Below, in pieces: positions 1-64,000 of a DNA stretch of 64,000 nucleotides. The first letter of the stretch is position 1, and each line of letters begins with the position of its first letter. Source of the DNA: Hydrogenophaga borbori (GTDB lineage Bacteria; Pseudomonadota; Gammaproteobacteria; Burkholderiales; Burkholderiaceae_C); NCBI RefSeq assembly GCF_003417535.1, contig NZ_QVLS01000005.1, positions 131,501-195,500 on the forward strand, in the 5' to 3' direction. Position numbers and translations under genes: made by a program. The notes beneath the pieces are model-generated. The model was given only the letters and a program-made list of their open reading frames with translations, had not been told where the DNA came from and searched no databases.

Positions 1-902
1 TGCAGGCGCTGCGCGCTGCGTTTGCCGATCACGCCCCAGAGCCAGCCGCGCTCCTCGGCCGTGAGCTGGGCGCGCCACTTCAGGCTGTCGAGTTCGCTGG
101 CCGCGGCCGCCGGGTCCTGCGAAGCCAGGCGGATGATGGCCAGCGTGACCAGCTCCTTGGTGCGCGGGCGGATCGCGGTGATCTTGTCGTCGAGGTACTT
201 CGCCGGGTTGGCCGCGACGGCGTCCACCGTGGGCACCGCCTCGGGCTGCACCAGGCCCACGGCCTGGCTGGCCGCGCGGCCGCGGCCGACTTCCATCATG
301 AGCCGCGCGCGCTGCCAGGCCACGGCGGGTCGCAGGTGGCCGCTGGCCAGCAGGGCCTGCGCGGCGGTGGCGCAGCCGTCCTCGGCGTCGCGCTGCGCCA
401 GCCAGAGCTCGCGCACGCGCTCGGCCGCCACCTCGGGCGGCAGCCGGCTGCCGGCGGCGTCCAGCATGACCGTGTAGCACGTGACCTGGCGGTCGTCGTT
501 CATGCGGAACAGCGGGCGCTCGGTCTCGAAGCGCGCCCAGTCGCGCGCCTTGCCCAGCTGCAGCAGCCAGTCGTTGCGCAGCCGGTCCTCCCAGTAGGTG
601 CCGGCCATGGCGTCGAGTGCGGCGCGGATCTCAGGCGCGGGCGCGCTGTCCAGCCGCAGGCGCATTTCCCAGTAGCGCGCCAGCGGCTCCAGCACATGGC
701 CGCGCGCGCCGGGCAGCAGGCGCGTGAGTTCGCCGGACTGGCCGCGGCGGTAGGCTTCGCTCATGGCGAGCAGGGTCTGGTCGGACGCGGCGTTCTGCGC
801 CCACGCCATGGAAGGCAGCAGCAGCGCCGCCATAATGAGCCGCGCCCCCTGAATGGGACGGGCCGCGAAACGCGCCATCCAGCGCTTGCGAAATCCCTGC
901 AT
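1..902 (-). CDS. slt: Soluble lytic murein transglycosylase, N-terminal part (cut by window edge)
   Basis: Periplasmic enzyme that cleaves the glycan strands of peptidoglycan. The visible 300 codons start at an ATG at 902 and run off the left edge. The first ~36 residues form a signal peptide with a hydrophobic stretch ending in a SMAWAQ-type cleavage site. The rest is helical repeat sequence rich in paired Leu/Ala/Arg/Trp, as in the alpha-helical superhelix of Slt70; phrases such as LEPLARYWEMRLRLD and the ELW-AQRDA segment fit that domain. The catalytic GEWL-like domain would lie beyond the edge, so the catalytic Glu cannot be checked. It is divergent from the folate gene with only 27 bp between the start codons, so at least one promoter must lie inside the opposite gene or one start is further in (other in-frame ATGs at 878 and 833). 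Confidence 0.8.
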   Translation of the reverse strand, partial: MQGFRKRWMARFAARPIQGARLIMAALLLPSMAWAQNAASDQTLLAMSEAYRRGQSGELTRLLPGARGHVLEPLARYWEMRLRLDSAPAPEIRAALDAMAGTYWEDRLRNDWLLQLGKARDWARFETERPLFRMNDDRQVTCYTVMLDAAGSRLPPEVAAERVRELWLAQRDAEDGCATAAQALLASGHLRPAVAWQRARLMMEVGRGRAASQAVGLVQPEAVPTVDAVAANPAKYLDDKITAIRPRTKELVTLAIIRLASQDPAAAASELDSLKWRAQLTAEERGWLWGVIGKRSAQRL

Positions 903-929
903 ATCGACCTTCGTGACCACCAGCCGATT

Positions 930-1580
930 ATGGACAGCAACGACGGCCAGAGTTCCCCACCGCCCGTGAACAAGACGGCCGGCGGCACGCCCGGCGAGCA
1001 GAAGGCTCAGTGGCGCAAGGCGCTGGTGGACAAGCGCCGGCGCCTCGGCGACCGCCTGTGGCGAAACGACCAGTTGCAGCGGGTGATGCGCGTGTGGCTG
1101 GTGAACCGGCCCGACAGCGTCATCGGCGCCTACTGGCCCATCAAGGGCGAGTTCGATCCGCTGCCCGCGCTGTTTCGCTGGCAGGAAGCGGGGCTCGAAG
1201 AAGACGCGCAGGGCCAGCAGCGGCACCGCCGCATCGCCCTGCCGGTGGTGAACAAGATCGACAAGACGCTGACCTTCTACACCTGGTACCCCGGCTGCCC
1301 CATGGAGGAGGACGCCTACGGCATCCCCAAGCCCAAGGACACCGAGATCGTCCATCCCACGCTGATCTTCGTGCCCTGCGTCGGGTACGGACCGGGCGGC
1401 TACCGCCTGGGCTACGGCGGCGGCTTCTACGACCGCACGCTGGCCACCTTGCGACCCCGGCCGTTCACGGTGGGGCTGGGCTACGACTTCGCCTTCCTGC
1501 CCATGCTGCGGCCCGAGCCGCATGACGTGCCGCTGGACGCCGTGCTGTGCGACACCGGCGTGGCCTGGCCGGTGAACTGA
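930..1580 (+). CDS. fthC: 5-formyltetrahydrofolate cyclo-ligase
   Basis: ATP-dependent cytoplasmic enzyme that converts 5-formyl-THF to 5,10-methenyl-THF, returning stored folate to one-carbon metabolism. 216 residues, normal for the family with a short low-complexity N-terminal extension. The signature glycine-rich motif is present (LGYGGGFYDRTLA, near residues 150-163), preceded by FVPCVGYGPGGYRLG, and the N-terminal basic stretch KALVDKRRRL matches the ATP-binding arm. The ATG at 930 was chosen because the frame upstream lies over the divergent transglycosylase gene and does not look like protein of this family. Some bacterial loci place this gene next to 6S RNA; no 6S-like structure was recognised here. 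Confidence 0.93.
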   Translation: MDSNDGQSSPPPVNKTAGGTPGEQKAQWRKALVDKRRRLGDRLWRNDQLQRVMRVWLVNRPDSVIGAYWPIKGEFDPLPALFRWQEAGLEEDAQGQQRHRRIALPVVNKIDKTLTFYTWYPGCPMEEDAYGIPKPKDTEIVHPTLIFVPCVGYGPGGYRLGYGGGFYDRTLATLRPRPFTVGLGYDFAFLPMLRPEPHDVPLDAVLCDTGVAWPVN

Positions 1581-1586
1581 GTGGTC

Positions 1587-2498
1587 TCAGGGGTGCTCGG
1601 CCGTGGCGTGCGCCTCGGTGATGCGGCGCTCGTGGCGGACCAGGTAGATCCCGCTGCCCACCACGATGGCGGCACCCAGCCAGGTGTGCGCGCCCGGCAG
1701 CGTCTGCCAGATCAGCCAGTCCAGCCCCAGCCCCCAGGCGAGCGCGCTGTATTCGAAGGGCGCCACGATGGAGGCCTGGCCGTGGCGGAAGGCCTCGGTG
1801 ATGGCGAGCTGGCCGCAAAACCCCGTGATGGCGAGCGCCAGCAGCAGCGGCAGGTCGGCGCGCGCGATCGGCAGCCAGTTCGGCAGCGCGAGCAGCCCCG
1901 CGCCCACGGCCATGGACAGCATCATGGTGAGGATCAGCGATTCGCTGCTGTCGCTGCGGCTGGCCAGGCGGCCCGCCACGGCGGCCACGGCGTAGCACAG
2001 CGCCGCGCCCAGGATGGCCAGCCCGCCCGCGGTGGCCAGGCCGGCCTGCAGGTCGCTGCCGCTGGGCCGCAGGGCGATGAGCACGCCACCGAAGCCCACC
2101 GCGATGGCCCACCAGTGCGCGGGCGGCACGCGCTCCTTGAGGACCGGCACCGACAGCGCGGTGATCAGCAGCGGGGCGATGAAGAACAGGGTGTAGGCGG
2201 CCGACAGCGGCAGCGTGCGCACGCCCAGCGTGAACAGCGTGAGCATGACGATGCCCAGCACGCCGCGCAGCGCGTGCAGCGGCCAGCGCGCGCGCAGCAC
2301 CGTGTGCCAGGTGCCGCGCCAGGCGATGTAGGCCAGCACCAGCGGCAGCGCGGTCAGGCCGCGCAGCGCGGCGATCTGCAGCGCCGGGTAGCGCGCCGAC
2401 AGGGTCTTGAGCACCGCGTCCATGAGCGCGAAGAAGCCCACGGCGATGAGCATGGCGACGATGCTGCGGAGGTTGCCGCTGTGACGAGACGCGTTCAT
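1587..2498 (-). CDS. EamA/DMT-superfamily transporter
   Basis: Inner-membrane permease of 303 residues with about ten hydrophobic helices in two repeats, typical of the drug/metabolite transporter superfamily (RhaT/RarD/YdcZ relatives). Visible family features are the first helix with FFALMDAVLKTL, the ARYPALQIAALRG turn that follows, and the second-half repeat with a SALAWGLGLDW segment. The substrate cannot be told from sequence; many relatives export amino acids or metabolites. It begins 2 bp after the stop codon of the LysR gene, so the two are one transcript and the regulator probably controls the exporter. The ATG at 2498 sits at the natural N-terminus; the longer open frame upstream is only overlap with the LysR gene. 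Confidence 0.88.
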   Translation of the reverse strand: MNASRHSGNLRSIVAMLIAVGFFALMDAVLKTLSARYPALQIAALRGLTALPLVLAYIAWRGTWHTVLRARWPLHALRGVLGIVMLTLFTLGVRTLPLSAAYTLFFIAPLLITALSVPVLKERVPPAHWWAIAVGFGGVLIALRPSGSDLQAGLATAGGLAILGAALCYAVAAVAGRLASRSDSSESLILTMMLSMAVGAGLLALPNWLPIARADLPLLLALAITGFCGQLAITEAFRHGQASIVAPFEYSALAWGLGLDWLIWQTLPGAHTWLGAAIVVGSGIYLVRHERRITEAHATAEHP

Positions 2499-2500
2499 GG

Positions 2501-3526
2501 TCAATCGATGTTGTCGACGGTGTCGGGGTCCGGTACGTCGCCAATGGCGCTGCGCGTGGCGGCGGCCTGGCCGAGCAGCCAGTCGGCGAAGGCCTTCACC
2601 TCGGGCCGCTGCTCGCTGCGCGGCGCCAGCACCAGCCAGTACACCAGCGGTGAGTCGATGCGCGTGTGCGGCAGCGGCTCCACCAGCGCGCCGCTGGCCA
2701 GGCTCTCGGCCACCAGCGGCAGGCGCGCCAGCGCCACCCCCTGGCCGATGATGGCCGCCTGCACGATCTGCTGCGCGTAGTTGAAGTACAGCCAGCGCTG
2801 CGGGTTCAGGCGCGGCTTGCTGCTGGCCCCCTTGCGCCCGCGCGGCGCGGGCTCGGGGCCGGCGAAGTGGTCCAGCCAGCGCTGCCAGGTGAGCCATTCC
2901 AGGTGGCGCGTGCGGTGCGCGTCGCCGGCCTCGATGAGTGAACAGCCGGCCAGGTCCTCGATGCGCTGGATGGGGTGGCTTTGCAGCAGCCAGGGGCTGG
3001 CCACGGGCGTGAGTTTTTCGCCGAACAGGCGCACCGCGCCCGGTGGCACCGCCTGCGGCACGGCGTAGCGCAGCGCCATGTCGACGTCCGCGGTGGCCAG
3101 GTCCACCGCGGAATCGGTGGCGTCGATGCGGATATCGATGTCGGGGTGGTCGCGCTGGAAGGCTTCCAGGCGCGGGATCAGCCACATCGAGGCGAACGAG
3201 GCCCAGGTGGTGATGGCCACGCTCTTGCGCCCGGCGTTCTGGCGGATGTGGCGCACGGTGTGGTCCACGCGCTCGAGCGCGCTGGAGGCGGCGCGCAGCA
3301 GCATGCCGCCCGCGCTGGTGAGCTCCACCGCGCGCGTGTGGCGCAGGAACAGCGAGGTGCCCACCTCGTCCTCCAGCGACTGGATCTGCCGGCTCACCGC
3401 GCTTTGCGTGAGCGACAGCTCTTCCGCCGCGGCGCGGAAGTTCAGGTGCCGCGCGACCGCCTCGAAGGCGCGCAGGTGCCCCATGCCAATGGGGCGGGTG
3501 CGGGGGTGGCGGGGCGTCAGGCTCAT
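2501..3526 (-). CDS. LysR-family transcriptional regulator, GcvA-like
   Basis: 341-residue DNA-binding regulator: N-terminal winged HTH (HLRAFEAVARHLNFRAAAEEL followed by LTQSAVSRQIQSLEDEVG) and a periplasmic-binding-protein-like effector domain with the GcvA-type phrases LIPRLEAFQRDHPDI and DMALRYA. The effector domain carries an extra basic insert (RGRKGASSKPRLN) where GcvA relatives have a short loop. An in-frame ATG at 3553 also exists, but it would put the perfect T-N11-A palindrome at 3532-3554 inside the gene, so 3526 is preferred. It is co-transcribed with the downstream EamA transporter. The ligand is unknown. Confidence 0.9.
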   Translation of the reverse strand: MSLTPRHPRTRPIGMGHLRAFEAVARHLNFRAAAEELSLTQSAVSRQIQSLEDEVGTSLFLRHTRAVELTSAGGMLLRAASSALERVDHTVRHIRQNAGRKSVAITTWASFASMWLIPRLEAFQRDHPDIDIRIDATDSAVDLATADVDMALRYAVPQAVPPGAVRLFGEKLTPVASPWLLQSHPIQRIEDLAGCSLIEAGDAHRTRHLEWLTWQRWLDHFAGPEPAPRGRKGASSKPRLNPQRWLYFNYAQQIVQAAIIGQGVALARLPLVAESLASGALVEPLPHTRIDSPLVYWLVLAPRSEQRPEVKAFADWLLGQAAATRSAIGDVPDPDTVDNID

Positions 3527-3531
3527 GAGCG

Positions 3532-3554
3532 ATTGATGCGGTGGACGAATCAAT
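3532..3554. promoter_or_regulatory. LysR-type operator (T-N11-A palindrome)
   Basis: Perfect inverted repeat ATTGAT-N11-ATCAAT lying 5 bp upstream of the LysR start codon and about 88 bp upstream of the plus-strand DUF2917 gene. T-N11-A with flanking dyad symmetry is the classical LysR-family box, so autoregulation of the lysR-eamA operon is likely, possibly also affecting the divergent gene. Confidence 0.65.
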
Positions 3555-3641
3555 AGCTTAGCCGGCTTTCATTGGACGTGTTGCGCTCCAAGCCCGAGGA
3601 TCACATCCGCGCCAATACCCCCTGGCGCATGGAGAAACCCC

Positions 3642-4103
3642 ATGGAAACCCGTTCCGAATCGGCATCAACCTCGCAGCGCCCCGGCTTCGCTGTGGGCGC
3701 CCACCGGGCCATCAGCCTGCGTCCCGCCGAAGACAGCCGCCTGCTCATCACCGCCGGGCGCGCCTGGGTCACGCTGAACCTGCCGCACCAGGCCGACGGC
3801 CTCGGCGACCACCGCGTCTGCGCCGGCGAATCGCTGCTCGTGCCGGCCGGCGCCCATCTGGTGATGGAGCCCTGGAGCCGCGGCGACGCCCTGCGCTTCG
3901 ACTGGAGCGTGCTGCCGCAGGCCGAGGCCCGTCCGCAGCGCTTCTCGCGTGACGTGGTCAAGCCCTCGCGCGAACTCGCGCTCGCGCTGGGCCAGGCCGC
4001 GCTGGCCTTTGGCCGGCTGCTGCGCGGCGTGCTGGGCTACACCGAGTTCCTCGTCGCCGGCCGCGGCCGCGTGCTCTCGCGCTTCGAGTCAAACCCGCCT
4101 TGA
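3642..4103 (+). CDS. DUF2917 family protein
   Basis: 153-residue cytoplasmic protein of unknown function. It matches the DUF2917 pattern: residues ~33-90 contain LLITAGRAWVTLN, a GDH segment, then AGESLLVPAGAHLVMEPW and LRFDWS, a small cupin-like beta sheet. The C-terminal half is a variable helical tail (ELALALGQAALAFGRLLRGVLGY). Start chosen at the ATG with a GGAG ribosome-binding site a few bases upstream. Its 3' end overlaps the convergent TfoX-domain gene by 15 bp. DUF2917 proteins are common in Burkholderiales next to LysR regulators; the function is not known. Confidence 0.8.
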   Translation: METRSESASTSQRPGFAVGAHRAISLRPAEDSRLLITAGRAWVTLNLPHQADGLGDHRVCAGESLLVPAGAHLVMEPWSRGDALRFDWSVLPQAEARPQRFSRDVVKPSRELALALGQAALAFGRLLRGVLGYTEFLVAGRGRVLSRFESNPP

Positions 4104-4460
4104 TCGCGCAGCGGCCTTCTTGCGCGGCGCGCGCGCAGCCACCGCGGCTTGCAGCGCCAGTCGCGCCCAGGGCTGCATGAGGGCGGGCGATTCCATCGCC
4201 TCCTCGGGCGCCGTGAAGTAGTTCAGCCGCATGGGCTTGCCTTTGGCCTCGTAGACGAAGGGCTGGCAGCCCGCCGCCAGCCAGCGCGGCTCGGTCTCGG
4301 CATTGCCCTTCAGGTACAGCGTGTTCCAGGCCACCAGGCCCACGTTCATGCCGTCCACCGACAGGCCCCAGCCCCCGAACATGCGCCGGGCCACCACGGG
4401 GCCCAGTGGCGACAGCAGTTCACAGACGTGTTCGACGAAGGGGTCGGGGGCGGCGGGCAT
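4089..4460 (-). CDS. TfoX N-terminal domain protein
   Basis: 123 residues covering a stand-alone TfoX N-terminal domain. The diagnostic pattern is present: ARRMFGGWGLSVDGMNVGLV, then LYLKGN, PFVYEAKGK and MRLNYFTAPEEAMESP. The C-terminus is a short Ala/Arg/Lys-rich tail. Full-length TfoX (Sxy) is a competence co-activator, but single-domain versions like this one are widespread and functionally unassigned. The ATG at 4460 is preferred over upstream in-frame ATGs because those fall in the divergent TetR gene (start 4495). Its stop codon lies inside the end of the DUF2917 gene. Confidence 0.85.
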   Translation of the reverse strand: MPAAPDPFVEHVCELLSPLGPVVARRMFGGWGLSVDGMNVGLVAWNTLYLKGNAETEPRWLAAGCQPFVYEAKGKPMRLNYFTAPEEAMESPALMQPWARLALQAAVAARAPRKKAAARSRRV

Positions 4461-4494
4461 GGGCGAATGAAAAGGCGGGAGGCAGAATCCTGAC

Positions 4495-5106
4495 ATGGCT
4501 CGCCCCAAGTCCGCTACCCATGACCTCAAACGCGACGAAATCCTCGACGTCGCCGCCCAGTGCTTCGCGCGCCAGAGCTTCCCGGCCGCCAGCATGAACG
4601 ACATCGCCAAGGCCTGTGGCACCAGCAAGGCGCGGCTGTACCACTATTACGAGAGCAAGGAAGCGATCCTGTTCGACCTGCTGGACCGCTACACCCAGCG
4701 CCTGCTGGCCCTCATCGGCGAGGCCGAGGGCCGCGCCCAGCGCAAGAACCTGTCCGAGCGCGACGCGCTGAGCGAGCTGGTGCGCGCCTTCCTGGCCGAG
4801 TACGAAACCAGCGCCACGCGCCACGCGGCCCTGGTGTCCGACACCAAGTTCCTCGGGCCGGCGCAGCGCGAACTGGTGGTGAACCGCCAGCGCGACGTGG
4901 TGGCGGCCTTCACGCGCTTCATCCGCCGCGCCTACCCCGAGCGCGTGACCCCCACCAACCAGACCGCCCTCACCATGATGCTGTTCGGCATGATCAACTG
5001 GACCTTCATCTGGCTGCGCCCGGGCGGTCCCATGAGTTACGCGGGCTTCGCCGAGGAGGTGGTGGCGGTGCTGGAAAACGGGCTGGCCGGGCGCCGGCCC
5101 GACTGA
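4495..5106 (+). CDS. TetR-family transcriptional regulator
   Basis: 203-residue repressor with an N-terminal TetR helix-turn-helix (residues ~15-60: DEILDVAAQCFARQSF, then MNDIAKACGTSKARLYHYY) and a C-terminal ligand/dimer domain resembling the TetR_C group found with fatty-acid and aromatic CoA regulators (TALTMMLFGMINWTFIWLRPGG). It is upstream of and in the same direction as the metallo-beta-lactamase-fold gene, 84 bp apart; that gap contains a dyad that is a plausible operator. The divergent neighbour is the TfoX-domain gene, 34 bp away. The effector is unknown. Confidence 0.88.
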   Translation: MARPKSATHDLKRDEILDVAAQCFARQSFPAASMNDIAKACGTSKARLYHYYESKEAILFDLLDRYTQRLLALIGEAEGRAQRKNLSERDALSELVRAFLAEYETSATRHAALVSDTKFLGPAQRELVVNRQRDVVAAFTRFIRRAYPERVTPTNQTALTMMLFGMINWTFIWLRPGGPMSYAGFAEEVVAVLENGLAGRRPD

Positions 5107-5123
5107 ATCCGAGGGGATTTTGG

Positions 5124-5153
5124 CGTTTACTTATATGAAATGAATTTCGTTTA
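5124..5153. promoter_or_regulatory. Candidate TetR operator and promoter of the MBL gene
   Basis: An A/T-rich island between the TetR and MBL genes. It holds a perfect inverted repeat GAAAT-N2-ATTTC (5137-5148) flanked by two direct copies of CGTTTA (5124-5129 and 5148-5153). Assignment to the adjacent TetR protein is by position only. Confidence 0.4.
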
Positions 5154-5190
5154 GTTAAAATTGAAGCTTCCCCCACCGGAGACAGACCCC

Positions 5191-6171
5191 ATGAGCAAAG
5201 CCTTCGCTTCCCAAGCCGACCTGCAGGACAAGAAGATCACCTTCGAGCAGCTCAGCCCGCACTGCTGGGCCTACACCGCCGAAGGCGACCCGAACTCGGG
5301 CGTGATCATTGGCGAGAAGTTCATCATGGTCAGCGACGCCACGGCCACGCCCGCCATGGCGCAGGACCTGATTCAGCGCATCCGCCAGGTCAGCGACAAG
5401 CCCATCAAGTACGTGCTGCTGACCCACTACCACGCGGTGCGCGTGCTGGGCGCCAGTGCCTACCTGGCCGAAGGCGCCACCGAAATCATCGCCAGCCGCG
5501 GCACCTACGAGCTCATCGTCGAGCGCGGCGCCGAGGACATGCAAAGCGAGATGGAGCGCTTCCCGCGCCTGTTCCGCGGCGCCGACAGCGTGCCCGGCCT
5601 GACCTGGCCCACCATGGTCATCGGTGATGGCCAACCCGGCCGCCAGGGCTCGCTCACGGTGGACCTGGGCGGTGTGAAGGTCGAGATCTGGCACCCGGGC
5701 CAGGGCCACACGCGCGGCGACACCATCGCCTGGGTGGAAGAAGAAAAAGTGCTGTTCAGCGGCGACCTGGTCGAGTACGAGGCTGGCGTGTACACCGGCG
5801 ACGCCCAGCTCGAGGAATGGCCCGCCACGCTGGAGGCCCTGCGCGCGCTCAAGGCCGAGGCCATCGTGCCGGGCCGTGGCGAAGCCATGAAGGGCAATGC
5901 CGACGTGAACAAGGCGCTGGACTACACCAAGCGCTGGGTCACCACCCTGTTCCAGGCCGGCAAGGAAGCCGCGGCCGCGGGCATGGACCTCAAGGCCGCC
6001 ATGGCCCACACCCGCAAGAGCATGGACCCGGTGTTCGGCCACGTCTTCATCTACGAACACTGCCTGCCCTTCGACGTCAGCCGCGCCTTCGACGAAGCCA
6101 AGGGCATCAAGAACCCCCGCATCTGGACGGCCGAGCGCGACAAGGAGATGTGGTCGGCCTTGCAGGCCTGA
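5191..6171 (+). CDS. Metallo-beta-lactamase-fold protein with a degenerate metal site
   Basis: 326 residues with the overall MBL-fold order: N-terminal beta sheet, THYHAVR at residues 78-84, GQGHTRGDT around 171-178, FSGDLVE around 189-194 and VPGRGEA around 227-232. The canonical HxHxDH motif reads H79-x-H81-x-V83-R84, and the usual C-terminal PGHG histidine is Arg229, so three metal ligands appear replaced while H173 and D192 remain. The protein may bind a single metal or have lost hydrolase chemistry. Start chosen at ATG 5191 after a GGAGAC ribosome-binding site; an in-frame TTG at 5161 is less likely. The last codons and stop are the first unit of a 47-bp tandem repeat. Confidence 0.8.
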   Translation: MSKAFASQADLQDKKITFEQLSPHCWAYTAEGDPNSGVIIGEKFIMVSDATATPAMAQDLIQRIRQVSDKPIKYVLLTHYHAVRVLGASAYLAEGATEIIASRGTYELIVERGAEDMQSEMERFPRLFRGADSVPGLTWPTMVIGDGQPGRQGSLTVDLGGVKVEIWHPGQGHTRGDTIAWVEEEKVLFSGDLVEYEAGVYTGDAQLEEWPATLEALRALKAEAIVPGRGEAMKGNADVNKALDYTKRWVTTLFQAGKEAAAAGMDLKAAMAHTRKSMDPVFGHVFIYEHCLPFDVSRAFDEAKGIKNPRIWTAERDKEMWSALQA

Positions 6172-6290
6172 GCGCGCAGCGGGCGGGCCTACAAGTCCCC
6201 ACGGCCTTGCAGGCCTGAACGCGCAGCGGGCGGGCCTACAAGTCCCCACGGCCTTGCAGGCCTGAGCGCGCAGCGGGCGGGCCTGCAAGC
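6156..6290. repeat. 47-bp tandem repeat, about 2.8 copies
   Basis: Units begin GGCCTTGCAGGCCTGA at 6156, 6203 and 6250 (exact 47-bp period). Copies 1 and 2 differ at one visible base (gagc/gaac); copy 3 ends early near 6290 with one change (tac to tgc). The first unit contains the final codons and TGA stop of the MBL gene, so the array is an amplification of the gene's 3' end. No spacers and no length consistent with CRISPR. Confidence 0.9.
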
Positions 6291-6328
6291 CAACAGAGCC
6301 GCCCGTCCTCGGGTCGCACCCTTCGAGA

Positions 6329-6350
6329 AGCCGCCTTCGGGCGGCTTTTT
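6329..6350 (+). terminator. Rho-independent terminator after the MBL gene
   Basis: Perfect 7-bp stem AGCCGCC/GGCGGCT with a TTCG tetraloop followed by a T run (6346-6350). It ends transcription from the MBL gene and its repeat array, 28 bp before the permease start codon. Confidence 0.85.
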
Positions 6351-6377
6351 GCTGTCCGCCGCTACGATGCGCGCTCC

Positions 6378-7628
6378 ATGCCCTCCAACGACCCCCTGCT
6401 GAACGCCGCCACCGACTGGGCCGTCATCGCCATCTTTGGCGTGGTCTACCTCGGCATGTTCCTCGGCGGCCTGCCGCGCCTGCGGCTCGACCGTTCGGGC
6501 GTGGCCTTGCTCGGCGCCATCGCCGTGATCGCGGTCTCGGGCATGGGCGTGGTCGAGGCGGCCCAGGCCATCGACCTGCCCACCATCCTGCTGCTGTTCG
6601 CCTTCATGGTCATCTCGGCGCAAATGCGCCTGGGCGGCTTCTACGCCACCCTCACGCAGCGCGTGGGCGCGCTGCCGCTGTCGGACAACGCCCTGCTGGC
6701 CGCCCTGATCGCCGTGGCGGCCGCGCTGTCGGCCGTGTTTTCCAACGACGTGGTCTGCCTGGCCATGACGCCCATCGTGGCGCGCCTGTGCCTGCGGCGC
6801 GGCGCCAACCCGCTGCCCTTTCTCATCGGCCTGGCCTGCGCGGCCAACATCGGATCGGCCGCCACGCTCATCGGCAACCCGCAGAACATGCTGATCGGCT
6901 CGGTGCTGCGGCTCGACTTCGCGGGTTACGCGCGCGCGGCCGGGGTGCCGGTGCTCATCAGCCTGGTGCTGCTGTGGGGCTGGCTGGTGTGCGTGCCGCA
7001 CGTGCGCGTCGAGCCCTTGCCGGCCACCGACCGGCGCTCCAGCGACCCGCCGCTGGACATGTGGCAAACCACCAAGGGCCTGGTGGTGGCGGGGGCGCTG
7101 ATGGGCCTGTTCCTCTTTCGCGACGGCCCGCACGAAGTGATGGCCCTGGTGGGCGCGGCCCTGCTGCTGCTCAGCCGCCGGCTGGCCTCGGCCGAGTTCC
7201 TGAGGCTGGTGGACTGGCCGCTGCTGATCCTGTTCATGGGCCTGTTCGTGGTGAACCACGCCTTCGAACGCACGGGCCTGTCGGCCCAGGCCGTGGCCTG
7301 GCTGGCGGGGCAGGGCGTGCGCCTCACCGATCCCGGCCCGCTGATGGTGGTGGGCGTGGTTCTGTCCAACCTGGTGTCCAACGTGCCGGCGGTGATGCTG
7401 CTGCTGCCGCACCTGTCGGGCGAGCCTGGCGCGGGGGTGCTGCTGGCGCTGGCGACCACCTTCGCGGGCAACCTGCTGCTGGTGGGCTCCATCGCCAACC
7501 TCATCGTGGTCGACCTGGCTCGCGCCCAGGGCATCGTCATCGACTGGCGGCGCCACGCCGTGGTGGGCACGCCGGTGACGCTGCTGTCGCTGGGGGTGAT
7601 CTGGATCTGGCTGCGCTGGGGGGCCTGA
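6378..7628 (+). CDS. SLC13/ArsB-NhaD-type permease
   Basis: 416-residue integral membrane transporter of the ion-transporter superfamily (ArsB/NhaD/SLC13 anion transporters). About eleven hydrophobic helices are visible. The family's paired hairpin motifs are present: SNDVVCLAMTPIV (helix 4 region) with ANIGSAATLIGNPQNMLIG, and the second-half equivalents VLSNLVSNVPAVMLLLPH and FAGNLLLVGSIANLIV. The GNPQN motif is typical of this superfamily. Substrate (dicarboxylate, sulfate or arsenite) cannot be assigned from sequence. It follows a strong terminator, so it should have its own promoter in the short gap. Confidence 0.85.
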   Translation: MPSNDPLLNAATDWAVIAIFGVVYLGMFLGGLPRLRLDRSGVALLGAIAVIAVSGMGVVEAAQAIDLPTILLLFAFMVISAQMRLGGFYATLTQRVGALPLSDNALLAALIAVAAALSAVFSNDVVCLAMTPIVARLCLRRGANPLPFLIGLACAANIGSAATLIGNPQNMLIGSVLRLDFAGYARAAGVPVLISLVLLWGWLVCVPHVRVEPLPATDRRSSDPPLDMWQTTKGLVVAGALMGLFLFRDGPHEVMALVGAALLLLSRRLASAEFLRLVDWPLLILFMGLFVVNHAFERTGLSAQAVAWLAGQGVRLTDPGPLMVVGVVLSNLVSNVPAVMLLLPHLSGEPGAGVLLALATTFAGNLLLVGSIANLIVVDLARAQGIVIDWRRHAVVGTPVTLLSLGVIWIWLRWGA

Positions 7629-7646
7629 GCCCGGCGGCCACGCGGC

Positions 7647-8555
7647 TCAGCGCTGGGCGCTGAGCACTTCCATGTCGCGTTCGTACGACTGCAGTTCGCG
7701 CACGGCTTTGCGCCGCTGCTCGGGGGTGGTGCTGTTGTGCAGTGCGGCGAATTGCGCGCAGCCGTGGCGCACGCCGGCGTCGCTGTAGGCCTGGTAGCCC
7801 GGCGTGGGCGAGTGTTGCAGGCGCTGCAGGTGCGCCTGCAGCGCCTGCTGTGCCTGGGCGGGCTCGGCCTGGATGCGGCGAAGCGTCTGCAACAGATCGG
7901 CCTGGCGGCGCTGGCGCTCGGCCTGGGCGCGCTCAGGGTCCCAGGGCGACTCGGCGAGCCAGCGGCGCAGCAGCTCACGCTGCGCCGCGCTGAGCGGGCC
8001 GTAGAACGTCTCGCTGCGCGAGACCGCCTGGTCCAGCCGGCGCTGCAGGCGCTGCTCGGGCGAACCGCGCAGGAAGTCGCGCGCGAACTCCTCGTCGCTG
8101 CGCGCCTGGCGGCGCTGCAGCTGCTGCAGCTGCGCGGCGCTCAACTGGGGGACCAGGCGGGCGAAAGGGGGAATCAGCCGCTCGCCCGCGCCGACGAGGC
8201 GGGCGCGCACGGTCTCGAACTGCGTGCACACCTCGTGCGCCGTGAGTTCGCGTGCGGCCATGGCCTGCCACTGGCGCAGCAGTCCCGCCGCGGCGGGCAA
8301 CTCCTCGCGCCGGTGCCAGGCGAAGAAGGCGTCGATGTCGCCGCGCACCTGCTCGGCCTGCGCGTCGTCGAAATCGAAATGGCTGTCCAGCCACCAGTAG
8401 CTGAAGTGGGGCGCCTGGTTGTAGGCGAAGCGCGCGGTGGTGCAGGCGGCCAGCAGGGCGGCCACGGCCAGGACCAGCAGGGCGCGGGCGATAATCCGCC
8501 GCGTTCCGGCGCCGCCCCCCTGGCCGCGTCCGGCGTACGCGAAAGAGGTCTTCAT
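7647..8555 (-). CDS. DUF6279 family lipoprotein
   Basis: 302 residues with a lipoprotein signal: basic N-terminus, hydrophobic ALLVLAVAALLAAC, and lipobox LLAAC with Cys at about residue 38. The mature protein begins with RFAYNQAPHFSYWWLD and FDFDDAQAEQVRGDIDAFFAWHR, the recognisable DUF6279 start, followed by a long Arg/Gln/Glu-rich helical domain. Function unknown; an outer-membrane-anchored periplasmic protein is expected. The only good start codon (8553-8555) overlaps the divergent glmU start: the two ATGs share the tetranucleotide CATG. Confidence 0.82.
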   Translation of the reverse strand: MKTSFAYAGRGQGGGAGTRRIIARALLVLAVAALLAACTTARFAYNQAPHFSYWWLDSHFDFDDAQAEQVRGDIDAFFAWHRREELPAAAGLLRQWQAMAARELTAHEVCTQFETVRARLVGAGERLIPPFARLVPQLSAAQLQQLQRRQARSDEEFARDFLRGSPEQRLQRRLDQAVSRSETFYGPLSAAQRELLRRWLAESPWDPERAQAERQRRQADLLQTLRRIQAEPAQAQQALQAHLQRLQHSPTPGYQAYSDAGVRHGCAQFAALHNSTTPEQRRKAVRELQSYERDMEVLSAQR

Positions 8556-9963
8556 GTCGTTACCGGTGGATGTGGTGGTGATGGCCGCGGGCAAGGGCAC
8601 CCGCATGAAAAGCCAACGGCCCAAAGTGTTGCACCGACTGGGCGGCCGCGCGCTGGCCCAGCATGTGATCGACTGCGCCGCGGGGTTGTCGGCGCGCTCG
8701 GTGGTGGTGATCACGGGCCATGGCGCCGAGCGGGTGGAGGCCGGCCTGACGGCGCCCGCCGCCACGGCCCTGCGCTTCGTGCGCCAGGAGCCGCAACTGG
8801 GCACCGGGCATGCGGTGCAGCAGGCGGTGCCGGTGCTGGCCGACGACGGCGTCGTGCTGGTGCTCAATGGCGACGTGCCCCTGATCGAGCCGGACACGCT
8901 GCGCGAGCTGATCGCGGCCTGCGCCGGGCAGCACCTGGCGCTGCTCAGCGTGGACACCGGCGAAGACGCCAGCGGCTACGGCCGCATCGTGCGCGCCGCG
9001 GACGCCGGGCGCTCGGTGCGGGCCATCGTGGAGCACAAGGACGCGAACGCCGAGCAGCGCCGCCTGACCGAGTGGTACAGCGGCGTGATGGCCGCCCCCG
9101 CGGCCCTGCTCAAGCCCTTGCTGGCCCGGCTGACGAACGACAACAGCCAGGGCGAGTACTACCTCACCGACGTGGTGAAGCACGCCGTGGCCGAGGGCCG
9201 CGAGGTGCGCGCCATCGTCACCGGCGACGCCGTTCAGGTGGCCGGTGTGAACAGCCCGCAGCAGCTGGCCGAGCTGGAGCGCGCCTACCAGCGGCGCCTG
9301 GCGAACCGCTTCATGGCCGATGGCGTTCGCCTGGCCGACCCGGCGCGCTTCGACGTGCGCGGCGAGCTGGTCTGCGGGCAGGACGTGGAAATCGACGTCA
9401 ACACCGTGTTCGAGGGCCGCGTCGAACTCGGGGACGGCGTGCGCATCGGCGCGAACTGCGTGATCGCCAACGCGCGCATCGGTGCCGGCGCGGTGATCCA
9501 TCCCTTCACCCACATCGACGGCGAAGCGGCCGGCGTGCGCGTGGGCCCGGGCGCGCTGGTCGGCCCCTTCGCGCGCCTGCGCCCCGGGGCGGACCTGGGC
9601 GCCGAGGTGCACATCGGCAACTTCGTCGAGGTGAAGAACAGCACCCTGGCCGCGGGTGCCAAGGCCAACCACCTGGCCTACCTGGGCGATGCCACCGTGG
9701 GCGAGCGCGTCAACTACGGTGCGGGCAGCATCACCGCCAACTACGACGGCGCCAACAAGCACCGCACCGTGATCGAGGCCGACGTGCACGTGGGCAGCAA
9801 CTGCGTGCTGGTGGCGCCGGTCACCATCGGCGCGGGCGGCACGGTGGGCGCGGGCTCGACCATCACCAAGAGCACCGAGCCCGGGGCGCTGGCCGTGGCG
9901 CGTGGCCGCCAGGCCAGCATCGCGGGCTGGGCTCGGCCGAAGAAGGCCCCGAAGGCCTCTTGA
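8554..9963 (+). CDS. glmU: Bifunctional GlmU: glucosamine-1-P acetyltransferase / UDP-GlcNAc pyrophosphorylase
   Basis: Last two steps of UDP-GlcNAc synthesis for peptidoglycan and LPS. 469 residues. The N-terminal Rossmann pyrophosphorylase domain has VVMAAGKGTRMKS and RPKVLHRLGG, then LVLNGDVPLI and GYGRIV. The C-terminal left-handed beta helix carries hexapeptide repeats and the acetyltransferase core HIGNFVEVKNSTLAAGAK and NYGAGSITANYDG. The ATG at 8554 gives the canonical N-terminus; the frame is open further upstream but overlaps the divergent lipoprotein. The neighbouring glmS supplies its pathway precursor; the two are separated here by two minus-strand genes. Confidence 0.97.
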   Translation: MSLPVDVVVMAAGKGTRMKSQRPKVLHRLGGRALAQHVIDCAAGLSARSVVVITGHGAERVEAGLTAPAATALRFVRQEPQLGTGHAVQQAVPVLADDGVVLVLNGDVPLIEPDTLRELIAACAGQHLALLSVDTGEDASGYGRIVRAADAGRSVRAIVEHKDANAEQRRLTEWYSGVMAAPAALLKPLLARLTNDNSQGEYYLTDVVKHAVAEGREVRAIVTGDAVQVAGVNSPQQLAELERAYQRRLANRFMADGVRLADPARFDVRGELVCGQDVEIDVNTVFEGRVELGDGVRIGANCVIANARIGAGAVIHPFTHIDGEAAGVRVGPGALVGPFARLRPGADLGAEVHIGNFVEVKNSTLAAGAKANHLAYLGDATVGERVNYGAGSITANYDGANKHRTVIEADVHVGSNCVLVAPVTIGAGGTVGAGSTITKSTEPGALAVARGRQASIAGWARPKKAPKAS

Positions 9964-9964
9964 C

Positions 9965-10711
9965 TCAGCGCCCGCCGCGCACGTCGAACGAACTGCCGTC
10001 GTAGCGGCTGTCGCCGCCGCCAGCGCCGCCGCGGCGGCGCTGCTCGCGCGGTTTGAGTTCGTCTTCCAGGTCCATCAGGCCGCTCAGGCCCAGCACCTCG
10101 GAGTCGCGGTAGCCCGAGCGGCCATAGCGGTCGTCGAAGCCGGACATCTGCGTTTCCAGCTGCTGCATCACGCTGTCGCGCTCATCGGCCGGCTTGGGCG
10201 CAGGCGCCTTGGGCTTGGGCAGTTCCACCAGGTTGAGCTGCTCGCGGAACTCGGCCGGCGAGGGCATGCGGTGGATGCCATTCTTGAGAAAGACGAAGCG
10301 CACGCCAGCGGTCTTGAGGATGCGGTTCTTCACCTTCGTGCGCTGGCTCTTGGCCTCGGCGTTGCTCAGGTGGTACTGCTCGATGTCGAAGGCGAAGGTG
10401 GGGCGGCCGTCGGTGGCGCACACCACGAAGTCCACGCGGTGCTCGCGCAGGCGCTCCTTCGCGGCCTTCTTGCTCGCGGCGCGGCGCACCGACAGCATCT
10501 GTCCGAGGTTGATGTTGGGCAGCACCACCTGGCCGGGGAAGGTGTCCTGCAGGTAGTCGAGCATGGCCACCTGCTCGGCCGACAGGATGCGCTCCGGCCC
10601 ATAGCGGTCGTCGCGGCCGTCGTCCTGGGCCCGCATGAAGCGCAGGTAGAGCCAGACGCACAGCGCCAGCACCACCGCCGCGATCACCGAACCCGTCACC
10701 ATCATGTCCAT
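9965..10711 (-). CDS. DUF2726 domain membrane-anchored protein
   Basis: 248 residues. An N-terminal transmembrane helix (residues ~6-25) is followed by a DUF2726 domain at ~40-160 with a nuclease-like pattern: LPNINLGQML, VDFVVCATDGRPTFAFDIEQ, and SQRTKVKNRILKTAGVRFVFLK. DUF2726 belongs to the restriction-endonuclease-like fold group, with D/E and K residues in plausible places, but activity is unproven. The C-terminal third is low-complexity and Gly/Arg/Asp-rich, probably disordered. Convergent with glmU (stop codons 1 bp apart). Confidence 0.83.
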   Translation of the reverse strand: MDMMVTGSVIAAVVLALCVWLYLRFMRAQDDGRDDRYGPERILSAEQVAMLDYLQDTFPGQVVLPNINLGQMLSVRRAASKKAAKERLREHRVDFVVCATDGRPTFAFDIEQYHLSNAEAKSQRTKVKNRILKTAGVRFVFLKNGIHRMPSPAEFREQLNLVELPKPKAPAPKPADERDSVMQQLETQMSGFDDRYGRSGYRDSEVLGLSGLMDLEDELKPREQRRRGGAGGGDSRYDGSSFDVRGGR

Positions 10712-10861
10712 GAAACCTCCTGGAGAGATGCCGCTTTTTTGAGCAAGCTTGAGATTGTATGAGGTTGTAACAGCCGATCGGGGCCGTCAATCCCGTCTCT
10801 CCCCACGACTGAGGAAGTGTGCGTTTTGCAATGCCCCCAAGGCGCTGTTTAAGCCGTTCGG

Positions 10862-11353
10862 TCAGAGGGGGCGGCTGAGCGGCAGGCTGGGTTGGAACTT
10901 GGCGCAACGCGTGCTGAAGAAGCCTTTGACATTTCGCACGTTCGCGTCGCCCGTGAACAGGCGTTGCGTGAGGGACAGGTAGTCGGGCATGTCCGCACAG
11001 CGCACGATCAGCACGAAGTCGGGCCCGGGGCTCACGCGGTAGCACTGCTGCACGCGCGGCTCGGCCACGGCACGGGCCTCGAAGGCGTCCAGCGCCTCGG
11101 CGCTCTGGCGCTCCAGGCTCAGCTCCACCACCACGGTGAGGCCATGGCCCAGCAGCGGGGCGAGGCGGTCGGCGTCGAGCAGGGCCACCTCGCGCGCGAT
11201 CAGCCCGCGCTCGCGCAGGCGTTTGACGCGGCGCAGGCAGGTGGGTGGGCTGAGGTGGGCGCGCTCGGCCAGGGCCTGGTTGCTCAGGGACGCGTCTTCC
11301 TGCAGCAGCTCCAGCAGCCGCAGGTCGATGGCATCTATGTCCAAAAATTCCAT
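10862..11353 (-). CDS. Lrp/AsnC-family transcriptional regulator
   Basis: 163-residue feast/famine regulator: N-terminal HTH with LDIDAIDLRLLELLQEDASL and LSPPTCLRRVKRLRERGL, then the RAM effector domain with PRVQQCYRVSPGPDFVLIV and YLSLTQRLF. The PPTCLRR recognition helix places it in the Lrp sub-branch. Start at ATG 11353 keeps the usual short N-terminus; in-frame ATGs at 11368 and 11392 would add residues that do not look family-like. It is divergent from glmS across an A/T-rich gap with TGACCAT-type repeats, so autoregulation is likely and an effect on glmS possible. Confidence 0.9.
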   Translation of the reverse strand: MEFLDIDAIDLRLLELLQEDASLSNQALAERAHLSPPTCLRRVKRLRERGLIAREVALLDADRLAPLLGHGLTVVVELSLERQSAEALDAFEARAVAEPRVQQCYRVSPGPDFVLIVRCADMPDYLSLTQRLFTGDANVRNVKGFFSTRCAKFQPSLPLSRPL

Positions 11354-11434
11354 GGTCACATTATTCATGGAATAAATCGACTTTCCATCCATTTGGTGAG
11401 AAAAATGGTCATTATTCTGTGAATTTTGACCATT
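11352..11434. promoter_or_regulatory. Candidate Lrp-type operator sites between the regulator and glmS
   Basis: Perfect 8-bp inverted repeat AATGGTCA (11404-11411) and TGACCATT (11427-11434), centre spacing 23 bp (about two helical turns). A third ATGGTCA copy lies at 11352-11358, over the regulator's start codon. The region is strikingly A/T rich. Binding by the adjacent Lrp protein is inferred from position. Confidence 0.5.
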
Positions 11435-11489
11435 CATTTCAGCAAAGGCTCACTAGCATTCGCCCACTTTCTTGTTCAGGAGCGATCAC

Positions 11490-13358
<1,869 letters not shown>

Positions 13359-13381
13359 GGCGCCGCGGATCGCTGATCGAT
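13359..13381. other. attTn7-like insertion site, glmS-proximal flank
   Basis: The 23 bp between the glmS stop codon and the first base of the transposon end. Canonical Tn7 inserts about 25 bp past glmS, so the position fits. If the insertion made a 5-bp duplication, the copy here is TCGAT (13377-13381); the matching distal copy next to an ACA end was looked for and not found in this window. Confidence 0.7.
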
Positions 13382-13447
13382 TGTTTCTGACAAATAAAGT
13401 CGAAAACAGCGAAATAGAGTCGAAAACAAAACAATAAAGTCGAAAAC
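13382..13447. repeat. Tn7-like transposon end with three TnsB-type binding sites
   Basis: The end starts with 5'-TGT and carries three copies of AGTCGAAAAC starting at 13398, 13418 and 13438, an exact 20-bp period; each is preceded by an A/T-rich AATA(A/G) element. The Tn7 right end is built the same way: TGT, a few bases, then contiguous sites with an AATAAAGTC core spaced about 20-22 bp. Packed sites resemble the Tn7 right end rather than the left end, where sites are spread out. Confidence 0.85.
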
Positions 13448-13636
13448 TACGGCAGCGACGCTGACATGGCCATCAACCTGAGTTCAGTCATTGACAGTTC
13501 TTCAGTTGGGGAGCTGTGCAGCGACTGCCGCTAGGCGCGTCTACACGTTGAACTCACGGTCTTGGCGTAAGAGCTGTCGTCCAAATGCTAGCCAATGGCA
13601 GCATACTGCTGAGAGCTTGCGCTATAGGGGTCGGGC

Positions 13637-14530
13637 ATGCATTTAGGAATTGAGCAACACACAGGACTGGTCTTTGAAGGCACGGGGAACCCCGACATTC
13701 CCGCCATGCCGATGCCAACGGTGACGCATGCGAAGTTCATCGATACTGCAGACGATTGGAAGGCGCTCCCGAGTCCTTCGGAGGCTTTTGGTCTCGTGTT
13801 CCGAGAGGATTCGTATGACCCGGTAAGCCGAACGCGCAGAGGCCGCCTCTATCAGCAAACCAGCGGTGCTCAGCCTTCGAGGCTTATCGTTTCCGCCCAC
13901 CCCCATGACCGCGGCTTGATTCCAGGCTACGACAAAGCAACCTACAAGTCGCTGTTCGTCTATACGTCTTGCTTCGAAATCCTACAGCGGCCGAACCAGG
14001 GCCAAGGTTCGGTTTTGGCGCTAGGGTCGTCGCGCGCAGCGTCAGCGTGGCGCGTCGTGCAAACGGAGGCGCTATACAGCGGCGCCGTGATGGTGACGCT
14101 TAAAGCGTTGTCAGCATTCAGCATCCTGCCTGAGCTCGACCTCAACAAGATCGACGAGCAGCTCCGACCTGCGGTCGCTCAGGCAATCGCGCGCGTCCTC
14201 GACTCCGCCTTCAAGGAGTCACCTGGCTCTGTCGTTGACAACTGCCGCGATGCCATGCAGGCGATTCTCTCCTCATGGCTTGCTCAGAGTGGCTCGCCCG
14301 ACACGATCATTGGCAGGGAGCTTGCGCAAGTCTCTGCGACTATAGAGGGTGCACCCTATGAGCGAATCTGCGTGGGTCACCTGGGCAAGGTGTGCGCGAA
14401 GCTGCACAGCCGGAACAAGAGCAATGCGCAGCGCCAAAATGGTTATCGACCCATCATGGAAGAGGACGCCGAGCTCGCCATTCATGCTGTTGGCTTCGCA
14501 ATCCGAGACCTTGAATGGGCGAAAGCCTAA
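13637..14530 (+). CDS. Hypothetical cargo protein at the transposon end
   Basis: 297-residue protein not assigned to a family. It looks soluble, with no signal peptide or membrane helix. The N-terminal half is Pro/Thr-rich with few secondary-structure cues; the C-terminal half (from ~150) is helical, with a C-terminal segment HLGKVCAKLHSRN and DAELAIHAVGFAIRDLEWAKA that reminds one, weakly, of the helical ends of abortive-infection proteins. It is the first gene inside the transposon end, transcribed away from glmS, 190 bp from the TnsB sites. Codon use is less GC-rich than the neighbouring glmS. Role unknown. Confidence 0.65.
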   Translation: MHLGIEQHTGLVFEGTGNPDIPAMPMPTVTHAKFIDTADDWKALPSPSEAFGLVFREDSYDPVSRTRRGRLYQQTSGAQPSRLIVSAHPHDRGLIPGYDKATYKSLFVYTSCFEILQRPNQGQGSVLALGSSRAASAWRVVQTEALYSGAVMVTLKALSAFSILPELDLNKIDEQLRPAVAQAIARVLDSAFKESPGSVVDNCRDAMQAILSSWLAQSGSPDTIIGRELAQVSATIEGAPYERICVGHLGKVCAKLHSRNKSNAQRQNGYRPIMEEDAELAIHAVGFAIRDLEWAKA

Positions 14531-14539
14531 AGCGGCCTG

Positions 14540-14754
14540 CAATTTCAACCTGCCCGCGCCTTGCGGCCTATTCAGTTCGAAGTCACTCCAGCCACCCGAG
14601 AGGCCGTGCAATCCTGGATCAAATTGGCCGGGTTGAAACAGAAGGCGCTCTCTTGCCCTGCTGCATGAACGAATCGCCGCACTTGGGGACTCGCCAGTAT
14701 GAACAGATCCTCGGGCGGCAGGTCGACAACCTGGGGCTGGACCGCGCGGATTAG
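14540..14754 (+). pseudogene. Fragment of a tyrosine-recombinase (phage-type integrase)
   Basis: Two reading frames encode adjoining parts of an integrase catalytic domain. The frame through 14567 reads PIQFEVTPATREAVQSWI-LAGLKQ and then stops; a second frame continues NESPHLGTRQYEQILG and DNLGLDRAD before a stop at 14754. These match the segment before the HxxR box of a common proteobacterial site-specific integrase family. The catalytic His, Arg and Tyr are absent, so it is a dead remnant and a trace of an earlier insertion in this slot. The following bases to 14887 hold no recognisable gene. Confidence 0.6.
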
Positions 14755-14887
14755 TCTTCGGCTTCGCAGCGGGTGTCGCCGGTCACATTCGGCCCGCGTA
14801 CTCACGCTGTTGGCGCGAAGCCACCATTGGACGCGGCAACCGGTGCTGACCCGTCTGGCCGTGTTAAGGCGGTTAGCCTCGCCTCCC

Positions 14888-16657
14888 CTATTCCTTGAGC
14901 CACGACTTTTTGATCCCCTCGAAGTTGAGTTGCTTCCACTCTTCCTTCCAGAGCTGGTAGTACGGAATATCTGTCGACGAGGGTGGAGGATCGCAGCGCT
15001 GCACCTGGACCAACGATGGCATCACCACCGACTCACCGATCAGAAGCGCCTCGCCTGCACCCAGGGTCGGCAACTTGTCGCACAGGTTACCGAGGGTGTC
15101 AGGCAACAGGCGGGCGACGTAACTCTGGTCGCTCGGGTTGGTCAAGCGCATCGCCAGGAAATTGCTGCACTGGGAGAAGATCGTCTCGGAGATTTCTGAC
15201 GGCCGCTGACTCGACAGAAGCAGCGTGACGCCGTACTTGCGCCCTTCCTTTGCAATGCGCTCGATCGAGAGCTTGGAAGCGCGAAAACGTACCAGGTCGC
15301 TGTTGGGCACGTACTTGTGAGCCTCCTCATAAACGAGCAGGAGCGGCGCGTCGGTATTGAACTGCTCTTTCGCCGCCGTGCGCATCACTTTGTAGTGATA
15401 TCCATATTCGAAAAGGATCCGCGAGATCAGTGACACGGTGATGCTCAGGACCTCAAACGGAACGCCGCTCAAGTCGACGATCGTGACGTTGGACTTCGTA
15501 TCGCCGTAGCCGATCAGGCTCATCAGAGTACCTTCCAGCGTGGCTGTATCCGCAGCCGGACCGAAGAGGAACTGCAGGCGGTCCTGCTCGACCTTGCCCT
15601 CGAACCGCGTGAAGAACTTGTCCAGTGTCTTGTCAGCGTAGCTCCCGCCCGTGATGCTTTGCGACTTGGTCGGATGAAAATCGAGTCGCTTAGAAAAGTA
15701 AAGATCCAAGCGCTGATCCGCCGTGAGCAGCAGCCCATGGCCACTATCAGTCTTGCCCTCAGTCAGCAACGCGTAGCTGCCGTCGTTCACCATGTACCGC
15801 GCCTCGTTCTTCGAGTTCACGGTTTCGTTCTTGATGTTGTACAGCGCGTTCAGCACTTCATGGATGTCGAACTTGAGAGGACTGTCGTAGAAGACGTTCT
15901 TCGCGCACTTGTTGTGGCGCTTCTTGTTCTCCGTGACCAAATGGCGAAACACTGCCGATTGGTTGTAGTTGTCGCGCTCGCCCGTATCCAGAAGCACCTC
16001 CTCCAGTTCTTCGCTGTTGAGCAGCCAGTAAGGCAAGGTCAGTGTGCTGGCATCCAGGAAGTTCGCGTCGGGGAATGCCGTCCGGTACTCGGAGTGGATG
16101 TCGAAGATGACGACGTGGGAGTTGTTCAGCGAGTAATCGCCGTCTTTCGCGCGCACTGCGGTCTGGATGATCTTGGCGATGGTGTGCGACTTGCCCGCGC
16201 CAGTGGAACCCACGACGGCAAGATGCTTGTTGAAGAACCGGTCCCCGTCGACGGGGACGGAGATCTTCTCGTTGGACACCAGCGCGCTGAATGCGAACTT
16301 CTTTGCCGGCTCAATCGAATCCTCGAAGATTTTCTTGATGTCTTCGTCCGTCGCCGGCGCCACGCCAGTGGGAGGGATGGTCAGCGTATCGCCGCCACGA
16401 ATGAACTTGCCGTCAGCGATGATTCCCAGCGGCAAGGCCTCGATGAGGTGACGACGCTCGCCGCTGGCAGTTACTTCGATGCAGAAGTTCTCGATGATCG
16501 CGATGAGCGCGCATTCTTCGATATCGGTGATGCGCAGATATGAGCCCACCTTGAGGCTCTTATCGTTTGCGAATGCCGAGATGTTGCCAACCGAGATCTT
16601 CACCTTGTCCGGGAAGACAGCAATCACTTCGGCCTTGATGTCATTGGAATCGTTCAT
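14888..16657 (-). CDS. herA: HerA-like hexameric ATPase/translocase
   Basis: 589 residues, normal length for HerA. The N-terminal HAS-barrel domain (residues ~1-110) is followed by a FtsK/HerA RecA-like core: Walker A GSTGAGKS at 150-157, an FDIHSEYR motif near 185-192 typical of HerA, Walker B LLLVYEEAHKYVP near 439-451, and SSQRPSEIS with the C-terminal arginine region. HerA rings pump DNA to a partner nuclease (NurA in archaea; DUF4297 or SIR2 proteins in bacterial anti-phage systems). It is the last gene of a four-gene operon and its ATG overlaps the nuclease stop codon by 4 nt (16654-16657), implying translational coupling and a stoichiometric complex. Confidence 0.92.
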   Translation of the reverse strand: MNDSNDIKAEVIAVFPDKVKISVGNISAFANDKSLKVGSYLRITDIEECALIAIIENFCIEVTASGERRHLIEALPLGIIADGKFIRGGDTLTIPPTGVAPATDEDIKKIFEDSIEPAKKFAFSALVSNEKISVPVDGDRFFNKHLAVVGSTGAGKSHTIAKIIQTAVRAKDGDYSLNNSHVVIFDIHSEYRTAFPDANFLDASTLTLPYWLLNSEELEEVLLDTGERDNYNQSAVFRHLVTENKKRHNKCAKNVFYDSPLKFDIHEVLNALYNIKNETVNSKNEARYMVNDGSYALLTEGKTDSGHGLLLTADQRLDLYFSKRLDFHPTKSQSITGGSYADKTLDKFFTRFEGKVEQDRLQFLFGPAADTATLEGTLMSLIGYGDTKSNVTIVDLSGVPFEVLSITVSLISRILFEYGYHYKVMRTAAKEQFNTDAPLLLVYEEAHKYVPNSDLVRFRASKLSIERIAKEGRKYGVTLLLSSQRPSEISETIFSQCSNFLAMRLTNPSDQSYVARLLPDTLGNLCDKLPTLGAGEALLIGESVVMPSLVQVQRCDPPPSSTDIPYYQLWKEEWKQLNFEGIKKSWLKE

Positions 16658-17889
16658 GCCTGCATGACCTCCTGAAGCAGATAGGCACTGTCACTCTTGA
16701 TCGAATGGAGCCCTGTGCCCTTGGGCAGGAGGGCTGAGTCCAACGGCGAGCCTTGGTGAAAGTCGTAGACCTCGACGAGCGAGCCTTTGCAGGCAGCCAT
16801 GGTCGGCGCTAGCTCGTGCTCATCGGGGACGAATTTGAGCGTCCAGAGTCTTTCTTTGGTGGGGCGCTCCGCCAGCATCTCGGGTGAGAAAGCCGAACCG
16901 TGGAAGGGATAGCCGTCAATGAAGGCCACGCCCTGCCTCCAAAGGCTCTCCTTGAGCTCAACCAACTGTTCGGGCGTCAGGCCTCGCAGCAGCACGTAGG
17001 GGCAAAACCGATCGGTAGCAGGCGTCCGCATATGCTCCGTGTGCGAGAACTTCCGCCCAAGCCCGGCGAGCATGCGACTGGCCTTGGCCACTTCGAACTC
17101 TTCGCCCATCTCGATCACGAAGAATCTCGAAGCCTGGGGCAGCTTAGTCGTGCGATGAGAGAAGTACTTTCGACGGACCATCCTCGCGAAGTACTCGCGC
17201 CCCATGTAATCCCTCAGCCAGGCGTTGAAGACCACCTCCTTGCGGTTGATTGCCTTCAAGAACTGCGCCTTGGTTACCTTTCGCTGCGCCACGTCCGCTT
17301 CGATTGCGAGTCCCTGAACGACGTTGATCGCCATCGGATAGAAGAAGATCCGCGCATCATCGCTGTTGCACCCGGAGATCTCGCGCACCATCAGTTTGAT
17401 CAACGTCTCCTTCTGAGCGTCATAGGACGGCGCGCTCACGTTGATGTCCAGCAGCGCGAGAAAGTCGGCCAGCTGTTCGTCGGTGAGCACCAGTTCTTCG
17501 TGCACTTTGTGGACCTTCTTTTCCTTCGTGAAGGTAAGAAAGTGTTCCTTCACGAAGTCGCCCGTCAGGGGAAGCGTGAGCTTGTGCTGCCCGCTTTGGT
17601 AATAGCCGTGAAGCCGGTACCGGAACATTTGGTCTCTGGAGCAGCCCGCGGCATGGAAATGCCGCAGCATGTGCACGACCGCGTCCTTAATCACCGAGTG
17701 GTTGTACTCCGTGCCTTCGTAGTACTTGCACTGCACGAAGGCGCTCTCACCCGGATCATCCAGGTCTATGTCCTCCACGCCTTCGACCGTCACGCTGCCA
17801 TGAGGGGACGCCTCGAGCAGACTCACGATCGTCTGGTCGAACTGGTAGAAGTAGCCTTTGATCGTCGCGATCGCGCTGCGGTCTTTCAC
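16654..17889 (-). CDS. DUF4297/Cap4-like PD-(D/E)xK nuclease
   Basis: 411 residues. The N-terminus has the hallmarks of the DUF4297-type dsDNA endonuclease domain: GYFYQFDQTIVSLLE (12-26), acidic strand VTVEGVEDIDL (33-43) and the FVQCKYYEG strand (51-59), giving E36/E39, D40 and Q53-x-K55 as the likely metal-site residues. The long C-terminal part has no motif recognised here and may contact HerA. It overlaps herA by 4 nt and starts 36 bp after the SMC-type ATPase stop. A nuclease paired with HerA is the arrangement of DUF4297-HerA defence systems; the family call rests on pattern recognition only. Confidence 0.72.
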   Translation of the reverse strand: MKDRSAIATIKGYFYQFDQTIVSLLEASPHGSVTVEGVEDIDLDDPGESAFVQCKYYEGTEYNHSVIKDAVVHMLRHFHAAGCSRDQMFRYRLHGYYQSGQHKLTLPLTGDFVKEHFLTFTKEKKVHKVHEELVLTDEQLADFLALLDINVSAPSYDAQKETLIKLMVREISGCNSDDARIFFYPMAINVVQGLAIEADVAQRKVTKAQFLKAINRKEVVFNAWLRDYMGREYFARMVRRKYFSHRTTKLPQASRFFVIEMGEEFEVAKASRMLAGLGRKFSHTEHMRTPATDRFCPYVLLRGLTPEQLVELKESLWRQGVAFIDGYPFHGSAFSPEMLAERPTKERLWTLKFVPDEHELAPTMAACKGSLVEVYDFHQGSPLDSALLPKGTGLHSIKSDSAYLLQEVMQA

Positions 17890-17925
17890 TGTCTATCCTC
17901 GGGTGATGCTCAACGGCGGTCGGCC

Positions 17926-20601
17926 TCACGGCGTAGAGGGTTCGCCGCCGCCGTAGCCAGGCGCATGAGATAGCTCGCGTGCGGCAACGCCAAGGTCCTG
18001 CCAGGCGTGCGGGTGGCAGCTAAACACCAGGATCTGATGTCTTTGAGCGGCGTCGTAGAGCACCCGCTTCATCTGGCCCAGTCGATCTTTGTCGGTGTGA
18101 ACCAGGGCGTCGTCTAGGATGAGCAACGTGGGCTTGCCAGCCTCTTGCAGAAGGTCCGCGTAGGCCAGCCGCGCGACGACACCCATCTGCTCCCGTGCCC
18201 CGACGCTGAGTTCCTCGAAATCACCGGTCTCCGCGCCGTTGGTGCCGACTCGGGTGATGCGTCCCGGTGATAGGTCATCACTCACCTCGATGCCCGCGCC
18301 CGGGAACAGGATCTGTAGGTAGTGGTTCAGGTGTCGCTGAAGTGGCGCGCGCAGGCGTCGTGCCAGCGCGGCGCGCTTCTCTGTGAGCAGCTTGAGAAGA
18401 TGGCTCAGCGCCTTGGCCCGGCGTTCGAGCTCGGTGCACCGTCTCTCCATGTGGTCGAGCTCGCGCTGTTTGTCCGCGGCGGCCTCTTCCAGCCCCAAGG
18501 CGCCCTTGGCCTCCAGGTCCGCCTCCAACCGGATGATGTCGCTCCCGCGTTGGGCGTACGCGCTCTCAAGCTGCTTGGCGCTCCGCTCAAACCGCTCGAC
18601 GTCCTGCTGCAGAAGTGCAACGTTGAGCGTGCGCAGTTGCTCGGCGAGTGCTTCCACACCTGCCCGCGCCGTGGTCTCGTTCGCAAGGGCATCGGTCAGG
18701 GCATGGCTGGCGTCCGCTTTCCTTTTGGCGCGAAGTGGGTCGGCCAGTGTCGCCTGGGCCGCTGCCAGCTCTTCGCTCGCGACGCTGAGCAGGGCCATCG
18801 CTTCGCTCACCGCGAGCTTGGAGTCGTTCAGCTGGGACGTCGCATCTTCCAGTATGACCTTCGCCGTGGATTCATCCGATTCCGCTTGCGACACGGATAC
18901 GCCGGCAGTTTCAGCCCCGACAGGTTCCGTCAAGTTCTGCAGTGCTTGCTTCGCCTCCGTCAGCTTGGTCGACAGCGCCGCTATGTCCACCGCCAAGGCG
19001 GCCACCCCCTTCGGAGCGTGGGCCTCCAAGACGGATTTCGCCGCCTTGGCCTCCGCCGCGCGCTGCACGTGCTGGCGCTCACGCTCTTCCGCAGCCGCCA
19101 AGTTCGCCACACCCAGGCGCTGGAGCAGCTCCGCCAGGACTTTGCGCTGTTGATCACGATCCGCAATCAGGCTTTGAAGGCCCTCACCGCCCGGCAGCAC
19201 CGTGATGCGCCCCACCCCCTCAATGTCGATGCCCGTGCGCTCCACCACGGTGAGGCGGTCGGTGGCATTCACCTGGACACCGGCGACCTGCACCTTCGCG
19301 CTGGGCTGGAGGCGGAACTCCAGCGCGGTTGATACCGCATCCAACCGAGCCTGCGCGGTGCGCAGGCTCTCCGTGACTTCGCGCAGGCGCTTGAGCTCCG
19401 CGCCGGGCATGGCGAGCGACAGCGTCTCGGCCTGCAAGCTTGTTAGCTCTTCCTGCTTGAGCTGCGCTTGGCGGTGACTCCGGCTCAGGGCTTGTACTTG
19501 GGCCGCGAGCTCGGTCACCGCCTTCTCCTGGGCCTGCCAGGTCGCCACTTGGCGCGCCGCTGCCAGTCGGTCGCGCGCCCTCATGCTCGCGTGTTCAGCC
19601 TGCGCATGGCGCGGCTCCCAGGCCTGGAGCTGACCGTTGGCCTGCGCCAGCTTGTCCTGCGCCGCCTCCAGCTTCTCCTCGCGCAGCTTCACCGCGTCGT
19701 CGTCGCGTGCCATGAGCTGCAGTTGTTGGCGCTGGGCGTCAACCTGCGCCGAAGCCTGCTTGAGCAGCAACTCTTGCGCGGTCCTCCGCTGGGCAAGCCC
19801 CAACGCGTCGGCCAGCTTGACCTGCGCTTGCTCAAGTTGCGCGCGCAGGGTCAGCCAGGGCCGAGCCTCGCCGTCTTGCCCATGATCAAGACGCAATGCC
19901 GCCAGCCGGTCCACGGCGATTCGGTACGCGTTAATCTCCACGCGCAATAACTGCAGCTCTTCGAGCAGCGCTGTGCGGCGCTTGATCGCTTCCCCGTATG
20001 CACCGCGCGGTGCCTCGGTGGACGGCGTCAGCAGCTGATTGCGCTCGGTCTCAACCGCCTTGATGACCTCATCGCCGCTTGTGGCCGCGAGTTCGCCAAG
20101 GGAGTCCCCCATCGCGTTGCGCAGATGATCGCTTGCGAACCCGACGACCTTGGCAATTTCATGCGACGTGCCCTGCTTAATCCAGAGCAACCCGGGGATA
20201 CCCATGTGCTCGGGCGAGCTGGCGCCCTTTCCGGCGAAGCTGAAGCCCAGCAGCTCTCCCAGGTGATCCTCGGCCTCTGCTCCTTCCAGCGTCTTGCCAT
20301 CGATGATGAGCTGGCATCGCTTCTTGCCCAGAAACGCCTTGCTCAGCCGAGCGGGTTTCCCGCCGAGTGCGAAAGCGATCTCCACAGACGGCGTGGCGGA
20401 GCTGTCGCTCCACGGACGCAAGCCACTGATCGCGCTCGACTTGTGCCGCTCGAAAAACGCGGCCCGGATGGCTTCGGCTACGGTGGACTTCCCCGACTCG
20501 TTCGGGGCGACGAACAGGTTCAGTCCGTCAGCGAAGTCGCACAACTCCAGCGGGGCCCGAAAGCGCTTGAAATTCTCGATTCGCACCCGCTTGAGCTTCA
20601 T
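17926..20601 (-). CDS. SMC/Rad50-like ATPase, YhaN-type
   Basis: 891-residue DNA-repair-type ABC ATPase. Walker A VAPNESGKST at 31-40 after the typical IENFKRFR start; ABC signature LSVGAREQMG at ~798-807; Walker B TLLILDDALVHTD at ~825-837; His-switch region CHPH near 863. Between them are two long coiled coils (Gln/Ala/Leu/Glu-rich, ~200-400 and ~480-770) separated by a beta-rich insert near 430-475. No CxxC zinc hook is visible, unlike Rad50/SbcC, which makes it YhaN-like. It overlaps the SbcD-like gene by 4 nt, so the two should form an Mre11-Rad50-type complex. Confidence 0.88.
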   Translation of the reverse strand: MKLKRVRIENFKRFRAPLELCDFADGLNLFVAPNESGKSTVAEAIRAAFFERHKSSAISGLRPWSDSSATPSVEIAFALGGKPARLSKAFLGKKRCQLIIDGKTLEGAEAEDHLGELLGFSFAGKGASSPEHMGIPGLLWIKQGTSHEIAKVVGFASDHLRNAMGDSLGELAATSGDEVIKAVETERNQLLTPSTEAPRGAYGEAIKRRTALLEELQLLRVEINAYRIAVDRLAALRLDHGQDGEARPWLTLRAQLEQAQVKLADALGLAQRRTAQELLLKQASAQVDAQRQQLQLMARDDDAVKLREEKLEAAQDKLAQANGQLQAWEPRHAQAEHASMRARDRLAAARQVATWQAQEKAVTELAAQVQALSRSHRQAQLKQEELTSLQAETLSLAMPGAELKRLREVTESLRTAQARLDAVSTALEFRLQPSAKVQVAGVQVNATDRLTVVERTGIDIEGVGRITVLPGGEGLQSLIADRDQQRKVLAELLQRLGVANLAAAEERERQHVQRAAEAKAAKSVLEAHAPKGVAALAVDIAALSTKLTEAKQALQNLTEPVGAETAGVSVSQAESDESTAKVILEDATSQLNDSKLAVSEAMALLSVASEELAAAQATLADPLRAKRKADASHALTDALANETTARAGVEALAEQLRTLNVALLQQDVERFERSAKQLESAYAQRGSDIIRLEADLEAKGALGLEEAAADKQRELDHMERRCTELERRAKALSHLLKLLTEKRAALARRLRAPLQRHLNHYLQILFPGAGIEVSDDLSPGRITRVGTNGAETGDFEELSVGAREQMGVVARLAYADLLQEAGKPTLLILDDALVHTDKDRLGQMKRVLYDAAQRHQILVFSCHPHAWQDLGVAARELSHAPGYGGGEPSTP

Positions 20602-21722
20602 GCGCAGGCTCCTTTCGCTGGTGCTTGGTCGTCCAGGATCCGCGCCAGCGCTAGCAGCGCGTCACGCGCCAGTTCGGGCTCTGCGCTGGCTTGCTGCTCG
20701 CGCAGCTCCTGCAGGGCCTCGCCCACAAAGCCGTCGGCACGCAGCGTTTGAATATCTTCCTCGGTTGGCTCGAGCCTGAGCGCCTCAGCGTTCCACAGGA
20801 TGGCCCGCGCCTTGGCGCGCGCCGCCCCGAGCGCGGCCGTCAGCTTGCGGTGTCCCGCCAGATTGCAGGTGCCGGACAGGCGCAAGTGAAGGACATCATT
20901 GCCACTCACTCCGTCTAACGCTTGCACCACTTCGTCGACGTCTGAATCGACGGCCATATGCTGCTCGAGCTGACGCCAGTTGAATTTTCCGGTGGGTACC
21001 GCTGTGACAATAGGCTCGAGTGACGTCGACTCTATGGCCACGAGCAGTGCCTGACCCGACTCGTTGGCTTTAAAGCGGTCCGATTCCGGCGTGCCGGCGT
21101 ACCAGGTCTTGCTATCCACCTGCTTGGTGCCGTGCCAGTCTCCTAGCCCCAGGTAAGCCAGTCCCGCGCTCTGCGCCCGGCCCGCCGCGATCGGATTGGT
21201 CGAGTCCACGTCTGCGGGTAGGATGCCCTGCACACTGCCGTGCGCCAGACCGACTCGCGGCAGGTCGTCCGATGGAACGTGCGTCGCGAACCATTCGGTG
21301 AGGTCGGCATAGGTATGGCGCTGGGTCAGCGGTGCCGGCAGCAATGTGAACTTGCCTGCCACCACAAAGGGCCTTGGCTCTAGGCACACGATGACGTTGT
21401 CGGGGATTGCCCCCAAGCGATGTGCCCGGTTCCACACCGACTCCGCCAGCGCAGCATCGTGATTACCCGGGATCAGGACCCAGGTCCCGGTAAAGCCTTG
21501 CATGGCGTTGAACAGCCGCCGAATAGTCTTCTCGGCCACCGTCTGGGCGTCAAACACGTCGCCAGCGACCAGCACTGCGTCCACGCCTCTATCGGCCGCG
21601 ATACTGGCCAGGCGCTCCACGGCAGCGAATCGTGCCTCAAATAGAGCGGCCGCGTCGTCGGTCTCAAACTGCGCGAACACTCGACCGATCTGCCAGTCGG
21701 CCGTATGCAAAAATGAGATCAA
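20598..21722 (-). CDS. SbcD/Mre11-like metallophosphoesterase
   Basis: 374-residue calcineurin-like phosphoesterase of the DNA-exonuclease branch. Motifs: HTADWQIG (6-13), AGDVFD (53-58), IPGNHD (84-89), LAHGSVQ (159-165) and LGDWHGT (193-199). In the first motif the usual D-x-H is D9-x-Q11, so one metal ligand differs from SbcD and Mre11; the other ligands are present. The C-terminal ~130 residues would be the capping/ATPase-binding part. First gene of the four-gene operon; its promoter must lie in the 403-bp gap up to the tniQ gene. Predicted partner is the overlapping SMC-type ATPase. Confidence 0.88.
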   Translation of the reverse strand: MISFLHTADWQIGRVFAQFETDDAAALFEARFAAVERLASIAADRGVDAVLVAGDVFDAQTVAEKTIRRLFNAMQGFTGTWVLIPGNHDAALAESVWNRAHRLGAIPDNVIVCLEPRPFVVAGKFTLLPAPLTQRHTYADLTEWFATHVPSDDLPRVGLAHGSVQGILPADVDSTNPIAAGRAQSAGLAYLGLGDWHGTKQVDSKTWYAGTPESDRFKANESGQALLVAIESTSLEPIVTAVPTGKFNWRQLEQHMAVDSDVDEVVQALDGVSGNDVLHLRLSGTCNLAGHRKLTAALGAARAKARAILWNAEALRLEPTEEDIQTLRADGFVGEALQELREQQASAEPELARDALLALARILDDQAPAKGACA

Positions 21723-22125
21723 GTCATCCCCCTGATCGCTTGATTTGATGGAATTCCCTTGCAGCGGCGACTTGATGCGCCGTTCACCACCAGTCTAACG
21801 TTTTGAAACACTGCACGGCAGTGCACTGCTCGGACGAATCGCGAGAGGTTTCTCCGTTCGTTCGAGCACGAAATCAGGGGTTGTTTCGCGGCGTTGTGAC
21901 CAATTTTTCAGCGGTCTGTTTGGTGTTACTGACGACCCGTTTTGGTCAACTACGGCCTTTCGGCCTCGAAGCGCAGGTGGCTGCACCCAGTCTCGAGCGG
22001 CCGATGCTCAACAACTCGCGCTGCGACCTCCTTGATATGGGATGAGATCCATAGGAACATAGGGCGCGCGCATGGCTCTTGCTCCCATGCCCCTCCCTGG
22101 CGACGGATCGTCGACCTGAGCTGCT
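21723..22125. other. 403-bp divergent intergenic region
   Basis: Must contain the promoter of the four-gene defence-like operon (minus strand) and of the tniQ/tnsD gene (plus strand). No convincing coding sequence. A 7-bp inverted repeat TGACCAA (21897-21903) and TTGGTCA (21942-21948) and a short GGCC-TTTC-GGCC hairpin near 21957-21968 are visible; no strong sigma-70 promoter was picked out. Confidence 0.5.
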
Positions 22126-23868
22126 ATGGCCATGGAGCTTCTGCCATTCAATTCTGCGGTTCTTCCTTGGTTGACGGGCGAGACCCTGTTCAGCCTCTGC
22201 AGTCGGCATCATCGCCTCTGGGGATTTTCGAACTCATCCCAGTCTACGGAGATTCTTTTCGGTTCACCGAGGCGAGGGACGCAACATGACTTTCCCTGCG
22301 CGTTGGATGTGTTCGCGGATCGAACGCAAGGGCTTCTTGGTTCGGCGAACGAGATTGCCAGACAGCGTACTGTGCTGAAGTTCTACGCTCCGTTTCGAGG
22401 CGCGGGTGAAGTGCAGGATGCAGTTGTCATGATGCGAAGCGCCTCCGTGGCACATCTGAAGTATCGATTGGGGCTTCTGACGAGTCGGTTTCGTGCGCAT
22501 CACCCGCTCAAGTCTTGCCCTCAGTGCAGGCATCGTGATCTCGTGGAGTGTGGTTGGGTCTATTGGCGAGGCCATCTTCAATACCCCGGGGTCTGGATGT
22601 GCCCGGAGCACAAGATTCCTGTGCAGGAGTCGGCGCTGAAAGCGACCGGGGTGGCTCGTTTCCAGTGGCATCTTCCTGCTGAGGAAGATCAACACAGTCT
22701 TGAGGCTTTGAGAACGGACTGGATGCAAGCAAGTGCACTCAAGCTCGCAACCATGACCGTCGATCTGGTGGAGTCCATAACGGAGGATGGCTGGTTGAGC
22801 CGGCATCGCTTCCAGGCCGCGGTGAGATCCCGCATGCTGGCCAATGGCTGGCTTCTTACATCGGGCAGGCTGCGGCTCGAAGATGCCGCAAGCTCCTTCC
22901 TTCAGCATGTACGACCACTTCGACGTATTCCGGAACTAGCAGCTCTGCCGAGCTCCGTTGAAGAGGCGAAATCACAATTGGGTCGACTTCTGCGGCCGAT
23001 GAGAAGTGGAACGCATCCGCTTCGATGGATGGTCGTCGCGAGCTGGCTGTTTGACGACGTGGATGATCTTCGAGCGGAACTCGCGCATCCCAGCGAAAGG
23101 GACTGTTGGCCGGAGGTGAACAAGGAACTCAGTCAGGGGGCAACTGATAAGGAGGACGTGCGCGTTCGACTGGTGGCGTTCATGAGCGAAGGGGCGTCTG
23201 CCACATCAGCAGCGCGTGAGTACGGAGTGGACGTCAAGACCGCCATGGCATGGGCAGCATCTTCTGGGATTTCCACGAAGCGTAGGTCGAAGAAGCTGAC
23301 GGCGGAAAGCCTGCTTTCAATCTTGCAGGCGCTTCAATTTGGCGACGACAGAAATGAACTCGCTCAGCGGTATAGCATTTCGAGTGGGACCATCACTCGC
23401 ATCCTCATGACCGAGGTGGGGCTGCACGCCCAATGGGTCGCTGCTAGGAAAGCGAGATCCCGAGAGCGCGCACGTTCGACGTGGCTATCCCTTCTGGCAA
23501 GTGGCGAACATCAGGGCTTGAAGTGGATGAGAAAACTGGAGCCAGCCGCTTATGCGTGGCTGTATCGCAACGACACCGCCTGGCTTCGGGCCAACCTTCC
23601 GCCTGCTCCGAAAGAAAGTGCCCGCAGGGCGAGCCCAGCGGTTCGTTGGGATGTCCGTGATTTGGAGCTCAGTGCACGTGTCTTTCAGACTGCGCTGTCG
23701 CTGTCGAAGAACGGGGCAACAACGTTGCGACTCTGGCAGTTGTACCAGGTCCTTCCAGAGCTGAAGGCGAAACTAGGTCAACTACAACGGCTGCCCTTGA
23801 CGCAGCGAGCGCTCGAGACCGTCCTTACAAGACGCGCAACTTCCACTTCCCCGAGCGAGCTACTCTGA
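22126..23868 (+). CDS. tnsD: TniQ/TnsD-family target-selection protein
   Basis: 580 residues. The N-terminal TniQ domain starts ELLPFNSAVLPWLTGETLFSL and contains a zinc-binding site C131-x2-C134 and C159-x2-H162 around WVYWRGHLQYPGVW, the family hallmark. The C-terminal ~250 residues include one or two HTH-like regions (SATSAAREYGVDVKTAMAWA; NELAQRYSISSGTITRILM), as in full-length TnsD, which reads the attTn7 site at the end of glmS. Its length is a little above Tn7 TnsD. Given the insertion 23 bp after glmS, this is the best candidate for the glmS-reading subunit. Start at 22126; the ATG at 22132 is equally possible. Confidence 0.85.
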   Translation: MAMELLPFNSAVLPWLTGETLFSLCSRHHRLWGFSNSSQSTEILFGSPRRGTQHDFPCALDVFADRTQGLLGSANEIARQRTVLKFYAPFRGAGEVQDAVVMMRSASVAHLKYRLGLLTSRFRAHHPLKSCPQCRHRDLVECGWVYWRGHLQYPGVWMCPEHKIPVQESALKATGVARFQWHLPAEEDQHSLEALRTDWMQASALKLATMTVDLVESITEDGWLSRHRFQAAVRSRMLANGWLLTSGRLRLEDAASSFLQHVRPLRRIPELAALPSSVEEAKSQLGRLLRPMRSGTHPLRWMVVASWLFDDVDDLRAELAHPSERDCWPEVNKELSQGATDKEDVRVRLVAFMSEGASATSAAREYGVDVKTAMAWAASSGISTKRRSKKLTAESLLSILQALQFGDDRNELAQRYSISSGTITRILMTEVGLHAQWVAARKARSRERARSTWLSLLASGEHQGLKWMRKLEPAAYAWLYRNDTAWLRANLPPAPKESARRASPAVRWDVRDLELSARVFQTALSLSKNGATTLRLWQLYQVLPELKAKLGQLQRLPLTQRALETVLTRRATSTSPSELL

Positions 23869-23908
23869 TTGCGCAGCCCGGCCGCTTTCCTGTCTTTGTG
23901 CATGATGG

Positions 23909-23938
23909 TTGACATGCAAATATGCGCTAGATTATGCT
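23909..23938 (+). promoter_or_regulatory. Sigma-70 promoter of the small HTH gene
   Basis: TTGACA (23909-23914) and TATGCT (23933-23938) with an 18-bp spacer. The expected start of transcription falls at about 23945, the A of the ATG, so the transcript may be leaderless. Repeated ATGCA/GCAT words overlap the promoter and could be operator half-sites. Confidence 0.6.
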
Positions 23939-23944
23939 TTATGC

Positions 23945-24289
23945 ATGCTCGAAACAGCGTCGCTCGCCAGGTTGCTCAACGCTAGGGAGGCGTGCAGACA
24001 GCGCGGCATTTCCCAGGCGCAAATTGCGTCTGCCGTTGGTGCCAGTCAGTCGCAGGTAAGCCGGATCTTGAACGGGCGAGGGCTGCGTAGATCTCGCTTG
24101 CTTGAAGATGTGTGCCTCTACGTCGAGCGCTTCGAAGTCGGCGTGACGGCCGATGCGGTGAGGGGCAACGAAGAGCTTGTCGACGCGTTGCGTTCTGCGT
24201 GGGACGGATCGGCCGGGCACGCAAAGGCATTGTCAACCGTCATTCGGTCCCTCTCTGCATTGCGACCTACGCCGATCAGTCGGTTGTAG
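23945..24289 (+). CDS. Small XRE-type HTH regulator within the tns region
   Basis: 114 residues containing a lambda-Cro/XRE-like HTH at ~10-45: ACRQRGISQAQIASAVGASQ followed by SQVSRILNGRG. The C-terminal half has no recognised domain. It lies between the two tniQ genes on the same strand, 76 bp after the first and 18 bp before the second, so it is probably co-transcribed with the second and may control transposition or target-selector expression. The ATG at 23945 is preferred over a TTG at 23909 because the TTG is the -35 box of a near-consensus promoter. Confidence 0.75.
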   Translation: MLETASLARLLNAREACRQRGISQAQIASAVGASQSQVSRILNGRGLRRSRLLEDVCLYVERFEVGVTADAVRGNEELVDALRSAWDGSAGHAKALSTVIRSLSALRPTPISRL

Positions 24290-24307
24290 GCTAGAAGGGC
24301 CCCCAGA

Positions 24308-25228
24308 TTGCTCGTCGTACCTGCCCCCAAGCCTGGCGAGCTTGCCATCGGCTATTGGGGGGCCGTCCTCCGGTGGAACGGATTGAGTCGGAACGTCGCG
24401 GATGGACGTCAAGCGTTACGCCTATTCACAGGGCAATCGGTCAACTTCTGTGACGTACCTCGCGTCGAACTCTTGGCGAAGATCGCAGCAATGGACCTTG
24501 AGTCATATGTTCGGCATCACACAATGTTTCCTCTTCGTCGTGCAGTGACAAAAGACGTCTCCGGAGGGATGCTGGGGCAAGGAAAGTACCGTGCTTCCAT
24601 GATCAGCGGGGGCACGTTGCGAGTGCCAAGACCGCAAGCTTATCTTTGCCAAGAATGCGTGCGCGAGGATCTTGGCTTTCACGGCTATGCCTACTGGCGT
24701 CGAGAACACCAACTGCCTGGGCAATGGAGATGTGACAAACATGGCGCCACACTGTCTCGCGTTGGCATAAGCCAGGCGGAGGCGTTCTACGCCTCGCCGG
24801 CCCAGATGCTGCCGCAGGCCAAGGTTGAGAGTGACTTGATGTTCGAGAAGGATGCGACGGATTGCGCGACGTACCGGTTCTTCGATATCTGTTCGCACCT
24901 GCTAGGCGGCGTTGTTGTCCTCCCCCTCGATGCCGTCTTTTCTGCAGCCAAGTATCGAGCCGAAGATCTTGGGATCAATACTGAAGCCTGCACCCTTGTC
25001 CGTCACCTGCTAAAACTAGAAGAAGTCCAGGCCTGCTATGACCGGCGATGGCTCGATGCCTTGAGTCAAGAAGGACTCACGAGACATGTGTTCAGCGATG
25101 ACGTCTCAGGGAGTGCGATGTTCTCTACGCTGTCGGCCGCCCTTGTATTCGCGGCCTTGTACGAGACGAGTGAAGAAGCGATTTCAGGGATGGTTCTCTC
25201 AACAAGAGAGTGCACGAAAAGTCATTGA
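24308..25228 (+). CDS. tniQ: Second, short TniQ-family protein
   Basis: 306 residues. Family start VVPAPKPGELAIGYWGAVLRWNG and the zinc site C114-x2-C117 and C142-x2-H145 around YAYWRREHQLPGQW. It lacks the long HTH-bearing C-terminus of the first TniQ protein, resembling the short TniQ adaptors that bridge the AAA ATPase to a DNA-binding partner. A TTG at 24308 is the likely start because the family N-terminus begins immediately there and no ATG or GTG offers an equivalent. Convergent with tnsC, 99 bp apart. Two TniQ proteins in one element usually means two target pathways. Confidence 0.82.
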   Translation: MLVVPAPKPGELAIGYWGAVLRWNGLSRNVADGRQALRLFTGQSVNFCDVPRVELLAKIAAMDLESYVRHHTMFPLRRAVTKDVSGGMLGQGKYRASMISGGTLRVPRPQAYLCQECVREDLGFHGYAYWRREHQLPGQWRCDKHGATLSRVGISQAEAFYASPAQMLPQAKVESDLMFEKDATDCATYRFFDICSHLLGGVVVLPLDAVFSAAKYRAEDLGINTEACTLVRHLLKLEEVQACYDRRWLDALSQEGLTRHVFSDDVSGSAMFSTLSAALVFAALYETSEEAISGMVLSTRECTKSH

Positions 25229-25327
25229 CTCAGATTCGCATAGTTGCTGATAGGTAAACCGGAAAGCAATGGACGGGGCACTGGGGGGACTGCAACAGTG
25301 GTAGCGCCTTCCCAAGACAAGTGAGAC

Positions 25328-26593
25328 TCACGAGAACCGACTCCAAAACTCCGACCAGAATGGCGTGTCGCGCAGCACGAGGTCTTCATACATGGCCATC
25401 TTGGATGGGCTTCCTTCCCGAATCGCCGCGACGGCTGGTGCGAGCGGCTCGAGCCAGGTTTGAGCTGCCGTGATGAAGTCTTCGAGCCGCAAGCTGTCAT
25501 CCGCGCGTTCGAAGGCAACGCGGTGAGCAGCGATCCACAGTGCGATGATGACTCGTTGAATGCCTGCGGTCAGATCAATGATCAGCTTGGCAAGGTTGTC
25601 GTCGATCGGGAGCTTCTTCTGAACATACTGATACCGCGCAAGCACGTCCAGAAACTGGGACCTAAATCTTGGCGCAGTGTGATCGGAGAACTGTTCGAAC
25701 CGATGGTAACCGGCAGTATTCAGTCGCTGCAAGGTACTCAAGCGCGAGGTCAGAGCACCGATTCCATCCGGCGTACCGGACACAAGCACTGGTATCTGGC
25801 CTGTGTTGACGAGATTGAGGAACCAGCGCACGACGCGATCTTCTACGATGCTGATTTCCGGCCGTTCTGCGGTGCCAGCGCGGTTGACTCGTTGCTTCAG
25901 GGACGAGATCTTGAAGAGATTCTGAATTTCATCGAGATGAAGAATCCCAAGGAAGCCAGACACGGCGACTTGCCGCCATTCGTCCAAAGCTCGCATTCCA
26001 TCTGGAATTCGTTCCTTCGCCAGCCAGTTGTCGAATCGCCGACCGCCAGTGGCCTCGTCCCACGCAAGCATCAGCGCACGCGCAAGGTCCGATGAGCGCC
26101 CAGAGGGTGGAGCCTCTACGGACAGCCACAGGACTTGGGTCAACCCCCCGATGACCTTTGGGAATCGTTCATGACGAATGACCTGAGGGCCAAAGGCATG
26201 TAGGCATCGAAGGCAGGCCTGTGTTTTGCCGACACCAGACAGCCCCTCTACTGCTGCCGCGGTTGCTTGTGGAATTCGAATGCCGGCGCGAGTCGCATCT
26301 CCACTAACTGAGGCCCAGGTAGACGCTTGTCTGGGGTCTCTGTAGCTGTATCCCTGGCGTACCATCAGATCGATTGAATGAAACAGGCGTCGCTCGACCA
26401 ACGTCGGGACATGCAAATCACGAACAGACATCAAGTCATGCAGACGAACATGCTTCGGAGTCGAGCCCAGATCTGTGGGTTCCGGTGGCAGATAGAGCAG
26501 GGAACTGAGAGTGGCGTCCGACGATTGAATGCCTGGCAAACACTCCGTGAGGAGGTTGCCCGCGTATGGGTTTGAAGGGTCCTCTGCCTTCAT
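25328..26593 (-). CDS. tnsC: TnsC-like AAA+ transposition regulator
   Basis: 421 residues; the ATPase that relays target choice from TniQ/TnsD to the TnsA-TnsB transposase. Walker A EGLSGVGKT at 116-124, Walker B GILHLDEIQN at ~216-225, and a sensor-1-like VLVSGTPDGIG stretch. The N-terminal ~100 residues match the TnsC/TniB lead-in (HVPTLVERRLFHSIDLMVRQGY). ATG 26593 directly abuts the tnsB stop codon (26594-26596), consistent with one tnsABC transcript. Confidence 0.9.
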   Translation of the reverse strand: MKAEDPSNPYAGNLLTECLPGIQSSDATLSSLLYLPPEPTDLGSTPKHVRLHDLMSVRDLHVPTLVERRLFHSIDLMVRQGYSYRDPRQASTWASVSGDATRAGIRIPQATAAAVEGLSGVGKTQACLRCLHAFGPQVIRHERFPKVIGGLTQVLWLSVEAPPSGRSSDLARALMLAWDEATGGRRFDNWLAKERIPDGMRALDEWRQVAVSGFLGILHLDEIQNLFKISSLKQRVNRAGTAERPEISIVEDRVVRWFLNLVNTGQIPVLVSGTPDGIGALTSRLSTLQRLNTAGYHRFEQFSDHTAPRFRSQFLDVLARYQYVQKKLPIDDNLAKLIIDLTAGIQRVIIALWIAAHRVAFERADDSLRLEDFITAAQTWLEPLAPAVAAIREGSPSKMAMYEDLVLRDTPFWSEFWSRFS

Positions 26594-28882
26594 CTACCTG
26601 TCTCGGTTTGCGCGTTCGAGCAGTGTGGACATCATCGCGTCGTGGGCGATCTCCGCTTCATACCGAGGTACTTCCAAAGGGCAAGACTCCGCCATAGGAT
26701 GCGCAAGTGATGCAGCTTCCTCCAAGTGGCGAGCCTCTGTCATTGTGGGCATCGGCCCGTCGAACTTGTCGATCGCTTCTTGAGTCAAGCGATTTGCATT
26801 GTCCCGGATCTCTTGAAGGCGCCTTCGTGACTGAATGGAGGCCGCAAGCCGTGCATGTTCTTCAGCGGGCCTGTCCATGACCTCTTTTGCGAGTACGTCT
26901 GCCCACTCATCCATACTGTAGTGAGGCGATGCCCTCGACTCGCCGGTCAAGGTCATCTCAAACATCTGGTGGTCCTTGGGCGACGGCGTCCAAATCGTTT
27001 CCATGCCACCAGGGTGATGATGAACGGGTACGTTCCAGCCGCCGAAGTTCCGCGCGCGGGTGGTCCATTCAAGCTCATGAATATGATTGGAGGTGTACAT
27101 GCAACCAGCATGCCAAACCCCATCTGATTTGACACGCGCCGTAGCCGCGGGGAGCAGCTCAGCGACGAGGTCATGCTCAAACACTTGACGCTGATACGCA
27201 GCCCCGACAGAGTGACCCCAGCGCCAAAGGCCTGCCGGAGATGGGAACACGCCGGCAGCTCTCATCTCGCCCGTCATTCGATCGCTACGGTTTGCAGTGA
27301 AGTTGTAATCCGCAAACGCAATCGATAAGTAGTCCGCGTAGTCTTTCAACGTAAAGGTGCACTTTCGCGGATCGACCTTGCGCAGCTCGAGTTCATGTCG
27401 ACGAGCGTCCATTGCGCCTGGAATGAACCAGAATTGCTCGTCCTTGATGATGCGAAACTGCACCTCGACCGTACCCTTCAGATCCCCGCGGTAGGGAGGT
27501 GTGTAGGCGACGTCGTAGTCGAGCTTGAGTGCTGTGTGCTTGTGTCCGGCCGAGAGATACTCGCCGCGGTCACACAGGAGGCGGTAGCAGAGAGTTGGGG
27601 CTGGAACCAACTGCGTTGCCAGCGCGAACTGAGGAATTCGTGTGGAAAGTGAATGCGACATGCACGCGTTGAAGATGGCGACCTTTGCGGTCGACCAGCT
27701 GGGACCCGTGAGGCAAATGTAGAAGCCCATGATGGCCGTCGACCAGATGTCGACAATGATGTACACAATGGGACGACCGATAATCCAGGCTCGTTTCACC
27801 GATGATCGAAGATAGATGTCTCCTATCGTTGAATCGATCGCCCAGGTGTGCGCCGGACCGGGTACACCCTTCCAGCTTCGTGCAGTCAGACCTCTCAACT
27901 GGCTGTTGAAATGATGTTTTGTAGTTTGCTCCGCTAGACGCTCGAGCTGACTCGAATCCCACATGAGCACGCGTCGAATCTGCTGGGCGTTCGGATACGA
28001 TCCCTGCGGGCCTAGTTCGTACTTCACTTCACCATCAACATCCTTGGCCGTTGCAACAAAGGATGAGCCCAAGATCAGCTTTATCCGCGCTGGCATCGGC
28101 GGCTTAGGCCTGGGGATCTGTTTGTCTGCAGCAAGAATCCGCAAGCGCCAGTCCGTGCTCATGCCAGGCTGAATCGAAGCAATGGGAACTCCAGTGGCGC
28201 GTGCGATTCTTTGTGCGGTAGATTTCCGCCCCGCCTTGCCTCGAGTGGGCGCCTCGTTCTTGGGCGGGTCGCACGGCCTCGCTTCCCCTGGGGCGCCACA
28301 GCGATGACGCAAGGGGTACAGGCTCGACTCGTGCATGCCCCATCTGCACAAAGACGACCAATGCTTGTAGATGTAGGCGCGACTGACCCGCTTGGTTTGC
28401 ATCGTTTCACTCACAAGTGGAGCAATGCTCTTGTGAACGATGATGCACTCTTGGAGTTTTACCAAGTCCAGAAAGAGCGCCATCTTGGCGATCCGGTCCT
28501 CGTGATCGATTCTTGCCAGCTCTCTATTTCCTCCGCGACCCTTTGACGATGGATCGGATCCATTCGGTACAAAACGACGCTCAACAGAAACTGGCAAAAG
28601 GAGCTTCGCCGAGTGAAGCTCCTGGAGTTGCGTGCGGTCGAGCCACAGGAGATTGCCGACCAGCCGCGCGGGTGGCTTCTTTCGAGGTCGCCGGAGGCGC
28701 TCTATCGTTACACGTGCTCTCCCTCCCTTGGACTTCGTCGGAGAACTTGCCTCAGAGTAGAGGAGGACCGCGCATGTCACATCCAACTCAGGGGCGTCGA
28801 GTATCACCCGGTAGATGCCTGGAAGTATGTTGCTTCGACTTCGCGAGCGATTGACCACACGGAACGTCGAGTCGGCGATCAT
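26594..28882 (-). CDS. tnsB: TnsB-like DDE transposase
   Basis: 762 residues; recognises the transposon ends and joins their 3' ends to the target. A retroviral-integrase-type core holds D350 (TWAIDSTIGD), D438 (LLCDRGEYLS) and E473 (DLKGTVEVQF), with 34 residues between the second Asp and the Glu, as usual for DDE enzymes. The N-terminal ~250 residues contain basic HTH-rich segments for end binding, and the C-terminus is the TnsC-contact tail. The ATG at 28880-28882 overlaps the tnsA TGA by 4 nt; the frame is open further upstream but that would overlap tnsA by 139 bp, so the inner start is preferred. Confidence 0.9.
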   Translation of the reverse strand: MIADSTFRVVNRSRSRSNILPGIYRVILDAPELDVTCAVLLYSEASSPTKSKGGRARVTIERLRRPRKKPPARLVGNLLWLDRTQLQELHSAKLLLPVSVERRFVPNGSDPSSKGRGGNRELARIDHEDRIAKMALFLDLVKLQECIIVHKSIAPLVSETMQTKRVSRAYIYKHWSSLCRWGMHESSLYPLRHRCGAPGEARPCDPPKNEAPTRGKAGRKSTAQRIARATGVPIASIQPGMSTDWRLRILAADKQIPRPKPPMPARIKLILGSSFVATAKDVDGEVKYELGPQGSYPNAQQIRRVLMWDSSQLERLAEQTTKHHFNSQLRGLTARSWKGVPGPAHTWAIDSTIGDIYLRSSVKRAWIIGRPIVYIIVDIWSTAIMGFYICLTGPSWSTAKVAIFNACMSHSLSTRIPQFALATQLVPAPTLCYRLLCDRGEYLSAGHKHTALKLDYDVAYTPPYRGDLKGTVEVQFRIIKDEQFWFIPGAMDARRHELELRKVDPRKCTFTLKDYADYLSIAFADYNFTANRSDRMTGEMRAAGVFPSPAGLWRWGHSVGAAYQRQVFEHDLVAELLPAATARVKSDGVWHAGCMYTSNHIHELEWTTRARNFGGWNVPVHHHPGGMETIWTPSPKDHQMFEMTLTGESRASPHYSMDEWADVLAKEVMDRPAEEHARLAASIQSRRRLQEIRDNANRLTQEAIDKFDGPMPTMTEARHLEEAASLAHPMAESCPLEVPRYEAEIAHDAMMSTLLERANRDR

Positions 28883-29772
28883 TTCCACGAGGTCCTCCGC
28901 ATCTCGATAGGGTTGTAGGCCAGAAAGGCCTCGCGTTCTATCAAGCGGAAGGGAACATGAAACTTGATAGGTCGACGGAGATCGACGGACAGAGGGCCGT
29001 GTACGACGGATTGCCACAGAGCCTTCTGCGCTTGCGGCTCCGAGCCGAGATGCTTGGTGAGGAGATGAATCAACTCAGTAATGGATCTGAACTGATTGAG
29101 CTCGACGAGCTTTGATGCGAACGTCCTCTCCTGCTCGGTGGTATCACGGTGGCGCGTCCAACATGCGACAGTTTTTAAGTTGTCCGCGACGGCGGGGTGA
29201 AAGACCTCGGGAGTGATGAGGAGCCAGTCGATGCCTCTGCATTCCCAGTACGCCCTCTCGACCTCAAGTAGATTCATCTTGCGTTTTGGTAATCGGGCAT
29301 CTTGCTTGCAGGCCACCGCTGTTGCGTTGAAGCGCCCATCTCCTCCACGCCTAACCACGAAGAAGTCGGTGGACATGCGCCACAGAGCTGTGGCGCCATC
29401 GCCGCTGGTTCTCGGGTGTTTGACACCCAGCTGCAGACAAAGTCCGACCGTCCCTGGAAATAGCCTAAGTGGGTTGCCTTGGTCGTAGTCGAGCAGCGGA
29501 TGATTGGATGGTTCGATGGATAGCCGATACTGCTCAAGGCAGTCCGTCACATCGGTCAGCATCCGGATGAAGTACAGGCCAACGAGTTCTTGATCGCTCA
29601 ACAAGTGCCGTTGTCGGCCGTTCCAGATATGGAGGTGGCTTCTTCCAACGGAAGCCGGATCACCGCGCCCGACTTGGTGCCAAGGGACATAGAGGTCGTA
29701 GGTGCCTGATCCCCTGCCTTGGCGTTCGAAGCGTTCCAGCACCTTGGGCGTAAAGCGTTTCGTCGTTCTCAT
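28879..29772 (-). CDS. tnsA: TnsA-like endonuclease
   Basis: 297 residues; restriction-endonuclease-fold subunit that cuts the 5' ends of the transposon so that transposition is cut-and-paste. The likely catalytic triad is E62 (SDQELVGLYF), D136 (RMSTDFFVV) and K156 (AVACKQD), in the same order and similar spacing as in Tn7 TnsA. The C-terminal part would contact TnsC. ATG 29772 is preceded by GGGGA at good spacing. First gene of the tnsABC operon, and it faces away from glmS, opposite to classical Tn7, where tnsA starts right beside the glmS-proximal end. Confidence 0.85.
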   Translation of the reverse strand: MRTTKRFTPKVLERFERQGRGSGTYDLYVPWHQVGRGDPASVGRSHLHIWNGRQRHLLSDQELVGLYFIRMLTDVTDCLEQYRLSIEPSNHPLLDYDQGNPLRLFPGTVGLCLQLGVKHPRTSGDGATALWRMSTDFFVVRRGGDGRFNATAVACKQDARLPKRKMNLLEVERAYWECRGIDWLLITPEVFHPAVADNLKTVACWTRHRDTTEQERTFASKLVELNQFRSITELIHLLTKHLGSEPQAQKALWQSVVHGPLSVDLRRPIKFHVPFRLIEREAFLAYNPIEMRRTSWK

Positions 29773-29806
29773 GCAATCCCCGAGAAAAAGGAGAAACGAA
29801 AGGGGA

Positions 29807-29880
29807 TTGACGAGACCGCTTGACGACTCGTACACTGAAGCAGTCCTGCAAAGACTTCTTCGGAATCCCCGGAGAACCGG
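29807..29880 (+). ncRNA. Candidate small RNA divergent from tnsA
   Basis: A plus-strand promoter TTGACG (29807-29812), 18-bp spacer, TACACT (29831-29836) is followed after about 45 bp by a perfect intrinsic terminator (29881-29911). Expected transcript about 29843-29911, roughly 70 nt, with no start codon leading to a meaningful peptide. It begins about 70 bp upstream of the tnsA start, on the opposite strand. Function unknown; the call rests on promoter and terminator geometry only. Confidence 0.4.
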
Positions 29881-29911
29881 CGGCGACCCGTTACAGCGGG
29901 TCGCCGTTTTT
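29881..29911 (+). terminator. Intrinsic terminator of the candidate small RNA
   Basis: Perfect 10-bp stem CGGCGACCCG/CGGGTCGCCG with a 6-nt loop, followed by a T5 run. Orientation is plus strand, where no protein gene ends nearby, which is why a short RNA is suspected. Confidence 0.75.
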
Positions 29912-30219
29912 CTTTGTCTACATGTTCAGCCTCCTACGATGGTCGTGTGCGATCACGCACCCAGTGCGAACTGGGACCGTCCTTTCCTGCGTGATGAGTT
30001 GCGCGAACGAAGAACTCGTGAGCGAGAGTGAGGTGATAGCCGGCGGAACCCCGTGGGCCTGACACGGTCGTTGTTGCGGCTTGCCAGAGAGTTTCGCTAC
30101 GGGGCGAACTTGCCTTGACCCGGTGCTTGGATTGAGTACCCTTGGCGTGCCAGTGCTGAGGGGACTTCTCCGAGGCTTCAGGTAGACAGGTCCCCAGAGC
30201 GGGATCTGTCTGCTTGATT
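29912..30219. other. 308-bp gap without a gene
   Basis: Lies between the candidate small RNA terminator and the end of the XRE regulator gene. No reading frame with protein-like composition, no TnsB-type sites and no clear hairpin were found, although a transposon end near tnsA might have been expected here. Confidence 0.5.
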
Positions 30220-30666
30220 TCACATGGTTTCCTCCTGCAAAAGGGACATCACACGATCCAGGACATCATCCGGTAGCTGGTTGGATCTTGATCTAAGGGT
30301 GAGAATGCAGGCGCTCACTCTCGGAGGAAGGGGATTTCCGGAGTACATGTCCTGAATGGCTAGGCTAACCAGCATCTGCCGATCGTCGTCGCTTAATTCC
30401 AGGTACGAGGCAATGCTTGTGACGCGACTTGGGGTGGCCAATCGCTTTGAGTTTTCGAGCTCACTGTAGTAGCTCGTGGAGAGACCAAGCAGAGAAGCCA
30501 TACTCGCTTGGCTAAAACGTCTAGTGGTACGCAGCCGGTACAGCATTTCGCCAAAGCTGCTAGGTGGCTGAGACACCTTTCCGGTCCGGTTACTGGCTCC
30601 GCCGCGAACTGGCGGATGGTCCGGCGACGGACATCCGAGATGGTTCGGCTCAAGAGCCATTCTCAT
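30220..30666 (-). CDS. XRE-family transcriptional regulator
   Basis: 148 residues: a disordered N-terminus (~1-36) and a lambda-repressor-like HTH at ~38-95 with FGEMLYRLRTTRRFSQASMA and LGLSTSYYSELENSKRLATP, then a short helical tail. The start at 30666 is preferred because an AGG site lies 8 bp upstream and because the longer frame would run into the operator array. The array of TTCTCACC half-sites 100-200 bp upstream strongly suggests autoregulation. The gene stands alone on the minus strand between tnsA and the AAA-ATPase gene. Confidence 0.82.
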   Translation of the reverse strand: MRMALEPNHLGCPSPDHPPVRGGASNRTGKVSQPPSSFGEMLYRLRTTRRFSQASMASLLGLSTSYYSELENSKRLATPSRVTSIASYLELSDDDRQMLVSLAIQDMYSGNPLPPRVSACILTLRSRSNQLPDDVLDRVMSLLQEETM

Positions 30667-30765
30667 GTGTGGGACCTCGCGCCTTGATCGGAACTTCTGT
30701 GTTTGACGGCTCGGAAAGTATGTGACCAGGTCGCTGGTTGAGATCAAGAAGTTGACATGGCAATA

Positions 30766-30866
30766 GGTGAACTCCTTCTTCTCACCTTTCACCAGCGGTG
30801 AGAACAATGAACGAGTTCTTCTCACCGTTCACCAAAGGTGAGAACAACGAACGAGTTCTTCTCACC
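30766..30866. repeat. 40-bp operator array of inverted TTCTCACC / GGTGAGAA half-sites
   Basis: TTCTTCTCACC occurs at 30776, 30816 and 30856, and GGTGAGAACAA at 30797 and 30837, each series with an exact 40-bp period. The two words are inverted complements (GGTGAGAA and TTCTCACC), so the array is a chain of palindromes of alternating spacing; a partial GGTGAAC at 30766 adds a further half. Very likely the binding region of the adjacent XRE protein. Confidence 0.75.
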
Positions 30867-31133
30867 ATACTGAACTGTCAGATTGATCGAGGACGTCGTA
30901 CCACCATGGTTGGGATTGAAGGAGATGCCAAGCACTGGCCGCAAGAGTGGTTGCGGCAGCTTCCGTTGCGTATGGAGGCCATGCAGCATGCAGGCGTACG
31001 TCGAAGTGAATTCCATTTTGCCGCGTACGTTCTACTCTGAAGACAGCATCTCAGTGCGTTCAGCCGCCATTCGACGCCTCTGAATATGCCGTTCACGGTT
31101 GGGCACTAGGTCTAGGATGGCGAAGTCGGCGCT
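30867..31133. other. 267-bp gap without a confident gene
   Basis: A plus-strand frame from 30906 could encode 44 residues, but there is no ribosome-binding evidence or family match. No terminator-like hairpin was seen for the AAA-ATPase gene that ends at 31134. Confidence 0.4.
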
Positions 31134-32879
31134 TCAATGCAGCCTCTCTGGCCGCCGATGCTCCTGTCCCCACTCATACAGAAACCGCGTAACCATGCGC
31201 CGAACCTCCCTGGCATTGAGCCTCGCATTCGAATAGACCGAGCTTGGTGGTATAGGAAGTACGCCTGCTGGGAGACCCCATTCAATTCTGATGTCTTCCA
31301 CCACACCTCGCGCCAGAACGGGCATGTGCTCCCGCCGAGGCTCAGGCATGTACACGATGATGAACCTCGAAAGCAGTGGTCGCGGAATGTTGCCAAGCCC
31401 GTTCGCCGTGGCCCAGAAACTCAGCCGAGTCATGTCGCAGGTCGTCTGAAGGAACGTGTCGTGCCAGCGCTTGGCTGACTCCGATTCGAGGAGACCCAAA
31501 AGCACAGACGTGATGGGCGCGCTATTGCTCGTACGACTTGTCACTTTGTCCAGTTCATCGAGCAACACAAGGCCGCTCGCGCTCTGGTGCCGCAACATCA
31601 GATTCAAGAGTGGCGACGGTTCGCCAGAGGCCCAACCCCTCGGCGTTCCGGTAATCGGTTTGCTGTCATGCATGCCACCAATTCCCAGCGGCAAGAACGG
31701 CAGCTTGAGTAGTTCCGCGATGCGACGTACAAATCGTGTCTTGCCGGACCCCGGGAACCCAACCACGAGCACAGGAGGTAGCTGCAGTTGTTGCACGCCG
31801 AACAAGCAACGGGATTGCAGCAAGACCCCCAGTTCGTCGATAGCCGCGTCCGCCCAGGGGAACTCGGCCCTCATGGCGATCAGGATCTCTTCGACGTGAT
31901 GTAGTGGCGGCATGTGCGCCACTGGCAGGTAACCCAGCAATGGCTCGTACTGCTTGATGACCTCCCTGTCTTCCTTGCAGTTGCCGGGATTGATCGGTCC
32001 GTGAACCACCCGAAGCACATGCGCTGTTTGCGTGGCGTCGGCGCTTCCATCGATGGTCGAAAACGCGCCTTGCGCTGTGGAGGCCATTGCAGCGATTTGG
32101 TCACCTCCAAAGACGTTCAGCGCGACGATCTGCTGCAGTCGACCATTCCATAAAGTCGCACATTCCATGGCATCCCGTCGTTGGCGCAGGTGCTTGGTCA
32201 ACGCAATCCAAAGCCCCATGCCCACACTCTCGAAGAACTGCTTGCGAGCCGCTTCTGCGCGCAACGGAAAGTGCTGCGTGTCGTTGACCGATAGGACCGC
32301 AATGGCACGGATGACCGCCAAACAGTCTCGCGTGGACCAAGTCGAAAGCTTTGCGTCCCGCTCAGCCTCCATCGCCAAGTCGATGCACTTGAGGAGTGTT
32401 TCAGCTACCGATGCGGGAACCAGAAGTTTGGGCGGCGCACTCGCCGAAGCCGTCTCTGCGAGCACAAGCCTGGGCAGCCCATAGTTGCCCAGCGACGTCG
32501 GCGCCACTTGCCATGCACCATGAGCGAGCGCCAGATCACTCATGGCCAACTGGACCATGGCGAACGCCTCAAGCAGATAGGCGTTTCGCGTGTTTCGGCC
32601 CATCTCGTGCAGCCACTCGTTGCGAAAATTCCGAACGCTGTCATCATCGAGCTCAAGGGCCTCGAGCTCTTCGAGGACCCTGATGGCAAGTTCTGAACGC
32701 CTGGGGCTCTCCACAGGGGATGAGAGCGCTCGTCTGATCAGGCGTCGAAACGCGCCGAATCGCCGAGGTGCGTTGTTCGTGTCCGTTGCGATGAGCAGCA
32801 ACGGGTGGCGGAAGCCTCGTCCGCCAATGAGTGAAGAAGTGGGTCGAGCGTCGGTGCGCTCCTTGGCATCTGCAACCAT
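31134..32879 (-). CDS. AAA+ ATPase with Lon-like ATPase core
   Basis: 581 residues. The N-terminal ~330 residues are helical and unassigned. The AAA+ core has Walker A VGFPGSGKT (373-381), Walker B GLVLLDELDK (436-445), sensor-1 FWATANGLGNIP and an arginine-finger-like PLLSRF, an arrangement close to Lon-type ATPases; there is no protease domain after it (only ~85 residues remain). ATG 32879 follows a GGAGG site at 5 bp spacing and beats the TTG or longer options. The gene lies at the outer edge of the low-GC region; its upstream gap contains a long inverted repeat. Role unknown; stand-alone Lon-like ATPases occur on mobile islands, sometimes in defence contexts. Confidence 0.78.
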   Translation of the reverse strand: MVADAKERTDARPTSSLIGGRGFRHPLLLIATDTNNAPRRFGAFRRLIRRALSSPVESPRRSELAIRVLEELEALELDDDSVRNFRNEWLHEMGRNTRNAYLLEAFAMVQLAMSDLALAHGAWQVAPTSLGNYGLPRLVLAETASASAPPKLLVPASVAETLLKCIDLAMEAERDAKLSTWSTRDCLAVIRAIAVLSVNDTQHFPLRAEAARKQFFESVGMGLWIALTKHLRQRRDAMECATLWNGRLQQIVALNVFGGDQIAAMASTAQGAFSTIDGSADATQTAHVLRVVHGPINPGNCKEDREVIKQYEPLLGYLPVAHMPPLHHVEEILIAMRAEFPWADAAIDELGVLLQSRCLFGVQQLQLPPVLVVGFPGSGKTRFVRRIAELLKLPFLPLGIGGMHDSKPITGTPRGWASGEPSPLLNLMLRHQSASGLVLLDELDKVTSRTSNSAPITSVLLGLLESESAKRWHDTFLQTTCDMTRLSFWATANGLGNIPRPLLSRFIIVYMPEPRREHMPVLARGVVEDIRIEWGLPAGVLPIPPSSVYSNARLNAREVRRMVTRFLYEWGQEHRRPERLH

Positions 32880-33051
32880 GTTCGCCTCCAAAAAGGTGGA
32901 ACGGTTGCGGTGCAGGTCCTGCGGTGTTGCAGGACGTTCGGAGAGCAACCCCCGAGTCGTGGGACAAAGCGCCCACGAAGTCAGGCTACGTCACGTTGCA
33001 TCGCGAAGCAAGCTTCGAGTTCGAAGTGGCCGACGAACGCGAGCGGACGAC

Positions 33052-33103
33052 GAATTTGCGCTATCGGATACTCCGTACACGACTTCGGATATGCCGCAAA
33101 TTC
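33052..33103. promoter_or_regulatory. Inverted repeat upstream of the AAA-ATPase gene
   Basis: Perfect 9-bp inverted repeat GAATTTGCG (33052-33060) and CGCAAATTC (33095-33103), with smaller TCGGATA and TCGGATAT words inside. It lies about 170-220 bp upstream of the ATPase start and about 45 bp from the end of the pncA-like gene. It could be an operator or part of a worn transposon border; it does not contain TnsB-type words. Confidence 0.4.
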
Positions 33104-33147
33104 TTAGAGCGCGAGACACTTGTTGTCGCTCCGTTCTTTTGCCCACC

Positions 33148-33966
33148 TCAGACGAGGCTGCGGGCGAATTCATCGACCGTCATCACCTCGGTGCCTGCCG
33201 CGCGCGCCCGGTCGAACAGGTCGTCGGCGAGTGATTCGAATCCGGGCACCGGGCTCATGCAGTCGCGAAGCAGGACCACCCGGGGCGTGGCCGCGGGCGT
33301 CCTCCTGCCCAGGAACCGCATGAACTGGTCGTAGCTGGCCGCCACGCAGTGGCTCGAGGCCTGGCCCGCGATCGCGATCACCTCGGCACCGTCGGCCAGT
33401 GCGGTGGCCAGCGTGGTGTTGAACTGCGTGGCCGGCACCGAGGCCACGGGCGCGTCGGCCTCGAACACACCGAAGTGCTCGCTCAGTGGGTATTCACCCT
33501 TGAGCACCTTGGTGACGGCGCGCTGGTGCGCCATTTCCCAGGCCGCGAGGCTGCGCGCCAGATCGCCCTGGATGTTGTGGCCCCAGGTGCCGGTGACGCA
33601 GTGCACCGGCCAGACCACCATGCCCGCCTTGCCGGCCGCGGCCAGTTGCTCGAGCATGCCGATCACCTGTTCGGTCAGGCGGGCGTCGCGCGGCCGGTAG
33701 GAGCCGGCTCGCACATCGTCCGCGGTGATGAAGCTGAACGGCGCCACGGGCTGTCCGTCCGGGCCGAGCCAGAAGGTGGTGCGCTCGACCGCCACGCTGG
33801 CGTGCGAGTCCAGCGTGACCGTGATGCCGCCGATGCGGCTTGCGTTCGAGTCAATGAGGCCGGCCAGGCGCTTGAGGTCTTCGTTGGCGCCGGCCACCGG
33901 CAGGGCGGCGCCCTCGATGTCGCAGAAGTCGTTCTGGGGATCGATGATGAGCAGTTGGGTGCGCAT
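33148..33966 (-). CDS. Nicotinamidase/isochorismatase-family hydrolase (PncA-like)
   Basis: 272-residue cysteine hydrolase that probably deamidates nicotinamide for NAD salvage. Family motifs: LLIIDPQNDFCD with the catalytic Asp (~10), the WPVHCVTGTWGH metal/substrate loop (~118-129), and the nucleophile Cys in GQASSHCVAAS (~215). The middle basic stretch supplies the Lys of the triad (AAGKAGMVVW). It starts 5 bp after the NrtR-type gene stop, so the two form one operon. High GC and codon use match the host, marking the end of the low-GC island. It is longer than the smallest PncA proteins, so a related amide substrate is possible. Confidence 0.8.
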   Translation of the reverse strand: MRTQLLIIDPQNDFCDIEGAALPVAGANEDLKRLAGLIDSNASRIGGITVTLDSHASVAVERTTFWLGPDGQPVAPFSFITADDVRAGSYRPRDARLTEQVIGMLEQLAAAGKAGMVVWPVHCVTGTWGHNIQGDLARSLAAWEMAHQRAVTKVLKGEYPLSEHFGVFEADAPVASVPATQFNTTLATALADGAEVIAIAGQASSHCVAASYDQFMRFLGRRTPAATPRVVLLRDCMSPVPGFESLADDLFDRARAAGTEVMTVDEFARSLV

Positions 33967-33971
33967 GGCAG

Positions 33972-34715
33972 TCACTCCTTGCTGGCAGGCGATTCGACCG
34001 ATCGGAAGGTGCGCGGAAAGACCGCGGCGCGCTCGCGGTCGAGGATGCGATAGCCCATGGCCGCACGCCCCGCGTCGCCCGCGATCGAACCCGCCTCGAG
34101 CAGGAACTGCGCATCGAGCATGCGCTTGCGAAACGCGCTCTTGTCCATGGGGCGGCCGAGCACGATCTCGTAGGTGCGCTGCAACTGCGGCAGCGTGAAG
34201 GGCTCCTCCAGCAGGAAGGCCGGCAGCGAGGTGTACTCCACCTTGCCGCGCAGGCGCTCCACCGCCGCGGCCAGGATCTCCGCGTGGTCGAAGGCCAGGC
34301 GCTTGCGCAGGGCCGCGTTGACCTCGATCCACTCCGACGCCGCCGACGCCATCTCCTCGCTGTCGGCGGGCGGTGGGACCAGGGCGAAGTAGACATGGGT
34401 GGTGCACCACCCGCGGGGGTCGCGCGTCGCACTGCCCCAACTGCCCAGTTGTTCCAGGTAGGGCGCGCTGAACCCGGTCTTCTCGCCCAGCTTGCGCAGC
34501 GCACAGTCGGCCAGGCTGGCGTCCAGGTCCACGTTGACGAATCCGCCCGGCAGGGCCAGGCGGCCCGGGAATGGATCGGTGGCTGCCTCCGGGCGGCGCA
34601 CCAGCAGCACCTTCAACTGCTCGTCGAGCACCGTGAAGATCACGACGTCGACGGTGACCAGCGGTCGCTCGAAGTCGGGTGCCGCAACGCGAGAAGGGGA
34701 TCGTTGGCTGGCCAT
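33972..34715 (-). CDS. nrtR: NrtR-type Nudix/winged-helix regulator of NAD metabolism
   Basis: 247 residues: N-terminal Nudix-like domain (~15-150) and C-terminal winged HTH with LPQLQRTYEIVLGRPMDKSAF and RKRMLDAQFL, the NrtR architecture. The Nudix box is degraded: after LPGGFVNVDLDASL the canonical REUxEE helix reads RKLGEKTG, as expected for a sensor that binds ADP-ribose or NAD metabolites without hydrolysing efficiently. ATG 34715 has a GGAG at 9 bp; the ATG at 34724 touches the same GGAG and is less likely. The two palindromes just upstream are its probable operators and would control both this operon and the divergent SPFH/NAD-kinase pair. Confidence 0.85.
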   Translation of the reverse strand: MASQRSPSRVAAPDFERPLVTVDVVIFTVLDEQLKVLLVRRPEAATDPFPGRLALPGGFVNVDLDASLADCALRKLGEKTGFSAPYLEQLGSWGSATRDPRGWCTTHVYFALVPPPADSEEMASAASEWIEVNAALRKRLAFDHAEILAAAVERLRGKVEYTSLPAFLLEEPFTLPQLQRTYEIVLGRPMDKSAFRKRMLDAQFLLEAGSIAGDAGRAAMGYRILDRERAAVFPRTFRSVESPASKE

Positions 34716-34733
34716 GCTTGACATCTCCGGTTT

Positions 34734-34775
34734 GAGTTGTACTATACAACCCATAAGAGTTGTACAGTACAACTC
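34734..34775. promoter_or_regulatory. Paired palindromic operators between nrtR and the SPFH gene
   Basis: Site 1 is GTTGTA-N3-TACAAC (34736-34750); site 2 is the perfect GAGTTGTAC-A-GTACAACTC (34757-34775). They share the GTTGTA core, their centres lie 23 bp apart, and they fill most of the 75-bp divergent promoter region, so one repressor could shut both directions. Confidence 0.75.
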
Positions 34776-34790
34776 AATAAGGAGCCCCAA

Positions 34791-35843
34791 ATGCTTGGCA
34801 TCCGCTTCATCAAGTCGCAGCCCACCACCCACCTCATGCAGTTCCGCGGCGGCAAGCTCGTGCGCGAAGGGGCCGGGCTGTCCTTCTTCTACTACGCACC
34901 CACCACTTCCCTGGTCGCGGTGCCGATCGCCAGCCGCGACGCCGGCTTCATGCTGGACCTGGTGACCAGCGACTTCCAGGGCGTGACGGTGCAGGGCGAG
35001 CTCACCTACCGGGTGGGCGACCCGGGCCGCATCTACAAGTTGATGGACTTCTCGCTCGAGCCCGACGGCACCACCTACGCCTCGGAGGACCCGGAGCGCC
35101 TGCAGGACCGGGTGGTGATGCAGGTGCGCGCCATCGTGCAACAGGTGATCCAGGGCCTGTCGCTGCGCAACGCGCTCAAGGCCACGGCCGAGGTCGCGCG
35201 CGCCGTTCAGGAGCAACTGGGCCGCCAGCCCGAGGTGCAGGCGCTGGGGCTGGAGATCCTGGGGGTGGCGGTGGTGGCGATCAAGCCCACGCCCGACATC
35301 GCCCGCGCGCTGGAGGCCGAGGCGCGGGAGGCCAATCTCAAGGCGGCCGACGACGCCATCTCGCAGCGGCGCATGGCCGGCGTGCAGAACGAGCGGGCCA
35401 TCCGCCAGAACGAGCTGGACACCGAGATCGCGGTGGAGGTGAAGAAGCGCGAGATCCAGGAGACACAGATGGAGGCCCGGGCCGCGGCCATGCGGCGCCA
35501 GAACGAGTTGCGCGCCGAGCAGATGGGCGCCGACATCGAGCTGGAGAACCAGCGCAAGGCCTTCGTGGCCAGCGAAGCCGAGAACACGCGCCAGGCGGCC
35601 GAGGCCCAGGCGCACAAGGTGCGCGCCGTGATGGACGCGCTGGAGAAGGCCGACCCCCGGGTGGTGCAGGCGCTGGCGGCCGTGGGCATGCAGCCGGGCC
35701 AGCTCATCGCCCAGGCCTTCGGCGGCATCGCCGAGCGGGCCGAGCGAATCGGGCAGCTCAACCTGTCGCCCGAGTTGCTCAACTCCCTGTTGGGCGCGGG
35801 CGGTGGGGCCGCGGCGTCGGCGGTCACGCGGAGGTCGGCGTGA
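34791..35843 (+). CDS. SPFH/band-7 domain protein
   Basis: 350 residues. A short N-terminal beta region (FIKSQPTTHLMQFRGGKLV) leads to a stomatin/prohibitin-like SPFH domain (~40-190; VTSDFQGVTVQGELTYRVGDPGRIYKL) and a long charged coiled coil (~190-290, rich in Glu/Ala/Arg/Gln). No obvious transmembrane helix, so membrane association would be peripheral. SPFH proteins form ring or cage assemblies at membranes. It follows a clear AAGGAG site and its stop overlaps the GTG start of the NAD-kinase-like gene (GTGA), so the two are translated as a pair and are under the nrtR palindromes. Confidence 0.85.
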   Translation: MLGIRFIKSQPTTHLMQFRGGKLVREGAGLSFFYYAPTTSLVAVPIASRDAGFMLDLVTSDFQGVTVQGELTYRVGDPGRIYKLMDFSLEPDGTTYASEDPERLQDRVVMQVRAIVQQVIQGLSLRNALKATAEVARAVQEQLGRQPEVQALGLEILGVAVVAIKPTPDIARALEAEAREANLKAADDAISQRRMAGVQNERAIRQNELDTEIAVEVKKREIQETQMEARAAAMRRQNELRAEQMGADIELENQRKAFVASEAENTRQAAEAQAHKVRAVMDALEKADPRVVQALAAVGMQPGQLIAQAFGGIAERAERIGQLNLSPELLNSLLGAGGGAAASAVTRRSA

Positions 35844-36778
35844 CCACCGCCGCCAGCGATCGGCGGGTGGTGCTGGTGACGCGGCGCACGCGGCTCGATA
35901 CCCTCATCGCGCGCCACAACACGCTCGGGCAGGCGAGGTTCTATGTGGAGCACCTGGGGGCCGACTTCTCGGACTACCTCAAGGAGAACGAGGCCTACGC
36001 GGCCAGCCTGCGGGTGACGGTGCAGGCCCTGCAGGCCTGGGGGCGCTACCAGATCGTCGACCGTTCGCTGCTGGCCAACTTCGTCTTCGCGCCGAGCGAC
36101 ATCGTGGTGGCCCTGGGCCAGGACGGCCTGGTGGCCAACACCATGAAGTACCTCGAGGGCCAGCCGCTGGTGGGGCTCAACCCCGAGCCCTCGCGCTGGG
36201 ACGGCGTGCTGCTGCCGTTCCAGCCGGCCGATCTCGCCGCCATCCTGCCGGGCGTGGCGGCGGACCGGCGCGACACCCGCACGGTGACCATGGCCGAGGC
36301 ACGACTGAGCGACGGCCAGGTGCTGCGCGCGGTGAACGACCTGTTCGTCGGTCCGCGCAGCCACACCTCGGCGCTGTACGAGCTGTCGCACGGGTCGACC
36401 ACCGAGTTCCAGTCCTCCTCGGGGTTGATCGTCTCCACCGGCCTGGGCTCCACCGCCTGGCTCAAAAGCATCGTCACCGGGTCGCTCGCGATCGCGCGCA
36501 GCCTGGGCGCCAGCACCGACGACGAGGACTACCAGCCCATGCCCTGGGAGGAGCGGGCCCTGGTGTTCGCGGTGCGCGAGCCGTTCCCCACGCGCACCTC
36601 TCAGGCCACGCTGGTGCACGGGCGGGTGCTGGCGGGCGCGCCGCTGCGGGTGCGCTCGCGCATGCCGGACAACGGGGTCATCTTCTCGGACGGCATGGAG
36701 GCCGACCACTTGCAATTCACTGCGGGGATGGAGGCGAGGATTGAGCCCTCGAGGACGACCGGCAAACTGGTGCTTTGA
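35840..36778 (+). CDS. NAD kinase-like protein
   Basis: 312 residues resembling ATP-NAD kinases: nucleotide motif VALGQDGLVANT (in place of the canonical GGDG), a NPEPSRWDG segment, the conserved STGLGSTAWLKSI (canonical STPTGSTAY) and a C-terminal beta-rich half. The GQDG variant is common in a divergent branch of the family whose activity is not well known. Start is GTG 35840, overlapping the SPFH stop. Together with PncA and NrtR it points to NAD(P) pool control. Confidence 0.8.
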   Translation: MTTAASDRRVVLVTRRTRLDTLIARHNTLGQARFYVEHLGADFSDYLKENEAYAASLRVTVQALQAWGRYQIVDRSLLANFVFAPSDIVVALGQDGLVANTMKYLEGQPLVGLNPEPSRWDGVLLPFQPADLAAILPGVAADRRDTRTVTMAEARLSDGQVLRAVNDLFVGPRSHTSALYELSHGSTTEFQSSSGLIVSTGLGSTAWLKSIVTGSLAIARSLGASTDDEDYQPMPWEERALVFAVREPFPTRTSQATLVHGRVLAGAPLRVRSRMPDNGVIFSDGMEADHLQFTAGMEARIEPSRTTGKLVL

Positions 36779-37098
36779 GCAGTGTTTGGGTATCGGTGTT
36801 GAGCAAATGAGGGTCTTGTCTAGTGGGGCAGAGATGGGCCCTCATCGGGGGAATCGAGGCGCATTGCCGTGCGGCTGCCTCAAGCCAAGCCGCATCATCG
36901 TGGCCTAGAAGTGACGCTGCAGATACCGAGCTTTGCAGCACCCAGGTATTCGGACTCGGCGAGATTTGTTGGCGCTTGTCAGTGGGCGCGCGCGCCAACG
37001 CCCGGCGCGCCGCTGATCTACTTCATTGCGCCTCGTGCCTTCACCCTCGAGGCCGGTAACCTGTTTCTGGACTCCAATGGCATCAATGTCGTCTCCGG

Positions 37099-37287
37099 CG
37101 CCTTGCTCGCGCCTTCGCGGCTGAGCTGTGCCACACGCCGGCGCAGTTGCTGGTGCAGACGCACTGGACGCAGGACCGCATCGCCAGCCGCAGCGGTTTC
37201 CGTTCGGTGGACGCGCTGCAGCGCGCGTTCGCGCGCCAGCACGCCGTCACGCCGCAGGCCTATCGCGACGGCGCGCGGCGCCACTGA
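37099..37287 (+). pseudogene. AraC-family regulator, C-terminal fragment
   Basis: The frame ending at TGA 37285-37287 encodes the second HTH of an AraC protein: LLVQTHWTQDRIASRSGF, SVDALQRAFARQHAVTPQAY and a basic tail. No matching upstream frame continues; 36779-37098 holds at best scrambled remnants in another frame, so the gene is dead. The GlxA-like SVDALQRAF pattern suggests it once was a GlxA-type regulator. Confidence 0.65.
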
Positions 37288-37365
37288 GGCTGACACGCGC
37301 TGCTTCCATTACAGTAGCGCTGGCACCTGTCCGCGCTGACTGACCTTAGGGAGGCAAGAGCTGTC

Positions 37366-39503
37366 ATGACAAGGAAGACAAACGATGCCGTGTGCCACCC
37401 GGTGCGGGGGCAGCGTCGCGATGGATCCTTGCGCCACCGGCGCTCGCGCCTGTCGACGGCGGTGCTGGCCCTGGTCTGCGCGACCCTGGGCGCCCCATGG
37501 CGCAATCGATCACGGCCATCGGTGACGTGAATCCGGCCCCTGTCTCGACGCCGACCTGGGACGTGCCGGGTGGCGAGATCTATGTCGGCGACACCGGCGG
37601 CGTGGGCACCTTGACCATCCAGGGCGGCGCCACGGCGAGCAGCGCGACCGGCGCGCTCGGCTACACCGGGGGCGACGGCACTGTCACCGTCACGGGCAGC
37701 GATGCCAGCGGCAGCGTGTCGAGTTGGACCATGCCGGGCGATCTGGCCGTCGGCGCGGGCGGCACGGCGTCCCTCTCCATCCTGAATGGCGGCCTGGTGA
37801 GCAACGCGTTCGGCAACATCGCCTCGGGCGGCGGCACGGCATCGGCCACCGTCTCGGGCGTTGACGTCCATGGCAACCGCTCGACCTGGATCAATGCCGT
37901 TACCCTCACCGTGGGCAATGCCGGCGCGGGCTCGCTGCTCATCGAGAACGGAGGCCTGGTGCGCAGTGTCCAGGGCGCCATCGGCGGCACCACCGGCGTG
38001 GGCCCGGGCGTTTCCAGCGGTACGGTCACGGTCAGGGGCAGCGACGGCAATGGCCGCGTCTCGACCTGGGAACTCGGCAACAACCTGTATGTGGGTTTTC
38101 TGGACCCTGGTGACTTGTTCGTTGAAGACGGCGGTGCGATCACGGGCCACACCGCCTACATCGGTTACCAGGTGGGCGGCAACGGCACGGCCACGGTGTC
38201 GGGGCAAGACGCCGTCAGTGGGCGCGCGTCGAGCTTCGATTTCTCCGCGCAACTGAACGTCGGCTACGAGGGCACCGGCGAACTGACCATCGAAGACAGC
38301 GGCACGGTGCGAACGTCACTGGCCCGCATCGCCGTTCAGGCCGGCTCCACCGGCACGCTGCACCTCAACGGCAATGCGCTCGCGCGCGGCGTACTTGAAA
38401 CCGACGTGGTGATCCGGGGCGACGGCGCCGCCACGCTCGACCTCAACGGCGGCATCCTGCGGGTGACCTGGGACGAGTCGGACTTTCTGCGCGGCTTCAC
38501 CACACTGGCCGGGGGCGCTGAGGGCGTGTGGCTCGACACGAACAACCATGCGGTGGGCATCGGCACCGCCTTCACCGGCGCGGCCAGCTTCAACAAGCTC
38601 GGCCTGGGGGCGCTGACGATGTCCGGTCTCAGCACCTACGCGGGCGCCACCACCATCACCGCCGGCACCTTGCGCGCCGGCGTGGCCAACGCCTTCAGCG
38701 CGGCCTCCGCGCACACGGTGGCGGCCGGCGCCACGCTCGACACGGCGGGCCTGGACCAGACCGTGGCCAGCCTGGACAACGCGGGCACCGTCGCGCTGCT
38801 GGGCGCCGCGCCGGGCAGCCGGCTGACGGTGAGCGGCGCCTACGTGGGCCACAACGCGCTGCTGAGGATCGGCACCGCCTTGGGCGACAGCAGCAGCGTC
38901 AGCGACCGGCTGGTGCTCGATGGCGCCGGTGCCAGCGCCAGCGGCACCACCACCGTGCAGGTCACCAACCTCGGCGGCCTGGGCGCGTTGACCACGGGCG
39001 ACGGCATCGAGGTCATCAGCGCCATCAACGGCGCCACCACCACGGCCCAGACCACCCGAGACGCCTTCCGGCTCGCGGGTGATCACGTCGACGCAGGCGC
39101 CTACGAGTACCGCCTGTACGCGGCGGACGCCAACGGCGCGGGGGAGAACTGGTTCCTGCGCTCCAGCGCGCTGGCGGCCGATGCCGCCACGCCCGCCTAC
39201 CGCGTGGAGGTGCCGCTGTTCGCCGCGCTGCCCGAGCAACTGCGCCTGGGGAACGCCGTGATGCTGGGCAACTGGCACCAGCGCATCGGCGATGGCATCG
39301 CCCGCGGCGCCGAGCGTCAGACCTGGGCGCGCATCATCAGCGCGGAGCGCACCATCAGCCCCAGTTCGTGGTCAAGGTGGCGCAGCAATTTTGGGGGCAC
39401 GACCCGCACACTGTTCAAGGACCGGCCGCTCATGAGCGCGAAGCCGATCTGCAGTGCCAAGCCCAGCTTGAGGCTGCCGCTGCGCCATCGCGCCAGCAAC
39501 TAG
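37366..39503 (+). pseudogene. Autotransporter with frameshifted signal peptide and lost beta-barrel
   Basis: ATG 37366 opens a basic-then-hydrophobic signal (STAVLALVCATLGAP) in one frame; at the CCCC run 37493-37496 the sense switches to the frame of ATG 37497 (MAQSITAIGDVNP), as if one C had been lost. The passenger then reads cleanly to ~39350, with four ~63-residue repeats each holding a GTVTVxGSD strand, a SxW position and an LxIxxGG strand, then an autotransporter-associated linker (STYAGATTITAGTLRAG) and the start of a barrel (ERQTWARIISAERT). The sequence turns to unrelated, junk-like residues before a stop at 39503, so the translocator domain is missing. A non-functional surface adhesin. 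Confidence 0.75.
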
Positions 39504-39945
39504 TGCTCGGTGCACTGCAGCTGAAAAACGCCTGCAACTCGAACTCGCTGAGTTCGCACGCGATGTCGCGCAGGCACAGGTAAGACGTTTGCAAGCCTTG
39601 CATGGCCGCGCTCCTCGACGATTTGGGGGCCGAAAACGATTCGCTGCGGCGAAGTGAACAGCAATGTTCGAACAATCAATGACTTACCGACCACCCCCCC
39701 GCGTCAGTACTGGAGAGTTATACGTCACTTTTTGCACTGAAATCAAAAGGACCCCTTGATCGGAACCTTCGCATCTGCCGACCGGCCTCGCGCGGTGGCT
39801 GCCCAGATTCAGCCAATCGAACAGACCTATCGTCCGTGCGAAATCCTCGCCATGCTGCCCGGAGCGATGTGGCGCATGGAGTATCGAAGTCGCGCACTCG
39901 TTGACATCATGATTGCTAGCCTGAGATTGGAGAGTAGCGCGACCT
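39504..39945. other. Debris region of probable mobile-element origin
   Basis: About 440 bp with no intact gene. The frame ending near 39658 reads AEKRLQLELAEFARDVAQAQ and GRAPRRFGGRKR, a charged coiled-coil tail like those of plasmid or transposon proteins; it has no start. 39690-39760 is A/T-rich with a C7 run and the word CACTTTTTGCACTGAAATC, which vaguely resembles insertion-sequence ends. No inverted pair or target duplication was found. Confidence 0.4.
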
Positions 39946-40998
39946 TCACGACTTCAGTGCATACCATGCGACGCCGTCTCCACTCACGGCGCATTCCACG
40001 GCGCTTTCCGCGATGAGGTAGTTCATGCAAGCCACGGCCTCGCCCGTGGCGAGACTCAGTTGCTGTCCATCCTGCGCCCCTATGGCGCGGTGAAAGAGGG
40101 CGGGGAACACGTCCACGATCCGTTGCGGCCCGTTGCATAGCGATTGGCGCAGCCGCTCCAGCGCCTGGTCCTGGCTGGCCCTGAGCGAGTCCAGGCGTTG
40201 GTGCAGCCCGTAGAAGGGCTCGTTGTGGGAGGGCAACACCAGCACATCGGCGGGCACCTCCCGCGCCAGCTTGTCCAGCGACTCGTACCACTCCTTGAGC
40301 GGATTGGCCTGAGGTTCGGTGGCGAACACCGATACGTTCGACGAGATTCGCGGCAGCACTTGGTCGCCCGCGATCAGCAAATTCAGGTTGTGGCAGTACA
40401 GGCAGGCATGCTCCGGCGAATGGCCGCCGGTGGTGATGACCCGCCAGTCGTGCGGGCCCAATGGCACCAGATCGCAATCCTGCAGGCGCCGGAAGCTCTC
40501 GGGTAGCGCGTGGATGTGCTTGCCGAAGCTGCCAAAGCGGCTGCGGTAGCCTTCGATGGCCGCTTCCGACCAGCCGGCGCGGCGGTGGAACAGCACGCCG
40601 TCGGGCGGCGCCTCGCGATTCGTGTCGGCATGCATCACGCGGCAACTCAGGTATTCCAGCCGGCTCATGTGCAATGGTATGCCTGCACGGCGCGTGAACC
40701 AGCCGGCCAATCCGATGTGGTCGGGGTGCATGTGCGTGGCGTACACCCCCTGCAGGGGGCGCGCCAGCGGACCCTGCGCCATGAGGGCCAACCAGTCGGC
40801 CACGGTGGCGGGATCGTTCAGGCCGGTGTCCACCAGCACCCAGCCATCGCGCGTGTCGATGGTCCAGACGTTGATGTGGTCGAGCCGGAATGGCATCGAC
40901 AGGCGGATCCAGCGCACGCCGGGGGCGAGTTCGACCGTGTGGCGCGGCGCGGGCGGCTCGAACGGGTAGGTCAGCGCAGCAGTGTCGGGCTTCGTCAT
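39946..40998 (-). CDS. Metallo-beta-lactamase-fold hydrolase
   Basis: 350 residues with an intact metal site: THMHPDH (88-94), GGHSPEHACLY (~189-199), IAGDQVL (~209-215) and PSHNEPFYG (~255-263). The N-terminal DHINVWTIDTRDGWVLVDTGL is typical of glyoxalase-II-like MBL enzymes, and a ~100-residue C-terminal helical domain follows. It is the last gene of a long catabolic operon, 9 bp after the SDR stop, so a thioesterase or lactone hydrolase step on a CoA intermediate is plausible. Substrate unknown. Confidence 0.86.
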   Translation of the reverse strand: MTKPDTAALTYPFEPPAPRHTVELAPGVRWIRLSMPFRLDHINVWTIDTRDGWVLVDTGLNDPATVADWLALMAQGPLARPLQGVYATHMHPDHIGLAGWFTRRAGIPLHMSRLEYLSCRVMHADTNREAPPDGVLFHRRAGWSEAAIEGYRSRFGSFGKHIHALPESFRRLQDCDLVPLGPHDWRVITTGGHSPEHACLYCHNLNLLIAGDQVLPRISSNVSVFATEPQANPLKEWYESLDKLAREVPADVLVLPSHNEPFYGLHQRLDSLRASQDQALERLRQSLCNGPQRIVDVFPALFHRAIGAQDGQQLSLATGEAVACMNYLIAESAVECAVSGDGVAWYALKS

Positions 40999-41007
40999 GG
41001 TGCAAGG

Positions 41008-41841
41008 TCAGATGCCGGTGAGCCCGCCCGTGCACAGCAGGGTCTGGCCGCTCACGTAGTCAGACTCAGGAATGCAGAACAGGTAGGCCGCGCCGGCGGC
41101 CTCCTCGGGCGTGCCGGCCCGGCCCAGCGGGATGCTGCGCTCAAGCATGGCCATCAGGTCCGGGTTCACGCCCACCTTGATCGCGCGTCCATCGACCTGG
41201 ATGGCGGCGCCGGCATCGGTGGTGGCCTCGGTCATGCGGGTCCCGATGAGGCCGTAGGCCACGCAGTTGACCGTGGTGTTCAGGCGACCCCACTCCTTGG
41301 CCAGCGTCATGGTCAGGCCCACGATGCCGGCCTTGGCGGCAGAGTAGTTGACCTGCCCCACGTTGCCGAAGACACCCGCGACCGAGGAGATGTTGACCAC
41401 CTTGCGCACCACGCGGCGGCCGGCCTCGGCGTCGGTCCGGCTCAGCGCCCGGATCACCGGCTGCGCCGCCCGCAGAATGCGGAACGGCGCGGTCAGGTGC
41501 ACGTCGATCATCGCATGCCATTGCTCGTCGGTCATCTTCTGGATGACGTTGTCCCAGGTGTAGCCTGCGTTGTTCACAAGAATGTCCAGCCCGCCGAACG
41601 CGCTGGTGGCCGTGCCGATCAGCCGGTCCGCGAAATCTGCGTCCGCCACGCTGCCGCAGCAGGCCACCGCCTCGCCGCCCAGCGCGATGATTTCCTCGCG
41701 CACGGCCATGGCGGGCTCGTTGTCGAGGTCGTTGAGGACGAGCCGGGCGCCTTCGCTCGCGAGCTTGAGGGCCATCGCCCGGCCGATGCCCCGGCCCGAT
41801 CCGGTGACCACGGCCACCTTGCCCCGCAATTTTTCCGACAT
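41008..41841 (-). CDS. SDR-family oxidoreductase
   Basis: 277-residue NAD(P)-dependent short-chain dehydrogenase. TGSGRGIGRA cofactor motif near 14-23, NNAG near 91-94, catalytic Ser in NISSVAG and YSAAK (~170-174), and C-terminal PESDYVSGQTLLCTGG, the usual substrate-loop end. FabG-like sequence; in this operon it probably oxidises a 3-hydroxyacyl-CoA or ring alcohol. A ~12-residue insert (SRTDAEAGRRVV) precedes the catalytic Ser strand, as in the eukaryotic-like multifunctional-enzyme SDR branch. Begins 15 bp after the CoA ligase stop. Confidence 0.88.
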   Translation of the reverse strand: MSEKLRGKVAVVTGSGRGIGRAMALKLASEGARLVLNDLDNEPAMAVREEIIALGGEAVACCGSVADADFADRLIGTATSAFGGLDILVNNAGYTWDNVIQKMTDEQWHAMIDVHLTAPFRILRAAQPVIRALSRTDAEAGRRVVRKVVNISSVAGVFGNVGQVNYSAAKAGIVGLTMTLAKEWGRLNTTVNCVAYGLIGTRMTEATTDAGAAIQVDGRAIKVGVNPDLMAMLERSIPLGRAGTPEEAAGAAYLFCIPESDYVSGQTLLCTGGLTGI

Positions 41842-41856
41842 GGTGTGCTTCTGTGT

Positions 41857-43458
41857 TTACCGGGCGGTTGCCGCCTCGGCGTCGTAGGCGTCAACGCTGC
41901 CTTGCTGGCGCAGGACGGCGCGCTGGATCTTTCCGGTCGCCGTCTTCGGCAAGCTGTCCATCTGGCGCAAGTAACGCGGCTTGGCAAAGCGCGGCAGCTG
42001 AGCGCTGGCCTGGCGGACGATGTCCGCCATGTCCAGCACCGCGCCTTCGCGGGGCACCAGGGCCAGCATCACCTCATCCTCCCCGCCCGCGCCCTGCGCC
42101 GGAACGGCGTAGGCCGCCACTTCGTGGATACCCGGCAACTGGCCCACCACGGCCTCGACTTCTGTGGCCGAGATGTTCTCGCCACGTCGGCGAATGCAGT
42201 CCTTGATGCGGTCCACGAAGGTAATGAGCCCCTGCGCGTCCCGCGTGCCGGCGTCGCCCGTGTGAAACCAGAGGTTGCGCCATGCCTCGACCGTTTTCGC
42301 CGGGACGTTCAAGTAGCCCGCCATGAAGCCGAAGGGCACCTTGGGCCGCACCAGGATTTCGCCCACCTGCCCGACCGGCACGGGTACGTCGGTCTCTGGG
42401 TCGGCGATGCAGATCTCGAATCGGTCCTCGTGCGCCCAGCCGGCCGCGTTCGGCGCCGGCTGCCCGATGCGTCCCCAGATGGGAATGCCGACCTCGGTCA
42501 TGCCGAACCCGGACAGGACGTCCTTCACGCCGAAGCGCTCGCGGAACACGGCTTCGTGCTGGGCGGGGTTGGGTGCGCTCAGGCTGGCGCGCAAGCGGTG
42601 GTTGCGGTCCTGCTCCGTGGGCGGCTGATTGATGACGAACATGGCTGTGGTGCCGAGGTGGTTGGTCAGCGTGGCACCGGATTCCCGGATGTCGGCCAGC
42701 CAAGTGCTGGCGCTGAAGCGCTGCTTCAGGAAGGCCGGGATGCCCGCCAGCACCGTGGCCCCCAGTTGCAGGAACAGGCCGTTGGCATGGAACAGGGGCA
42801 GGCAGATGTAGTACTTGTCGGTTTCGGTGATTTCCAGGCTGCGTATCGACCCCAGCCCAAGCAGTGCGCAGTGGCAGTGCGGCATCAGCACGCCCTTGCT
42901 CGGCCCGGTGGTGCCGGAGGTGTACATGATGCAGAAGATGTCCTCGGGCCTCGGCGCGGGGCCCTCCCAAGGCGCGCAGGCGTTGCTGTCCGTCCAGGCC
43001 ACCTGGCGCAAGTGCTCGGGCACGGCGGCGGGCGCATCGCCCACCACGATCAGGGTGCGCAGGTGGGGCAGTTCCTCCGCCAGGATGGCGATGTGTTCGA
43101 CCAGCGATGCGTCCACCACTATGGTGGCCAGTTGGCAGTCGTTCAACTGGTGACGAAGGAATGAGGAGCGCAGCTCGGTGTTGAGCATCACCGCTGTGGC
43201 CCGCAGGTAGCCGATGCCGAACGTGGTCGCCACCATGGCGCAGCTGTTGAACATGAAGACGCCGACGCGCTCCTCAGGCTGCACGCCCAGTTGGTGTAGG
43301 AAGCCGGCAAACCGCTGGCTGCTCGCGAAGGCCTGCTCCGCAGTGAGGGTGCTGCCCCGGCTGTCCTCCAGCCAGGGCGCGCCAGGGTGGCTGGTGGCCC
43401 ATTCGCGCAGGGCATCGGTCAGCGTGCATGCGTGGGGTTCGTGGATACGGCTGTACAT
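41857..43458 (-). CDS. Acyl-CoA ligase, CaiC/FadD13-like
   Basis: 533-residue AMP-forming CoA ligase. Core motifs: MYTSGTTGPSKG (P-loop, ~183-194), GFGMTEVGIPIW (A5), WFHTGDAG (A7), DRIKDCIRRRGENIS (A8 hinge) and LPKTATGKIQR with the catalytic Lys (A10). The overall pattern resembles crotonobetaine/carnitine-CoA ligase and related ligases of small or cyclic organic acids; the true substrate is unknown. It activates the acid taken up by the LIV-type transporter encoded just upstream in the same operon. Confidence 0.88.
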   Translation of the reverse strand: MYSRIHEPHACTLTDALREWATSHPGAPWLEDSRGSTLTAEQAFASSQRFAGFLHQLGVQPEERVGVFMFNSCAMVATTFGIGYLRATAVMLNTELRSSFLRHQLNDCQLATIVVDASLVEHIAILAEELPHLRTLIVVGDAPAAVPEHLRQVAWTDSNACAPWEGPAPRPEDIFCIMYTSGTTGPSKGVLMPHCHCALLGLGSIRSLEITETDKYYICLPLFHANGLFLQLGATVLAGIPAFLKQRFSASTWLADIRESGATLTNHLGTTAMFVINQPPTEQDRNHRLRASLSAPNPAQHEAVFRERFGVKDVLSGFGMTEVGIPIWGRIGQPAPNAAGWAHEDRFEICIADPETDVPVPVGQVGEILVRPKVPFGFMAGYLNVPAKTVEAWRNLWFHTGDAGTRDAQGLITFVDRIKDCIRRRGENISATEVEAVVGQLPGIHEVAAYAVPAQGAGGEDEVMLALVPREGAVLDMADIVRQASAQLPRFAKPRYLRQMDSLPKTATGKIQRAVLRQQGSVDAYDAEAATAR

Positions 43459-43501
43459 GGGTCTCTTTCTCCATTCCTTGGAATATCGATGTGGGGCAGG
43501 C

Positions 43502-44095
43502 TCAGACTTCCAGGTTCTTGAGCCAGGGAACGTGGGCCAGCGCCTCCGAGGGAACTGGCTCCAGCACCGATCCCATCAGGCCGTTCCAGCGGTTGAACCA
43601 TCCGACCATGGCCACGCAGGACACGATCTCGACGACTTCCTCCTCGGTGAAGACCTGCCGGGCCTGCCCGATGGCCTGGGCTGGTTCGCGCACCGGCAGG
43701 GTGCCGCCCGCGGTGGCGATGGCCAGCGCCTTGCGCTCCTGCCCGGTGTACCGGGGATCGTCCAAGTAGGACGGCAGCGCGGCCAGCTTGTCCCAACCGA
43801 TGCCCAGGTGGTGGGCGGCATGGACGAGGTGTGTCGTCGTATAGCGGCAACGCGCGCCGCGCGCGGCTTCCGCGGCGACCAGGAAGCGCAGTGGCTCCGT
43901 GAGCAGGCCGTCGCCGCGCAGCGTCACGCCTAGCAGCTTGAGCAGCGCGGGCACCACGCCGGGCTTGCGCGCCATGGTCAGCAGCGCATTCGGGCGATAG
44001 CCGACGAAATCCACCAACTCTTCCAGCACGGGGTCTTGGGAGCGGGGGTCGTTTTCATGCAGGGGCACGATGCGCGCGGCGGTGTGGACGTTCAT
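43502..44095 (-). CDS. Carboxymuconolactone decarboxylase-family protein
   Basis: 197 residues with the all-helical CMD/AhpD fold: FVGYRPNALLTMARKPGVVPALLKL, then the core GARCRYTTTHLVHAAHHLG and a YTGQERKALAIA repeat, then VEIVSCVAMVGWFNRWN. The AhpD-type CxxC is not conserved (the second position is Thr in C-R-Y-T), so thiol peroxidase chemistry is unlikely; a lyase or isomerase role, or simple degradation-pathway accessory, fits better. ATG 44095 has an AAGG site at 7 bp; the ATG at 44101 is too close to it. Confidence 0.8.
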   Translation of the reverse strand: MNVHTAARIVPLHENDPRSQDPVLEELVDFVGYRPNALLTMARKPGVVPALLKLLGVTLRGDGLLTEPLRFLVAAEAARGARCRYTTTHLVHAAHHLGIGWDKLAALPSYLDDPRYTGQERKALAIATAGGTLPVREPAQAIGQARQVFTEEEVVEIVSCVAMVGWFNRWNGLMGSVLEPVPSEALAHVPWLKNLEV

Positions 44096-44135
44096 GGGCA
44101 TGCCTTGACTTGAGATTTTTGTGAACACGGAGCGG

Positions 44136-44843
44136 TCACGCCGCCGCGCCCGTCGTGATGAGACCCTCGACGTGGGCGCGCTGCGCATCCAACTCCTGGG
44201 CCGTGCCGGACCAGGCGACCTGGCCGTGGTCCAGCACGTACTGACGGTGGGCCAGCTTCATCGGCACCTTGAGGTTCTGTTCCACCAGCACGATGCCGGT
44301 GCCCTGGCGATGGACCTCGCTGAACACCCGGACCAGCTGGGCTACGATGACCGGCGCCAGCCCCTCGGTGGGTTCGTCGAGCAGCAGCATGCGCGGGTTG
44401 CCCAGCAGGGCGCGCCCGATCGACAGCATCTGCTGCTCGCCGCCGGAAAGCTGGTCACCGCCAAAGTTCAGCCGCTCCCGCAACCGCGGGAACACGTCCA
44501 GCACCCGATCGAGGGTCCAGTGCCCCGGCTGGTGGGCCAGCGCGCCCATCTTCAGGTTCTCCAGCACCGAAAGGTTGGGGAAGATGCGGCGCGTGTCCGG
44601 CACCAGCGCCACGCCGAGCTTGGCGATGGCTTCCACGCCCAGGCCCGAAATGTCCTGCTCACCCAGCAGGCGCCGGCCGGCCACCAGCGGCATCAGGCCG
44701 ATCAGGGCTTTCAGCAAGGTGGTCTTGCCCGCGCCGTTGCGCCCGACGATGGCGACGATCTCATGAAAATCGATCCGCACTGAGATTTCTTCCAGCGCCA
44801 GGGCCTGGCCGTACTTGATACTGGCTTTTTCGAGTTCGATCAC
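44136..44843 (-). CDS. livF: LIV-type ABC transporter ATP-binding protein LivF
   Basis: 235-residue ATPase of a branched-chain-amino-acid-type (HAAT) importer. Walker A GRNGAGKTT, signature LSGGEQQML, Walker B MLLLDEPTEGL, and the LivF-specific VPDTRRIFPNLSVLENL. GTG 44843 overlaps the livG stop codon (GTGA), which fixes the start. Within this operon the transporter likely imports the organic acid activated by the downstream CoA ligase rather than an amino acid. Confidence 0.9.
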   Translation of the reverse strand: MIELEKASIKYGQALALEEISVRIDFHEIVAIVGRNGAGKTTLLKALIGLMPLVAGRRLLGEQDISGLGVEAIAKLGVALVPDTRRIFPNLSVLENLKMGALAHQPGHWTLDRVLDVFPRLRERLNFGGDQLSGGEQQMLSIGRALLGNPRMLLLDEPTEGLAPVIVAQLVRVFSEVHRQGTGIVLVEQNLKVPMKLAHRQYVLDHGQVAWSGTAQELDAQRAHVEGLITTGAAA

Positions 44844-45592
44844 TGCGCGTCCTCCCCGAGGTAAATCGAGCGCACCGATTCGTTCCGGCGGATAGCCTCG
44901 GGAGAGCCGCACGCAATGACCGAGCCGTTGCTCATGACCACAATTTCGTGGGAAAGCGACATCACCACGTCCATGTTGTGCTCGATCAGCAGCACCGTCC
45001 TCCCCTGCGCGGCCTTACGGATCAGGGCCAGTGCGGCCTGGATCTCATGGTGGCCGATGCCGGCCAGTGGCTCGTCCAGCAGCAGGATTTTGGGGTCGGG
45101 CAGCAGGGTCACGCCCAGCTCCAGCGAGCGCTGCAGGCCGTAGGGCAGCGTACCCGCGATGTCGTCGCGGTGGGCCGTCAGCCCCGTCAGCTCCAAAATG
45201 GCATCCAGTTGCTCGCGGAATTGCCGGTCAAAGTGGCGGCTCATCCAAAAGGGCTGGAACCCCGGCCTGCGCGACTGAGCCGCGACCATCAGGTTCTCCG
45301 CCACCGTCATCTCGCCGAAGATCTTGATGATCTGGAAGCTGCGCCCGATGCCCATGCGGGCCCGCTCGTGGGCTGGGCGCTGGCTGATGTCCCGGCCGCC
45401 GCAGTAAACCTTGCCGGAATGGCGCATCTGCCGCCCGGCGAGCACATTCAGCAGCGTCGTCTTGCCCGCGCCGTTGGGCCCGATCAGGCCGTAGATGCGG
45501 CCCTCCTGGAACTCATGGCTGACGTCGTTGACCGCCTTCAGGGCGCCGTAGCTGACGGTCACGCCCTCGCATCGCAGTGCCGCCTGGCTCAT
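44840..45592 (-). CDS. livG: LIV-type ABC transporter ATP-binding protein LivG
   Basis: 250 residues: Walker A GPNGAGKTT, LivG-typical GIGRSFQIIKIFGEMTVAENL, then Walker B ILLLDEPLAGI. The signature motif is degenerate (LPYGLQRSLEL in place of LSGGQ), as is normal for LivG. ATG at 45590-45592 overlaps the livM stop by 4 nt. Pairs with LivF on the LivM/LivH channel. Confidence 0.9.
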   Translation of the reverse strand: MSQAALRCEGVTVSYGALKAVNDVSHEFQEGRIYGLIGPNGAGKTTLLNVLAGRQMRHSGKVYCGGRDISQRPAHERARMGIGRSFQIIKIFGEMTVAENLMVAAQSRRPGFQPFWMSRHFDRQFREQLDAILELTGLTAHRDDIAGTLPYGLQRSLELGVTLLPDPKILLLDEPLAGIGHHEIQAALALIRKAAQGRTVLLIEHNMDVVMSLSHEIVVMSNGSVIACGSPEAIRRNESVRSIYLGEDAQ

Positions 45593-46557
45593 CGGGGACT
45601 TCTCCGCCGGTTCTTCTGGTACACCGCAAAGCCCTTCTCCAGTTCGCCGACGATGCCCCGCGGGAAGAATATGGTCGTGAGGATGAACACCAGGCCCAGC
45701 ACGCCGTACCAGTACTCGGTCCAACTGCTCAGCCACTCCTTGAGCACCTCGAAGGCGATCACGCCGACAGTGGCGCCCCATAGCGAGCCGGAGCCGCCCA
45801 GCAGGGTCATGATGATCACGTCCCCAGAGGTCGTCCAGTGCAGCATCTGCGGGTTCATGTACATCAGCAGCGAGGCCAGCAGAGCCCCCGCCAGGCCGCT
45901 CAGGCCACCCGAGATCACGAAGGTGATCTGCTTGTATCGATTGACGTTGAAGCCCAGTTGGTCGGCGCGGGTCTCGTTGCCGCGGATCGCCGCGATCACG
46001 CGGCCGAACGGCGAGCTGCGCAGCGAGATCACCGCCAACATGACTAGGGCATACACGCCCAGCACGAACCAGTAGTAGTGGACGGGGTCGTAGAAGTCGA
46101 TGCCCAGGAAACCCGGCCGCTCCACGCCCGAGATGCCGTCCGACCCGCCGGTGAAGCCGCGCAGCTTGCTGTCCGCCAGGATGAAGATCAACTGGGACAA
46201 CGCCAGGGTCACCAGCGCGAAGAAAATGCCGGACACCCGCAGCGCAAAGAAGCTGAACAGCAAGGCGAACGCGGCCCCCACGATGATGGCCAGGCCGACG
46301 CCAGCGGAGAAGGGCAACCCGTACTTCTGCGTCGCCAGGGCCACGGCATAGCCGCCCACCCCGAGGAAGGTGGCGTGCCCGAACGACACCATGCCCAGCG
46401 CGCCGAAGACGAAGTCAAAGCCGACGGCGAAGATCGCCCAGATGGCCGCCAGGGTGACCAGTTGGATCAGCGCCTCCCCTGGGTGAAGGAAGGGCAGCAA
46501 GATGCCCGCCGCGGCCAGCAGCAGGCCAAAGCAGATGTCGAATCTGGTGAGTTTCAT
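45589..46557 (-). CDS. livM: LIV-type ABC transporter permease LivM
   Basis: 322-residue inner-membrane permease with about nine hydrophobic helices and the family landmarks LVTLAAIWAIFAVGFDFVFGALGMVSFGHATFLGVGGY, here split over ~32-70, and RVIAAIRGNETRADQLGFNV, the cytoplasmic coupling loop. The C-terminus ends FFPRGIVGELEKGF. ATG 46557 overlaps the livH stop by 4 nt, and its own stop overlaps the livG start, so livHMGF is one tightly coupled unit. Confidence 0.9.
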   Translation of the reverse strand: MKLTRFDICFGLLLAAAGILLPFLHPGEALIQLVTLAAIWAIFAVGFDFVFGALGMVSFGHATFLGVGGYAVALATQKYGLPFSAGVGLAIIVGAAFALLFSFFALRVSGIFFALVTLALSQLIFILADSKLRGFTGGSDGISGVERPGFLGIDFYDPVHYYWFVLGVYALVMLAVISLRSSPFGRVIAAIRGNETRADQLGFNVNRYKQITFVISGGLSGLAGALLASLLMYMNPQMLHWTTSGDVIIMTLLGGSGSLWGATVGVIAFEVLKEWLSSWTEYWYGVLGLVFILTTIFFPRGIVGELEKGFAVYQKNRRRSPR

Positions 46558-47411
46558 GCCGTCCTCGCCGTCCGGTAGAACAGGCCCTGCGGCCGCGTCA
46601 AAAGGGTGCCAATCAGCAGCACGAAGGTCATGATGTCCACCCAGCCGGGCAGGTACACATAGCCCAGCGCACGCACCATGCCGATCAGCATGGACGCGGC
46701 AATCGCCCCCCGGATGTTCCCGAGGCCGCCCAGGATCACGACGATGAAGCAGTCGATGATGGTGTTGGTCGCCATGCCCAATTCGATGGGGAACAGCGGC
46801 GCAGCAATTGCGCCCGCCAAGCCCGACAGGCCACAACCTGTGGCGAAGACCGCCATGCGGATCGTGCCCACCGGCAGGCCCAGGATGCGCACCATTTCCG
46901 CGTCGCTGCTGGCGGCCCGCACGAGCATGCCGAAGGTGCTTTTCTCCAGCACCAGGTACAGGCCCGCCGAGACAAGTGCGCCGAACCCGATCACGAACAG
47001 CCGGTACATCGGGATCGTGCTGCCCAGCATGTCCACGGTGCCGTTCCACAGCTGCGGAATCGCTACTTCCTGGTAGCCAGGACCCCAGACGAATCGCACC
47101 AGGTCGCTCAGGATCAGGATCAGACCGAAGGTCAGGATCAACTGGTAGAAGTGCGGGCGCTCGTAGAGCGGGCGCAGCGTCAGCTTCTCGATCACCGCGC
47201 CCGCCAGCGCGGTGAAGAACGTGGCAGCCAGCACCCCCATGAGAAACGAGCCCGTTCGCCGCCCCGTTTCATACGAGACGTAGGCGCCCAACATGTAGAT
47301 GGCACCGTGGGCGAAGTTGATCACGCCCAGCATGCCGAAGATGAGCGTCAGACCCGCCGCCAACAGGAAGAGCAGCATGCCCAGGCTCAAGCCAATCACG
47401 ATAGTTGACAT
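46554..47411 (-). CDS. livH: LIV-type ABC transporter permease LivH
   Basis: 285-residue permease. Family motifs: FLLAAGLTLIFGMLGVINFAHG near the N-terminus, FGMLVRAASSDAEMVRILGL (coupling loop) and GAIAAPLFPIELGM, with about eight hydrophobic helices. It follows the substrate-binding protein gene after a 48-bp gap that contains a strong hairpin, a common layout that lets the binding protein be made in excess. Confidence 0.9.
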   Translation of the reverse strand: MSTIVIGLSLGMLLFLLAAGLTLIFGMLGVINFAHGAIYMLGAYVSYETGRRTGSFLMGVLAATFFTALAGAVIEKLTLRPLYERPHFYQLILTFGLILILSDLVRFVWGPGYQEVAIPQLWNGTVDMLGSTIPMYRLFVIGFGALVSAGLYLVLEKSTFGMLVRAASSDAEMVRILGLPVGTIRMAVFATGCGLSGLAGAIAAPLFPIELGMATNTIIDCFIVVILGGLGNIRGAIAASMLIGMVRALGYVYLPGWVDIMTFVLLIGTLLTRPQGLFYRTARTA

Positions 47412-47435
47412 AGTGATTCACCAAGTGCGGGGGGC

Positions 47436-47450
47436 CGGGGCGGCGCCCCG
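47436..47450 (-). other. Intercistronic hairpin between the binding protein and livH
   Basis: Stem CGGGGC/GCCCCG with a 3-nt GGC loop and no T run. It probably stabilises the upstream message for the binding protein or partly attenuates read-through into livHMGF. Confidence 0.45.
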
Positions 47451-47459
47451 CAACAGCCC

Positions 47460-48656
47460 TCAGCTCTTGCAGGCCTCGAACAGCTTCTCTTCGGGGAAGA
47501 CCTTGGTGATTTTCATCGTCAGGAGGGGGGCCGGCGGGGTGCCCTGCACCACCTCGCCCCAGAAGCCCGGCTGCAAGGCCTGGTGGTCGCAGGCGCGCAT
47601 GGTCTTCTTGCCCTCCACGGAGTTCTCGCGGACGCTGGTGGCGAAGGCGTCCACCCACTTTTCCTTGTCCCAGGAGCCAGTCTTTTCCACCGTGTCCAGC
47701 CACCAGGCCATGCCGTCGTAGGCTTCCCCGGCCGTCATGCTGGGAGAGACGCCGAACTTCTTGCGGTAGGCTTCGACGAACTTGCGGTTGGCGGCGGTGT
47801 CGATGGTGTGGTCATAGCGCAAGCCGGAATTGACGCCCAGCGAGGCCGGCCCAGCGGCCGCTGCCATGGTTTCATCGGCAACCACAGGTCCGAAAAGCAC
47901 CTTGCTCTTGCCCAGGTTCACCTGGCCCGCCTGTTTGAGTAGGGTGACCACGTCCGAACCCGTCAGCATCAGCAGCACGCCGTCGGCGTCGGACTTGGCG
48001 ATCTTGTCCACGATCGACGAGTAGTCGCGGTTGCCCAGGGGCGGAAAGTCCTCGCCCACGATCTGTACACCGGTGGACCCGACCTGGCTCTTGATCCACT
48101 CATAGCCGTCGCGGGTGGCTTGGTAATCGGCGGTGACGGCGTAGATCTTCTTGAGCTTCTTGTCCTGCATGTACACCAGCGCCATGCGGTTTTCCATGCC
48201 CAGGTTGTTCGACGTGCGGAAGGTGTAGCGGGAGCCGCCAGGCACGGTGATTTTGTCGTCCGCCGAAATGGTGACGAGGTGGGGAACCTTGCGCTGCTTG
48301 GTCAGGTTCATGACGGCGAGCGTGGAGGCGGAGCTGAGCGCGCCGAAGATCATGTGCGAGCCCTCGGAGATCAGCTTGGTGGCCTTCTGCACGGCCGGCT
48401 GGGGCTTGGTCTCATCGTCCTCCCAGGTGATTTCGATGGGGACGCCCAGCACCTTGCCACCGCGCTCCTCGACAGCGACCTGCGCGCCTCGACGCATGTC
48501 CTCGCCCAGCAGCCCGTAGGGGCCGGACAGCGACAGCACGCCACCGATCTTGAACTTTTCCGGCTTGGTCTGGGCGTACCCGTTGGACACCAACCCCATG
48601 GCCGCCGCCGCGGCGACCACCATGCTCTTCTTGAACCATTTCGCAACGCTACCCAT
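47460..48656 (-). CDS. LIV-type ABC transporter substrate-binding protein
   Basis: 398 residues: signal peptide with MVVAAAAAMGLVSNGYAQ (cleavage after AQA-type site), then a type-I periplasmic binding fold with IGGVLSLSGPYGLLGEDMRRGAQVA-type opening, VPIEITWEDDETKPQPAVQKA and the DYSSIVDKI and FVEAYRKKFG segments of the HAAT family. ATG 48656 was chosen because the signal peptide starts there. It should be the most abundant product of the operon. The ligand is not predictable. Confidence 0.88.
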   Translation of the reverse strand: MGSVAKWFKKSMVVAAAAAMGLVSNGYAQTKPEKFKIGGVLSLSGPYGLLGEDMRRGAQVAVEERGGKVLGVPIEITWEDDETKPQPAVQKATKLISEGSHMIFGALSSASTLAVMNLTKQRKVPHLVTISADDKITVPGGSRYTFRTSNNLGMENRMALVYMQDKKLKKIYAVTADYQATRDGYEWIKSQVGSTGVQIVGEDFPPLGNRDYSSIVDKIAKSDADGVLLMLTGSDVVTLLKQAGQVNLGKSKVLFGPVVADETMAAAAGPASLGVNSGLRYDHTIDTAANRKFVEAYRKKFGVSPSMTAGEAYDGMAWWLDTVEKTGSWDKEKWVDAFATSVRENSVEGKKTMRACDHQALQPGFWGEVVQGTPPAPLLTMKITKVFPEEKLFEACKS

Positions 48657-48693
48657 GATCTGTCTCCTGTCGTTGGTCACCATGAATTCCAGG

Positions 48694-48963
48694 TCAGCCG
48701 ATGCCGGCGAAAATGCCGCCATCAACCATGATTTCAGCGGAAGTGACGTACTTGGATTCGTCACTCGCCAGCCACAGGGCCGTGTAGGCCACGTCCCATG
48801 CCTCTCCCATGCGGCCCATGGGACGCTGCCGGTCCCGCTTGGCCAGCGTTTCTTCCAGCGAGGCCTCCTGATATCCGTCCGCCAAGGCCAGTGAAGGTTG
48901 CCGAACCATGGGCGTATTCATCAGGTCGGGCATCAGCACGTTCGAGCGGATGCCTCGCTCAGC
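48694..48963 (-). pseudogene. C-terminal fragment of an SDR-family dehydrogenase
   Basis: An open frame of about 90 codons reads AERGIRSNVLMPDLMNTPMV, a helical linker, then RMGEAWDVAYTALWLASDES and KYVTSAEIMVDGG: exactly the last third of an SDR enzyme. The cofactor site and the catalytic Tyr-Lys are absent. The SDR-like part begins right at the end of the thiolase gene, so a deletion fused the two neighbours. A GTG/ATG start inside it could yield a peptide but not an enzyme. Confidence 0.8.
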
Positions 48964-50146
48964 CTGCGCGCCCGTACAGGGTTACCACGGTGACGCCACC
49001 CAGGCCCGCGTTGTGCTGCAGGGCGAATCGCGCACCCTCAACCTGGCGTTCTTCGGCGCTACCGCGGATCTGGTGGGTCAGCTCGTAACACTGCGCCAGG
49101 CCGGTCGCGCCCAGCGGATGGCCTTTGGACAGCAACCCGCCCGAGGGGTTGACGACGACCGCGCCGCCATAGGTGTTGCCGTTGGCCTCGACGAAGGCCT
49201 GGGCCTCTCCGACGGGGCAGAACCCCAAGCCCTCGTAGCTGAGCAGCTCGTTCTGCGCGAAGCAGTCGTGCAGTTCGCACACGTCGATGTCCTGCGGCCC
49301 CACGCCCGCCGCCTTGTAGACCTGGTGGGCGGCCTCGCGCGTCATGTCGAAGCCCACGACGGAAATCCCCGACTTCTCGTCGAACGTGCCGGGACGGTCG
49401 GACACCAGCGACTGCGCCAGCACCTGGACGTTGGTGCCCAGCCCCATCTTCTGCGCGAACTTCTTGCTGACAAATACCGCCGCCGCGGCGCCGCAGGTTG
49501 GCGGGCAGGCCATCAGGCGGGTCATGGTGCCGGGCACCAGGGACGAGCTAGCCATCACTTCTTCCTCCGTCACCTCCTTGCGGAACAGCGCCAGCGGATT
49601 GCGCGCGGCATGGCGGCTCGCCTTGGCGCGGATCTTGGCGAAGGTTTCCAGCGAGGTGCCGTACCGGTCCATGTGCTCGCGGCCCGCCGCGGCGAAGTAG
49701 CGGATCGCCATGGGCAGCTCCGGATGGCCGAACACTTCGTCCATGACCCCGTTGAAGCGATCAAGCGGGTCGGGCCGGTCATCCCAATAGTTCTTCAGGG
49801 CACCGGAAGGCATCTGCTCGAAGCCCACCGCGAGGGCGCAGTCGACCGAGCCGTTGGCCACTGCCTTGCGCGCCAGGTACAGCGCAGTGGAGCCGGAGGC
49901 GCAATTGTTGTTGACGTTGATCACCGGCACGCCGGTCATGCCGACTTCATAGACAGCGCGCTGGCCGCTGGCCGAGTCGCCATAGACATAACCCGCATAG
50001 ACGTCCTGCACGTCGGAGTAGGCGAGGCCGGCGTCCTGCAGCGCCTGGCGGATCGCCTGCGCGGCCATTTCCGGATACGGCAGGTTGTCTCCGGGTTTCT
50101 TGAAAGGGGTCATGCCGACACCGGCGACGAGAACGGGTTCTGACAT
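48959..50146 (-). CDS. SCP-x-type thiolase / acetyl-CoA acetyltransferase-like protein
   Basis: 395 residues. Thiolase fold with nucleophile Cys82 in NNCASGSTAL, CELHDCFAQNE, GGLLSKGHPLGATG with the catalytic His, and a C-terminal ALQHNAGLGG in place of the classical CxGGG, as in SCP-2 thiolases and lipid-transfer-like proteins. It should cleave a 3-ketoacyl-CoA with a branched or cyclic acyl group. ATG 50146 follows a GGAGG site at 7 bp. First gene of the minus-strand catabolic operon, divergent from the TetR gene; the GGTACC array lies between. Confidence 0.87.
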   Translation of the reverse strand: MSEPVLVAGVGMTPFKKPGDNLPYPEMAAQAIRQALQDAGLAYSDVQDVYAGYVYGDSASGQRAVYEVGMTGVPVINVNNNCASGSTALYLARKAVANGSVDCALAVGFEQMPSGALKNYWDDRPDPLDRFNGVMDEVFGHPELPMAIRYFAAAGREHMDRYGTSLETFAKIRAKASRHAARNPLALFRKEVTEEEVMASSSLVPGTMTRLMACPPTCGAAAAVFVSKKFAQKMGLGTNVQVLAQSLVSDRPGTFDEKSGISVVGFDMTREAAHQVYKAAGVGPQDIDVCELHDCFAQNELLSYEGLGFCPVGEAQAFVEANGNTYGGAVVVNPSGGLLSKGHPLGATGLAQCYELTHQIRGSAEERQVEGARFALQHNAGLGGVTVVTLYGRAG

Positions 50147-50255
50147 TGCGATACCTCCGGGTTGATTCATCAAAACGTACGTTGAATCGAAGCGCACCGC
50201 ACAATCCGCATGCTGTCCGCAACAGCGGGAAGGACGTTGTGCATGCTTTTCAGTG

Positions 50256-50324
50256 GGTACTATTTCGCATAAATTGGTACCATTAGATGCCCTTCATCGG
50301 TACCATGTCAAATGATTTGGTACC
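50256..50324. promoter_or_regulatory. GGTACC operator array between the thiolase and TetR genes
   Basis: Palindromic core GGTACC at 50276-50281, 50299-50304 and 50319-50324, and a variant GGTACT at 50256-50261; steps of 20, 23 and 20 bp, that is about two helical turns each. The core is usually flanked by A/T. A TetR dimer binding each site cooperatively would control both divergent units. Confidence 0.65.
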
Positions 50325-50347
50325 GAATTTGACTGGTGAAAACCCTT

Positions 50348-51043
50348 ATGAGAAAGAATCTCACCGACGACGACTTCATGGATGCGTTGACCGATCTGCT
50401 GCTCGCGGAGGGCATCAACGGCCTGACGGTGGGCGAGATCGCCGCACGGCTGCACTGTTCGCGGCGGCGCCTCTACGACGTTGCGCAGACGAAGGAAGAG
50501 ATCTTCTGCGCGGCGGCTGAGCACTTCTTCAACCGCATCCTGGGCCAGAGCGAAGCGCTGGTCGGCCGTGAGCAGGATCTGACAGCGGCGCTCGCCGCCT
50601 ACCTCAACGTAGGTGTTCAGGCGGCCGGCCGGATCGGCGTCCAGTTCCTGAAGGATCTGGAATACTCCGCGACCGCCAGGAGCATCTTCGACCGCTACCA
50701 ACAGGCGCGCACCATGAGGCTGTCCCAACTGATCGACGAGGGAGTGCAGCAGGGCGTGTTCGCGCCCTGCCACGGGTTGGTGGTGTCCGAACTCATCCTG
50801 GGCGCCGCGCTGAGGCTGCGCCGCCCGGCCTTCCTCGCCCAGGCCAACCTGACCATCGAGGAGGCCTTTCAGGAGTTCTACCGGGTATTGCTGGGTGGAC
50901 TTCTGATCGACTCAGCCACTCCGAAAGTGACTCAGGATGGCACGCGGACAGGCCGGACTACCGCGCGGCGCACATTCGCAAAGAAAGATGTTGGTGCTGA
51001 CGAGGTCGGCGCGATGTTGATGGCCGCCTGGAACCGCGATTAG
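50348..51043 (+). CDS. TetR-family transcriptional regulator
   Basis: 231 residues. HTH at ~10-50 (GINGLTVGEIAARLHCSRRRLYDVA) and an alpha-helical ligand domain (SATARSIFDRYQQARTMRLSQLI, GAALRLRRPAFL). The last ~35 residues are a charged, probably disordered tail. ATG 50348 is used; the upstream GTG at 50336 is in frame but lacks a better ribosome-binding site. It is divergent from the thiolase-transporter operon and probably represses it through the GGTACC sites; the acyl-CoA intermediate is the likely inducer by analogy with other catabolic TetR proteins. Confidence 0.87.
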   Translation: MRKNLTDDDFMDALTDLLLAEGINGLTVGEIAARLHCSRRRLYDVAQTKEEIFCAAAEHFFNRILGQSEALVGREQDLTAALAAYLNVGVQAAGRIGVQFLKDLEYSATARSIFDRYQQARTMRLSQLIDEGVQQGVFAPCHGLVVSELILGAALRLRRPAFLAQANLTIEEAFQEFYRVLLGGLLIDSATPKVTQDGTRTGRTTARRTFAKKDVGADEVGAMLMAAWNRD

Positions 51044-51160
51044 TACTACAGCCGTAGCGATATCCGCTGCGGTGATGGTCTTCGAGAAGCAGGCGTTCAT
51101 ACCCGTCTGCAGATCTTCGGACGTCGTAGCCGTTCTGATCGTTCATCGTCTGCTCATCTT

Positions 51161-52945
51161 TCAGAGCTGGTCGTCCGACAATGCCAACGTGCTGGCCGCT
51201 CCATTGATCACGATGTCGCGCAGCGCGGAAGCCTCCACTAGGACGTGCGTCGCGTAGTGACTGGCCGTGATGCGCTTGGCACTCAGGAAGCCCGCATCGC
51301 CAGCGCCCGCCGCCAGTTGCGCCGTCGCGGCCTCAGCCATGCGCGCCGACAGCCAGCCCCCGATCACGGTGCCCGCCAGTCGAAGGAAGGGTACTGCGCC
51401 TGCGGCACAATCCTGCGACTGCGCATCACTGTGGACGAGCAGCCAATCAGCGCTTTCCTCCAGGGCATGAGCTGTTTTCATCAGCGCATCCCCGATTGGC
51501 TCGAGTTCCGGGTCGCGCGCATCCATCAGCCGGCGCGCATCGCTGTCGATACGAGCCAGTAACGCCTTCAGCGTGCGCCCACCCTCGCGCGCCAGCTTGC
51601 GGCCAATCAGGTCGTTGGCCTGGATGCCCGTGGTGCCTTCATAGATCGTCGTGATGCGGGCGTCGCGGAAGTACTGCGCAGCACCGGTTTCCTCGACGTA
51701 GCCCATGCCGCCATGGATCTGCACGCCGTCGGAGGTGATGCCCTGCGCGCTGTCAGTGCACCAGCCTTTGACCACTGGCGTCAGCAGGCCGACAAGGGCC
51801 TGTGCCTGCGCGCGCTCCTGGGTGTCGGGGTGACCGGCGGCACGGTCCATCTGGCCGGCGCAGAAATAGGCCAGCGCGCGCATCGCCTCGGTTCGCGCCT
51901 TCATGTCCATCAGCATGCGCCGCACGTCGGGGTGGCCGGCGATGGTGCCGCTGACGGCCAGCGCCGGCTTGCCCTGCACGCGCTCGAGCGCATAGGCCCG
52001 AGCATGCTGGTAGGCGCGCTCGGAAACGCCCACGCCCTCCAGCCCCACATTCAACCGCGCGTGGTTCATCATCGTGAACATGCAGGCCAGCCCCTGGTGC
52101 GGCTCACCGACGAGATAGCCGATGGCGCCCCCGCGCTCGCCGAAGCTCATGGACGCCGTGGGGCTGCCATGGATGCCCAGCTTGTGCTCGATCGAAGTGC
52201 AGGAAAGGTCATTGCGTTCACCCAGGGAGCCGTCGCCGTTGACCAGGAATTTCGGGCACAGGAACAGCGAGATGCCTTTGACGCCCGGCGGCGCATCGGG
52301 CAGGCGAGCGAGCACCAGGTGCACGATGTTCTCGGCCATGTCGTGCTCTCCCCAGGTGATGAAGATCTTGTTGCCGCTGATGCGGTAGTGATCCCCCTCG
52401 GGTACGGCGCGGCTGCGCAGCGCGGCCAGATCGGATCCGGCCTGCGGTTCGGTGAGATTCATGGTACCGGTCCAGCGACCTGCGATCATCGGCTCGAGAA
52501 AGCGCTGCTTGAGGGCGCCGCTGCCGTGGTGGGCGATCGCCTCCACGGCACCGAGCGTGAGCATCTGGCAGAGGCTGAAGGCCAGGTTGGACGACTTCCA
52601 CATCTCCAGCACGGCGGTGGACACCAGCGTCGGCAGGCCTTGGCCGCCCCATTCGGTGGAGGCCGGCATGCCGATCCAGCCGTTCTCGCAGAAGCTGGAC
52701 CAGGCTTCGCGAAATCCATCGGCAGACGTGACCTCGCCATCGTTCCAGCGCGCGCCCTGCACGTCGCCCGGACGATTCAGCGGATCCAGCACGCCAGCGG
52801 CATAGTTGGCAGCCTCCCGCAAAATTGCCTCGACCAATTCAGGCGTGGTCTCCTCATGGCCGGGCTGGGCGCAGATCGCCTCCAGGCCTCCCACTTCTTT
52901 CATCGTGAACAGCATGTCGCGCAAAGGCGCGGTGTAAACGGACAT
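51161..52945 (-). CDS. Acyl-CoA dehydrogenase, long form
   Basis: 594-residue flavoprotein of the bacterial long acyl-CoA dehydrogenase group. Motifs: AGSDLAALRS and the FITWGEHD flavin-binding strand, MNHARLNVGLEGVGVSERAYQHA, QIHGGMGYVEE, and the catalytic base Glu in TTIYEGTTGIQANDL. A C-terminal extension of ~130 residues with a Q/A/D-rich helical bundle is normal for this branch. The operon neighbours (a CoA ligase-like gene and an enoyl-CoA hydratase) place it in beta-oxidation of the unknown acid. Last gene of the three-gene minus-strand unit starting at 55028. Confidence 0.9.
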   Translation of the reverse strand: MSVYTAPLRDMLFTMKEVGGLEAICAQPGHEETTPELVEAILREAANYAAGVLDPLNRPGDVQGARWNDGEVTSADGFREAWSSFCENGWIGMPASTEWGGQGLPTLVSTAVLEMWKSSNLAFSLCQMLTLGAVEAIAHHGSGALKQRFLEPMIAGRWTGTMNLTEPQAGSDLAALRSRAVPEGDHYRISGNKIFITWGEHDMAENIVHLVLARLPDAPPGVKGISLFLCPKFLVNGDGSLGERNDLSCTSIEHKLGIHGSPTASMSFGERGGAIGYLVGEPHQGLACMFTMMNHARLNVGLEGVGVSERAYQHARAYALERVQGKPALAVSGTIAGHPDVRRMLMDMKARTEAMRALAYFCAGQMDRAAGHPDTQERAQAQALVGLLTPVVKGWCTDSAQGITSDGVQIHGGMGYVEETGAAQYFRDARITTIYEGTTGIQANDLIGRKLAREGGRTLKALLARIDSDARRLMDARDPELEPIGDALMKTAHALEESADWLLVHSDAQSQDCAAGAVPFLRLAGTVIGGWLSARMAEAATAQLAAGAGDAGFLSAKRITASHYATHVLVEASALRDIVINGAASTLALSDDQL

Positions 52946-52968
52946 CGCTTACTCCTTGTATCCCCGCA

Positions 52969-54195
52969 CTAGGAGTGCTTCCGATCGACCAGCAAGGGGG
53001 CATCAACGGCCAGATCGTCGGCTGATATCCATTCGATAGCGTCCAGCTTCAAACGGGTGCGTTGCTTGAAGATCTCGTGAAGAGCCTTCTCGGCCATTGC
53101 CGCCTCTCCGCCTGGGTTCAAGACGCCACGCAAGGTGATCGTTTCGCGATGCTGCTGGCTCGTGACCACCACTTGAGCTCGCTGGATAGGCGGAACCTGC
53201 GCCAACACCTCCTCGACGTTGCGCGGATAGATGAAGATTTCCCGGGCCTTTACACCCTGTCCGACCCGGCCTTCCAGAAGGTTGATGTGGCTGACGAAAC
53301 CATCCGCTGAGGCGGCGCGTCCGCTGGCCACGTCGCCGGTGCCAAACCGCACGAGTGGCCAGCCACGGTTCATGGTGGTGACCACGATTTCACCGGTTTC
53401 ACCCAAGGGCAGGGGAACGCCGGTTTGCGGGTCGCAGATCTGGACCAACCTTTCCGGTTGCACGGTGTAGCCTTCCTCGTCCGCTTCTTCGTAGCCGATG
53501 AGGCCGAAGTCACCGGTGGCGTATGCGGAGAAGATCTTGATGCCGTACCGGCTCTCGAGCGCGCGTCGCTTGCCCATCCAGTCGCCCATCTCCCCGCCGA
53601 GGAACGCCGACTTGAGCTTCCAGGCGCACGGCAGCGCGTGTCCCATGTTCTCCAGGGTCCGGATCAGTGTGAGAAAGAAGGCGGTGGAGGCACAGATGCA
53701 GGTGATGCCCAGTTCCAGGATCAGCTGGGCCTGCTGCTCGGCGCCACCTGGGCCGCAGGGGACGACGGTGGCGCCTGTGGCGGCGATGCCCTGATCGAGC
53801 AGCACGCCGGCGGGCACCAGGTGGTACGACCAGGTGTTCAGCACTCGGTCCTGCGGGCCGAGGCCTGCGCGCTGGAAGCAGTGGGCGAAACCGTGGCCGT
53901 CCTGGTCGTCCACCAACTGGGGTTCGTAGATGGGGCCGGGTGACACGAAGATGCGCTGGATCGCCGCTTCATCGACTGTCAGGAAGCCGCCAAAGGGCGG
54001 CGCCCGGCGTTGGCGCTCCAGTAGCGCGTCCTTGCTCGTGACGGGCAGGCGCGCCAGGTCCGCCGCGCTGCGGATGTCCTGTGGCGTCATGCGCGCGCGC
54101 TCGTAGATCTCGCGGATGGCGGGCGCCCGCTCGAAGGCGTGCTGCTGCGCCGCGCGCAGCGCGCCGAGACGATCGGATGGGAGGGAATGCGTCAT
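52969..54195 (-). CDS. Phenylacetate-CoA ligase-like protein (PaaK family)
   Basis: 408 residues with the PaaK-type plan: LARLPVTSKDALLE, FVSPGPIYEPQLV at the phosphate loop, YHLVPAGVLLDQG, then YATGDFGLIGYE and TTMNRGWPLVRFGTGD, and C-terminal GQGVKAREIFIYPRNVEEVL. The canonical SSGTTG P-loop reads SPGPIY, so adenylation activity may be altered. PaaK homologues activate arylacetates, aryl carboxylates or cyclic acids. It sits between the enoyl-CoA hydratase and acyl-CoA dehydrogenase genes with gaps of 14 and 23 bp. Confidence 0.8.
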   Translation of the reverse strand: MTHSLPSDRLGALRAAQQHAFERAPAIREIYERARMTPQDIRSAADLARLPVTSKDALLERQRRAPPFGGFLTVDEAAIQRIFVSPGPIYEPQLVDDQDGHGFAHCFQRAGLGPQDRVLNTWSYHLVPAGVLLDQGIAATGATVVPCGPGGAEQQAQLILELGITCICASTAFFLTLIRTLENMGHALPCAWKLKSAFLGGEMGDWMGKRRALESRYGIKIFSAYATGDFGLIGYEEADEEGYTVQPERLVQICDPQTGVPLPLGETGEIVVTTMNRGWPLVRFGTGDVASGRAASADGFVSHINLLEGRVGQGVKAREIFIYPRNVEEVLAQVPPIQRAQVVVTSQQHRETITLRGVLNPGGEAAMAEKALHEIFKQRTRLKLDAIEWISADDLAVDAPLLVDRKHS

Positions 54196-54209
54196 GGCCC
54201 GGCGCTCCC

Positions 54210-55028
54210 TTACTGGCCGGTGAACCGCGGTGAGCGCTTCTCTTCGAAGGCCAGCAAGCCCTCGCGCAGATCGGCGCTGTGCGCATGCACCTCCGAGGCG
54301 AGCAGCTCTAGGCGCAGCGCGGTCTCGATGGGTTGTTGCAGGCCGTCGTCGACCAGCGCTTTCATGCGCCTCAGGCCCAGCGGGCTCTTGGCGGCAATCT
54401 TGTCCACGAGCGCCTGGGTGGCCGTTTCCAGTTCACCAGGGGCCACCACCTGGTTAACCAGGCCGGCCTCCATCAGTTCTTCCGCAGTGAGGAAGTCGCC
54501 GGTGAACAGCAGGTACTTGGCGCGTGTGGCCCCGATGATGCGGGGCAGGCGCACCGACCCCCCTCCACCAGGCAGCAAACCGTAGTTGGCGTGGGCATCG
54601 CCGATCTTGGCGCCGCGAACGGCGAGCACCAGGTCGCAGCAGAGCACCAGCTCGAGGCCGCCCGCCAGGGCCAGCCCGTTGAGTGCGGCGATCACCGGCT
54701 TGGGGAAACTGTCCAGCCGGTTCATCGTGGCCAGCACGGTGTCGAGGAAGCGGCGCGGGCCGTCCAGATCCAGATCCGATTGCGACCGAACGTACTTGAG
54801 GTCGGCCCCGGCGCAAAAAGCCCGGCCCGTGCCGGTGAGAACCACCGCGCGCACGTCTGGGTTCTTCTCGGCGTCGTTCAAGGCCTGATCGAGGCCGCCG
54901 AGCACTTCGGGCGTAAGGGCGTTCATCGCGTCCGGCCGGTTCAGGCGGATCCACATCGCACCTTGGCGGACTTCCGCGGCAACAGCGGCGGGCGGCATCG
55001 TTTCCATTTCCTGGGCTTGGTTCTTCAT
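54210..55028 (-). CDS. Enoyl-CoA hydratase/isomerase-family protein
   Basis: 272 residues of the crotonase superfamily: AFCAGADLKYV oxyanion-hole strand, ALNGLALAGGLELVLCCDLVLA, then NYGLLPGGGGSVRLPRIIG and FLTAEELMEAGLVNQVV. The position that usually carries the first catalytic Glu (before the GLLPGGGG turn) reads His (GDAHANYG), so an isomerase or hydrolase reaction cannot be excluded. Start ATG 55028 is provisional; in-frame ATGs at 55007 and 54998 are also possible. First gene of the minus-strand unit, divergent from the CoA transferase across a palindromic operator. Confidence 0.85.
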   Translation of the reverse strand: MKNQAQEMETMPPAAVAAEVRQGAMWIRLNRPDAMNALTPEVLGGLDQALNDAEKNPDVRAVVLTGTGRAFCAGADLKYVRSQSDLDLDGPRRFLDTVLATMNRLDSFPKPVIAALNGLALAGGLELVLCCDLVLAVRGAKIGDAHANYGLLPGGGGSVRLPRIIGATRAKYLLFTGDFLTAEELMEAGLVNQVVAPGELETATQALVDKIAAKSPLGLRRMKALVDDGLQQPIETALRLELLASEVHAHSADLREGLLAFEEKRSPRFTGQ

Positions 55029-55095
55029 GGGCGGATTCTGCGATTCAAGGGTCGGTTTGGCTCTCAGGGGATTCCATTACTGCATGGTCGTTCAA

Positions 55096-55111
55096 TTTAC
55101 TTTACAGTAAA
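55096..55111. promoter_or_regulatory. Palindromic operator TTTACT-N4-AGTAAA
   Basis: Perfect 6-bp inverted repeat with a 4-bp centre (55096-55111), between the divergent enoyl-CoA hydratase and CoA-transferase genes. A near copy lies at 56238-56253 upstream of the next thiolase gene, so both are probably bound by one regulator. Confidence 0.65.
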
Positions 55112-55133
55112 AATGATCAACAGAAAGGTCGAC

Positions 55134-56201
55134 ATGAATCCACCGATTGCATCGCAGGGATCTCCGCTGAAGGGGATCAGGATCGTTGAGTTCGAGGGCA
55201 TCGGCCCGGGGCCGCTGGCCGGCCTGTTTCTGGCGCAGCTGGGCGCGGATGTCACGGTCGTGGCTCGTCCGGGTCCTGGCGCTTTGCCGAAGGACATGAC
55301 GCCGCGCGAGGACGGCTTGCTGTCGCGTGGCAAGCGTCGGGTGGTTCTGAACCTGAAGCAGGAAAACGACAGGGACCGCGCGTTGGAGATCGTCGCGGCC
55401 AGCGATGGCTTGATCGAGGGCAACCGGCCGGGTGTCATGGAACGCCTAGGCCTGGGGCCCGGCGTCTGCGGGCGCTTGAACCCGCGCCTGGTATATGGGC
55501 GCATGACCGGCTGGGGACAGGACGGACCGCTGGCCCAGGCCGCCGGCCACGACATGAACTACGTGGCGCTCACGGGCCTGATGGCGCTGACGGAGCGCCC
55601 CGGCCACCCGCCCATATTGCCTCCCACGGTGCTCGGCGATGCGGCGGGCGCACTGGGCTTCTCGCTGGGCATGGTGTCGGGCCTGCTGGCCGCCAGGACG
55701 AGCGGGCAGGGCTGCGTGGTGGATGGCGCCATCGTGGATGTGCTGGCCATGCTGTCGCCGCTGGTACAGCTCGTCAGCGCCGCGGGCGGCTTCGATGCAG
55801 GCGTGCCGAGTGTGTTCCATGACTCGCCCTTCTACGACCGCTACCTCTGCGCCGATGGTCGCTACGTCACCGTGGGAGCGATCGAGCCACCGTTCTACGC
55901 ACTGCTGCTGGAGCGGCTCGGGCTGAGCGACGTGGTGCTGTCCGAGCAGATGGACCGGTCCGCTTGGCCTGCATTGAAGGCGCGCATGGCGGCGCTCTTT
56001 GCATCGCGGCCCAGTGCGCACTGGACGCAGTTGCTGGAAGGCACAGACGCCTGCTACGCGCCGGTCTTGAACATGGCCGAGGCGGCCAGGCACCCTCACA
56101 ACGTGGCGCGTGGCCTCTACCACGTGACACCGGCGGGCGATGTCGAGACCGTCAGAGGGCTGCGCTTCGCCGCGCTGGCGGACCGCGCCACCAGGGCCTG
56201 A
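55134..56201 (+). CDS. CaiB/BaiF family CoA transferase
   Basis: 355-residue family III CoA transferase. Family motifs: GIRIVEFEGIGPGPLAG, GADVTVV, the catalytic-Asp segment GHDMNYVALTGLM, and GAIEPPFYALLLERLG. The Asp would form an acyl-enzyme anhydride with the donor; relatives also act as alpha-methylacyl-CoA racemases, which is an equally good guess here. Start ATG 55134 follows an AAGG site; an ATG at 55113 lies in the operator-promoter zone. First gene of the plus-strand catabolic unit. Confidence 0.88.
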   Translation: MNPPIASQGSPLKGIRIVEFEGIGPGPLAGLFLAQLGADVTVVARPGPGALPKDMTPREDGLLSRGKRRVVLNLKQENDRDRALEIVAASDGLIEGNRPGVMERLGLGPGVCGRLNPRLVYGRMTGWGQDGPLAQAAGHDMNYVALTGLMALTERPGHPPILPPTVLGDAAGALGFSLGMVSGLLAARTSGQGCVVDGAIVDVLAMLSPLVQLVSAAGGFDAGVPSVFHDSPFYDRYLCADGRYVTVGAIEPPFYALLLERLGLSDVVLSEQMDRSAWPALKARMAALFASRPSAHWTQLLEGTDACYAPVLNMAEAARHPHNVARGLYHVTPAGDVETVRGLRFAALADRATRA

Positions 56202-56237
56202 TCAGCCTCGGGATTTCCCTAGGCGGCTTGCGTGAAT

Positions 56238-56253
56238 TTGACTATATAGTAAA
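56238..56253. promoter_or_regulatory. Second copy of the TTTACT-N4-AGTAAA operator
   Basis: TTGACT-ATAT-AGTAAA, one mismatch from a perfect palindrome and the same 6-4-6 layout as the site at 55096-55111. A weaker relative (TTTTAT-TTAT-AGTAGA) follows at about 56259-56274. It lies in the 120-bp gap before the second thiolase gene, which therefore may have its own regulated promoter. Confidence 0.6.
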
Positions 56254-56321
56254 TCACTTTTATTTATAGTAGATTGGCGCTGATGCGGCGCCAACCATCG
56301 ATCCAGTACAGGAGAAGCGCG

Positions 56322-57560
56322 TTGGAAGACATCTACGTCGTTGGTGTGGGGATGACCCCGTTTGGCCGGCATCTGAACAAGGACATCAAGCAGCTGACGC
56401 GCGAGGCCACTGAGGCGGCGTTGCTGGACGCCGGGATCCGGCGGGAGGACTTGCAGGCAGCCTTCTTCGGCAACACCTCGCAGGGCCACATGGATGGTCA
56501 GCACATGATCCGCGGGCAGATCGCCCTGCGTGCCATGGGGATCGGCCGCATTCCGGTGGTCAACGTAGAAAACGCCTGCGCCAGCGGCTCGTCCGCGTTC
56601 GTGCTGGCGTGCAACCACGTCCGCTCCGGTGCCGGCGAGGTGGCTCTGGCCATCGGTTCGGAGAAGATGTTCACCGCGGACAAGCAGAAGATGTTCTCGG
56701 TCTTCGACAGCGCCTGGGATCTGTCGAGGGCAGGCGAGATTCGCGAAAACCTGATGCTGCTCGGGCGCGACGTGGTGGTGCCGGAGGGCTCCACTTCGCC
56801 CAAGCCCTACAGCGTGTTCATGGATGTGTACGCGGCCTTCGCCCGTTCCCACATGCGCAGCTTCGGCACTACGCAGCGCCAGCTGGCGGCCGTCTCGGCC
56901 AAGAACCACGCGCATTCGGTGCACAACCCGCTGTCGCAGTACCAAGTGGCCTACAGCATCGAAGACGTGCTGGGCGCCCCGCCCATCACCTACCCTTTGA
57001 CGCTGCCGATGTGCTCGCCGGTGTCGGATGGCGCCGCTGCGGTCATCGTGTGTAGCCGGTCCGCGCTCCAGCGGCTGGGCATCGACACGCGCCGGGCGAT
57101 CCGGGTGCTGGCAGCCCTCGTTCAAAGCGGCTCGGACCGCAGCGAGGACGACCATGCCAGCCATTGCACCGCGCTGGCGGCCCGCCGGGCGTACGAACTG
57201 GCCGGTGTGGGGCCGGACGACATCTCCGTGGCCGAAGTCCACGATGCCACGGCCATGGGCGAAATCATCCAGTCCGAAAACCTGGGCTTCTGCGAGTTCG
57301 GCCAGGGCGGTGTGATCGCCGAGCGGGGCGACACCCGCATCGGTGGGCGCATTCCCATCAACCCCTCTGGCGGCCTGGAGTCCAAGGGGCATCCGGTCGG
57401 CGCGACGGGGCTGGCACAGGTGCACGAGCTGGTGACTCAACTGCGCGCGGAAGCCGGTACCCGGCAGGTAGAAGGCGCGCGCATCGCCCTGGCAGAAAAC
57501 GGCGGGGGCCTCGAGGGCATCGAGGAAGCCGTGGCCTGCATCACCATCCTGGCGCGTTGA
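56322..57560 (+). CDS. SCP-x-type thiolase (second copy)
   Basis: 412 residues. Nucleophile Cys86 in ENACASGSSAF, AEVHDATAMGE, GGLESKGHPVGATG with the catalytic His, and ALAENGGGLEG at the C-terminus, again without the classical CxGGG. Related to but clearly different from the thiolase at 48959-50146. A TTG at 56322 is chosen because the family N-terminus (EDIYVVGVGMTPFGR) begins there and a GGAG site lies 7 bp upstream; an ATG at 56283 would add 13 unconserved residues. Likely thiolytic step of the plus-strand pathway. Confidence 0.85.
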   Translation: MEDIYVVGVGMTPFGRHLNKDIKQLTREATEAALLDAGIRREDLQAAFFGNTSQGHMDGQHMIRGQIALRAMGIGRIPVVNVENACASGSSAFVLACNHVRSGAGEVALAIGSEKMFTADKQKMFSVFDSAWDLSRAGEIRENLMLLGRDVVVPEGSTSPKPYSVFMDVYAAFARSHMRSFGTTQRQLAAVSAKNHAHSVHNPLSQYQVAYSIEDVLGAPPITYPLTLPMCSPVSDGAAAVIVCSRSALQRLGIDTRRAIRVLAALVQSGSDRSEDDHASHCTALAARRAYELAGVGPDDISVAEVHDATAMGEIIQSENLGFCEFGQGGVIAERGDTRIGGRIPINPSGGLESKGHPVGATGLAQVHELVTQLRAEAGTRQVEGARIALAENGGGLEGIEEAVACITILAR

Positions 57561-57586
57561 GCGCCCTACCCAAAGCGACAAGCAAC

Positions 57587-58348
57587 ATGGACATCAAGAA
57601 CACGGTAGCGCTGGTGACCGGCGCGGGATCAGGCCTCGGCCTGGCGACTTGCAAAGCCCTGGTCGAAGCAGGCGCCCAAGTGGTGGCCGTCGATCTGGAC
57701 GAAGAACGCCTGGTACGCGAGATGGCCCCGCTGGGCGAGCGCGTGCACACCCTGAAAGTGGATGTGGCCGACGACGCCAGTGTGGCGGCCGCCGTGGCGT
57801 TTGCGGTCGACACCTTCGGTGGCTTGCACGTGGCCGTGAACTGCGCGGGCATCCTGGGGCCGTGCAAGACCTTGTCCAAGGGTGAGCTCTTTCCGCTGGA
57901 TCTCTGGAACCGAGTGATCGGCGTCAACCTCACCGGCACCTTCAACGTCATCCGGCACGCCGCACGTGCGATGGCGGCCAACGAGCCCAACGAGGATGGA
58001 GAGCGTGGCGTGATCGTCAACACATCGTCCGGCGCGGCCTGGCAGGGGCAGATGGGGCAGGCCGCCTATAGCGCGAGCAAGGCCGCTGTCATGGGTCTGA
58101 CGCTACCGGTGGCACGCGACCTGGCGTCGCACGGGGTGCGCGTCGTCGCGCTAGCGCCCGGCCTGTTCGAGACCGGCATGTCGGCCGGCATGCCGGCCAA
58201 GGTGGCGCAAAACATCATCGACAACGTGATCCTGTTCCCGAACCGCATGGGGCAGGCGCCGGAGTTCTCGGCCCTGGTTTGCCACGTGGTGGAGAACGCC
58301 TACCTGAATGCCACCACGCTAAGCATCGACGGCGGGGCCCGGCTCTGA
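57587..58348 (+). CDS. SDR-family 3-hydroxyacyl-CoA dehydrogenase-like
   Basis: 253 residues. TGAGSGLGLAT cofactor loop, VDVADDASV, NCAGI, SSGAAWQGQMGQAAYSASKAA with Ser/Tyr/Lys, and a C-terminal NATTLSIDGGARL. The closest family in pattern is type II 3-hydroxyacyl-CoA dehydrogenase (HSD17B10-like), which in beta-oxidation makes the ketoacyl-CoA for the thiolase encoded immediately upstream. It begins 26 bp after the thiolase stop. Confidence 0.88.
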   Translation: MDIKNTVALVTGAGSGLGLATCKALVEAGAQVVAVDLDEERLVREMAPLGERVHTLKVDVADDASVAAAVAFAVDTFGGLHVAVNCAGILGPCKTLSKGELFPLDLWNRVIGVNLTGTFNVIRHAARAMAANEPNEDGERGVIVNTSSGAAWQGQMGQAAYSASKAAVMGLTLPVARDLASHGVRVVALAPGLFETGMSAGMPAKVAQNIIDNVILFPNRMGQAPEFSALVCHVVENAYLNATTLSIDGGARL

Positions 58349-58426
58349 TGCCCATCGTGCAAGCGCGCCACGACCTGAACAAGGAGACCCGATGGACATG
58401 ATCCAACCTGGCAAAGGTCATTCGGC

Positions 58427-59224
58427 ATGACGGCCGCCCACCCTGCCCACCACGACGACGTCGTGCTCTCGGCCCGCAACCTGCTGCTGCAGTTCGGTGG
58501 CATCGTCGCGCTCAACGACGTGTCCATCGACGTGCGCAAGGACGAGTTGCTGGCCATCATCGGCCCGAACGGCGCGGGCAAGTCCTCGCTCATGAACTGC
58601 CTGAGCGGCTTCTACCGCCCCAAGAAAGGTGACATCACGCTCGGCGGGCGCAGCGTGCGCCAGATGGCGGTGCACGAGGTTGCGGGCCAGGGCCTGGCCA
58701 GGACCTTCCAGGGCACGCACATCTTCTCGGGCATGACGGTGGTCGAGAACCTGATGGTGGGCCGCCACCTGCACATGCGCACGAACCTGGCGCAGTCGTT
58801 CTTCTACTTTGGCGCGGCCCGGCGCGAAGAGGTGGCCCATCGGGAAGTGGTGGAGGAAATCATCGAGTTCCTGGAAATCGAGGCCATCCGCCATGCCCCG
58901 GTGGGCAGCCTCGGCTATGGCCTTCGCAAGCGCGTCGACCTGGGCCGGGCGCTGGCTCAGGATCCTCGCATCCTCTTGATGGACGAGCCCATGGCGGGCA
59001 TGAACGCGGAGGAAAAAGAGGACCTGGCGCGCTTCATCCTAGACGTGCGCGAGGCCAAACGCATTCCGGTCGTACTGGTGGAGCACGACATGGGCGTGGT
59101 GATGGACCTGGCCGACCGCATTGCGGTGCTCGACTTCGGCCGCAAGATCGCCGAAGGAACCCCCAAGGAGATCCAGGCCGATCCTGCCGTCATGAAGGCC
59201 TATCTCGGGGAGGACGGGCCATGA
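58427..59224 (+). CDS. livG: LIV-type ABC transporter ATP-binding protein (LivG-type, second system)
   Basis: 265 residues: GPNGAGKSS Walker A, GLARTFQGTHIFSGMTVVENLMVGRH, a degenerate signature (LGYGLRKRVDLG), and ILLMDEPMAGMNAEEKED. Between Walker A and signature there is a longer loop than in LivF. It overlaps the CoA ligase start (ATGA at 59221). A LivF partner was not seen inside the window and may lie beyond the right edge. Confidence 0.9.
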   Translation: MTAAHPAHHDDVVLSARNLLLQFGGIVALNDVSIDVRKDELLAIIGPNGAGKSSLMNCLSGFYRPKKGDITLGGRSVRQMAVHEVAGQGLARTFQGTHIFSGMTVVENLMVGRHLHMRTNLAQSFFYFGAARREEVAHREVVEEIIEFLEIEAIRHAPVGSLGYGLRKRVDLGRALAQDPRILLMDEPMAGMNAEEKEDLARFILDVREAKRIPVVLVEHDMGVVMDLADRIAVLDFGRKIAEGTPKEIQADPAVMKAYLGEDGP

Positions 59225-61188
59225 AGCTCCAGATCGAAACCCTGCCGCAGCTGTTGCAGCGCCGTGCGCAGGCCACGCCCGATCGGCTGTCCCAACGCCA
59301 CAAGCAGCGCGGCATCTGGCGCGAGTACAGCTTCTCGGCGGTGCAGCGCCATGTGCTGGAGCTGACCCTGGGGCTGCACCGCATGGGCGTGCAGCGCGGC
59401 GCCACCGTGGCCATCATGGGCGAGAACGAGCCGCAGCACTACTGGGCCGAATTCGCGGCGCACGCGCTGGGCTGCAAGGTGGTCTCGCTGTATCCAGACC
59501 TGACGGCGGAGGAAGTCCGGTACCTGCTGGAAGACAGTGAGACGGTCTGCCTGTTCGCTCAGGACCAGGAACAGGTGGACAAGGGCCTGGAGGTCAAGGA
59601 CGGACTGGGGCTGCTGCGCCACATCGTGTACTGGGACGACACGGGCATGTGGTCCTACAAGGACCCCGTCCTTAGCACCTTCGGGGCGGTGCAGCAGCAA
59701 GGGCGCGAGCTGGATGCGCAGGCCCCTGAATTGTACCGCTCGCTGGTGGCGCAGGGCACGCCCGACGATGTGGCGGTGTTGTCCTACACCTCGGGCACCA
59801 CCGGCAAACCCAAGGGGGTGGTGCTCACGCACCGCTTCCTGATCGACAACGCGCAGCGCCTGATCCAGGCCACCGATGCCCAGCCGGGCATGGAGTACCT
59901 GAGCTACATCGCGCCGGCCTGGGCCACTGAGCAGATCAACGGGATTTCCATGGGCCTGGGCTTGCCCATGGTGGTCAACTTCCCGGAAAGCCCCGAGCAG
60001 GTGCTGGCCAACATCCGGGAACTGGCGGTCGAGGCCATGACCTTCGCCCCGCGCCAATGGGAAAGCATGGCCTCGTCGGTGCAGGCTCACATGCTGGACG
60101 CCGGGCCGGTGCGGCGTGCCGTGTACGAATGGGGCTTGAAGGTGGGGCATGCCTTCCACGTCGGCCGCCTGGATGGCAAGCCGGTCGGCTGGCTGGATCG
60201 CCTGCAGTTCCCCCTGGCCGAAGCCCTGGTCCTGCGGCCGTTGCGCGACCAACTGGGCCTGACCCGGTTGCGAATCGCCAGTTGCGGGGGGGCCACCATG
60301 GCGCCCGACGTGTTTCGCATGTTCCACGCCATGGGCGTGCCGCTGCGGAACATCTACGGCTCCACCGAAACTGGCCTGCTCACCTGCCACCAGGGCGAGC
60401 GCTTCGATCTGGAAACCGTAGGGCACTGGATGCAGGCGCACCCGCAGGCGGGCGCACCGCTCGAATGGCGGGTGAGCTCCGACGGCGAGCTCCAGATCCG
60501 GGGTGGGAGTCCCTTTCTGGGCTACTACCGACGGGAGGGCTCGGTCGAGTCCAAGGTCAAGGCCGGCTGGTTCCACACCGGCGATGCCGTGACCAGGACC
60601 GAGCGAGGAGAGCTGGTCTTTCTGGAGCGGCTGTCCGACCTGAAGCGGCTGCGCAGCGGTGACACCTTTCCGCCCCAATTCGTCGAGACGCGCCTTCGCT
60701 TCAGCCCCTTCATCAAGGACATCATGACCGTGGGCGATGAGCAGCGCGATTTCGTGGCCGCGCTCATCAACATCGACATGGCCGTGCTGTCGCGCTGGGC
60801 CGAAGACAAGCGCATCGGTTTCTCGACCTTCACCGATCTGTCGCAGCGGCCCGAGATCGCGGCCCTGATCAGCCAGGAAATCGCGCGTGTCAACCAGTTC
60901 CTGCCTGCGCATGCGCGGGTGAAGCGATTCGCCAACTTCCCCAAGGAACTTGATCCCGACGAAGGCGAGCTGACGCGTTCGCGCAAGCTGCGGCGCGAGT
61001 TCCTGGAGGAGCGCTACGGCGCCCTGATCCAGGGCCTGTACGACGGCTCCCGTGAGGTGCGGATCGACATCCCCGTGACCTACCAGGACGGACGCCGGAG
61101 CAACTTCAACGCGAACGTGTTCATTCACGATGCCGACGGATCCGGTGCAAACACCTCGACCGAACCCCAGCGCAGGAGGCCTGCATGA
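59221..61188 (+). CDS. Long-chain-type acyl-CoA synthetase inside the transporter operon
   Basis: 655-residue AMP-forming ligase. SYTSGTTGKPKG P-loop, YGSTETGLLTCH (A5), GWFHTGDAV, then LERLSDLKRLRSGDTFPPQF and a C-terminal domain with REFLEERYGALI. It is the FadD/ACSL-like type that often sits between LivG and LivH in betaproteobacterial uptake operons, coupling import to CoA activation. Start overlaps the preceding ATPase gene and stop overlaps livH by 4 nt each. Confidence 0.9.
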   Translation: MKLQIETLPQLLQRRAQATPDRLSQRHKQRGIWREYSFSAVQRHVLELTLGLHRMGVQRGATVAIMGENEPQHYWAEFAAHALGCKVVSLYPDLTAEEVRYLLEDSETVCLFAQDQEQVDKGLEVKDGLGLLRHIVYWDDTGMWSYKDPVLSTFGAVQQQGRELDAQAPELYRSLVAQGTPDDVAVLSYTSGTTGKPKGVVLTHRFLIDNAQRLIQATDAQPGMEYLSYIAPAWATEQINGISMGLGLPMVVNFPESPEQVLANIRELAVEAMTFAPRQWESMASSVQAHMLDAGPVRRAVYEWGLKVGHAFHVGRLDGKPVGWLDRLQFPLAEALVLRPLRDQLGLTRLRIASCGGATMAPDVFRMFHAMGVPLRNIYGSTETGLLTCHQGERFDLETVGHWMQAHPQAGAPLEWRVSSDGELQIRGGSPFLGYYRREGSVESKVKAGWFHTGDAVTRTERGELVFLERLSDLKRLRSGDTFPPQFVETRLRFSPFIKDIMTVGDEQRDFVAALINIDMAVLSRWAEDKRIGFSTFTDLSQRPEIAALISQEIARVNQFLPAHARVKRFANFPKELDPDEGELTRSRKLRREFLEERYGALIQGLYDGSREVRIDIPVTYQDGRRSNFNANVFIHDADGSGANTSTEPQRRRPA

Positions 61189-62069
61189 GCGATTTTCTGA
61201 ACTACCTCATCAACGGGGCATTGACCGGTCTTCTCTACGCCCTGATGGCCATGGGCTTCGTGGTGATCTACCGCGCGTCCAAGGTGTTCAACTTCGCGCA
61301 GGGAGAGCTGGTCGTCTTCGGTGGTTACATGGTGTGGTGGACCATCATCCAGATGGGCATGCCGATGTGGCTTGGTCTGCCCGTGGCCTTCGCGAGCGCG
61401 GCGATCTTCGGGCTGATGATCGAGCGGATCTTCTTCGCTCGCCTCGTGGGCGAATCCGTCTTCTCGATGGTGATGGTGACCATCGGGCTGCTGATCCTGA
61501 TCCGCGGCATCGTGCTGGTGTTCTTTGGCCCCCAGGTGCGCGCGTTCCCGATCATCTTTCCGATCGAACCCATCATCCTGGGTGACGTGGTCATCTCCCG
61601 CTCGCTGCTGTACGGCGGCCTGCTGACTATCGCCTTCGGCTTTGGCCTGTCCTGGTTCTTCAACCGGACCCGCATGGGCTTGACGATGACGGCCGTGGCC
61701 GAAGACCACCAGGTGGCCATGTCCATGGGTATCTCGGTGCAGCGCTCGATCGCCTTCGCCTGGATGCTGGGCGCCGCGCTCTCGACGCTGGGCGCCATGG
61801 TCCACCTGAGCGGCCGCTCCATCAACATGATGAGCTCCGACATCGGGCTGGCGGCGCTGCCGGTGGCCTTGCTGGCGGGCCTGGAGTCGCTGGCCGGGCT
61901 GCTGCTGGCCGGCATTCTGGTCGGCGTCATCCAGGGGCTGGCATCGGCCTACCTCGATCCCCTGGTGGGCGGGGCGCTGGGCTCGGTCTTCCCTTTCATC
62001 ATCATGCTGCTGATGTTGTTGATCCGTCCCACCGGCCTGTTCGGCTGGAAAACCATTGAGAGGGTATGA
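61185..62069 (+). CDS. livH: LIV-type ABC transporter permease LivH (second system)
   Basis: 294 residues with about eight hydrophobic helices; FVVIYRASKVFNFAQGELVVFGGY, a MGLTMTAVAEDHQVAMSMGI coupling loop and GLESLAGLLLAGILVGVIQG are diagnostic. ATG 61185 overlaps the ligase stop and its stop overlaps livM, so the operon is livG-ligase-livH-livM-binding protein. Confidence 0.9.
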   Translation: MSDFLNYLINGALTGLLYALMAMGFVVIYRASKVFNFAQGELVVFGGYMVWWTIIQMGMPMWLGLPVAFASAAIFGLMIERIFFARLVGESVFSMVMVTIGLLILIRGIVLVFFGPQVRAFPIIFPIEPIILGDVVISRSLLYGGLLTIAFGFGLSWFFNRTRMGLTMTAVAEDHQVAMSMGISVQRSIAFAWMLGAALSTLGAMVHLSGRSINMMSSDIGLAALPVALLAGLESLAGLLLAGILVGVIQGLASAYLDPLVGGALGSVFPFIIMLLMLLIRPTGLFGWKTIERV

Positions 62070-63124
62070 GCATGGATCCCGCAGGCGTCTTCGCGACCTC
62101 GTTTACCCAGGACCAAGCGCTGGTGCGCACGCGCCGCCAGGCCGTGACACTGGTCCTGTTCGTGCTGGCCATGTTCTCGCTGCCCTTCGTCGCCGACGCC
62201 CGCGCGGTGGCGGTGATGACGTCGATGCTGATCACCGCCGTGGTGGTGATCGGCCTGCAGATCAACACCGGCCTGGCCGGCCAGATCAACATGGGCCAGG
62301 CGGCCTTCATGGGAGTGGGCGCGTACGCCACCGCGCTGCTGGCAACCAAGGGCGGCCTGCCGTTCTGGCTCGCGCTGCCGGCGGGCGGTGTGTGCGCGGC
62401 TCTGTTCGGCCTGGTGTTCGGCTTGGCCGCCGTGCGCATCAAGGGCTTCTACCTGGCCCTGACGACGATCGCGGCACAGATCCTGTTCCATTTCATGGTG
62501 CTGAACATGCCCGCGGCCTGGCTGGGAGGCTCCAACGGCATCACGGTCGAAGCGGCCCGGCTGTTCGGCCTGGTGCTCGACACCGACACCGGCGTCTACT
62601 ACCTGTGCCTGGTGGTCGCCTGCATCATGATCGCCGGCGCCTACGGCGTGGCCCGCAGCCGGCACGGTCGGATCTTCGCCGCCGTTCGCGATGACGATGT
62701 CGCCTCCGGCATGATGGGCATCAACGTGGTGCGCACCAAGGCACTGGCCTTCCTGCTGGGTGCGTTCTACGCGGGCATCGGGGGAGGGCTGTGGGCGTAC
62801 TACGTGCGCTTCGTCTCGATCGACCAGTTCACCCTGATCCACTCCATCTGGTTCATCGCCATGATCATCGTGGGCGGCATGGGCTCGGTGACGGGCGCAT
62901 TGATTGGCGTGTTCGTCATCCGGCTTGCGCAGGAATCCTTCACCAGCGTGGGCCCTTCGCTGGTCGAGAGCTTCTCCTTCCTGAGCGGCGACGTGGTCTT
63001 CGCCGCGATGAACATTTTCCTGGGCGGCATCATCGCCGGCTTCCTGATTTTCGAGCCGCGTGGATTGATGCACCGCTGGAACATCCTCAAGCGTTCCTAC
63101 CGGATGTGGCCCTACCCCTACTGA
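62066..63124 (+). CDS. livM: LIV-type ABC transporter permease LivM (second system)
   Basis: 352 residues. LQINTGLAGQINMGQAAFMGVGAY in the second helix region, GRIFAAVRDDDVASGMMGINV coupling loop and SIWFIAMIIVGGMGSVTGALIG are family landmarks; about nine hydrophobic helices. ATG start overlaps livH by 4 nt. The next gene, the binding protein, is 81 bp downstream. Confidence 0.9.
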   Translation: MSMDPAGVFATSFTQDQALVRTRRQAVTLVLFVLAMFSLPFVADARAVAVMTSMLITAVVVIGLQINTGLAGQINMGQAAFMGVGAYATALLATKGGLPFWLALPAGGVCAALFGLVFGLAAVRIKGFYLALTTIAAQILFHFMVLNMPAAWLGGSNGITVEAARLFGLVLDTDTGVYYLCLVVACIMIAGAYGVARSRHGRIFAAVRDDDVASGMMGINVVRTKALAFLLGAFYAGIGGGLWAYYVRFVSIDQFTLIHSIWFIAMIIVGGMGSVTGALIGVFVIRLAQESFTSVGPSLVESFSFLSGDVVFAAMNIFLGGIIAGFLIFEPRGLMHRWNILKRSYRMWPYPY

Positions 63125-63205
63125 TGCCGGATCTTCGCGGCCGTCCGCTGCGCTGGAGGACGGTCGATTCGTGTTGGACAGCGTGATCAAAATCAGGAGA
63201 CTTGT

Positions 63206-64000
63206 GTGAATACAAACAATGGATGTCTGTCGGCCCTCGCGCGTCTGGCGCAATACGGCGCCTTGGCCGCGGGTGTGTTCGGTCTGGCGGGCACGGCCCA
63301 GGCGCAGACCACGTACAACATCGCCGGCCTGGCCGACTTCACGGGGCCCTATGCCGATGTCATGAAGGACATGACGGGCTGCCGCAAGGGCGTTCTGGAC
63401 TGGTGGAGCGAAGAGGTGGGCAAGGCCCAGGGCGTGGCGCTTCGCATCAAGGAGTACGACACGCGCTACGATGTCGCGCAGGTGGCCAGCCTGTGGCCCG
63501 GCATCAAATCGGAACTCGACCCCGTGGCGATCCTGGGCATCGGCGGCTCGGACGCGGCGGCACTGCAGCAGCGCCTGCCCAACGACAAGGTGCCTCAGAT
63601 CCTGGCCACCGCCGGCTATGGCTTCGCCTGGAAGAGCGACAGCTGGGTGTTCAACGCACGCGCCACCTACCCGCACGAAGTGGCGGCCTTCTACACCTGG
63701 CTGCAGAAAAAATCGGGTTCCACGGCGCCGATCAAGGTCGGCGTGATCTCGTCCGAGGTTTCCCCGGCCTACGTGGACATCCACAAGGGCACCGAGAAGT
63801 TCGCGAAGGACAACCCCAAGATCCTGGAGGTCGTGGAGACGGTCTACACCGAAGCCCAGCCGACTGACCTCACCCAGCAGGTGAACCGCTTGGTCCGCAA
63901 GGGCGCGACCGTGCTCCAGGTCTTCAACAACACGGCCTCCGTGGTGGCGACCCGCCGTGCACTTCAGAGCCTGGGCAAGACCAACATCCCCATCGTCATG
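63206..64000 (+). CDS. LIV-type substrate-binding protein (cut by right edge)
   Basis: 265 codons visible. Signal peptide AAGVFGLAGTAQAQ, then TTYNIAGLADFTGPYADVMKDM, the type-I periplasmic-binding opening, VQVFNNTASVVATRRAL near the edge. Starts at GTG 63206 after AGGAG at 6 bp. The closest pattern is the binding protein group that accompanies livG-ligase-livHM operons; the ligand is unknown and the C-terminus is missing. Confidence 0.88.
   Translation, partial: MNTNNGCLSALARLAQYGALAAGVFGLAGTAQAQTTYNIAGLADFTGPYADVMKDMTGCRKGVLDWWSEEVGKAQGVALRIKEYDTRYDVAQVASLWPGIKSELDPVAILGIGGSDAAALQQRLPNDKVPQILATAGYGFAWKSDSWVFNARATYPHEVAAFYTWLQKKSGSTAPIKVGVISSEVSPAYVDIHKGTEKFAKDNPKILEVVETVYTEAQPTDLTQQVNRLVRKGATVLQVFNNTASVVATRRALQSLGKTNIPIVM

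What the first reader, a model, noticed from the sequence alone, without database searches (positions are those of the whole stretch)
14888..21722. Four-gene Mre11 / Rad50 / nuclease / HerA operon as Tn7-like cargo
Seen: four consecutive minus-strand genes, two of the three junctions being 4-nt overlaps, encoding an SbcD/Mre11-like phosphoesterase, a YhaN/Rad50-like ATPase, a DUF4297/Cap4-like PD-(D/E)xK protein and HerA. Known: archaea carry mre11-rad50-herA-nurA for DNA end resection, and DUF4297-HerA alone is a validated two-gene anti-phage system. Inference: this operon joins both modules in one bacterial mobile cassette, so it may detect or process phage or plasmid DNA ends with the Mre11-Rad50 pair and degrade them with the HerA-nuclease motor. 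I do not know of a described system with this exact four-gene set.
Basis: partly seen in the sequence, partly recalled or inferred. Interest (0 to 1): 0.92.

Follow-up and report, generated by a model that had tools for sequence, protein, structure and literature searches.

The report
Mre11-Rad50 joined to HerA-nuclease defence
A 57,459-base jumping element, present with only a handful of differences in two other bacterial genomes, carries a four-gene operon that joins a known kind of anti-phage DNA-cutting machine (HerA plus DUF4297) to a Mre11-Rad50-like pair that would likely detect or open DNA ends for it, and family trees indicate that such pairs were joined to this machine more than once.

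Summary
Four minus-strand genes (14888-21722) encode an SbcD/Mre11-like phosphoesterase, a Rad50-like ATPase without a zinc hook, a DUF4297 nuclease and HerA. DUF4297 and HerA pass NCBIfam's cut-offs for antiphage DUF4297 and HerA and keep the catalytic residues of the published two-gene abortive-infection system. The operon is cargo of a Tn7-like transposon whose ends I found: 13382 to 70840 (far end outside the window), TCGAT duplicated on both sides, 23 bp behind glmS. A second genome holds the same 57,459-bp element with 3 mismatches and its own duplication (GGTGA), so it moved recently. The four-gene set recurs on a Burkholderia plasmid, in Paraburkholderia and on three sphingomonad plasmids. 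A reordered set follows Shango genes in Phaeobacter and other defence genes in Methylotuvimicrobium. Most DUF4297-HerA loci examined lack the pair, and the pairs fetched from Burkholderiales genomes stand alone. Trees of both halves reject a single joining. Best reading: a new variant of DUF4297-HerA in which a captured Mre11-Rad50-like module senses or prepares DNA ends. That function is inferred; two modules merely stacked remain possible. Ten searches of an open-access library found no description of the set.

The parts
20598..21722 (-). MRE: SbcD/Mre11-like metallophosphoesterase, first gene of the operon, TTG start
   Evidence: PF00149; sbcd TIGR00619 48.9 bits, below its cut-off 77.65; AlphaFold model, mean pLDDT 77, the 50 Foldseek matches listed are SbcD/Mre11 or chains of Mre11 complexes; D9-W-Q11, D55, N87-H88-D89, H161, D195-W-H197
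17926..20601 (-). SMC: Rad50-like ABC ATPase, 4-nt overlap with MRE
   Evidence: AAA_23, AAA_15; Rad50 hits in PDB; Walker A, LSVG signature, Walker B with D-D, no CxxC; model with coiled coil and a small beta domain at about 430-470
16654..17889 (-). DUF4297 (PD-(D/E)xK type, distantly LmuA/Cap4-related) nuclease, GTG start
   Evidence: NF042945 over cut-off; PDB 8xav residues 3-384, 237.5 bits; LmuA model 39.8 bits; D40, Q53, K55 present
14888..16657 (-). HerA ATPase, 4-nt overlap with DUF4297
   Evidence: NF042944 over cut-off; PDB 8xau residues 2-588, 612 bits; Walker A K156
13377..13381 (.). 5-bp target-site duplication TCGAT (second copy follows 70840, outside the window)
   Evidence: junction comparison
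13382..64000 (.). Tn7-like transposon, glmS-side end at 13382; the element goes on to 70840 (57,459 bp in all), 6,840 bp past the window's end
13389..13447 (+). three repeats of about 20 bp (...AAARTCGAAAAC), likely TnsB sites at the glmS-side end
   Evidence: 3 matches, 0.10 expected
11472..13358 (+). glmS, the Tn7-type attachment gene (a later ATG is probably the true start)
   Evidence: PF01380, GATase domains
13637..14530 (+). cargo ORF of 297 aa between the transposon end and the operon, unknown
   Evidence: no family in Pfam, PADLOC, NCBIfam (E 0.01) or PHROGs (E 0.001)
22126..23868 (+). TnsD/TniQ target selector
   Evidence: PF15978 E 5.8e-49
24308..25228 (+). second TniQ
   Evidence: PF06527
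25328..26593 (-). TnsC-like ATPase
   Evidence: AAA_22; position
26594..29017 (-). TnsB-position transposase
   Evidence: position between TnsC and TnsA; no Pfam hit at E 0.01
28879..29835 (-). TnsA-like endonuclease
   Evidence: PF08722

Best explanation
The four genes are predicted to form one defence system in which the Mre11-Rad50-like pair likely senses or opens DNA ends and thereby would license or feed the HerA-DUF4297 motor-nuclease, which would then degrade DNA and abort the infection. Steps: (1) shown for homologues in print, not here: DUF4297 and HerA assemble into one complex that cuts dsDNA, hydrolyses ATP and protects E. coli from phage lambda by abortive infection; both active sites are needed, the complex is toxic, and its trigger is unknown. 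(2) Shown here by sequence: the window's proteins keep those catalytic residues and the coupled gene order. (3) Shown here: MRE-SMC pairs, elsewhere free-standing, sit beside DUF4297-HerA at four separate places on the HerA tree. (4) Inferred: SMC binds DNA ends or end-like structures as Rad50 does. (5) Inferred: MRE nicks or trims the end, or acts mainly as a binding partner, since two positions that are His in SbcD-type proteins are Q11 and D195 here. (6) Inferred: this is the trigger or the loading platform for HerA-DUF4297. The element that carries it would gain by guarding its host against phages and rival elements.
For: DUF4297 and HerA over equivalog cut-offs, solved homologues over most of their length, D40/Q53/K55 and the Walker A lysine kept (published D40A/Q53A/K55A and K157A mutants lose defence, PMC11291478 section 13). 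Same four-gene order in Burkholderia aenigmatica, Paraburkholderia dinghuensis, Sphingobium RAC03, Polymorphobacter, Sphingomonas panacis. 28 of the 120 best DUF4297 clusters share the exact longest-contig length with an MRE and/or SMC cluster; 40 shifted controls average 0.85, maximum 5. MRE tree: the four-gene label needs at least 2 changes; one clade rejected, p-AU 3.9e-45; SMC tree p-AU 2.2e-5; HerA tree needs 4 changes, one clade of all 12 pair-bearing rows rejected, p-AU 5.5e-8. MRE and DUF4297 distances correlate in 21 pairs, r 0.81, 0 of 2000 permutations as high. dN/dS well under 1 for the four genes.
Against: Most DUF4297-HerA loci examined do without the pair: 3 of 45 genome loci with enough flank have it, from two sources only; the close relative L011 (Ideonella) has 10 kb upstream without it. 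None of the 26 standalone pairs from Burkholderiales genomes with enough flank has DUF4297 or HerA beside it. A 36-nt gap with a GAGG ahead of the GTG (judged by eye) separates the two overlapped pairs. In roseobacters and Methylotuvimicrobium the set stands next to other defence genes, so neighbourhood alone could explain it. MRE's presumed metal site is altered. No complex was modelled and nothing was tested in cells.
Confidence: 0.5

Rival explanations
1. Two independent modules stacked side by side: a complete two-gene DUF4297-HerA defence system and a free-standing Mre11-Rad50-like repair or defence pair that travel together but do not work together.
For: Both pairs exist alone and were mostly seen alone. 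Only the genes within each pair overlap; the joint between pairs is a gap with a likely ribosome site. Stacks such as Shango + DUF4297-HerA + pair (by annotation also 83, 84) and type III restriction + PDC-S06 + DUF4297-HerA + pair show that this neighbourhood collects modules; other loci have AbiE genes or a DUF2130 gene in the same upstream slot.
Against: The order MRE-SMC-DUF4297-HerA in two separately built lineages, repeated joining, similar spacing within the window's type (36, 35 and 37 nt in window, B. aenigmatica and P. dinghuensis; 57-85 nt in the sphingomonads) and correlated divergence.
Confidence: 0.33
2. A repair system: bacterial counterpart of archaeal mre11-rad50-herA-nurA that resects DNA ends for recombination.
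For: Same trio Mre11, Rad50, HerA plus a nuclease; the archaeal operon is described in PMC12977600 (passages) and PMC2288612 (listing with start of abstract).
Against: The nuclease is DUF4297, not NurA; HerA fits the antiphage model far better than the repair HerA models (931 against 111 and 118 bits); the operon is rare, accessory and mobile; homologous DUF4297-HerA destroys host DNA.
Confidence: 0.07
3. The pair serves the transposon, processing its ends or gaps during transposition.
For: It lies inside a Tn7-like element next to tnsD.
Against: The same operon sits on a plasmid beside an integrase gene and on plasmids with no Tns genes in the stretch shown, and the pair is free-standing elsewhere.
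Confidence: 0.03
4. A plasmid or rival-element exclusion system working like Wadjet or Lamassu rather than an anti-phage system.
For: Carried by a transposon and by plasmids typed as conjugative; the SMC model matches SMC-family chains, Lamassu and JetABC chains among them; DUF4297 weakly matches an LmuA model.
Against: No direct evidence; published DUF4297-HerA acts on phage lambda.
Confidence: 0.07

Closest known systems
DUF4297-HerA two-gene anti-phage system (PDB 8xav/8xau; PMC11291478)
   Same: Both proteins over the NCBIfam cut-offs, homologous over most of their length, same catalytic residues, adjacent and overlapping genes
   Different: Two more genes upstream in the operon, an Mre11-like and a Rad50-like one
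Archaeal mre11-rad50-herA-nurA operon
   Same: Mre11, Rad50, HerA and a nuclease together
   Different: Nuclease is DUF4297, no zinc-hook motif in the Rad50-like protein, HerA of the antiphage model, mobile and accessory
Lamassu (LmuA-LmuC-LmuB)
   Same: Rad50-like ATPase together with an LmuA-related nuclease
   Different: Has an Mre11-like phosphoesterase and HerA; SMC's best LmuB match covers only residues 1-50 as best stretch; no LmuC among the PADLOC matches listed for the four proteins
SbcCD and YhaO-YhaN Mre11-Rad50 pairs
   Same: Overlapping phosphoesterase and coiled-coil ATPase genes, Mre11-type fold
   Different: Below the sbcd cut-off; D-x-Q and GDWH where the roseobacter and Methylotuvimicrobium relatives have D-x-H and GHxH; no CxxC; those relatives also have a longer ATPase of 1130-1149 aa, one of them annotated as YhaN
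Tn7-like transposons with defence cargo (PMC8649781)
   Same: Tns genes, insertion behind glmS, 5-bp duplication
   Different: Among the 20 further cargo ORFs scanned, those with hits are mostly acyl-CoA and branched-chain transport genes; the paper's main text has no Mre11, SbcC, Rad50, SMC or DUF4297 (term search)

Membership tests
DUF4297-HerA system | DUF4297 protein over NF042945 cut-off | tested here: met
   476.4 bits, cut-off 300
DUF4297-HerA system | HerA over NF042944 cut-off | tested here: met
   931.4 bits, cut-off 850
DUF4297-HerA system | Catalytic D40, Q53, K55 and Walker A lysine | tested here: met
   all present; HerA K156
DUF4297-HerA system | Adjacent, same strand, coupled | tested here: met
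   4-nt overlap
DUF4297-HerA system | Large DUF4297-HerA assembly with dsDNA nuclease activity | not testable with these tools
   needs purified proteins
DUF4297-HerA system | Phage protection by abortive infection | not testable with these tools
   needs cells
Archaeal mre11-rad50-herA-nurA operon | NurA nuclease | tested here: not met
   no Pfam hit at E 0.01; NF042945 instead
Archaeal mre11-rad50-herA-nurA operon | Rad50 zinc hook CxxC | tested here: not met
   no CxxC in SMC
SbcCD | SbcD over TIGR00619 cut-off | tested here: not met
   48.9 bits, cut-off 77.65
Mre11-type phosphoesterases | Mre11/SbcD fold | tested here: met
   the 50 matches listed are SbcD/Mre11 or chains of Mre11 complexes, probability 1.00, TM by query length 0.38-0.49
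Mre11-type phosphoesterases | Usual metal ligands | tested here: inconclusive
   D9, D55, N87, H88, H161, H197 in 42 of 42; Q11 in 38 of 42 (His in 4), D195 in 40 of 42 (His in 2); that these are ligand positions is recalled
Lamassu | LmuB and LmuC present | tested here: not met
   LmuB match 36.9 bits, best stretch residues 1-50; no LmuC in the matches listed for the four proteins, SMC's list being cut at 25 of 29
Tn7-like transposon | tns genes, attachment behind glmS, 5-bp duplication | tested here: met
   no Pfam hit for the TnsB-position protein

The most novel reading that the evidence does not exclude
Bacteria have several times rebuilt, from different parts, the archaeal four-part set of Mre11, Rad50, HerA and a nuclease, and turned it into immunity: a Mre11-Rad50-like pair is an interchangeable DNA-end sensor that plugs into HerA-DUF4297 and also sits beside a RecB-like nuclease, and it is the missing trigger for the otherwise toxic HerA-DUF4297 complex.
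Probability: 0.35. Interest if true: 0.85.

Novelty: new variant of a known kind. Interest (0 to 1): 0.68.

Why it matters
What triggers DUF4297-HerA is an open question in the paper that solved it. A natural variant that carries a DNA-end-recognition pair in the same operon makes it testable: compare the four-gene operon with and without the pair, and with two-gene relatives. It would also bear on whether archaeal HerA-NurA with Mre11-Rad50 serves defence rather than repair, which a 2026 paper raises. Separately, the carrier is a precisely bounded 57-kb transposon with near-identical copies at two independent insertions.

Tried and rejected
Phage origin of the set: no DUF4297 match in the phage collection; one DUF4297-HerA locus without the pair and five weak MRE matches in viral contigs. 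Archaeal-type repair operon: nuclease and hook tests not met. Lamassu membership: not met. The first search for the far transposon end by its repeat inside the window failed because the end lies outside. A promoter scan upstream of MRE found none. DUF4297 in whole genomes: 3 of 399 at order level, 3 of 369 at class level, the own genome included: too rare for a contingency test. One search found the SMC gene at 100% in G882, whose contig has the same length as L008's (525,373), so it is probably the same genome and is not counted as a further one. Papers: 10 searches showed no description of the four-gene set; 7 papers in the library name DUF4297. I read sections 13 and 14 of PMC11291478, passages of PMC8649781, PMC10586767, PMC12977600, PMC12839542, PMC11514479 and PMC10952713, and the outline page with abstract of PMC12799240; the others only as listings.

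Rows dropped or unlabelled: in the first HerA tree loci with short flanks were labelled as lacking the pair (5 changes); one search repeats the count with 14 rows uncounted (4 changes). The MRE clade test leaves out the 4 reordered rows and 10 rows of unknown context; the SMC tree leaves out the reordered rows, rows without an SMC sequence, and L165 and L087. The trees are quick searches with long-branch warnings.
Full report
OBSERVATION. Searches confirm the four genes, their strand, order and spacing. The named catalytic residues exist. MRE and SMC are remote from solved proteins by sequence. Their models (MRE mean pLDDT 77; SMC pLDDT 76 but pTM 0.43) match Mre11/SbcD structures and SMC/Rad50-type chains. 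The whole-chain SMC fit is poor, so only head and coil type are supported.

TRANSPOSON. The operon is cargo of a Tn7-like element: TnsA, an AAA_22 protein in the TnsC position, TnsD and a second TniQ by Pfam, TnsB by position only. DNA comparison with the genomes of L008 (a Burkholderiales MAG) and L009 (a Hydrogenophaga MAG) shows an abrupt change, in 500-base steps, from 66-93% identity in and before glmS to 99.8-100% inside the element, continuing to 70840. In L009's genome the element has the same 57,459 bp with 3 mismatches. The window's copy is flanked by TCGAT twice, 23 bp behind the glmS stop codon; L009's copy by GGTGA twice, 24 bp behind it. These are two independent insertions of one recent element. 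In L008's genome the copy has 7 mismatches and 1 gap over 57,279 bp and lacks about 34 bp near the far end; its glmS-side junction lies inside the end of glmS and shows no duplication, which is unexplained. The window's genome is a draft of 37 contigs and the other two are MAGs by title. I scanned 20 further cargo ORFs between 33972 and 63124; those with hits are mostly acyl-CoA metabolism and branched-chain transport. The last 6.8 kb of the element were not annotated.

DISTRIBUTION. Of 67 genome-contig loci, 65 gave a DUF4297 profile hit over 90 bits, 60 had HerA beside it and 45 had at least 4 kb upstream and 6 kb downstream; 3 of these 45 carry the pair: L008, L009 and L010. Of 20 plasmid records with a DUF4297 match I looked at 14; 8 carry a pair: B. 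aenigmatica, Sphingobium RAC03, Polymorphobacter and S. panacis in the window's order, Phaeobacter, Pseudosulfitobacter, Yoonia and Methylotuvimicrobium with the pair behind HerA. In the protein database, 28 of the 120 best DUF4297 clusters share an exact longest-contig length with an MRE and/or SMC cluster, against 0.85 on average in 40 shifted controls, maximum 5. Equal contig length shows linkage, not adjacency, though 8 of the 28 contigs are under 11 kb and the operon needs 6.8 kb. Conversely, MRE is in 23 of 399 Burkholderiales genomes at E <= 1e-30 and in 12 of 100 genomes of the family at E <= 1e-90, the own genome included in both. Of those 33 other genomes I fetched 26 regions, one of them (L148) too short downstream; with G1043 that makes 26 usable pairs, with about 3 kb or more upstream and 4 kb or more downstream, none with a DUF4297 or HerA profile hit beside it.

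HISTORY. In the MRE tree (65 rows) the window's type of four-gene MRE is nested among standalone Burkholderiales pairs, and the sphingomonad type lies among sphingomonad plasmid pairs that stand alone or directly follow a TM0106 RecB-like nuclease gene. One clade of the 24 four-gene rows is rejected for MRE (p-AU 3.9e-45) and of 21 for SMC (2.2e-5). The HerA tree needs four changes of the label when loci with short flanks are not counted, and rejects one clade of all 12 pair-bearing rows (5.5e-8) and of the 8 rows in the window's order (2.3e-6). Groups were set by gene context, not by the trees; the trees are quick searches with some long branches. Losses of the pair could explain part of the HerA pattern, but not the placement of the MRE and SMC genes. 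Within the window's type MRE and DUF4297 diverged together (r 0.81, 21 pairs), which shared host history could also produce in part.

MECHANISM. Published: DUF4297-HerA protects E. coli from lambda by abortive infection, needs both active sites, leaves cells without DNA, is toxic, and its trigger is unknown (PMC11291478, sections 13 and 14). Rad50 complexes recognise DNA ends, and Lamassu pairs a Rad50-like ATPase with effectors that include Cap4 nucleases (PMC10586767 passages). Putting these together, I commit to the pair as sensor or loader for HerA-DUF4297. MRE keeps D9, D55, N87, H88, H161 and H197 in 42 of 42 aligned rows, but has Q11 (38 of 42) and D195 (40 of 42) where SbcD-type proteins have His. 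The Rhizobium and Agrobacterium pairs keep the first His; the Phaeobacter and Methylotuvimicrobium ones keep both. SMC lacks CxxC and has a small beta domain at the tip of the coil in the model. Whether MRE cuts DNA is therefore open.

RIVALS AND VERDICT. Stacking of two independent modules is the main rival: in Phaeobacter the set directly follows Shango genes (SngA, SngB and SngC models matched; the two other roseobacters show the same order by annotation), and other loci have AbiE or DUF2130 genes in the same upstream slot. I place the finding as a new variant of DUF4297-HerA. I found no description of the four-gene set in ten searches of the open-access library; most subscription papers and preprints are not covered, and large computational surveys may list it in supplements I could not read. 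A 2025 Science paper describes repeated capture of a nuclease-protease pair by unrelated defence systems (PMC12799240, outline page with abstract); the present case would be a similar pattern with a DNA-end module.

Noticed in passing
window 13382-64000 and on to 70840 in G000:C33: 57,459-bp Tn7-like element nearly identical in three genomes, with two independent insertions behind glmS shown by different target duplications; cargo with Pfam hits is mostly acyl-CoA metabolism and branched-chain transport
   Followed up: yes
L202 (genome of L008): The glmS-side junction lies inside the end of glmS, without a target duplication, and the copy lacks about 34 bp near its far end
   Followed up: partly
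window 13637-14530: 297-aa cargo ORF with no family hit, found only in copies of this element among the loci held (tblastn)
   Followed up: partly
L173, L175 (Sphingobium and Sphingomonas plasmids): The same kind of Mre11-Rad50-like pair directly follows a TM0106 RecB-like nuclease gene: another possible nuclease partner
   Followed up: partly
L079, L177, L178: Shango genes (models matched in L079; by annotation in L177 and L178, where L178's TerB gene is split by an IS3 element) followed by DUF4297-HerA and an Mre11-Rad50-like pair
   Followed up: partly
L076, L086, L118; L019, L078: AbiE genes, or a DUF2130 gene, lie directly upstream of DUF4297 or of the pair
   Followed up: no
window 20598-21722 and relatives: Q11 and D195 replace His at two Mre11 positions in standalone and operon copies alike (38 and 40 of 42 rows)
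   Followed up: partly
window 17926-20601: Rad50-like protein without CxxC; small beta domain at the coil tip in the model
   Followed up: partly
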